IMG/VR virus record: IMGVR_UViG_3300033997_000547 | Coordinates: 1 to 23,054 of that record | Length of the DNA stretch: 23,054 nucleotides | Source of the DNA: a virus | Direction: 5' to 3' (one strand) | Shown: in pieces, positions 1 through 23,054 of the stretch | How the letters are laid out: each line of letters starts with the position of its first letter | Position numbering within the stretch: position 1 is the stretch's first letter | Program-made: the position numbers and the translations under genes | Notes under the pieces: model-generated | The model's database searches: none | Told to the model about the DNA's origin: nothing | What the model saw: the letters and a program-made list of their open reading frames with translations, nothing else

Positions 1-126
1 TTCGGGCTGGCCTTCGGGCTGGCCTTCGGGCTGGCCTTCGGGCTGGCCTTCGGGCTGGCCTTCGGGCTGGCCTTCGGGCTGGCCTTCGGGCTGGCCTTCG
101 GGCTGGCCTTCGGGCTGGCCTTCGGG
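1..126. repeat. 12-bp perfect tandem repeat, 10 copies, in coding sequence
   Basis: The unit ttcgggctggcc repeats ten times without a mismatch from 1 to 120, with a further half unit to 126, and touches the window edge, so the true copy number is unknown. On the minus strand it reads in frame as Gly-Gln-Pro-Glu, so changes in unit number keep the reading frame of the gene that starts at 285. Confidence 0.97.
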
Positions 127-285
127 GGCAGTGCCGGTGCCGTCGGACGAGGTCAAGCCGTCCGGGTCGTACAGGTTGGCGGCGCCCTTGGCGATAAGCT
201 CGTCGGCGCGCTTCTCGTCGTAGAAGCCGGCGACTTCACCCGCGTTATAGGGCGGGTGGAAATGGTTGAACTTCAGCAGTTTCAT
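1..285 (-). CDS. Small phage head-region protein, partial, with EGQP repeat tail
   Basis: The gene starts at ATG 285 behind a GGGAGAG ribosome binding site and runs off the left edge, so its C-terminus is not seen. The first 53 residues form a compact domain (MKLLKFNHFHPPYNAGEVAG, then an acidic and basic helix). The pattern 'PYNAGEVAGF..E.A..LI..GAA' resembles short proteins found just after capsid genes in many phages; their function is poorly defined. From residue 54 the chain becomes a perfect Glu-Gly-Gln-Pro repeat, at least ten copies, predicted disordered and acidic. It follows the decoration-like gene after a 53-base gap. It may be a head or head-tail accessory protein; that role is inferred from position. 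Confidence 0.8.
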   Translation of the reverse strand, partial: MKLLKFNHFHPPYNAGEVAGFYDEKRADELIAKGAANLYDPDGLTSSDGTGTAPEGQPEGQPEGQPEGQPEGQPEGQPEGQPEGQPEGQPEGQPE

Positions 286-338
286 GGTTCTCTCCCGTCA
301 TACGCAGGAGCGGGCCAGGCCGCTCCCGCGAGCGGCGA

Positions 339-794
339 TTACGACTGCTTCCGACGGCCGCTGAATTGCAGCGAGCGCTGGATGTTGGCCGTGTCGGTGT
401 TGGCCGCGGAGAGGTCCGGCGTGATGCTGAACTTCACGTACCGCTTCGCGTATTCCAGCGAGCAGTCCGTCACGAAAGCGCCGGTGACCGTGCCGCCAGC
501 GGTGCTGGACAGGGTCAGCACGGCGGCGGCCGACGTCATGTCCGAATAGGTCACGTCGTCGTCGCTGGTGATGAACTTGCCCGTCACCGTCAGGGACTTG
601 CCCGCGGCCAGGGTGGTGGTCACCGAGCCGGTGAACGCGACGGCCTCGAACCGGTCCGGCAGGGCCAGAAGGTCGATAGCCGGGGTCAGGGCTTCGGTGT
701 TGTCGCTGGCGCCGCCGGCCGTGACGGCCACGGCCGCACCGGCATAAAGCGCGAAGAGGTCGGCCGCGGGGTTCCGACCCAGGGATCCTTGCAT
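339..794 (-). CDS. Probable head decoration or structural protein
   Basis: This 151-residue protein has no catalytic motif. After a short N-terminus it is rich in Thr, Ser, Ala and Gly with alternating hydrophobic residues (for example TTTLAAGKSLTVTGKF and TSAAAVLTLSSTAGGTVTG), which suggests a beta-sandwich. It lies directly downstream of the major capsid gene, where siphoviruses often encode decoration or cement proteins, so a capsid-surface role is inferred. ATG 794 is preferred because a GGAGAG sits about five bases upstream; the in-frame ATG 806 has no good ribosome binding site. A tail-tube-like or stabilising protein is an alternative. I recognise no specific family. Confidence 0.75.
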   Translation of the reverse strand: MQGSLGRNPAADLFALYAGAAVAVTAGGASDNTEALTPAIDLLALPDRFEAVAFTGSVTTTLAAGKSLTVTGKFITSDDDVTYSDMTSAAAVLTLSSTAGGTVTGAFVTDCSLEYAKRYVKFSITPDLSAANTDTANIQRSLQFSGRRKQS

Positions 795-848
795 GATACT
801 CTCCATGGTGAAGCGGCCGCTCACCGGCGCGGCGGCTTCGTCGTCTTT

Positions 849-909
849 GCGCTAGGCGCGGGAGGAGAAGCGGCCTCCGGCGGGCCGCGAGTTCAGGGCG
901 CTAGGCGCG
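849..909. repeat. Pair of 12-bp direct repeats in capsid 3' gap
   Basis: The sequence gcgctaggcgcg occurs at 849-860 and again at 898-909, a spacing of 49 bases, in the short gap between the capsid gene stop and the next gene. The unit is itself near-palindromic. Between the copies is a GGCCGC-type inverted repeat. No T tract follows, so this is not a clear terminator; it may be an RNA-stability element or chance in GC-rich sequence. Confidence 0.5.
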
Positions 910-910
910 C

Positions 911-2251
911 TTAGCTGCGGCCCCACTTCACGCCGGTCAGGATGGCGACAGCCTTGGCGCGCTTCAGGCCGAAGTCGTGGCCGGCGATCGCGCGGATCAG
1001 GGTCTGATTGCGCGAATAGGCCGACACCATCTGGCCAGCGACCTTGTAGGAAGCGGCCTCGTTGGCGTCGATCTTGATCTGATAGCTGTCCGCGATGACC
1101 GCCTCGCCGAAGTCGACCAGGTAGACCTCGCTCTCGTCGGCGCCGACGCCCAGGTTGGCCGGCACGTTGTTGGTCACCTCGACCGCGAAGCCCTTCCAGA
1201 CCGGCGCGGGCAACTGCAGGCCCGGGAACACGACATTGCCGTTGCCGTCGCGGAGATCCTGCAGGAAGCCGAAGTCCGTCGGATTCATGATCCAGCGGAC
1301 GTTTTCCATCGGGATGTCGGCGATCGCCAGCGCGTTGATCGCCTTGCGGGCGTCCTTGTCGATGTTCGCCAGGTTCACCGTCGCGTTGGCGGCGATGATG
1401 TTGGTGGCGGCGCCGAGGTAGCGGATGCCCTTCGGCGCGGCGCCGACACCGTTGCTTCGCAGGAAGGCGACGTCCTCGGTCTGAGCGAAGCTCTTGATCA
1501 GGTCGTTGCGGACCATGACGTCGACGCTCAGCGCCGCGTGGCGCATCAGCTTGTTGGAGATCGGCACGATGGCGGCGATCTCGCGCTCAACGAAGTTCAG
1601 GGCGCCGAACGTCGGTTCCGTGGTCCCCGTGTCCGCGCCTTCGCCGATGTAGTAGGCCGAGGTGCCGCTCTCCAGGGTCGGCATGCTGTCCTTGCCGCCG
1701 ACCAGCGGGACCTCGTTGGCGTTCCTGCGGATCACCGTCTTCGGACGCAAAAGGTCGATCAGCTCGGCCGAGAAGCGCTCGGGGACGAGGAAGCCGCCAG
1801 CGCTGGCGTCATTGGCCTGCAGAGCGGCCGTGACTTCGTGGCGCTCGCCCCAGGTGGACGAAGCGAAGCTGGCGGCGGCCTCGACATTGCCTCGGCCGGC
1901 GATGAGGGCGCGGGTCGTTTGCGCGAACAGAACGCCCGGCGCGGGCTTTTCCTTCGCCTGCGGCGCGACACGCCGCTGGCTGGCTTCGCCCTGACCGACC
2001 TGGCCGCCTTCGGCGCCGGCTTCGGCTTCTTCTTCCGATTCGAACGAGGTGATGGCGGTCGAAGCCTTCAGCTTGTTCAGGCGTTGGGCGTTGGCGATGC
2101 GCTTGTCGATGTCTTCCACCTCGGCGGCGGCGGCGTCGAAAGCGGCCTGGTCTTCGGCGTTCAGGTTGCCGTTGTCCTTGGCCTGCAGCGCTTCCAGCTT
2201 TTGAACGGCAGCCGCGCGCAGTTGGCGAAGGCTGGCGAGATCGCGGGGCAT
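911..2251 (-). CDS. HK97-fold major capsid protein with N-terminal delta domain
   Basis: This 446-residue protein builds the icosahedral shell. Residues 1 to about 65 are a charged, Ala-rich coiled coil and 66-105 a Glu/Gln-rich linker, matching the delta (scaffolding) domain that the prohead protease removes in HK97-type phages. The mature domain begins near residue 145 with 'NDASAGGFLVPERFSAELID', a typical HK97-family entry, followed by 'VPLVGGKDSMPTLESG'. ATG 2251 is chosen because GGAGG lies five bases upstream; the ATG at 2263 is inside that ribosome binding site. It follows the S49 protease, the usual portal-protease-capsid order. The C-terminus is 'GVKWGRS'. Confidence 0.93.
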   Translation of the reverse strand: MPRDLASLRQLRAAAVQKLEALQAKDNGNLNAEDQAAFDAAAAEVEDIDKRIANAQRLNKLKASTAITSFESEEEAEAGAEGGQVGQGEASQRRVAPQAKEKPAPGVLFAQTTRALIAGRGNVEAAASFASSTWGERHEVTAALQANDASAGGFLVPERFSAELIDLLRPKTVIRRNANEVPLVGGKDSMPTLESGTSAYYIGEGADTGTTEPTFGALNFVEREIAAIVPISNKLMRHAALSVDVMVRNDLIKSFAQTEDVAFLRSNGVGAAPKGIRYLGAATNIIAANATVNLANIDKDARKAINALAIADIPMENVRWIMNPTDFGFLQDLRDGNGNVVFPGLQLPAPVWKGFAVEVTNNVPANLGVGADESEVYLVDFGEAVIADSYQIKIDANEAASYKVAGQMVSAYSRNQTLIRAIAGHDFGLKRAKAVAILTGVKWGRS

Positions 2252-2322
2252 ATAATCCTCCATGTCCGCGGGATGGGGCTCTCGCCCCGGAAAGTCCCCG
2301 GCCTTCGCCTGGGGAACGGGGG

Positions 2323-3207
2323 CTAGGCCTTCAGGCGGGAGAGCTTCCGGCCGTTGGCGAGCGATTGGGCGATGCCGCGGTAAGCGGCGTCGAAGCTGGT
2401 GACCTTATCGGCCATGCCGGCGGAGACCGCGTCGGCGCCGACCTTCACCCCGCCCTGGCCGAAATCGGCCTTAACGCGGGTCGGGGTGGTGTTGCGGCCC
2501 CGGGCGACGTCGGCGATGAATTCGCTTTCGATCGCGTCCAGCATCGCGCGGATCTGGGCGACGCCCTCCTCCGTGCCCAGGTCCGGGGCCTTGTCCGGCG
2601 CATTGGAGCTGACGATGTCGAGCGCCATGCGACCGTCGGCGTCCGGCTCGACCTGGCGTGCGAGGCCCGCGAGCACGCCGATCGACCCGAGGACCGCCGT
2701 GCGGTCGATCGTGATCTGCTGCGCCTGGCTGCCGAACCAGTAGGCGGCGCTGGCCATGGTGCCCATGGCATGCACCGAAAGCGGCTTGACCCGGCGGCCG
2801 CTCCAGAAGGCGTCGCTCAGGGCCGCGATGCCGGAGACCGCGCCGCCCGGGCTATCTTCCAGAACCATGACGTGCTCGACGTCGGGGCTGTTCTGCGCGG
2901 CTCGGTAGTCCGCAAGGATGCCTTGCGCCGTCGTCGAGCCGGAGACCTCGGTCATCATGTTGGCGCGGGGGAAGATCGGGCCGAACACAGGAATCAGGGC
3001 GATGCCATCGGCGGTCACCGTGGCGGACCGCGCGCCCTCAAGCTTGCGAGCGTCCGGGCCGGCGAACACCTCAAGGTCGTGGCCCGCCCAGGTGGGCTGA
3101 GCGATGCTGACAGGTTCGCGCATCGCCAGAGCGGCGATGATCGGCAGCCACGAAGCTTCGATCGCCCACGGCTCGGCCGTGAGCGCCGCGAGGGCGCGAG
3201 TAGGCAT
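2323..3207 (-). CDS. S49-family (SppA-like) prohead protease
   Basis: This 294-residue serine peptidase probably cleaves capsid delta domains and other head proteins during maturation. The S49 signature is visible: the 'DSPGG' oxyanion loop at 118-122, the nucleophile region 'MGTMASAAYWFGS' with Ser153, 'GSIGV' at 174-178, and Lys206 in 'NAPDKAPDL', which fits the Ser-Lys dyad. There is no signal peptide, as expected for a cytoplasmic prohead protease rather than membrane SppA. The start is supported by an AGGAG ribosome binding site. It lies 14 bases after the portal stop and 71 bases before the capsid start. The absence of a separate scaffold gene fits a delta domain in the capsid protein. 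Confidence 0.92.
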   Translation of the reverse strand: MPTRALAALTAEPWAIEASWLPIIAALAMREPVSIAQPTWAGHDLEVFAGPDARKLEGARSATVTADGIALIPVFGPIFPRANMMTEVSGSTTAQGILADYRAAQNSPDVEHVMVLEDSPGGAVSGIAALSDAFWSGRRVKPLSVHAMGTMASAAYWFGSQAQQITIDRTAVLGSIGVLAGLARQVEPDADGRMALDIVSSNAPDKAPDLGTEEGVAQIRAMLDAIESEFIADVARGRNTTPTRVKADFGQGGVKVGADAVSAGMADKVTSFDAAYRGIAQSLANGRKLSRLKA

Positions 3208-3221
3208 GGAATGCTCCTGGA

Positions 3222-4556
3222 TCAGCCGCCCTGCTGGCGGTTACGGCTGTGGTCGGGCCCGTCATCAGCGGGCGTCGGCTGGTCTTCGCTGTCCTGACCG
3301 GAACCGTCGCTGACGTTCGCGGTGTTCTCGGAAGCCGGAACCATGTTGCTGGGCGACAGGTAGATCTTGCCCTGGCCGTCCGGCAGGGCGTTACGGTTCT
3401 CGAGCTGGTTGATGTCGTCCGCCGAGAGCCAGCCCCACTGGCGACCTATCGCGTAGGCCCGGTAGCGGCTCAGCAGGTCGCCACGCAAAGTGCCGTCGAG
3501 ATCGTACTCGATGAAGTATTCTTCCTGCTCGCGCTCGGAGAGCAGGCAGTTCTCCATTTCCTGTTCGGACATGGCCGCAAGCGGGACGAGACAGTCGCCG
3601 CGGTAGCTGATCGACTGGTGCTCGATGTTGCTAAACGTCGCGCGGTCCAAGATGCCGATCTTGTGGGGCGGCATCCGGAAGATCGTGCACATCTCGACGG
3701 CCTGCTGCTTGCGCAGTTCGACGAGCTGGGCGTCGTTATTGTTGCTGCTCCACTGCTTGAGCTTGAGGCCCAACTCGAAGATCGCGACCTTGCCGGCGTT
3801 GTCGACGCCCGACAGGACCTCCTCGACCTGACGGCGGGTGCGCGCGGCGACTTCATCGCTCGGGAAAACCTTGTCGGTCTCCACGACCGCCGATGGCCTA
3901 GCCCCATTGCGGAAGAAGCGGGCCGCGAACAGCTCGGCGGCGACGGCAAGGCCGATCGCTTCCTTGTGGGTCGAAATCGGCGACACGCCGTAGATCCCAC
4001 CGTTCTCGCCGGCGTCGGTCGAGCCGCGATAGTGGTGGTGCAGGACCTCCTGATAGGTGAGCCCGCGCAGTTCGCCCCTTCCGGTGCGGCGCACGTCGTA
4101 GAACGGCTCGCCGTCGTCGGCCCACTTGTGGGTCACGGCGCCGCGCTTCATCGGCGTGATGCGCTGGACGACGCCAAACGGATCACGTCGCGGCAACGAG
4201 TAGCCATTGCCGACGACGAGGGCGTTCATGAACATCGCCTTGCGCCAGGCGTAGCTGGTCAGCCACGGCGCGGGACGGTCCTTCAGGATCCGGTAGAGCG
4301 GATGATCCGTCGCGCGCTCGCGTCCGCCGTCCTTGGTTCGGCGGTAGAGCATCAGCGGATGGGCCGCCATGTCGTCGGACAGGGTGTGGATGATCGCGGC
4401 GAACCCCGGCACCGCCATCGCTTCGGCCGGGCCAATGCGCAGGCCCGTGGCCGTCATCGAGTTTCCCAGCACCGACATCAGCCAGGGCGTCGGGTCGGAC
4501 GTCCCGCTGGTCTGCTGGGCTTGAGCGACAGGGCCGCCGAGAAGCGCCGACAGCAT
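3222..4556 (-). CDS. HK97-type portal protein
   Basis: This 444-residue protein forms the dodecameric DNA entry channel at one capsid vertex. Family hallmarks are 'GFAAIIHTLSDDMAAHPLMLYRR', the 'NALVVGNGYSLPRR' stretch, and the region 'PPHKIGILDRATFSNIEHQSISY' before a long helix. The acidic C-terminus (NVSDGSGQDSEDQPTPADDG) is disordered-looking. The start at ATG 4556 overlaps the TGA of the upstream 49-residue gene by one base (TGATG), which implies translational reinitiation. A longer form from 4595 would read through most of the upstream gene and is rejected. Length and position (TerL, portal, protease, capsid) fit the family. Confidence 0.93.
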   Translation of the reverse strand: MLSALLGGPVAQAQQTSGTSDPTPWLMSVLGNSMTATGLRIGPAEAMAVPGFAAIIHTLSDDMAAHPLMLYRRTKDGGRERATDHPLYRILKDRPAPWLTSYAWRKAMFMNALVVGNGYSLPRRDPFGVVQRITPMKRGAVTHKWADDGEPFYDVRRTGRGELRGLTYQEVLHHHYRGSTDAGENGGIYGVSPISTHKEAIGLAVAAELFAARFFRNGARPSAVVETDKVFPSDEVAARTRRQVEEVLSGVDNAGKVAIFELGLKLKQWSSNNNDAQLVELRKQQAVEMCTIFRMPPHKIGILDRATFSNIEHQSISYRGDCLVPLAAMSEQEMENCLLSEREQEEYFIEYDLDGTLRGDLLSRYRAYAIGRQWGWLSADDINQLENRNALPDGQGKIYLSPSNMVPASENTANVSDGSGQDSEDQPTPADDGPDHSRNRQQGG

Positions 4557-4705
4557 CAGCGCTTCCTCAGCGAGCCGATGACGGCGACGGCGCACAGGAC
4601 GACGCCGACGACGATCAGAGCCGCCGGTACGCTGATCATGCCGACGCCGGTTCCGACGAGGGCGAGGCCGACGACGGCCAGACCGGTGCGGATCCGCTCC
4701 TCCAT
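4556..4705 (-). CDS. 49-residue two-helix membrane protein between TerL and portal
   Basis: The protein starts MEERIRTGLAVVGLALVG and is almost wholly hydrophobic after residue 6, with two probable membrane segments (about 8-24 and 27-44) joined by a short turn, ending in a basic 'SLRKR'. The short acidic start and basic end suggest a helical hairpin with both termini on one side. It starts two bases after the TerL stop and shares one base with the portal start, so it is translated as part of the head operon. Small hydrophobic genes at this site occur in other phages but their role is unknown. A holin is possible from size and topology, though lysis genes are usually elsewhere. Confidence 0.72.
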   Translation of the reverse strand: MEERIRTGLAVVGLALVGTGVGMISVPAALIVVGVVLCAVAVIGSLRKR

Positions 4706-4707
4706 CG

Positions 4708-6531
4708 TCACCCCCAAACCTTGATTTCGTAGTCTTCCGGCAGGACGTCGCCGGCGCCGGCGTCGGCGCTGTATGTCGCCGCGCCCACGGCCATGGCGTT
4801 TGTGACCAGGCCGTCGATGCGGCCCCGCGAACTCTTCTTGTCGAAGGCTCGGTTCTTCTGTCCGTCCGTCGTGACCTTGGCGTTGCCGGCGCACATGTAG
4901 GTCACCGGGCTAGCGTCGATCGTGATCGAGCGCGTGAGGATCAGATCCTCGAACTTCTCGATGGACCGCGGCATGCACAGCTGCTTGTCCTCGAACCGGA
5001 CCTGGGTCCCTTGGGCGTGGCTGACCAGCTTGAGACCAATGCCGGCCGGCTCCTTGGGGCCCTTGTAGCGCCAGACGGCAAAGCCGATCTCGTCGCAGGC
5101 CTTCTCGAAGTCAGCGATCCCGGCCGGGTCGAACGCCAGACACTGCAGGTCGTGGACGGCGGCGATCTCAGCCAATTGAGCGGCGACGAAGGTCTTGTCG
5201 ACTACGTTCTTGTCGATCGCCGTCAGGAAGCCTTGTTCGACCCACTCCTCGTACTTGGCGCCTTCCTTCTTGGCGCGATCGGCGAGACCCGGGCGCGTCG
5301 TCCAATACCAGGTCTTGGTGTAGAACCTGCCGTCCTTCAGCCAGATGACCGTCAGCGCCGTGAGGTCGTTCTTCTGCGACAGGTCGAGCGATGCCCAGCA
5401 GGGACAGCCGATGAAGTCGTCAGGATCGACCCGGCCCTGAACGCGGATCCAGGCTTCCTCGTCGGTCCAGAAGTCGACGACGCCGGCCGGGATGCCGAAG
5501 TACAGGCGCTTGACCGACATTGCGGTCGAAATCCGCGCCTTCGCGGTGTTGACCTCGCCGCGGATGTTCTCGATCGGGAACGTCGTTCCAAGCGCCGGAA
5601 GAGCCTTGGGCCAGCAGGCCTCGTTCTCGAACACCGTTTCGCGATCGGCCTTGTCGACCCGGGCGATGAAGGCGAAGGCCTCGTCGTCGTCGATCTCGCC
5701 CTTTAGGACCTTCTGGTAGAACTCCGAGTAGTCCGTGCCGACGATCTGCGTCGTCGCCGGGGTGTTGGTCCCGAGCAGCATGAAGGCATCGCCGGGCATC
5801 TTGGCGATTGCTCGCTGCCAGGTCTCCAGCGACGTGTTTGTCTTGAACTCGTGGATCTCGTCGGCCAGCACCACGACTGGGCGCGGACCGGAAATCGCGT
5901 CGCCATTCGCCAGAGCCTGGAACTTTGAGCCGCTGTCGGGGTGTTCGATCTTCCAGGCGTTGTCGCCCTCGCCCCGGATAATGACCTCGCCACGGCTCTC
6001 GAGGTTGTCCCACTCGCCCTCGCCGTCGGGGATCGGCGCGCGGCACATCGCGACGGCGTCCCGAAAGAGAACGTTGGCCGTGGCGCGGTCCTGGCCGATC
6101 GCGTAGGCCTCGGCGCGCTTAACGCCGTGATATCCCGTCATCAGCAAGCCGATGCCGGCCATCAGCGGGCTCTTGGCCTGCCCCTTTCCCGTTTCCAGCC
6201 AACCAGACCGAAACCGAAGGCGCCCGCTCTCCTTGCGCCAGCCGAAGAGACTGCCGACCGTGAACATGTGCCAGGGCAGCAGGTTGAACGGCTTGCCCTC
6301 GTGAGCGCCAGCAGTGATCGACAGGATCGCCGGGAAGAAGCGCTGCGCCCTCGAGGCCGCCGCCGCGTCCCAGTAGAGGCCCCGAGATGCGCCGTCGCGG
6401 AGGTCGCGCAGGTGCCGCTCGGCCGCCATGATTGCCAGCTCGCCAGAGACGAAGACCCCGTTGACGGTGTCCTGCGCCCAGGCGGTCGTGGCGTCAGCTG
6501 CTCCGCGGCTTGAGGAACTCGTCGGAGCCAC
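4708..6531 (-). CDS. Terminase large subunit
   Basis: This 607-residue motor ATPase-nuclease pumps DNA into proheads and cuts it. The N-terminal ATPase has a Walker A-like 'TGKGQAKS' at 114-121, with Ala where Gly normally precedes the Lys, and a Walker B 'VVVLADEIHEF' around 219-229, followed by the coupling motif 'GTNTPATTQ'. The C-terminal RNase H-like nuclease shows 'SLDLSQKNDLTAL' (first acidic cluster), 'CLAFDPAGIADF' and a late 'IDGLVTNAMA'. This is the Terminase_1/HK97 style. The start overlaps the TerS gene by 38 bases, as often seen for terS-terL. An internal Met35 start would remove little and cannot be excluded. Confidence 0.94.
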   Translation of the reverse strand: MAPTSSSSRGAADATTAWAQDTVNGVFVSGELAIMAAERHLRDLRDGASRGLYWDAAAASRAQRFFPAILSITAGAHEGKPFNLLPWHMFTVGSLFGWRKESGRLRFRSGWLETGKGQAKSPLMAGIGLLMTGYHGVKRAEAYAIGQDRATANVLFRDAVAMCRAPIPDGEGEWDNLESRGEVIIRGEGDNAWKIEHPDSGSKFQALANGDAISGPRPVVVLADEIHEFKTNTSLETWQRAIAKMPGDAFMLLGTNTPATTQIVGTDYSEFYQKVLKGEIDDDEAFAFIARVDKADRETVFENEACWPKALPALGTTFPIENIRGEVNTAKARISTAMSVKRLYFGIPAGVVDFWTDEEAWIRVQGRVDPDDFIGCPCWASLDLSQKNDLTALTVIWLKDGRFYTKTWYWTTRPGLADRAKKEGAKYEEWVEQGFLTAIDKNVVDKTFVAAQLAEIAAVHDLQCLAFDPAGIADFEKACDEIGFAVWRYKGPKEPAGIGLKLVSHAQGTQVRFEDKQLCMPRSIEKFEDLILTRSITIDASPVTYMCAGNAKVTTDGQKNRAFDKKSSRGRIDGLVTNAMAVGAATYSADAGAGDVLPEDYEIKVWG

Positions 6532-6925
6532 GCTTCACCTGCGCTTTCCGCGTCGTCTTCACAGCCGAGCCTCGGCGACGAGGCGAGATGCAAAGCTCGG
6601 TTTCGAGAGCGGTGATTTGTTCGGAGGCCTGGCGCATGATCGGCCAGGCTGGATTGGTCTGCGGCACCTTGGTCCGGCGGGCCCGCAGGATCGCGCCGTC
6701 GCCAGCAAGGGACTTCGCGGCCCGTTCATAGATGACGCGGAACTCGACAAGGCGCTTGATCGCGTGGCCGTTCGCCACCGACAGCGTTCCCTCACCAGAC
6801 AACTCCCTAGTGACGATGCCCCACTGCTCGCGGGCCAACTCGATATCGAGAACGTCGTTATAGATCAGCGACCATTCCGGCTCGGGGGGCAGGCCGTCGC
6901 CGCCTGGGATTGTCGCTAATGACAT
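6494..6925 (-). CDS. Terminase small subunit, P27-like
   Basis: This 143-residue protein probably recognises the packaging site and loads TerL. The core 'YNDVLDIELAREQWGIVTREL' followed by 'LSVANGHAIKRLVEFRVIYERAAKSL' resembles P27-family small terminases, and the C-terminus is highly basic (RRRGSAVKTTRKAQVKRG). It precedes and overlaps TerL. ATG 6925 is chosen; a GTG two codons upstream (6931) lies within the ribosome binding sequence. That sequence, AGGGGGTGGGG, is part of a strong hairpin, so initiation may be controlled. It is the first gene after a leader of about 300 bases. Confidence 0.87.
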   Translation of the reverse strand: MSLATIPGGDGLPPEPEWSLIYNDVLDIELAREQWGIVTRELSGEGTLSVANGHAIKRLVEFRVIYERAAKSLAGDGAILRARRTKVPQTNPAWPIMRQASEQITALETELCISPRRRGSAVKTTRKAQVKRGSDEFLKPRSS

Positions 6926-6928
6926 CCC

Positions 6929-6945
6929 CACCCCCTACGGGGGTG
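6929..6945 (-). promoter_or_regulatory. Hairpin that sequesters the TerS ribosome binding site
   Basis: On the minus strand CACCCCC, loop GTA, GGGGGTG forms a perfect seven-pair stem. Its 3' arm carries the AGGGGG ribosome binding sequence, five bases before the TerS ATG at 6925. Pairing would hide the site from the ribosome. The fold is seen in sequence; its regulatory role is inferred. Confidence 0.5.
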
Positions 6946-7227
6946 ACCGAAACCCCCCTTCCTAAAATTCGATTCAGTGCGAACGGAGGATGGCTGCCGG
7001 TCCCCAGGCCGAAGGTCTCCAGAGATTTATACCCCCCTACCCCCTCACCTTGAGGCAGCGCGCTCGCCCGTGGCGTCCCTGAAGGTCCGCGCTTGGATTG
7101 GGACGGGCGAGGCGCTGAGCCTACAGCACGCTGCAGGCGGGTATGGTGGAGCGAGGGGCGGGGTTCAGCCCCGCCTGTCCCTGTCGGGGATTAGGGTTGC
7201 GCGCGGCGCCCTCGCATAGACGTTCGC
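6932..7227. other. Non-coding leader before the packaging genes
   Basis: This stretch separates the 82-residue gene from TerS and is the longest gene-free gap in the window. I see no credible gene on either strand. It contains a perfect seven-pair inverted repeat at 7157-7175 (GGCGGGG, five-base loop, CCCCGCC) without a T tract, a TATAAAT box on the minus strand at 7025-7031, G-rich tracts near 7032-7047 and 6951-6962, and a GATTC (GANTC class, the CcrM methylation motif in alphaproteobacteria) at 6971-6975. It could hold a late promoter or a cos/pac site. Confidence 0.6.
7025..7054 (-). promoter_or_regulatory. Possible promoter for the packaging-head operon
   Basis: TATAAAT (minus strand, 7031-7025) is a good -10 match in otherwise GC-rich sequence and lies about 100 bases before TerS. 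The -35 position 17 bases upstream (CTCAAG, 7054-7049) is poor, so if this is a promoter it may need an activator. A GANTC site lies about 50 bases downstream. Confidence 0.28.
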
Positions 7228-7476
7228 CTAAGCCTTGGCGGCCGGCTCGAACGTGATGTTGTAGGCCTTGCCGACTTCGAAGGCGTCGATAGCGGCGGGG
7301 TTCGTGATGTTCATCTCGATCTTGCCGCTGGGCGTGTACTTGGACCAGGTCTCATTGTCCTGGCCGTCGCCGTAGGTGCCGAACACCGGCAGCAGCGTGA
7401 CGGTCGCGAAAGGATCGCTGCCGGGAGTGCCGGCGTGCTTGATCTCGCTGACGAAGAACTTGGCTCGGACGTTCAT
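7228..7476 (-). CDS. Small conserved phage protein of unknown function
   Basis: This 82-residue protein starts MNVRAKFFVSEIKH and contains 'ETWSKYTPSGKIEMNITNPAA' then 'FEVGKAYNITFEPAAKA'. The pattern of an N-terminal beta strand, an 'N..F.KYTPSG.I...' segment and a final 'F..GK.Y.v.F.PA' recurs in small proteins of many phages near replication or packaging genes. No function is established that I know of; the all-beta look would fit an OB-like or accessory protein, but this is not demonstrated. ATG 7476 overlaps the TGA of the upstream HNH gene by four bases, so it is the last gene of that operon before the leader. Confidence 0.85.
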   Translation of the reverse strand: MNVRAKFFVSEIKHAGTPGSDPFATVTLLPVFGTYGDGQDNETWSKYTPSGKIEMNITNPAAIDAFEVGKAYNITFEPAAKA

Positions 7477-8051
7477 GCGTCTCTTCCTTCTGTTGGCCCG
7501 GATGCCGCCGGGCGACGGTTGCCTTTCGCCAGATTAATCTGAGCGGGCAGAACTTTTAGGTTCCATGGAACGTGAAGACCGCACACATCGACGCCAGCCA
7601 GCGGCTCTATGTGATCCACATGATGGGGCACGCCGGTGAGCCGACTGATCGTCCTAGCCTCGACATAGAATGCGGCGATCTGCCGATGCTGCTCGGCTGT
7701 TAGCCAGTTTGGCATCGCCTGCCGACGCCGAGCGCGCTTTGCAGCGTTCCAGGCCGCGGTCTTATCGCGATTTCGCGCTTCCCAGGCCTTCTTCTTCGCG
7801 CGGATCAAATCCCGGTTCCCGGCACAGCGCTTGGCCGAAGCACGGCGTTCGACCTGCTTCCGCCGATCAGGATCAGCGGCGCGCCGGCGGCGGTCTTGAA
7901 GCCGTATGTGCTCTCCGTCCTGCACCCGCCTCAGCTGTTCATAGTCGGCGAAGCAGCGTTTGCACCAAGGCTTGAGCCCGTCCTTGTATGATTTGTGCTT
8001 AGAATATTCGGTCGTCGGCTTGTCAGTCTGGCACCTTGGACAGTGCTTCAC
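7473..8051 (-). CDS. HNH endonuclease with N-terminal zinc ribbon
   Basis: This 192-residue protein combines a four-Cys zinc site (Cys4, Cys7, Cys30, Cys33 in 'CPRC' and 'WCKRC'), a long Arg/Lys-rich helical middle (residues 35-112) likely to contact DNA, and a C-terminal HNH nuclease (about 140-180) with 'HHVDHIEPLAG', 'VCGLHVPWNL' and 'INLAKGN'. The start is GTG 8051, which begins the zinc ribbon; upstream codons in this frame lie inside the neighbouring HNH gene and look like shadow sequence. It overlaps that gene by 29 bases. Phage HNH enzymes near terminase genes can nick cos DNA with TerL; others are homing enzymes. Which applies is not known. Confidence 0.87.
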   Translation of the reverse strand: MKHCPRCQTDKPTTEYSKHKSYKDGLKPWCKRCFADYEQLRRVQDGEHIRLQDRRRRAADPDRRKQVERRASAKRCAGNRDLIRAKKKAWEARNRDKTAAWNAAKRARRRQAMPNWLTAEQHRQIAAFYVEARTISRLTGVPHHVDHIEPLAGVDVCGLHVPWNLKVLPAQINLAKGNRRPAASGPTEGRDA

Positions 8052-8439
8052 GGCGGCGATTCCATGGATGATCTGGCGACAGAGGCCGACCAGCGGCGTC
8101 GCACCCGACAATGTAGCCTCGGACCTCGAGCTGCTGCTTGACGATGTCATGATCGTCCGGACAGAGCGTCTGGAACGGCCCGGCGAAGAACTTCTCCACG
8201 TCGCCTTTGTGGGGCTCGACGTGGTCACAGACCAGGAAACGCCTGCGAGGATCCTGCTGACGCGCCCCCGTGTTGGTCAGGCTGCCGTCGTTGATGATGC
8301 CCCGGGCTAGACAGAAGCGGCAGAGCGGTTCGTCAGCCAGGTGGCGGGCCCGCGTGGCTTTCCAGCGGGGCGACTTGTAGAGGCGCCGGTACTCCGCTGC
8401 TTCTTCGCTGCGGTAGTCGCTCCGGCGAGGACGCTTCAT
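8023..8439 (-). CDS. HNH endonuclease, terminase-associated type, partly degenerate
   Basis: This 138-residue protein has the phage HNH layout: 'YKSPRWKATRARHL', a zinc pair Cys40/Cys43 ('CRFCLARG'), the catalytic 'VCDHVEPHKGD' (71-80) and a final 'LCPDDHDIVK' (92-101). Family members usually read 'D..N.Q.LC..CH' here; this copy has Pro-Phe-Gln where Asn is expected and Asp96 in place of the second Cys, so activity may be reduced or altered. ATG 8439 is preferred over the adjacent GTG 8442; it shares one base with the stop of a 23-codon upstream ORF. It lies one gene away from the small protein before the packaging leader, consistent with HNH support of cos cleavage in HK97-like phages. Confidence 0.83.
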   Translation of the reverse strand: MKRPRRSDYRSEEAAEYRRLYKSPRWKATRARHLADEPLCRFCLARGIINDGSLTNTGARQQDPRRRFLVCDHVEPHKGDVEKFFAGPFQTLCPDDHDIVKQQLEVRGYIVGCDAAGRPLSPDHPWNRRREALSKVPD

Positions 8440-8510
8440 CACTGGGCGCCCCTGAAACGAAGAAGCGCCCCGGAGATGGCTCGGCGGGACGCAGTTCTTC
8501 GATCATTCAT
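8439..8510 (-). CDS. Possible 23-residue leader peptide before HNH gene
   Basis: A short frame MNDRRTASRRAISGALLRFR ends with TGA overlapping the HNH ATG (TGATG), the same coupling used between the 49-residue gene and portal. The peptide is strongly basic. There is no strong ribosome binding site before it. It may only be untranslated leader; the one-base coupling is the sole support. Confidence 0.22.
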   Translation of the reverse strand: MNDRRTASRRAISGALLRFRGAQ

Positions 8511-8511
8511 A

Positions 8512-8541
8512 AGTGTAGGATCTCTGTGTGCATTAAGTCAG
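8512..8541 (-). promoter_or_regulatory. Candidate promoter upstream of the HNH genes
   Basis: On the minus strand CTGACT (8541-8536) and TACACT (8517-8512) are separated by 18 bases, each matching the sigma70 -35 and -10 consensus at four of six positions. They sit in a locally AT-richer island within the gap 8440-8617, the only sizeable gap between the replication genes and the HNH genes. The rest of that gap holds no convincing gene. Confidence 0.33.
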
Positions 8542-8617
8542 CGTGAGCCGCAAGAGGCGGGCCTTGTTGCTTTTAGGTGGGCAGCCAGCGTCTCCCCGCG
8601 CCAGCTGCCCTCGACCA

Positions 8618-9475
8618 TCACACGCGGGCGGGTCGCACGCGCGAGCGACGCTCGATCGTGAGAAGCGGCTCGCCTTCGAGATCCACGTAAGCCACGGCCT
8701 CGACCAAATACGCCGGCGTCGGCCTGGGAGCGACGGGCACCGCTTCGATCCTATCGCGCATCTGGCGCGCGGCGGCCCGGACGACGCGGCAGCCCTCCAG
8801 CAGCAGATCGCGGCTGGCCTCCCATCGGCTGTTGGCGAAGCGCTCGATGTCGGCCTTCTCGGCTTCGGTCGGCTCGCGCTTCAAGGCGGCGATCTTCGCG
8901 GCCTTGGACTTGGCGATGGCGCGATGGTTGATCCACTGCGGCCACGACTCGTCGATGCACACCCGGAACATCTCATCGCGCACGGCCTTGGGCATGCGGT
9001 CGTTGATGTCCTTCCAGCGCTCCAACGCCTTCACGGCTCGCGCGTGCTTCTCCAGATCCTCTTGGCCGTCGACCACCGCCCCAGGCTTGGACATGGCCGC
9101 GTCCCAGATGGTGGCGACCTCGCGGGGCTCCATCTCGCGGAACTCGACGCCGCGGTAATCCACGACACTCGTCGGCGTCGAGACGTCGACGGCGGTCGGA
9201 ACTGACGGACCACCGCTCATGGTGGCGCGGTAGAGGCTGGCGTAGGTAGTGGCGGCGCGGTGATCGGCCTCCGAGATCCAGCCGTTCGCCAGGGCGGCGT
9301 CCAGCGGGCTAGAGGCCTTGGTGATGTCGTCGCACAGCTCCTTGCGGCGTTCGATCACCAGTTCGTTCTTCGGATTGACTGGCTTCAGGCGTCCAGAGGG
9401 GAACCGAGCCCCCTCCTTGCGCGGCCGTCCCTTGCGGGCGCCTACGGACTTCGCCTTCTTGGCCTTCTTCGACAT
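8618..9475 (-). CDS. Basic protein with AT-hook-like N-terminus, unknown function
   Basis: This 285-residue protein starts MSKKAKKAKSVGARKGRPRK; 'KGRPRK' matches the core of an AT-hook, a minor-groove DNA-binding element, and the first 35 residues are highly basic. The rest is mainly helical with many charged residues and a mid-protein segment 'YRGVEFREMEPREVATIWDA'. No enzyme motif is seen. It begins one base after the stop of the upstream gene and is followed by the promoter-like gap before the HNH and packaging genes, the position where many phages encode a late-gene regulator. DNA binding is inferred from the N-terminus only; no family is recognised. Confidence 0.8.
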   Translation of the reverse strand: MSKKAKKAKSVGARKGRPRKEGARFPSGRLKPVNPKNELVIERRKELCDDITKASSPLDAALANGWISEADHRAATTYASLYRATMSGGPSVPTAVDVSTPTSVVDYRGVEFREMEPREVATIWDAAMSKPGAVVDGQEDLEKHARAVKALERWKDINDRMPKAVRDEMFRVCIDESWPQWINHRAIAKSKAAKIAALKREPTEAEKADIERFANSRWEASRDLLLEGCRVVRAAARQMRDRIEAVPVAPRPTPAYLVEAVAYVDLEGEPLLTIERRSRVRPARV

Positions 9476-9476
9476 G

Positions 9477-9755
9477 CTAGTTCCCCGACGTGGTAGGCGA
9501 GCTGGCCTGTGGCTTCAACTCGTGCTGGTTGGCGACGGCTTTGCAGATCTGCTCCCACGTCGACTGCTCCAAGAACCGCCAATGCCTGGAATTTCCCCTA
9601 GATCGCCTATTCGCTCCAGCCGCATGATCGAATTCTCGTAAAAGATCAGGGCCAGCCGCCTCGATGTGCTTGGCGCAGATGAACGGCCGATCGTCTCGGT
9701 TCGGACGGCCGGTCCGGCGGCAGTCGAGCACGATGCAGCAGGGGTGCTGGGTCAC
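9477..9755 (-). CDS. Small Cys/His protein, possible zinc binding
   Basis: The 92-residue product starts at GTG 9755, which overlaps the TGA of the DUF1376-like gene as GTGA. Its N-terminal third has 'CCIVLDC' (6-12) and 'FICAKHI' (26-32), a C-x(4)-C...C-x2-H arrangement that could bind zinc. The middle is Arg-rich ('NRRSRGNSRHWRF') and the C-terminus (SSPTTSGN) looks disordered. Similar tiny Cys/His proteins are common beside phage replication genes but have no defined role. Its coupling to the replication gene suggests co-translation. Confidence 0.68.
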   Translation of the reverse strand: MTQHPCCIVLDCRRTGRPNRDDRPFICAKHIEAAGPDLLREFDHAAGANRRSRGNSRHWRFLEQSTWEQICKAVANQHELKPQASSPTTSGN

Positions 9756-11032
9756 GCGGCGGCCTCCATGGCTTCGTGGACGAGGCCGACGCCGAGGCGC
9801 TTGAACAGCGCGCCGCATTGGGCCTTGAGCCGCTGGTGGATCGTCGCGTTGCGGCAGACGACGGCGCGTTCGGGCAGGTCGCGCCAGGCGCAGACGTCGA
9901 GGTAGCTGATGGCGAACTTCTCGCCAGCCTCGGCGTCTCCGCCCCGGCTGTCGGCGATGTGCGCCACCACGTCGGCGCGGATGTCCTCAGGCCCGGCCCA
10001 AGCGCTGGGGCCGCGATCGACGCCATGGTCGCCCTGCTTGGCGTAGGCCTTCCAGTCGCCGCGTCGCAGCCAGTTCAGGATGCTTGGCACGCCCCTGCCC
10101 TCCCTCGCCTTGGCCGCGCTGGACCGCGAGAACGCCTTGACCGCCTCGATCAGTTGCTCCTCGCCGCCGGCCTCAGCCGCCACGTCTGGCCAGGCGGCCT
10201 CAGCCTGGGCGAACTTGGTCTGGCCTATCGCCGGATATGCGTCGAAGGCCTCCTGGAAGCGATTTCCATGTTCCGCGTCGCCCCCCTCCAAGGGGGGTAG
10301 GGGGGATAATATTCTATTCTCTTCTTTTGCGTCCGCACCGCGTTCGCCCTGCGTTGGCATTGCGGACGCAGTGCGTTCGCCATGAGATCGCACCCCGTCG
10401 CCTTCGGTATCGCCCTGCGTTCGCGCAGCGGGCGCGGTGCGTCCGTCAGAGGGAACTGACGGCGCGTCAGGTTCCGTTTTGGTTCCGGACGATTCGGCGT
10501 CCGTTGAGCCCCAGATCGCCAAGGCTTCGACCACCGCGGGCTTGTTGAGGACGCTGGCCTGAGGGTTCAGGGCGCTCAGGCGAATGGCGAGATCGGCCAT
10601 CTGGGCCGTCAGGTCACGACCACCGCTCAGGGTCTTTCCCTGGCTGGCGTTGCCCTTGGCGCCGGCGGCCTTCAGGGTCAGACGCTCAAGGAGCTGCTCC
10701 AGGGCCTTCTCGGCCACGACGGGGTGATACCACCGCCCATCGGCGCAGAGGACGAAGCCGCTCATCACCTCGTCCTTGATCTTGAGCCACTCGCCCATGG
10801 CCCGGCTAAACCCAGCCATGCCGGCCAGCTCGCGGTCCTTGTTGTCGAGGCTGGCGGCTGGGGTCTGCTGCCAGGAGGCGCACCAGAGAAGGACAGAGGC
10901 GCGGAACACCTCGGGGTTCTCGTGATTGGCCACGCCGCTGTCGCGCAGGCGCTGGACGTCGAGCAGCATGCTCGGCAGGTGGGCGACGCAGCTATCCGGA
11001 GGCGTCATGGGCTTGGGCAGGTGAGCGGTCAT
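9752..11032 (-). CDS. DUF1376-like phage replication protein
   Basis: This 426-residue protein has an N-terminal DUF1376-like domain (about 15-130): 'VFRASVLLWCASWQQTPAASL' and 'CADGRWYHPVVAEKALEQL' are characteristic. DUF1376 proteins occupy the initiator position in many phages and are thought to act in replication start or helicase loading. A long Thr/Gly/Glu-rich linker (about 175-260) leads to a helical C-terminal domain with 'FDAYP.I.QTKFAQAEAAWPDV' and 'VPSILNWLRRGDWKAY', found in phage O-like proteins. It begins directly after the DnaB stop. The linker DNA contains repeats and an AT-rich run that may be an origin. Replicative function is inferred from domain and context. Confidence 0.82.
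   Translation of the reverse strand: MTAHLPKPMTPPDSCVAHLPSMLLDVQRLRDSGVANHENPEVFRASVLLWCASWQQTPAASLDNKDRELAGMAGFSRAMGEWLKIKDEVMSGFVLCADGRWYHPVVAEKALEQLLERLTLKAAGAKGNASQGKTLSGGRDLTAQMADLAIRLSALNPQASVLNKPAVVEALAIWGSTDAESSGTKTEPDAPSVPSDGRTAPAARTQGDTEGDGVRSHGERTASAMPTQGERGADAKEENRILSPLPPLEGGDAEHGNRFQEAFDAYPAIGQTKFAQAEAAWPDVAAEAGGEEQLIEAVKAFSRSSAAKAREGRGVPSILNWLRRGDWKAYAKQGDHGVDRGPSAWAGPEDIRADVVAHIADSRGGDAEAGEKFAISYLDVCAWRDLPERAVVCRNATIHQRLKAQCGALFKRLGVGLVHEAMEAAA
10281..10384. other. Candidate replication origin inside the DUF1376-like gene
   Basis: Two 18-base repeats matching at 15 positions start at 10334 and 10367 (33 bases apart; core GCGTTCGCC), with related GCGTT-containing copies near 10350 and 10417. 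Next to them is a 23-base run, 10306-10328, with 19 A or T in GC-rich surroundings, and a C6/G6 inverted repeat at 10281-10297. Iterons plus an AT-rich run within the initiator gene is the lambda O/ori plan. It might instead be only a low-complexity protein linker. Confidence 0.4.
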
Positions 11033-12541
11033 CTATGCGTCTCCGGTCTGATAGCTGCGGGTGGTGGTGGCGTTGTCGCGGGCCTGGGCGAAGTACTGCT
11101 GGCGGGCGAGGTTGCCGAACTGGGTCAGGTCGTCGTTGAACGACAGGCGGACGGTCCCGATCGGGCCGTGGCGTTGCTTGGCGATGATCAGCTCGGCGAG
11201 GCCCTGGACCTTGTCCATCTCCTCAAGCCAGGCCTGATGTTCTGGCGTGCCTTCGCGAGGTTCGGCGCGGCCGAGGTAGTAGGCTTCGCGGAACACGAAC
11301 CACACCATGTCGGCGTCCTGCTCGATCGAACCCGATTCACGAAGGTCCGAGAGCTGGGGCCGCTTGTCGTCGCGCTGCTCGACCTGGCGGGACAGCTGGG
11401 ACAGGGCGATCACCGGGACGCCCAGCTCCTTGGCCATGGCCTTCAGCGCCATGGTGACCATCGAGACTTCCTGGACGCGGTTGGCGACGCTGGCCTGCTG
11501 GCCCGTCGTGACCAGCTGCAGGTAGTCCACCACGATGAGGTCGAGGCCCGTCTGGCGCTTCTGGCGCCGGGCCCGGGCGAACATCTTGGCGATGCTGATG
11601 CCGCCGGTGTGGTCGATGTAGAGCGGGGCTTCCTGAAGCTCGATCGCCGCGTCGCGGACCCGGCCGAACTCGGTCGCTTCGATATCGCCCTTGCGCATGC
11701 GGTCGGAGCTGACGCCGGCGGCGCTGGCCAGGATCCGCAGCGTCAGCTGCTCGCCGCTCATCTCCAGGCTGAAGAACATCACCCGCCCGCCCGCGACGGT
11801 CTTGTGCGTGCCGTCCGGCTGGACCTCGTAGGCGTAACGCTTGGCGATGTTGAAGGCGATATTGGTCGCCAGGGCGGTCTTACCCATCGACGGGCGGCCG
11901 GCCAGGATGATCAAGTCAGGGCTCTGCAGCCCGCCGATCTTCTGATCCAGGTCGATCAGGTCCGTGGCGATGCCCGCCATGCCGCCTTCGCGGCTGAAGG
12001 CCTCGGCGGCCATCTGCAGGGCCGACGTGAGGTAGTGGGCGAATGGGCGCGGCCCGCTCTCCGGGGTCCCGGCCTCGGCCAAGGCGTAGAGCTTCTGCTC
12101 CGCCGCCTCGATCTGGTCGCCCGGACCAATATCGGTGTTTTTCGCCGTCGCCGCGATGTCGGCGCTGACGCTGATCAGGCCGCGACGCAGGGCCAGCTCG
12201 TGCAGGACCTTGGCGTATTCCTGAGCGTAGGACGCGGGCGGCGCGTTGGCGACTAGGCCGGCCAGGTACTGGACGCCGTCCGCCTCGAGGTCGACCAGGG
12301 CGGGGTCGTTCTTCAGCTGGCTGGCCAGCAGCGCGGGTTCGGCCAGGCCGCCCTTGCGGATCTGCTTTTCGATCGCGTCGAACAGGCGGCCGTGGAACGG
12401 CTCGAAGAAGGTCGAGGCCTTGACCTGCGGCACGCGCTCATAGGCGGCGTTGTCGAGCAGCAGGATGCCCAGCAGGGCCATCTCGGCGTCGAGGTTATGG
12501 GGAAGGCCGTCGGCCTCGAACAGGGCACTACCGTCGGCCAC
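11033..12541 (-). CDS. dnaB: Replicative DNA helicase DnaB
   Basis: This 502-residue hexameric helicase would unwind the phage replication fork. The N-terminal DnaB domain ('PHNLDAEMALLGILLLD') covers about 13-115; the RecA-like ATPase has Walker A 'GRPSMGKTALA' (215-225), 'FFSLEMSGEQL', Walker B 'LIVVDYLQLV' (335-344), 'ALSQLSRQVEQR' and the Arg-rich 'LRESGSIEQDAD' to 'FNDDLTQF' end. All expected motifs are present; it carries a short extra loop at about 236-252 (VQPDGTHKTVAGG). The start is GTG 12541 behind a strong GGAGGA. It overlaps the preceding gene by 14 bases and abuts the DUF1376-like gene, so helicase and probable loader or initiator are co-expressed. Confidence 0.95.
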   Translation of the reverse strand: MADGSALFEADGLPHNLDAEMALLGILLLDNAAYERVPQVKASTFFEPFHGRLFDAIEKQIRKGGLAEPALLASQLKNDPALVDLEADGVQYLAGLVANAPPASYAQEYAKVLHELALRRGLISVSADIAATAKNTDIGPGDQIEAAEQKLYALAEAGTPESGPRPFAHYLTSALQMAAEAFSREGGMAGIATDLIDLDQKIGGLQSPDLIILAGRPSMGKTALATNIAFNIAKRYAYEVQPDGTHKTVAGGRVMFFSLEMSGEQLTLRILASAAGVSSDRMRKGDIEATEFGRVRDAAIELQEAPLYIDHTGGISIAKMFARARRQKRQTGLDLIVVDYLQLVTTGQQASVANRVQEVSMVTMALKAMAKELGVPVIALSQLSRQVEQRDDKRPQLSDLRESGSIEQDADMVWFVFREAYYLGRAEPREGTPEHQAWLEEMDKVQGLAELIIAKQRHGPIGTVRLSFNDDLTQFGNLARQQYFAQARDNATTTRSYQTGDA

Positions 12542-12896
12542 GATGTTCCTCCCGCGTCATCAGGCCTAGCGTCAATGCGGCGGCTTTGGGGGACAGGGTG
12601 CGCGGAGGCTTGCGTTTGACCACGACAAGGCTGCCATCGCGCATGCGGACCACCGCTTCAGCGAGCGGCCCGGTAGCGACCGCCGCGATCACTTCATTGA
12701 GCGTGCGTCCGCTGCGGCCCCATCCGAAGACGTCAAACCCGCTCAAATACTTCTCGCGGATCATCATGATCTCAGAGACGCCACGGCCGAAGGTGAGATC
12801 TAGTTGAACCGGGGCGCTGGGCGGACACGGCGCCAGGAAGTGCGGCTTGTCGCAGGCGGGACACCTCCCGACCCAGATCTTGGAAGGATCATTCAT
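12528..12896 (-). CDS. 122-residue protein with N-terminal CxxC, unknown
   Basis: The protein starts MNDPSKIWVGRCPACDKPHF; Cys12 and Cys15 plus Cys24 could form part of a zinc site. The middle, 'EIMMIREKYLSGFDVFGWGRSG' then 'TLNEVIAAVATGPLAEAVVRM', is mixed helix and strand, and the C-terminus is basic. ATG 12896 follows GGGGAGGTGGG and overlaps the upstream gene by eight bases; an earlier ATG at 12926 lies inside that ribosome binding region's gene and is rejected. I recognise no family. Its coding end provides the ribosome binding site of dnaB, so the two are probably translationally linked. Confidence 0.72.
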   Translation of the reverse strand: MNDPSKIWVGRCPACDKPHFLAPCPPSAPVQLDLTFGRGVSEIMMIREKYLSGFDVFGWGRSGRTLNEVIAAVATGPLAEAVVRMRDGSLVVVKRKPPRTLSPKAAALTLGLMTREEHRGRR

Positions 12897-13164
12897 GCCC
12901 ACCTCCCCGGGTGAAGACGTCAACAAACATCTCTTTGACGGCAGCTAGGACGGCGGCGGCCTTGGAGATCGACATCTCCACCACCTTGGCTGCATCGCGT
13001 CGGCGCCCCTTGGCCATTTCGGCAAACGCCTCATCTGGCCTGTCGCGGTGAGCCCGCTCCCAGCCTTCGGCGCGGGCGATCAGGTCGTCATGCTCGAGCC
13101 ACGCCGGCGGGTCGATGATCCGCGCCAGCCGCTCCAGGTGAGGTTTCGTCGCGGCGTCAGACAT
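12889..13164 (-). CDS. Small helical protein, unknown
   Basis: This 91-residue, probably all-helical protein reads MSDAATKPHLERLARIIDPP at the start, then a charged helix 'LIARAEGWERAHRDRPDEAFAE' region and a hydrophobic helix 'AAAVLAAVKEMFVDVF', ending 'TRGGGHE'. No cysteine or catalytic motif appears. It overlaps its neighbours by eight bases at each end. The Gly-rich terminus coincides with the ribosome binding site (GGGGAGGTGGG) of the next gene, so those residues may be dictated by that signal. Confidence 0.7.
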   Translation of the reverse strand: MSDAATKPHLERLARIIDPPAWLEHDDLIARAEGWERAHRDRPDEAFAEMAKGRRRDAAKVVEMSISKAAAVLAAVKEMFVDVFTRGGGHE

Positions 13165-13396
13165 GACCACCGTCCCCGACGTCAGAATACCGGCGAGCCT
13201 CTTGGACCATCCTGTCCAATTTCCCTTGGGCGATCGCCTTCTGGCGGGCGGGGCAGCGCTTGAACTCGACAATGCGGACGTAGTCGATCGTCGATCGGAC
13301 GCGGTGATGCGTGAACAGCCAGAAGCCATCGGGGCCCTTGCGGCCGTTAAGCCGCATCTCACGGCGGGATTTCATTGCGCGGAGCAGCATCGTCAT
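13157..13396 (-). CDS. Small basic protein, unknown
   Basis: The 79-residue protein starts MTMLLRAMKSRREMRLNGRK and is rich in Arg and Lys (calculated by eye as clearly basic), with a single Cys48. A central 'GFWLFTHHRVRSTIDYVRIVEFKR' looks like beta strands, followed by a helix. The ATG overlaps the preceding TGA by four bases. It ends in 'GDGGHV', again over the GGTGGTCATG that starts the next gene. Nucleic-acid binding is possible from charge; no family is recognised. Confidence 0.68.
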   Translation of the reverse strand: MTMLLRAMKSRREMRLNGRKGPDGFWLFTHHRVRSTIDYVRIVEFKRCPARQKAIAQGKLDRMVQEARRYSDVGDGGHV

Positions 13397-13821
13397 TGAC
13401 CACCGCCCTGGGCAACAGGCCCGATCGGAGCAGCCCAACGGGCAGTGGGCATCCAGACGTAGTCGTCGCGCTGCCAACTGGGGCGATGGGTCGGCGGTTC
13501 GCGCCAGACGTAGAAGTCGGCGTGCTCCCAGCAGTAGAAGCCGCCAGCGATGGCGATGCCGCCGCTATCAAGCCGAGCGTGGCTGCTGCATTCCTCACAC
13601 TCGAACCACCAGCCGTGCTCGAATAGGTCCTCTCGCGAAGGTCCGTGCGGCGCCATGCTGTCGAACTCTGGCGCTCGGCGGCACTCCCAGCCGTGGAAGT
13701 CACCGTCGCCGAACTGGCAGGATCCTTCGCGCCGGGCCTGGGCGTTCGTCTTGGCGTAGACGATCCCGCCGGTGCCTTCTGTAGTCTCGGTGACAGCGTA
13801 GGCCTTGAGGGGCTTGCTCAT
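13393..13821 (-). CDS. Conserved phage protein with Cys-rich core, unknown
   Basis: This 142-residue protein begins MSKPLKAYAVTETTEGTGGI and contains 'CRRAPEFDSMAPHG', 'HGWWFECEECSSHARL' and 'FYCWEHADFYVW'. The combination 'YAVTE..GTGGIVyAK.N..AR' with 'CRRAPEFD' and 'HGWWFEC..C' is one I recall from many phage hypothetical proteins. Cys75/Cys78 and Cys97/His100 could form a zinc site. It shares its first residues (MSKPLKA..VTET) and its last (QGGGQ) with the upstream gene, though the middles differ. The ATG overlaps the upstream TGA. Function unknown. Confidence 0.8.
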   Translation of the reverse strand: MSKPLKAYAVTETTEGTGGIVYAKTNAQARREGSCQFGDGDFHGWECRRAPEFDSMAPHGPSREDLFEHGWWFECEECSSHARLDSGGIAIAGGFYCWEHADFYVWREPPTHRPSWQRDDYVWMPTARWAAPIGPVAQGGGQ

Positions 13822-14210
13822 TGACCACCGCCTTGGATGAGGGTGTTCAGAAGCTCGCGATCACGGGCGCAGGTGGGGCATTCCACCGACCGCTTGCGGT
13901 ATCGGAGGCCCACGGTGACCGTCGTGCTGACTTGGCCGGTGCCGCCGCACGGTCCGCACTGTTTGATGTCAGCCTTGATCCGTTCGACCAGCTCGGCCGT
14001 CAGGCGGCTGATCTCAATCGCGTTGCCGAGCGCCACGTGCGCGAACTGTTGCACGCGCTCAAGCGCCATCTCCAGATCACGGGTCCCGACGCAAGCAATG
14101 CCCTGGTCAGGGTGGGGCTCGGTGTTCTTCAGGCGGGCGAACGCGAGCGGCCATTCTGCGTCATCAGCCAGCGTCTCCGTGACTGGGTTGGCCTTCAGGG
14201 GCTTGCTCAT
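13801..14210. repeat. Direct repeat at the starts of two neighbouring genes
   Basis: Bases 13801-13821 and 14190-14210 match at 20 of 21 positions and encode the shared start MSKPLKA of the two genes. The similarity extends to VTET. At the gene ends, the 14-base string cattgaccaccgcc occurs at 13394 and again at 13819. Confidence 0.85.
13818..14210 (-). CDS. Protein with DnaJ-like zinc motif, unknown
   Basis: The 130-residue product has a helical middle ('LEMALERVQQFAHVALGNAIEISRL') and a C-terminal zinc-finger-like module, 'CGPCGGTGQV' (85-94) and 'CPTC' (111-114). CxxCxGxG is the repeat of the DnaJ zinc domain, here only one repeat plus a closing CxxC, as often seen in small phage proteins. 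ATG 14210 overlaps the upstream stop by four bases. An earlier in-frame ATG at 14315 sits inside the upstream gene and is rejected. N- and C-termini match the next gene downstream. Confidence 0.75.
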   Translation of the reverse strand: MSKPLKANPVTETLADDAEWPLAFARLKNTEPHPDQGIACVGTRDLEMALERVQQFAHVALGNAIEISRLTAELVERIKADIKQCGPCGGTGQVSTTVTVGLRYRKRSVECPTCARDRELLNTLIQGGGQ

Positions 14211-14587
14211 CGGCGCTTCTGGCTCCGCTTGAAGTTGCGACGGCTCCTGGTCAGCCAGGGCTTTTCGGTCTGCATGCGCTGAGGACGAAGTGGGGCTTTG
14301 ATCTCCGCCGGCCATCGCGCCTGTGCGGTCAGAAGGCGATCTAGCGTCTCGAAGTCGTCCTTGCTGATGACGCCGTGACCCGTGAATGTGTCCGGCGTCG
14401 AGAACAGCTGGCAGATCTCGGCGATCTGCTCGCGGCGGGTCTTCAGGATACCGACACCCACGATCATCGGGTTGGCGCTAAAGACCATCACCGCCTCGTC
14501 GGAGGTGGTGGACAGGTCCACCCCTACGATCTCCAGCTCGGCCCCATCGACGAAGAGCCGGCCAGTGCCGAAGTGGTAACCGCTCAT
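14207..14587 (-). CDS. 126-residue protein with basic tail, unknown
   Basis: The protein starts MSGYHFGTGRLFVDGAELEI, a beta-rich opening, followed by 'MVFSANPMIVGVGILKTRREQ' and a helical segment. The last 25 residues (from about 'PLRPQRMQTEK' to 'NFKRSQKRR') are strongly basic and may bind nucleic acid. It starts at the end of the primase gene with an ATGA overlap. No family is recognised; position suggests a replication accessory. Confidence 0.7.
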   Translation of the reverse strand: MSGYHFGTGRLFVDGAELEIVGVDLSTTSDEAVMVFSANPMIVGVGILKTRREQIAEICQLFSTPDTFTGHGVISKDDFETLDRLLTAQARWPAEIKAPLRPQRMQTEKPWLTRSRRNFKRSQKRR

Positions 14588-16194
14588 GCCGCCCTCCCCT
14601 TGGCGTTGTGCTGCGCCTCGCGGATCCGATCCTCGAGGGCGGCGCGGTCGGCCTTCAGGCGGGCGATGTCGGCAATCGCGCCTGGTGCGGTGATGTCGGC
14701 GGCCAGGCCTGCGATGGAGCGATCCAGCTCCTCGCGGGTCATCAGCAGGTCGGCCAGCAGCGCCTCCGCCTCGCTGAGCCCTGGGCGGTCGAGGAGCACG
14801 TAGAGCCGGTCCTTGCCGAGGCGCAGCCCGTTGGCGGCGGCCTTCAGCGCGGCCGAGGCGCCGAGCGTGACGGGGGGCACGGCGCGGTTGCGCTCGTAGT
14901 GGTTCCTGGCCTGCGGAGCGGCGAACATCGCTTCGAACCGGCCCAGCAGATCCCGGCGATAGGATTCTGACAGATCGCGGTCCTTGATCGCGCCAGCTGC
15001 GGCCTTCAGGCGGACGCGCAGCCCGGTGCGAGCCTCTGGCGTCCCGAGGCGCTCGGCGTGCAGCTCCATGGACCAGAGCGCGTCGACCATCGGCATGCTG
15101 TCGCGCATTTGGGCGACCACCGCCTCGGCGCCCTGCTCGCGCAGCACGTCGTCAGGATCCTTGCCGCCCTTCGGCGTGGCGAAGCGGAAGGTGCGCGTGG
15201 CGCCGAGCAGCGGCATGGCGCGCTCGACTGTCCGGCGCGCCGCGTTCTGGCCGGCCTTGTCACCGTCGAAACACAGGGTCGGCTCGGGGTGGATGCGCCA
15301 GAGCAGCTCCATCTGCTCTTCGCCCAAGGCCGTACCCATCGCCGCGACGGCCGCAACGCCGGCGCGCTGGCAGGCGATGACGTCCATATAGCCTTCGACC
15401 ACCGCCAGGACGGCTTCGCGCGGGTCGGACGGCAGCAGGCGGCGCGCCTCGGGCAGGCCGTACAGGACCCGGCCCTTATGGAAGACGGGCGAATCCGGGC
15501 CGTTCAAGTACTTCGCCCGGGCCGCCGGATCGAGCGCCCGCCCGCCGAAGCTGATCACCCGGCCTCGGCCATCGGTGATGGGGAACATCACGCGGTTACG
15601 GAAGCGGTCGTACGGCGCGCCGCCGTCTTCCGGGGCGATCAGCAGGCCAGCCTCGACAAGCTCGCCCGGCTTCGCGCCCTTGGCGACGAGGTAATCCTTC
15701 AGGGCGGTGCGGCTCTCCGGCGCATAGCCGATGCGGAACCGGCCCCACTCGGTCGACGGGAAGCCCCGGCCGCTCAGGTAGCGTTGGGCGTCGCCGCCTA
15801 CGGGGCGGGTCAGGTTCGCCTGGTACCAAGCCGCCGCCAGCTCCAGCCAGTCCAGCAGGCCGCCGCGGCGCCTGTCTTCGGCGGCGTCGCGCGGATCCTG
15901 GGTCGGGATCGACATACCCGCCTCGGCGGCCAGGCGCTCGACCGCCTCGGCGAAGGTCAGGCGCTCGGTCTCCTGCAGGAACGCAATGACGTCGCCATGC
16001 TTGCCGCTGCTGAAGCAGTGGTAGAAGCCCTTGTCGTCGTTGACGAAGAACGACGGGCTCTTCTCCTTGGCGAAGGGCGAAAGGCCTGCGTATTCACGGC
16101 CCTGGCGGCGCAACTTCACCGTCTTGCCGATCAGGTCCGAGGGCCGGATGCGGACCTTCAGCTCTTCCAGGAAGCTGTCTGGGAAGCGGCTCAT
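14584..16194 (-). CDS. dnaG: DNA primase DnaG with altered zinc site
   Basis: This 536-residue primase would lay RNA primers for phage replication. The N-terminal CHC2 zinc fold is present in shape ('YAGLSPFAKEKSPSFFV', 'GFYHCFSSGKHGD'), but the ligands Cys, His, Cys, Cys are Ser39, Ala42, Cys60 and Ser63, so zinc binding is probably lost. The RNA polymerase domain follows ('RIGYAP', 'RNRVMFPITD..GRVISFGGRAL'), then TOPRIM with 'EGYMDV' (267-272) and 'DGDKAG' (310-315). The C-terminal helicase-binding part (about 430-536) is short and helical. ATG 16194 overlaps the upstream stop; it is coupled to the next gene. Confidence 0.94.
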   Translation of the reverse strand: MSRFPDSFLEELKVRIRPSDLIGKTVKLRRQGREYAGLSPFAKEKSPSFFVNDDKGFYHCFSSGKHGDVIAFLQETERLTFAEAVERLAAEAGMSIPTQDPRDAAEDRRRGGLLDWLELAAAWYQANLTRPVGGDAQRYLSGRGFPSTEWGRFRIGYAPESRTALKDYLVAKGAKPGELVEAGLLIAPEDGGAPYDRFRNRVMFPITDGRGRVISFGGRALDPAARAKYLNGPDSPVFHKGRVLYGLPEARRLLPSDPREAVLAVVEGYMDVIACQRAGVAAVAAMGTALGEEQMELLWRIHPEPTLCFDGDKAGQNAARRTVERAMPLLGATRTFRFATPKGGKDPDDVLREQGAEAVVAQMRDSMPMVDALWSMELHAERLGTPEARTGLRVRLKAAAGAIKDRDLSESYRRDLLGRFEAMFAAPQARNHYERNRAVPPVTLGASAALKAAANGLRLGKDRLYVLLDRPGLSEAEALLADLLMTREELDRSIAGLAADITAPGAIADIARLKADRAALEDRIREAQHNAKGRAA

Positions 16195-16397
16195 GCGACG
16201 CTCCAGGTGTATTCGCCGCAACGGTCCTTAGGATCGGTCACGGGCCATTCGGCCCTCACATCCGATCCGATAACGACGGCGGTTGGCGGGTAGCGCCGGC
16301 ATTGCAGTTCGCCGCGCTTCAGTCCTGTGTCGTGGGAGTGGGCGCACGTCCTGCAACTGGCCGGGGCAGTCGGGAACTTTATTGGAGGCAGCTTCAT
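16191..16397 (-). CDS. Small four-Cys protein
   Basis: This 68-residue protein has Cys15, Cys18, Cys33 and Cys60 ('CRTCAHSH', 'LQCRRYPP', 'DRCGEY'), enough for one zinc or iron-sulfur site. 'C.tC.hs......g...CrryPP' is a common pattern in tiny phage proteins of unknown role. It overlaps the nuclease gene upstream and dnaG downstream by four bases each, bridging the modification and replication modules. Its link to the primase, which lacks its own zinc ligands, is only positional. Confidence 0.8.
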   Translation of the reverse strand: MKLPPIKFPTAPASCRTCAHSHDTGLKRGELQCRRYPPTAVVIGSDVRAEWPVTDPKDRCGEYTWSVA

Positions 16398-17095
16398 GCC
16401 GCGACCTCATCGGCCCGGGCGAACGGCCGGCCGCGCAGGGCAGTGCAGACTCCCTCGCGGATCTGGCGGCCGGTCAGGTGTTCGAGCGCGAGCCGCTTAT
16501 TGATCTCGCGCGTGGCCTTCGGCGTTGTCCCGACACGGTGACGCGCCATCAGGTCGCGAAGCTCGTCAGCCCAGAGCAATTCGAGCTGGGCGCGCGGATC
16601 AGCGGCGTGCTCCATCACGTCGCGCAGCCAGTGGGCGCCCTGGTAGGGGTCCAGGTCGGCAAACCCGTCGTCGGTTTCGACCATGATCCGCACGCGGCGC
16701 AGCTCGTCGATGTACTCCGGGTTGGGCCGGGTGTAGCCAGCCCTGCCGCCACCGGGCTTCTCGACCCAGTCGTAGATGACCAGGCCCGCGCTATCCTTCA
16801 GGGAGCTGGACAAAGCGTTGAGCAATGCGGCCCGGTGCTTCTCGGTGACGTAGAGACGCACGTCGCCCGTGACGCGCAGCGCAGCCGAGACCTGATCGCG
16901 CAGCCGCTTCAGGACGTCCCGCTCGCTCTTGATCTCCACCAGCGTGATCGCCTCGGGGCGAACAGCACCGACGTCGAGCCGAATGCCGCCCCAAGACATA
17001 TTCAGCTCGTGGATGATGCGCGCGGACGGGAACTCGCGGCGCAGCGCGGCCTCGACCTTGGCGCGGATCCGTTCCTCTGCCGGGGAGCCCGCCAT
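16394..17095 (-). CDS. PD-(D/E)XK-like nuclease
   Basis: This 233-residue protein has a nuclease-like core near its N-terminus: helix 'EERIRAKVEAALRREF', then 'IRLDVGAV' with Asp41, and 'TLVEIKSERD' with Glu54 and Lys56, the D...ExK triad, followed by a helix 'LKRLRDQVSAALR'. The C-terminal half ('DLDPYQGAHWLRDVMEHAA' onward) is helical and ends in an Arg-rich segment. This is the architecture of DNA endonucleases that supply the cleavage part of restriction or repair systems. It starts directly after the helicase-methyltransferase stop, which suggests partnership. A repair or MmcB-like role is an alternative. I am confident of the fold, not the substrate. Confidence 0.72.
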   Translation of the reverse strand: MAGSPAEERIRAKVEAALRREFPSARIIHELNMSWGGIRLDVGAVRPEAITLVEIKSERDVLKRLRDQVSAALRVTGDVRLYVTEKHRAALLNALSSSLKDSAGLVIYDWVEKPGGGRAGYTRPNPEYIDELRRVRIMVETDDGFADLDPYQGAHWLRDVMEHAADPRAQLELLWADELRDLMARHRVGTTPKATREINKRLALEHLTGRQIREGVCTALRGRPFARADEVAA

Positions 17096-19612
17096 CTAGG
17101 CCGCCTCCCCCACGTCGTTCCGGCCGGCGTCCAGGACGTCGAACAGGGTCGGCTGGGTCACCTCGAACTCGGCGGCCGTCAGGTAGCGGAGGCTGTCCTT
17201 GAAGTACTGCTCGTTCAGCTCCGAGCCGTAGCCGCGACGGCCCAAGGTGACGGCGCGGACCGGAACGGTGCCAATACCGGCGAACGGGTCATAGACCAGG
17301 TCGCCCTTGGCCGAGCAGAACCGGATGACACGGTCGACGATGTCGATCTGCAGGGGGCAGACGTGCTTCTCGCGGTTGCCCAGGGACTGCTCGTTGTTGA
17401 GCGTCAGCACCCGGACGATGTCGGTCCAGACGACGCCCGTCGGCGATTCCAGGGCCAGGGCGGCGAAGGTCTTCGGCAGGGCGCCGCGCTCGGCCAGGGC
17501 TTCGGCCAGGCGAACGTGGTCTTCGTGGTCATAGACCACCCGGCCCGACTGCTCTCGGAAGGCGCGCTGCAGCTGCTTGGGTGGCAGGGCGGCCAGCTCG
17601 TCGACGGTCAGGTACCGATCACCACCGCTGCGCCAGTAGGAGGCGGCGTCGATCTGCCACCGCGCCAGGCTGTACTCGTCCAGGCCCTTGGTCACCGGAT
17701 CGTCGGCATAGCCGCGCGAAAGGTCGGTCTGGGCCTTGCGGAAGAACAGCATGTACTCCGGCGAGCCGGAGCCCATCTTCGTGGCATCCTTGCGCATCTC
17801 GGAGTAGCCGAGGCGATAGGTCTGGTTGTTCTCCCGAACCACGTCCGTCTCGATCGGGCGGACCGCCAGAAGGTGGAAGCCGTGCTTGCGGTAGTGGGCA
17901 ATGCAGTCGGCGTGGAACGGCTCGACGGTCGGGAAGCTCAGGCCCGTGACGTTGCCGAACAGGATGCGGTCCTTGACGTGCACGGCCAGGATCCGGCCGG
18001 GCTTCAGGATCCGGAGCAGCTCCGGCGTCAGGAAGTCTAGCTGGTCGAAGAACGCGCCGTTGTCGCGGTTGTGGCCGAAGTCATTGTAGCTCTCGCAGTA
18101 CTCGTACTGCGTCCCGAACGGGATAGAGGTCAGGATCAGGCCGACGTGGTCGCTGGGCATGCGACGGGCCTCGTCGACGCAGTCGTTGTTGACCGCGGTC
18201 CAGCGCTCGCCGCTTTCCTGGCGCCGGGTGACGCCGATGCTCCGGCGCATGGTCTCGACCGCCGCGATCCGGCCCAAGCCGTACTTGCGGATGATCTCGG
18301 TCATGCGCTCGCGAAGCTCGATGTCGCGGGCCCACTTCTCCTCGAGGTTCCGGCGCTGCTCGCGCTCGGTCTCGGCGTAGACGATGTCGATCACCACAGG
18401 ATGGGCCTGGCCGAAGCGCTGGATCCGGTGGATGGCCTGAATGAAGTCGCGGAACTTCGGCCCGATGCCGGCGAAGATGGCCCGGTGGCAGTGGCGCTGC
18501 AGGTTACCCCCCGCGCCGAGCATCACCGGCTTTGCGGCAAGGTCGCTCAAAACGCCGTTCTTGAAGTCGCGCAGGATCTGGTCGCGTTCGTCCAGGTCCT
18601 GGGTCCCGTAGATGGCCTTGGCCTGAGGCAGCGCCGCGGCGATCGCCTCGCGCTCCGCCTCGAGGTCGTGCCAGATGATGAAGTGGTTCTCCGGCTCGGC
18701 CTCGCGCAGCTCCTTGACCTTGGCGACGCGGGTCGGGAGCGTGTCGCGCTTCTCGCGGGCCGCCTCCTGCAGGCTCACCGCGGCGTCGCGCAGGAGCTTC
18801 ATCTGGCCGCGCGCGTCGCAACCGGCGTCGGTGATGTCCGCCTGGACCTCGTGCCAGCGGACCTCCAGCTCGGGGAGGACGTAGCCCTCGTCGCTGTAGC
18901 CAAGGTCCGAGGGCTTTTGAAGGAAGATCGCCCAGGTCGAGGCCCAGAGCCAGAATTCGTCTTCCTTGTGGGGGTAGAGGGTCAGGTCGCCCGCCTTCTC
19001 GGCGTTGCGTTGGAAGAAGCGCGTCAGGGCCTGGCCTGTGTCCATGGCGCCGAGGAAGCCGGCGTAGTGGATCAGCTCCTTGTAACGGTTCGGCGAGGGC
19101 GTGGCCGTCGCGACGTAGCGGAACGGCACCGGCTCGAACGCCGGCATGAACTCCTGGAAGGTCTTGGAGCCGTAGCTCCGGAGCACGTCGGCCTCGTCCA
19201 GGCTGGCGAAGATGAAGCGGCTGGGCGTGATCTTGCCCTCGCGCACGCTCTCGTAGTTCGTCAGATGCATTTTGCCCGGCTGGATCTCGGCGTCGGTCTG
19301 GATGAAGACCAGCTCGATCCCCATCGTGGCCGCGTCGTCGAAGAACTCCTGCCGCACGCCCAGCGGGGCGACGATCAGGCCCTCGCCGGCATGACGCATC
19401 AGGACCTGGCGGCCGGTCTCCAGCTGCATCGACGTCTTGTGCAGTCCGTAGCTGGTGAAGTAGGCGCGGCAGCCGCCGGCGAGGCCCCACTGGACGATCG
19501 CCTTGCAGTGCGGCTTGAGCCACGGGTGCAGCTCGTCGATCTCGACATGGAAGCCGGTCGTCGGCGCCGCGATCGCCTTGTCTTCCAGGAACTTCAGATA
19601 GGCGTCGGTCAC
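17096..19612 (-). CDS. SNF2-like helicase / DNA methyltransferase fusion
   Basis: This 838-residue protein joins two enzymes. Residues 1 to about 420 are an SF2/SNF2-type ATPase: motif I 'SYGLHKTS' (54-61, His where Gly is usual), motif II 'LDEAD' (138-142), motif III 'ATATPSP' and motif VI 'HRIQRFGQ' (395-402). Residues about 465-805 are a beta-class amino-methyltransferase: motif IV 'TSIPF' (495-499), a long target-recognition region with 'VVRENNQTYRLGYSE', and C-terminal SAM motif 'DPFAGIGT' (775-782). That motif order fits N6-adenine or N4-cytosine methylation. Similar fusions occur in other phages, probably for self-protection or antirestriction. The start is GTG 19612 in a GTGA overlap. 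Confidence 0.9.
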   Translation of the reverse strand: MTDAYLKFLEDKAIAAPTTGFHVEIDELHPWLKPHCKAIVQWGLAGGCRAYFTSYGLHKTSMQLETGRQVLMRHAGEGLIVAPLGVRQEFFDDAATMGIELVFIQTDAEIQPGKMHLTNYESVREGKITPSRFIFASLDEADVLRSYGSKTFQEFMPAFEPVPFRYVATATPSPNRYKELIHYAGFLGAMDTGQALTRFFQRNAEKAGDLTLYPHKEDEFWLWASTWAIFLQKPSDLGYSDEGYVLPELEVRWHEVQADITDAGCDARGQMKLLRDAAVSLQEAAREKRDTLPTRVAKVKELREAEPENHFIIWHDLEAEREAIAAALPQAKAIYGTQDLDERDQILRDFKNGVLSDLAAKPVMLGAGGNLQRHCHRAIFAGIGPKFRDFIQAIHRIQRFGQAHPVVIDIVYAETEREQRRNLEEKWARDIELRERMTEIIRKYGLGRIAAVETMRRSIGVTRRQESGERWTAVNNDCVDEARRMPSDHVGLILTSIPFGTQYEYCESYNDFGHNRDNGAFFDQLDFLTPELLRILKPGRILAVHVKDRILFGNVTGLSFPTVEPFHADCIAHYRKHGFHLLAVRPIETDVVRENNQTYRLGYSEMRKDATKMGSGSPEYMLFFRKAQTDLSRGYADDPVTKGLDEYSLARWQIDAASYWRSGGDRYLTVDELAALPPKQLQRAFREQSGRVVYDHEDHVRLAEALAERGALPKTFAALALESPTGVVWTDIVRVLTLNNEQSLGNREKHVCPLQIDIVDRVIRFCSAKGDLVYDPFAGIGTVPVRAVTLGRRGYGSELNEQYFKDSLRYLTAAEFEVTQPTLFDVLDAGRNDVGEAA

Positions 19613-19914
19613 GGGCGCACCTCCTGGCCGGCGTCGGCGCCTTGGAATGGGAACGGAGGTGGCGACGGCGGCGCCATGGCGCTGTTCTCGCGCGCGGCCC
19701 AGGTCAGCAGCACCGTGTTCATGCCGAGCGCGCCGCGGTACGGCGGCAGCTCGTAGCAGACGTAGGCGGCGAAGCCGGCTGGGGTCAGTTCGACCCGCTG
19801 ATGCGGCTTGAACCGGGCGAATTCGGTGTCGAGGCGGGCCAGCACCACCGCCCCGTCGGCAGTGACGCAGTGCCGGATCGCCTCCATGGGCAGGGTCCAG
19901 GCCGGGCCGATCAT
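19609..19914 (-). CDS. 101-residue protein between two methyltransferases
   Basis: The protein starts MIGPAWTLPMEAIRHCVTAD and carries 'RLDTEFARFKPHQRVELTPAGFAAYVCYELPPY', a mixed fold with no catalytic motif, then a Pro-rich disordered tail (APPSPPPFPF). It overlaps the truncated C5 methyltransferase and the helicase-methyltransferase by four bases each. It sits where the missing C-terminal half of the C5 enzyme would be expected, but I do not see convincing motif IX or X. Function unknown. Confidence 0.7.
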   Translation of the reverse strand: MIGPAWTLPMEAIRHCVTADGAVVLARLDTEFARFKPHQRVELTPAGFAAYVCYELPPYRGALGMNTVLLTWAARENSAMAPPSPPPFPFQGADAGQEVRP

Positions 19915-20750
19915 GCCGCGATCCTTTCCTGTTCGGGCGCGTAGTCGGCCGCGATCAGCTCGCGCCATTCGACCTTGTAGCCGAAGTGCTCCAGCTTCCC
20001 GACCCAGAGCCGGAAGATAAGGCCCTTGTGGCGCGGATCCGGCTGGCCAGCCTTGTAGAGCCGCCCCTTGCGGCGGCCGTCGCGGTCCTGGCCGTGCAGT
20101 TCGGCGGCGGCGTCGACCGCAGGGCGGATGGCGCTCTGCAGGTCGGCCTCGGTCGGGTCGATCGTGTCGAAGAGCGAGAGCTGCTCGGCCGCAACCAGCT
20201 TGTCAGCCTGCTCGGCTAGGGTGGCGATCTCGTCGTCGAAGATGAAGGTGTCTTCCTCGAGGAGCGGACCCCAGTCCTGGAATTCTTCGACGTTCTCCAG
20301 GGCGATGACACGCGGCCGGACCTGGGCGGCCCAGCGAACCACGATCCATGCGAGCGACCGGATCTTCTTCTCGCGCGGCTTGCCGCCGCGGGCCTTCGAG
20401 TGGTGCTTGCAGTCGGGCGAGGCCCAGAGCAGGCCCACCTTGCGCTCACCACCGCACGGGCGACGGAATTCGGCGATCGCCTCCTTGGGGCAGACCTCGT
20501 TGACGTCGGCGCAGTAGTGCCGGGTCGTGGGATGGTTCGCGGCGTGCAGCGCGACCGCTTCCTTGTCGTGATTGATCGCGATGTCCGGGTGACGGCCCGT
20601 GGCCATCAGGATCGCGGTCGATGCGCCGCCGCCGCCGGCGAACAGATCGACGATCAGCTCGTCGTTGTCGTTGGCGTGGGGCGGGGTCCAGGGAGCCTTG
20701 GCATGGCCCAGATCTTCCAGGACCTGGCGGGCAGCAGCTGCAGCGCTCAT
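19911..20750 (-). CDS. C5 cytosine methyltransferase, truncated at motif VIII
   Basis: This 279-residue protein has the N-terminal half of a DNA cytosine-5 methyltransferase: SAM motif I 'DLFAGGGG' (35-42), the catalytic Cys in 'SPDC' (111-114, motif IV, followed by 'KHHSKARGGKP') and motif VI 'ENVEEF' (152-157). A charged insert of about 70 residues (163-235) follows, then 'LEHFGYKVEWRELIAADY'. Related phage enzymes continue with 'GAPT.RKR' and about 200 further residues with the target-recognition domain and motifs IX and X; here the chain ends 'APEQERIAA'. It may be inactive, act with a partner, or have another role. ATGA overlaps occur at both ends. Confidence 0.86.
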   Translation of the reverse strand: MSAAAAARQVLEDLGHAKAPWTPPHANDNDELIVDLFAGGGGASTAILMATGRHPDIAINHDKEAVALHAANHPTTRHYCADVNEVCPKEAIAEFRRPCGGERKVGLLWASPDCKHHSKARGGKPREKKIRSLAWIVVRWAAQVRPRVIALENVEEFQDWGPLLEEDTFIFDDEIATLAEQADKLVAAEQLSLFDTIDPTEADLQSAIRPAVDAAAELHGQDRDGRRKGRLYKAGQPDPRHKGLIFRLWVGKLEHFGYKVEWRELIAADYAPEQERIAA

Positions 20751-20998
20751 GCTGGTTTCCTTTGCTTCCAGTGAAGGGCGAACACCTCGCGGTCGAAGAC
20801 CTCGAAGGCGGCCTCCTCGCAGGCGAGTTGGATGAAGAAGTCGGCCAGGCGCAGGGCGTAGGCCGCGCCGCTCTCGCCGGGCTGCTGTTCAGCCGGGGCG
20901 GACGGATCGCCCGCCTCGATGCGGCGCTGGCCCTCGGCCAGAATGTCAGCGATCTGGGGGCGCCGGATCGTCAGGGTGTCGACGTGCACGATCTTCAC
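20747..20998 (-). CDS. 83-residue acidic helical protein, unknown
   Basis: Translation starts at GTG 20998, overlapping the preceding TGA as GTGA; the protein reads MKIVHVDTLTIRRPQIADIL, an opening beta strand followed by helices 'GAAYALRLADFFIQLACEEAAFEVF'. It is moderately acidic in the middle with one Cys. It ends 'HWKQRKPA', overlapping the C5 methyltransferase start. No family is recognised. Confidence 0.7.
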   Translation of the reverse strand: MKIVHVDTLTIRRPQIADILAEGQRRIEAGDPSAPAEQQPGESGAAYALRLADFFIQLACEEAAFEVFDREVFALHWKQRKPA

Positions 20999-21570
20999 GA
21001 CACCACCGCCAACTCTGGCCAGCGGAACACGCGCACACGATGACGGCCGAGGGTCACGTCGTTTCGGACGCGCGGTCCCTCGTTCCAGGCCATGGCGACG
21101 GCCTCGCCGTCGGGATGGTCGATCCCGCGCAGGATGATCGCGCCGCAAGGGCCGTGACCCAGGTAGAGCGCGACGTCTCCGGCTTGGGTGCGCGCGGCTC
21201 CCCTGCCCTCGACGATCTCCATGCCCGCGTCGATCAGGACCGCCTGCAGGTCGGTGGCGTCCGGTTCGACCGTGACGGCGTCGGCTGGCGTCAGTCCCTG
21301 GGGCGGGATCTTGGTGGGATACGCCTTCAGCGGCATATCGAGCAGGGCTCGCGTCCTCCGCTTCGCCATGAATGCGCGGGCATCGAACGTCATCTGGACG
21401 ACCTGCCGCACGAACCCGAACCCGTCGAACGCGAGCGGCCCACGGCCGCCCATCTCGAACGATGGCTGCAGCGAAAGCAGGTAGAGCGCGGCGTCCGCCA
21501 TCATCTCGCCGGCGGGCAGTTCCCGAACGGGGATGCCATTCAAGCTGCTGATCGCCGTCTCGCTCAGCAT
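20995..21570 (-). CDS. NlpC/P60-like fold protein without the catalytic Cys
   Basis: This 191-residue protein carries 'FEMGGRGPLAFDGFGFVRQVV' (partial run, residues 38-58), which aligns with the NlpC/P60 active-site helix 'wGG..p.gFDCSGFVqyv'; Gly50 and Phe51 replace the Cys-Ser, so the nucleophile is missing. Further on, 'AGDVALYLGHG' (130-140) matches the 'pGDlvff' strand, and 'CGAIILRG' could be the next strand. Peptidase activity is therefore unlikely. Phage NlpC/P60 proteins normally lie among tail genes; this one is among early genes. ATG 21570 follows a good AGGAGG. The homology is my reading of motifs and is uncertain. Confidence 0.6.
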   Translation of the reverse strand: MLSETAISSLNGIPVRELPAGEMMADAALYLLSLQPSFEMGGRGPLAFDGFGFVRQVVQMTFDARAFMAKRRTRALLDMPLKAYPTKIPPQGLTPADAVTVEPDATDLQAVLIDAGMEIVEGRGAARTQAGDVALYLGHGPCGAIILRGIDHPDGEAVAMAWNEGPRVRNDVTLGRHRVRVFRWPELAVVS

Positions 21571-21866
21571 CGAGCCCTCCTCTTGGCGTTCTGCTGGATC
21601 TGCTCGGCTGCGCTGAAGGCCTGGCCCGACAGGCTGGCCAGGTGCGTGCCGGTCGCGGAGGGGCCGCAGGCCTGGGCCGCGTTCATCGCGCTGGCGGTGC
21701 ACAACTCGCGCGCCAGGTCCTGGCGCTCGTTCGGGTCGATGACGTCGCGCATCACGCCCGCCACCGTGTCGAGGGCGCGTTCGCGCATCCGGCCGCGCCT
21801 GGCGCTACGCTCGCGATCGCCGTCGATGCGGCTCACGACGTGGGTCTCGCGACGGTTCAGGCCCAT
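21564..21866 (-). CDS. 100-residue basic protein, unknown
   Basis: The protein starts MGLNRRETHVVSRIDGDRER and its first third is Arg-rich; the remainder is helical and Ala-rich ('ARELCTASAMNAAQACG', 'LASLSGQAFSAAEQIQQNA') with a final 'KRRARC'. ATG 21866 overlaps the GcrA-like gene by ten bases; the in-frame ATG at 22046 lies well inside that gene and is rejected. Downstream it supplies the ribosome binding site of the NlpC/P60-like gene. No family is recognised. Confidence 0.68.
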   Translation of the reverse strand: MGLNRRETHVVSRIDGDRERSARRGRMRERALDTVAGVMRDVIDPNERQDLARELCTASAMNAAQACGPSATGTHLASLSGQAFSAAEQIQQNAKRRARC

Positions 21867-22597
21867 TGCCGCATCGCCCCCGTGCGACGGTCGATCTCGC
21901 CGCGCGCCTTGCGCTTCTGCTGGGTGTTCGGCGAGGTCTGGCCCTTGCGGGTATGATGCTCGCACCACTGGCGGCCTCCGGACCGGGGCGACACCGGATC
22001 GCAGCAGGCCATCAGCTCGCCAGCGATCGTGATCGGCCAAGAGCATTGGGCGCGCCCGCGCTCCATGAACGGCTGGGGGTTCTGCGGCTTAAAGGCTTCA
22101 GGCTTCATCGTGACCATCGGCGCGGCGGGAGACGTGGCCGGCGCGGTGGCGACGACCTTCAGAACAGGCGGCTTGGCGGGCTTGGGCGCAGGGGCCGGTT
22201 TCGGAGCGGGCGCGGGCTTCCGCTGGCGGGGGCGACCCTGCCGCGGGGCGGTTTCCGAGTTGAACTGGGCGAGCTCGCGGGCCCGGCTGCGGTTCGTGTC
22301 GTTCAGCGCCTCGCTGCGCTTCAGGCCGAGGCGATCGACCTTCCCGAGGACAGCGTTACGCGTGACGCCGAGCTGCATGGCGATCTGGGACGCCGTGTCG
22401 CCAGCGAGCCAGCGCTGCTTGAGGACGTCGACATCCGCGTCCGGCCAGCCGCCGGCTCGGGTGCGGCTGACCTCCTGGTACTTGTTGACCGTGTGCCGGG
22501 ACACCCGGAGACGGTCCATCACGTCTTCTTGGCTGACGCCCTGGCGCCGGAGCGAGACGATCTTATCGACGACGGTCGGGTCGATTGGGCTGCCCAT
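21857..22597 (-). CDS. GcrA-like cell-cycle regulator with extra N-terminal HTH
   Basis: GcrA is an alphaproteobacterial sigma70-binding activator of promoters with methylated GANTC sites. This 246-residue protein has its two hallmarks: the DNA-binding module 'WPDADVDVLKQRWLAGDTAS' (51 onward) with 'QLGVTRNAVLGKVDRLGLKR', and a C-terminal 'CSWPI' ... 'CEHH' sigma-interacting module near 185-218. They are joined by a long Pro/Ala/Lys linker ('PAPAPKPAPAPKP'). Unlike GcrA, it has about 45 added N-terminal residues forming a second helix-turn-helix ('QGVSQEDVMDRLRVSRHTVN'). GGAGGT precedes ATG 22597. Phage control of host or phage promoters is inferred. Confidence 0.85.
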   Translation of the reverse strand: MGSPIDPTVVDKIVSLRRQGVSQEDVMDRLRVSRHTVNKYQEVSRTRAGGWPDADVDVLKQRWLAGDTASQIAMQLGVTRNAVLGKVDRLGLKRSEALNDTNRSRARELAQFNSETAPRQGRPRQRKPAPAPKPAPAPKPAKPPVLKVVATAPATSPAAPMVTMKPEAFKPQNPQPFMERGRAQCSWPITIAGELMACCDPVSPRSGGRQWCEHHTRKGQTSPNTQQKRKARGEIDRRTGAMRQWA

Positions 22598-22598
22598 G

Positions 22599-23054
22599 TC
22601 AGACCTCCACGATGTCGACGCCGTGCAGGGCGGCGACGAGTTTCTTCTTGAGGCGGTAGACGGCGTTGTCGGCGGTCGCTTCGGACTTCACGTCCTCGAC
22701 CACACGGTCGCCGCGGCCGAACCCGTCCGGCGCGAAACGCGGATCCACGACCACGTAGGCCGCGTCGGCTCGGTAGGCGCCGACGGTTACCGGCTTGCCC
22801 GTCCGCTTGTCCGTGACGACGAAGGGGAACTCCGGCTGCAGCTGCAGGTCGCTGATCTTGCCCAGGCGGACCAGGCGCTTCAGTTCAGCAACGCGGCGGG
22901 ATTCCTTGGCGGAATCGTAGACCACGCCGTCCATCTCGGTCCGGACGTTGCCGTACTTGCTGCGCTTGCCCTTCTCGCCCTTAGCCAGCTCGGGATGCTG
23001 AGCCAGAGCTGCGGCGCGCAGGTTCGGCGGGAGGCTGTCGAGGGGGATGCCCAT
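22599..23054 (-). CDS. DUF1064-family nuclease-like protein
   Basis: This 151-residue protein matches the DUF1064 pattern: 'KYGNVRTEMDGVVYDSAKESRRVAEL', 'LGKISDLQLQPEFPFVV', 'YRADAAYVV' and 'RVVEDVKSEATADNAVYRLKKKL'. The conserved Glu51, Asp97 and 'EDVKS' are what a PD-(D/E)XK or Holliday-junction-resolvase-like nuclease needs, and the family is common in phage replication regions. The ATG is the last codon of the window, so a longer N-terminus cannot be fully excluded. It is separated by a single base from the GcrA-like gene and its end carries that gene's ribosome binding site. Confidence 0.87.
   Translation of the reverse strand: MGIPLDSLPPNLRAAALAQHPELAKGEKGKRSKYGNVRTEMDGVVYDSAKESRRVAELKRLVRLGKISDLQLQPEFPFVVTDKRTGKPVTVGAYRADAAYVVVDPRFAPDGFGRGDRVVEDVKSEATADNAVYRLKKKLVAALHGVDIVEV

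Follow-up and report, generated by a model that had tools for sequence, protein, structure and literature searches.

A probable lambda-like replication origin in the linker codons of a phage initiator gene outside the lambda O family

We analyzed a 23,054-nucleotide stretch of viral DNA (positions 1 to 23,054 of IMG/VR record IMGVR_UViG_3300033997_000547; hereafter, the window) that carries the replication genes and candidate origin elements listed in Table 1. Among the genes scanned, which were part of the window's genes, no P-type or DnaC-type helicase loader was seen; dnaB lies upstream. The window also encodes a GcrA-like cell-cycle regulator (21857-22597, minus strand; Pfam GcrA, E = 8.5e-20) and two DNA methylases (17096-19612 and 19911-20750), the first of which (minus strand; 838 aa) has its N6/N4 DNA methylase domain in the C-terminal half. 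Positions 1-126 hold 10.5 perfect copies of a 12-mer, TTCGGGCTGGCC, that run off the contig end and either are coding or mark a point where assembly stopped.

Table 1. Candidate origin elements, initiator domains and neighbouring replication genes in the window
Feature	Position	Strand	Remarks
Replication initiator gene	9752..11032	-	426 aa; PHROG 22470 replication protein, DUF1376-like N-domain
C-terminal domain, aa 340-426	9755..10015	-	moderately resembles DnaA domain I; presumed DnaB contact (model)
Disordered linker codons, aa 187-255	10268..10474	-	contain the entire putative origin
Hairpin element, CCCCCCTACCCCCCTTGGAGGGGGG	10281..10305	-	C6-TA-C6-TTGGA-G6; after the A-rich run in gene sense
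A-rich run, sense strand, AAAAGAAGAGAATAGAATATTAT	10306..10328	-	presumed unwinding element
11 tandem 11-bp iterons, consensus GTGCGAACGCA	10328..10448	-	near-palindrome TGCG-NN-CGCA
N-terminal ordered domain, aa 1-181	10490..11032	-	weakly winged-helix RepA-like; presumed iteron binder (model)
Phage dnaB-like replicative helicase gene	11033..12541	-	directly upstream of initiator gene
Phage DnaG-like primase gene	14584..16221	-	near initiator gene

The initiator matched the PHROG 22470 'replication protein' profile over aa 5-133 (E = 1e-31) and, at 24.0 bits and thus under the gathering cut-off of 30.1, Pfam DUF1376 (E = 5e-5). Its hmmscan matches were limited to DUF1376 and PHROGs 22470, 3992, 10293 and 9474, with no O family among them; judging by these profiles, the protein is not a member of the lambda O/P22 gp18 family. 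An AlphaFold model made with 45 relatives (mean pLDDT 82) had ordered ends and a disordered segment at aa 187-255, and the C-terminal 87 residues reached a pLDDT of 90 when folded alone. Fold matches of the initiator domains were middling (Z 4.5-6.2, Foldseek E >0.1). The N-terminal domain weakly resembled the winged helices of plasmid RepA proteins (4pql, Z 5.2; 5kbj, Z 4.8; 4pt7, Z 4.6; 4pta, Z 4.5), with unrelated entries at similar Z, and the top three structural matches of the C-terminus were all DnaA domain I (H. pylori, Z 6.1; E. coli, Z 5.8; B. subtilis, Z 5.0; Foldseek E 0.5), followed by an unrelated match at Z 4.8. A Foldseek search with the whole model returned no significant PDB match, and a PDB sequence search returned nothing useful. 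E. coli DnaA binds DnaB through its domain I (PMC6127211), so the C-terminal end of the initiator may recruit the helicase.

A preliminary description of this DNA had reported two 18-mers, matching at 15 of 18 positions and 33 bases apart, together with partial copies containing GCGTT. The 18-mers were found at 10334 and 10367, and the partial copies proved to be real and to form, as an 11-unit tandem array of period 11, a more regular structure than had been claimed. In gene sense the array, which TRF also detected, runs head to tail from 10448 to 10328 without spacers; its consensus was built from the window phage and the closest relative, L012. Autocorrelation in the region was 0.41-0.49 at lags of 11, 22, 33, 44, 55 and 66 and ~0.27 at other lags. 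The period-11 score was matched by none of 500 synonymous-codon shuffles within the gene (z 4.0; the closest relative gave z 5.5), period 11 was the only one from 5 to 16 to stand out in such shuffles of the initiator gene, and periods 11 and 22 both lay above all synonymous shuffles. Since 11 cannot be divided by three, the codon phase changes from one unit to the next (2, 1, 0 and so on), and the units keep their sequence across all of these phases; periods of 11 and 22 would not arise from a repeat in the protein by itself. The 11-nt period passes through every codon phase and is lost on synonymous shuffling; it is thus a DNA-level signal. A scan of the window revealed no second comparable array with an A-rich run.

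The 23-base run with 19 A/T described earlier is present where the array ends, and it is the lowest-GC 21-mer and 23-mer of the 23-kb window. The nine codons across it contain 8 G+C as against 15.6 expected from window codon usage, a value as low as which was not reached in any of 200,000 random synonymous draws, and they include the rarest Arg, Ile and Leu codons (AGA, 2/477; ATA, 4/258; TTA, 2/473 in the genes counted). The reported C6/G6 inverted repeat was likewise recovered, with C6 at 10281-10286, G6 at 10292-10297 and a second G6 at 10300-10305. Its single-strand fold energy was ordinary relative to dinucleotide shuffles (z -0.3) because these shuffles preserve the C- and G-runs; support for the hairpin comes from comparison with relatives. 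Array, A-rich run and hairpin together encode aa 195-252, so that all three lie within the codons of the predicted disordered linker, in agreement with the earlier placement in the linker of an initiator gene adjoining dnaB.

Protein-only searches with the window initiator gave no matches in viral or genome contigs, and relatives were recovered via the neighbouring dnaB and via an alignment-based search. The closest, L012 (IMGVR_UViG_3300044294_000577; 65% aa identity), has 14 iteron units, the same A-rich run and the hairpin CCCCCCTACCCCCCTTGCCGGGGGG; two others (L013 and L014, ~41% identity) have decayed 11-mers and have kept the A-rich run and hairpin. The wider family set comprised 124 non-redundant homologues found by protein similarity, in which AT minima were sought only between 330 and 120 nt ahead of the end of the gene. 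The 150 nt before the minimum contained 13.6 repeated 8-mers versus 2.2 expected, with 55 genes exceeding all 60 synonymous shuffles, and a perfect hairpin of at least 6 bp lay 0-30 nt after the minimum in 38 genes versus 8.7 expected from synonymous shuffles. The AT minimum was under all synonymous shuffles in just 28 of 155 family genes; AT-richness in most relatives is therefore set by amino-acid choice. In many homologues (L003, L006 and L207-L211 among them), GQGEGQG- or GTGTGT-coding 6-nt repeats stand directly before the A-rich run in place of the 11-mers.

In a subgroup, mostly from Burkholderiales and phages, the hairpin reads CCGTTCC-TGAC-GGAACGG, CCGTACC-TATC-GGTACGG, CCGTTAC-TGAC-GTAACGG or CCGTAGC-TAAC-GCTACGG. 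In this CCGTNNC-(4)-GNNACGG form, all positions were paired in 14/14 sequences (100%, as against at most 48% for slid controls), and two pairs showed compensatory changes while the encoded peptides differed. Several homologues (L205, L212, L246 and others) have a second inverted repeat, of the GGCGGC-NNN-GCCGCC type, after this covarying hairpin. Among Caulobacteraceae prophage homologues (the family of Phenylobacterium kunshanense), most complete genes had the same three-part order, with repeats different from those of the window (CCCACTGGGA, GTCCCACGGGACA or GTCAC dyads); in two members of this set (L381 and L388) the order was absent around the AT minimum. The preliminary description had held that an absence of repeats from related genes would speak against the origin; the relatives compared do bear repeats in the corresponding position, mostly with a different sequence, as expected if initiator and iterons co-evolve. 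The GC-skew analysis that it had proposed pointed to no origin consistently, either in the window or in three relatives.

To place the hairpin in a wider context, viral contigs were scanned with the pattern CCCCCNAMCCCCCNTN{2,5}GGGGG, which gave at least 111 distinct sites. Several of these were outside long frames, and the C-rich element is therefore not confined to initiator genes. Among the matches listed, 59 non-redundant sites lay in frames of at least 180 aa with proline codons in frame, after exclusion by hand of L260, L264, L292, L320 and L368, whose sites resembled intergenic or long-palindrome contexts. Palindromes of greater length, of the CCCCCAACCCCCCCTAAAGGGGGGTTGGGG type (L353 and L357, with similar ones in L264, L292, L320 and L368), were apparently distinct from the initiator-gene hairpin. 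Profile matches of 53 of the listed proteins included DUF1376 (14) and HTH_36 (11), with fewer DUF6291, DnaT, DnaD_N, Lin1244_N and RP-C, and their PHROGs, again among the matches listed, were mainly primosomal, replication initiation and O-like families; ten proteins annotated singly, chosen by eye and not randomly, were all replication proteins (10/10). Among these same listed matches, the element lay near residue 170 of about 308 and was read in the three frames 29, 17 and 13 times, and the 24 nt before it had 34% GC versus 59% gene-wide (lower in 56/58), with 48% A and 18% T.

Phage initiator genes whose N-domains differ have C6-N2-C6-loop-G6 in common, read in any of the three frames, and this recurrence appears to be new; within the open-licence papers searched, nothing described the C-rich element or tied DUF1376 proteins to origins. 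We suggest tentatively, and with rather less than even confidence, that this motif just after an A-rich run may be a portable origin element of many phages with differing initiators and hosts. Since the initiators differ and the element does not, its reader would be something common, such as host helicase-loading, priming or SSB machinery, or else its action would lie in its fold alone, perhaps as a triplex or through paired G-tracts.

Three initiators found without the motif, beside related dnaB genes (L017, L018 and L020), have other N-domains and nevertheless keep the element or a close variant. The N-domain of L017 is unrelated to that of the window initiator (E 0.96) while its C-domain is homologous (3e-21) and its C-rich element similar, and the repeats of L020, GGGGAACCGGT, are again spaced at 11 bp. 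From this pattern, the C-rich element appears to be the point at which an N-domain is swapped along with its iterons. The hairpin might accordingly be mainly a recombination joint for swapping initiator N-domains and iterons and not origin machinery, a reading that concerns the hairpin only, that is compatible with array and A-rich run as an origin, and that draws on L017 and on the element being common to initiators of several N-domain families. Unrelated hairpins with compensatory changes at the same spot in other relatives would be needless for a joint, however, and we regard this alternative as unlikely, although the hairpin could serve in both roles together.

The lambda record has, inside gene O, four annotated iterons, then an A-rich sense strand (CAAAAGACACTATTACAAAAGAAAAAAGAAAAGATTATTC) and then a 12-bp inverted repeat (GTCAGAGAATTC/GAATCCTCTGAC). 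Order and strand asymmetry in the window match this record, which bears out the earlier claim of a lambda-like layout: as in lambda and Stx phages, the putative origin lies between two domains inside the initiator gene and combines near-inverted-repeat iterons, an A-rich sense strand and an inverted repeat, the C6/G6 repeat sitting where the lambda ori has its own, a correspondence that the preliminary description had not drawn. The two differ in that the window has eleven 11-bp units without spacers as against four 18-bp iterons, an inverted repeat of the form C6-TA-C6-loop-G6 as against GTCAGAGAATTC/GAATCCTCTGAC, an initiator that is not an O homologue, and a phage dnaB as neighbour where lambda has P. 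Lambdoid origins, those of Stx phages included, are described as iterons plus an AT-rich tract in the available part of PMC7466680, which does not discuss lambda's 12-bp inverted repeat. Judged from sequence, the window gene is thus outside the lambda O family, yet has a lambda-type origin layout.

Iteron plasmid origins of the RK2, F and P1 type likewise have helix-phased repeats beside an AT-rich opening element (PMC5043065). The window shares this arrangement, and the N-domain of its initiator weakly resembles RepA winged helices. In plasmids the iterons are usually located outside rep, whereas those of the window are coding. PHROG 22470/DUF1376 proteins of Pseudomonas and Burkholderia phages (phi297, Magia) have a homologous N-domain, linker repeats, an A-rich run and often a hairpin, but their repeats are mostly other sequences than those of the window (hexamer GQGEGQ-coding tracts and dyads); no origin report for such phage proteins was found in the open-licence literature.

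On these grounds we consider it highly probable that the linker of the initiator gene is the replication origin of this phage, with a lambda-like layout. The evidence consists of the DNA-level repeats, the rare-codon A-rich run, the hairpin, and their order and its conservation in relatives, to which are added the same order in lambda, the disordered linker, the weakly RepA-like and moderately DnaA-domain-I-like ends of the protein, and the proximity of dnaB and primase. In the mechanism we propose, the N-domain of the gene's own protein would bind and wrap the tandem 11-bp sites, which are spaced by one helical turn; the strain of wrapping would open the A-rich run alongside, the C-rich inverted repeat on its far side would fold out and bound or hold the bubble, and the DnaA-domain-I-like C-terminal part would bring the phage DnaB encoded next door.

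The array could instead be an operator or centromere-like site (for autoregulation, silencing or partition) with the origin elsewhere, given that many kinds of regulator bind tandem near-palindromes and that the window is only a fragment, so that another origin could lie outside it; but in many phages the array goes together with an A-rich run and a hairpin inside an initiator gene beside dnaB, no comparable array with an A-rich run was seen elsewhere in the window and no partition gene was noted nearby, and we judge this reading very improbable. Least credible is the reading in which the DNA has no function and the linker is just disordered, repetitive protein, arising from an 11-residue peptide repeat or from replication slippage, since, although the linker is predicted to be disordered and the protein does have an 11-residue repeat (RTASAMPTQGE...), periods that are not multiples of three (11 and 22) beat all synonymous shuffles, the unit sequence is constant in all codon phases, the A-rich run is built from rare codons, hairpins change in a compensatory manner despite different peptides and all three frames are used in reading the C-rich element.

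An origin in this linker would extend the lambda plan, in which the codons of the initiator's hinge contain the origin, to a large and mostly unannotated group of phage initiators, and it would supply three sequence signs (repeats, A-rich run and hairpin) by which such origins can be found. The coding region would be under two simultaneous constraints, with the peptide as a by-product, as illustrated by the reading of the same C-rich element in all three frames. Furthermore, the role of lambda's little-studied inverted repeat would become testable by comparison, and the portable C-rich element, if true, would locate origins by sequence alone in many unstudied phages.

Follow-up and report, generated by a model that had tools for sequence, protein, structure and literature searches.

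A review (PMC7403470) and PMC3667746 describe GcrA as a sigma-activator, which binds both sigma2 and methylated promoters; in the same review, binding to region 2 of sigma70 is described for Caulobacter GcrA. The C-terminal domain of the Caulobacter protein is its sigma-interacting part. GcrA proteins of phage origin have already been reported (PMC3556154, PMC6630229, PMC11309003, PMC12429752, PMC9437464). They are encoded by phiCbK-like Caulobacter phages (PMC3556154) and by Brevundimonas phages, among others, and have been discussed as tools acting on the host cell cycle or replication machinery (PMC3556154, PMC9437464, PMC6630229). In Brevundimonas subvibrioides, the structural operon of a prophage is described as dependent on GcrA (PMC7987155).

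While phage GcrAs as such are known, the locus described here appears to encode a new variant, which carries a second, N-terminal helix-turn-helix (HTH). No description of an HTH-GcrA fusion was found among the papers listed in literature searches, as judged by titles and the openings of abstracts. The gene lies in a virus record of IMG/VR, the 23,054 bases of which are called the window in this work, and this origin bears out the original prediction that the protein is phage-borne. Ten proteins of the window were scanned, with a large terminase, a DnaB-like helicase, and a DNA primase among them.

Domain structure of the HTH-GcrA protein

The gene, its parts, and its upstream neighbour are located as follows:

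22599..23054, minus strand: upstream gene, DUF1064 / Holliday-junction-resolvase-like (PF06356, 5e-12; phrog_190, 2.3e-24)
21857..22597, minus strand: HTH-GcrA protein, 246 aa
22475..22579, minus strand: extra N-terminal HTH, residues 7-41
22319..22450, minus strand: GcrA DNA-binding domain, residues 50-93
22073..22318, minus strand: variable linker, residues 94-175
21860..22072, minus strand: GcrA-type C-terminal domain and long C-terminal helix, residues 176-246

The Pfam model of GcrA (PF07750) matches residues 51-226 with an E-value of 8.5e-20 (72.1 bits against a cut-off of 26.9) and is covered from position 3 to position 151 of 155. The top PDB sequence matches are chains of Caulobacter GcrA, such as 7ye1_G (1.7e-10, residues 50-235). 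The NCBIfam model of the chromosomal GcrA equivalog (NF050816) gives 60.4 bits, far below its curated cut-off of 280, and therefore, by profile score, the product is a member of the GcrA family and not the chromosomal equivalog. Among the control genomes, that of the archaeon Sulfolobus acidocaldarius also gives a match to the Pfam GcrA model above the cut-off.

The protein was modelled with AlphaFold2 from 49 sequences (mean pLDDT 81.8, pTM 0.44), and two trihelical HTH units (residues 7-41 and 53-90) were predicted with high confidence. The second unit, with helices at 53-65, 69-76, and 80-90, is followed by a further helix at 96-116. Its best fold match is 5yiv_A, the DNA-binding domain of Caulobacter GcrA (target TM-score 0.91, rmsd 0.8, 44 columns); the Foldseek E-value of this match is 7.3e-3, and no match is as low as 0.001. 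In VIA-align, 5yiv_A and 5yiu reach Z-scores of 9.1-9.2 (9.1 for 5yiv_A). Over the two comparisons, the rmsd to the Caulobacter domain is 0.8-1.1 for 44 residues. Comparison of the predicted structure with Caulobacter GcrA, together with the profile match, thus places the protein in the GcrA family. The linker is poorly predicted, with low confidence at residues 151-164, and the long C-terminal helix spans residues 223-245. The C-terminal domain carries the pattern C185, W187-P188, C198, C212, and H215, in which the cysteines and the histidine are kept in at least 90% of the 49 rows and could form a zinc site. The likeness to Caulobacter crescentus GcrA (PDB 5YIV, 7YE1) extends over the DNA-binding domain, the linker, and the C-terminal domain with its C/WP/C/C/H pattern; the window protein differs in being encoded by a phage gene and in possessing the extra N-terminal HTH.

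The additional HTH is matched by HTH_23 (PF13384) over residues 13-40 (1.4e-6, 28.4 bits against a cut-off of 24.6), with 22.3 bits, under the cut-off, when the same model is run in genome mode, and its predicted helices lie at 7-18, 23-30, and 34-41. The original prediction of a further HTH in front of the GcrA core is therefore confirmed at the level of domain match and confident trihelical model, and it gains from conservation in a relative, L012. The HTH-GcrA protein of this syntenic relative is 54% identical to that of the window and has the same layout of HTH, GcrA DNA-binding domain, linker, and C-terminal domain. There is no N-terminal Pfam match above the cut-off in L012, so the case for its HTH rests on homology.

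The ATG at which the 21857-22597 reading frame opens is probably the true start, even with internal GTG and ATG codons present within the HTH, because the spacing to the upstream gene is tight and the HTH keeps 55% amino-acid identity with L012. In the window, the upstream stop and the start are one base apart (TGA-C-ATG); in L012, the TGA abuts the ATG. Between the two proteins, pN/pS is 0.51 in the HTH and 0.43 in the GcrA DNA-binding domain (also 55% identity), compared with 0.74 in the linker (38%) and 0.29 in the C-terminal domain (residues 176-220, 78%), which is the best conserved part. These values indicate that the extra HTH is under purifying selection, with a constraint similar to that on the GcrA domain.

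A divergent protein of another phage, L032 (24-25% identical to the window protein), is predicted to share the same layout. Its HTH_23 match is weak (E 0.01, under the cut-off). The predicted helices of its HTH (7-18, 23-30, 34-43) form a block with a pLDDT of about 90, within a model of pLDDT 75.1 and pTM 0.36 whose alignment included the window and L012 proteins. We also considered whether the N-terminal HTH arose by duplication of the GcrA domain, and the support was weak, the alignment score being equalled in 75 of 2000 shuffles. For the HTHs of the window and L032 the number is 5 of 2000, and for the L032 HTH against the GcrA domain of the window it is 1 of 2000, so that such scores can be accounted for by HTH-like sequence in general.

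Distribution of the tandem-HTH form and gene neighbourhood

Two wide-pattern scans of viral contigs returned 116 and 126 GcrA-encoding stretches, and the 80 kept from each, 91 distinct contigs combined, were judged for an HTH by eye on their N-terminal extensions and by Pfam. Between 2 and 4 of the 91 show the tandem form: L012 and L032 carry the HTH, and the possible carriers are L085, with HTH_23 at 0.0067, under the cut-off, and L086, with an extension that lacks a Pfam match. A match in L049 also reached the HTH region; this candidate was rejected, as the reading frame with the GcrA core begins downstream of it. None of the 80 best-ranked genome loci has the tandem form, the start codon lying at most 9 residues from the GcrA core in 78 of them and 10-11 residues in two. 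In the 13 matching records of named phages, every alignment begins at residue 38 or later and leaves the extra HTH uncovered, and the plasmid records listed (20 of 22) align from residue 32 or later. Close relatives were found neither in a single-protein scan of viral contigs nor in the first genome scan, and a scan with the window-L012 pair recovered the L012 contig alone. The tandem-HTH form thus looks rare in these collections.

The DUF1064-like neighbour of HTH-GcrA is also present in L012. There, the order begins with a gene that we read as repressor-like (it has no Pfam domain of such kind), followed by a Cro-like and two winged-HTH-like proteins (all three with weak Pfam matches), the DUF1064-like gene, HTH-GcrA, more genes, and then a helicase-methyltransferase. 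This relative, labelled G001 in the alignment, matches window positions 3372-23054 block by block, the nucleotide identity being 71-94%, and its TerL protein is 92% identical. The window itself does not include the early control region. Among the 50 GcrA viral contigs searched for TerL (of 79), TerL was placed in 36; the GcrA gene lies upstream of it on the same strand, at 2.9-13.8 kb, in 31, on the same strand beyond it in 3 (possibly permuted contigs), and on the opposite strand in 2. An early-to-late gene order is common in temperate phages, and therefore this position alone says little.

The original prediction also pointed to methyltransferases beside the gene that could alter the methylation read by GcrA. 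Downstream on the same strand there are indeed two frames that match methyltransferases. Neither reaches the cut-off of the CcrM model, and for the window, which is a fragment, the link is not supported and was rejected; a CcrM gene may lie elsewhere in the phage. The frame at 17096-19612 is an N6/N4 methyltransferase fused to a helicase; the NCBIfam CcrM model (NF050803) gives it 26.8 bits against a cut-off of 830, over residues 758-811 only. Matches to this protein occur in 311 phage records, 146 from Mycobacterium phages and 85 from Flavobacterium phages among them, and in 302 of the 311 they span 80% or more of the protein; the 12 matches listed are all from Mycobacterium phages, at 55.5-55.8% identity. 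The cytosine-5 methyltransferase (19911-20750, minus strand) is perhaps truncated, as its Pfam match covers model positions 3-115 of 324, and it is skipped in the nucleotide alignment with G001 (19917-20762 unaligned).

GANTC sites and candidate target promoters

The window contains 14 GANTC sites where 115 (sd 9.6) are expected, and this observed/expected ratio of 0.12 is the lowest of the 16 NN-n-NN palindromes. Among loci of at least 8 kb, the ratio is 0.25 in 58 GcrA viral loci and 0.30 in 70 gcrA genome loci (Mann-Whitney p 0.016). The idea of a phage-specific depletion was rejected on this comparison; viral and genome loci are similar, as expected for DNA living with CcrM, and the window is low within the range of GcrA loci. 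The depletion in the window and in the genome loci fits a host with CcrM.

One site was examined as part of a candidate target promoter:

6925..7045, minus strand: region upstream of the small terminase gene (TerS), candidate target promoter, mostly within a block of 83% identity with G001
6971..6975, strand not assigned: GANTC site, 50 nt upstream of the TerS ATG (6925), conserved in G001

The site at 6971 is the sole one of the 14 that falls in a gap of the hand-made gene map. Sliding windows between position -50 and the TerS ATG have an identity of 0.85-1.0 to G001. Of the other alignable sites, 3 of 9 are conserved, all in predicted genes; the remaining four cannot be aligned. Conservation of 6971 is weak evidence, because the surrounding block is 83% identical overall. 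The sequence at 6971 deviates from YGAKTCK, the extended motif of GcrA given in PMC7987155; matches to this motif occur in the window at 2036, 10490, and 8951 (other strand), all in predicted genes. The terminase promoter may be regarded as one candidate target of HTH-GcrA. In the relative, the interval 1919-2393 of L012, which separates the repressor-like gene from the Cro-like gene, holds three GANTC sites. Of the four YGAKTCK sites present in L092, a stretch of 20.7 kb, two lie in this same interval.

Several minor features were noted around TerS. A G-rich inverted repeat, CACCCCCGTAGGGGGTG (window 6925-6960, minus strand), is placed directly before the TerS start and is fully conserved in G001. 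At about 3680-4436, G001 departs from the window immediately beyond the upstream edge of the TerS promoter block; the alignment ends at window position 7044, and short blocks then resume in another order.

Late promoters were also assessed across 35 phages, taking, from the 2.6 kb that precede TerL, the longest gap of up to 700 bp; genes were called with a simple codon model of our own, and the gaps selected in the window and G001 were other than the TerS-upstream one. GANTC was not enriched in the TerL-upstream gaps of these phages, with observed/expected ratios of 0.45 there, 0.37 in other gaps, and 0.18 in coding sequence; 17 of the 35 gaps hold a site. In a rougher earlier version, gaps held 1.44 sites per kb and coding sequence 0.91. 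The results do not support the idea that GcrA generally targets the late promoter.

Proposed role and reuse of GcrA parts

Our leaning, held with modest confidence, is that the gene encodes a GcrA-family transcription activator that depends on sigma70 and has two DNA readers. By analogy with Caulobacter GcrA, the C-terminal domain would bind region 2 of the host sigma70, and the GcrA domain would read m6A-GANTC set by the CcrM of the host. The N-terminal HTH, as we propose, would read a second sequence chosen by the phage and steer activation to particular promoters, the candidates being the phage's own terminase promoter and, in the relative, the repressor-like/Cro-like interval. Such action at phage promoters departs from the host-directed use discussed for other phage GcrAs. 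With HTH-GcrA, it could be tested directly whether host DNA methylation is used by phages to time the expression of their own genes. If the protein is indeed a natural GcrA with a second DNA reader, it would also reveal whether the specificity of this factor can be redirected.

The protein could instead be an ordinary GcrA of the phiCbK type, acting on host promoters and pushing the host towards replication, with the extra HTH as a minor accessory. Such a reading has been given for phiCbK-like phages (PMC3556154) and for the Agrobacterium phage Atu_ph08 (PMC6630229), and the GANTC depletion points to a host that likely has methylated GANTC promoters; as it leaves the constraint on the HTH unexplained, we consider it unlikely for this protein. 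With both GcrA modules kept, it would be physically possible for the protein to compete for sigma70 or methylated GANTC with the GcrA of the host and so to shut down GcrA-dependent host genes, but a decoy of this kind has no need of an extra HTH, which makes the idea rather improbable.

We assign a similarly low probability to a phage repressor, or an accessory protein of DNA packaging or replication, whose function would lie in the tandem HTH and whose C-terminal domain would have lost its binding to sigma70. The two HTHs do align with bipartite DNA-binding domains (Tc3, Pax, and tandem Myb) at middling scores; for the tandem Myb repeats, the Z-score is about 8 and the rmsd about 4 across both units. 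In these models, such matches may reflect a mere common arrangement, and the C-terminal domain is the most strongly constrained part of the protein. Returning to the activator with two DNA readers, the suggestion of the original prediction that sigma70 activation is aimed at a different DNA site is plausible, and it becomes more likely because GcrA parts are reused in a modular manner in other viral contigs.

Two examples of such reuse were found. In L077 (4998-5612, plus strand), a GcrA DNA-binding domain (4.3e-16) is fused to an HNH_2 endonuclease (4.1e-12). In L032, directly downstream of HTH-GcrA, a GP88/DUF7227 protein (5717-7192, plus strand) ends in a stretch that matches GcrA model positions 51-151 (28.3 bits for the protein, cut-off 26.9), and it thus has a GcrA-type C-terminal domain without the GcrA DNA-binding domain. 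A profile of the C-terminal domain finds this protein at 5.8e-10 as the one clear match among 12,978 ORFs. Its relatives among named phages (10 listed of 14) align over the GP88 part alone, and the search for relatives of the C-terminal-domain-only protein returned the same L032 contig alone.

This pattern suggests that the GcrA C-terminal domain is reused as an activation module. A broader idea, which we put forward as tentative and rather doubtful, is that in phages of alphaproteobacteria the sigma-binding domain of GcrA serves as a portable activation module whose DNA-reading part is swapped, as would be the case with the extra HTH and GcrA domain here and with the GP88-like protein of L032. 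Activation by the window protein would then need both a phage sequence and CcrM methylation by the host, and, if true, phage gene expression would be tied to the replication state of the host.

Some further arrangements were noted in passing. In L257, an ORF opening at 1171 (plus strand) has its GcrA part preceded by a stretch that, by eye, resembles a zinc ribbon with CxxC pairs. In L219 (2489), L223 (2498), and L221 (1998), all on the plus strand, a second small GcrA-core-like ORF lies near the gcrA-like gene.
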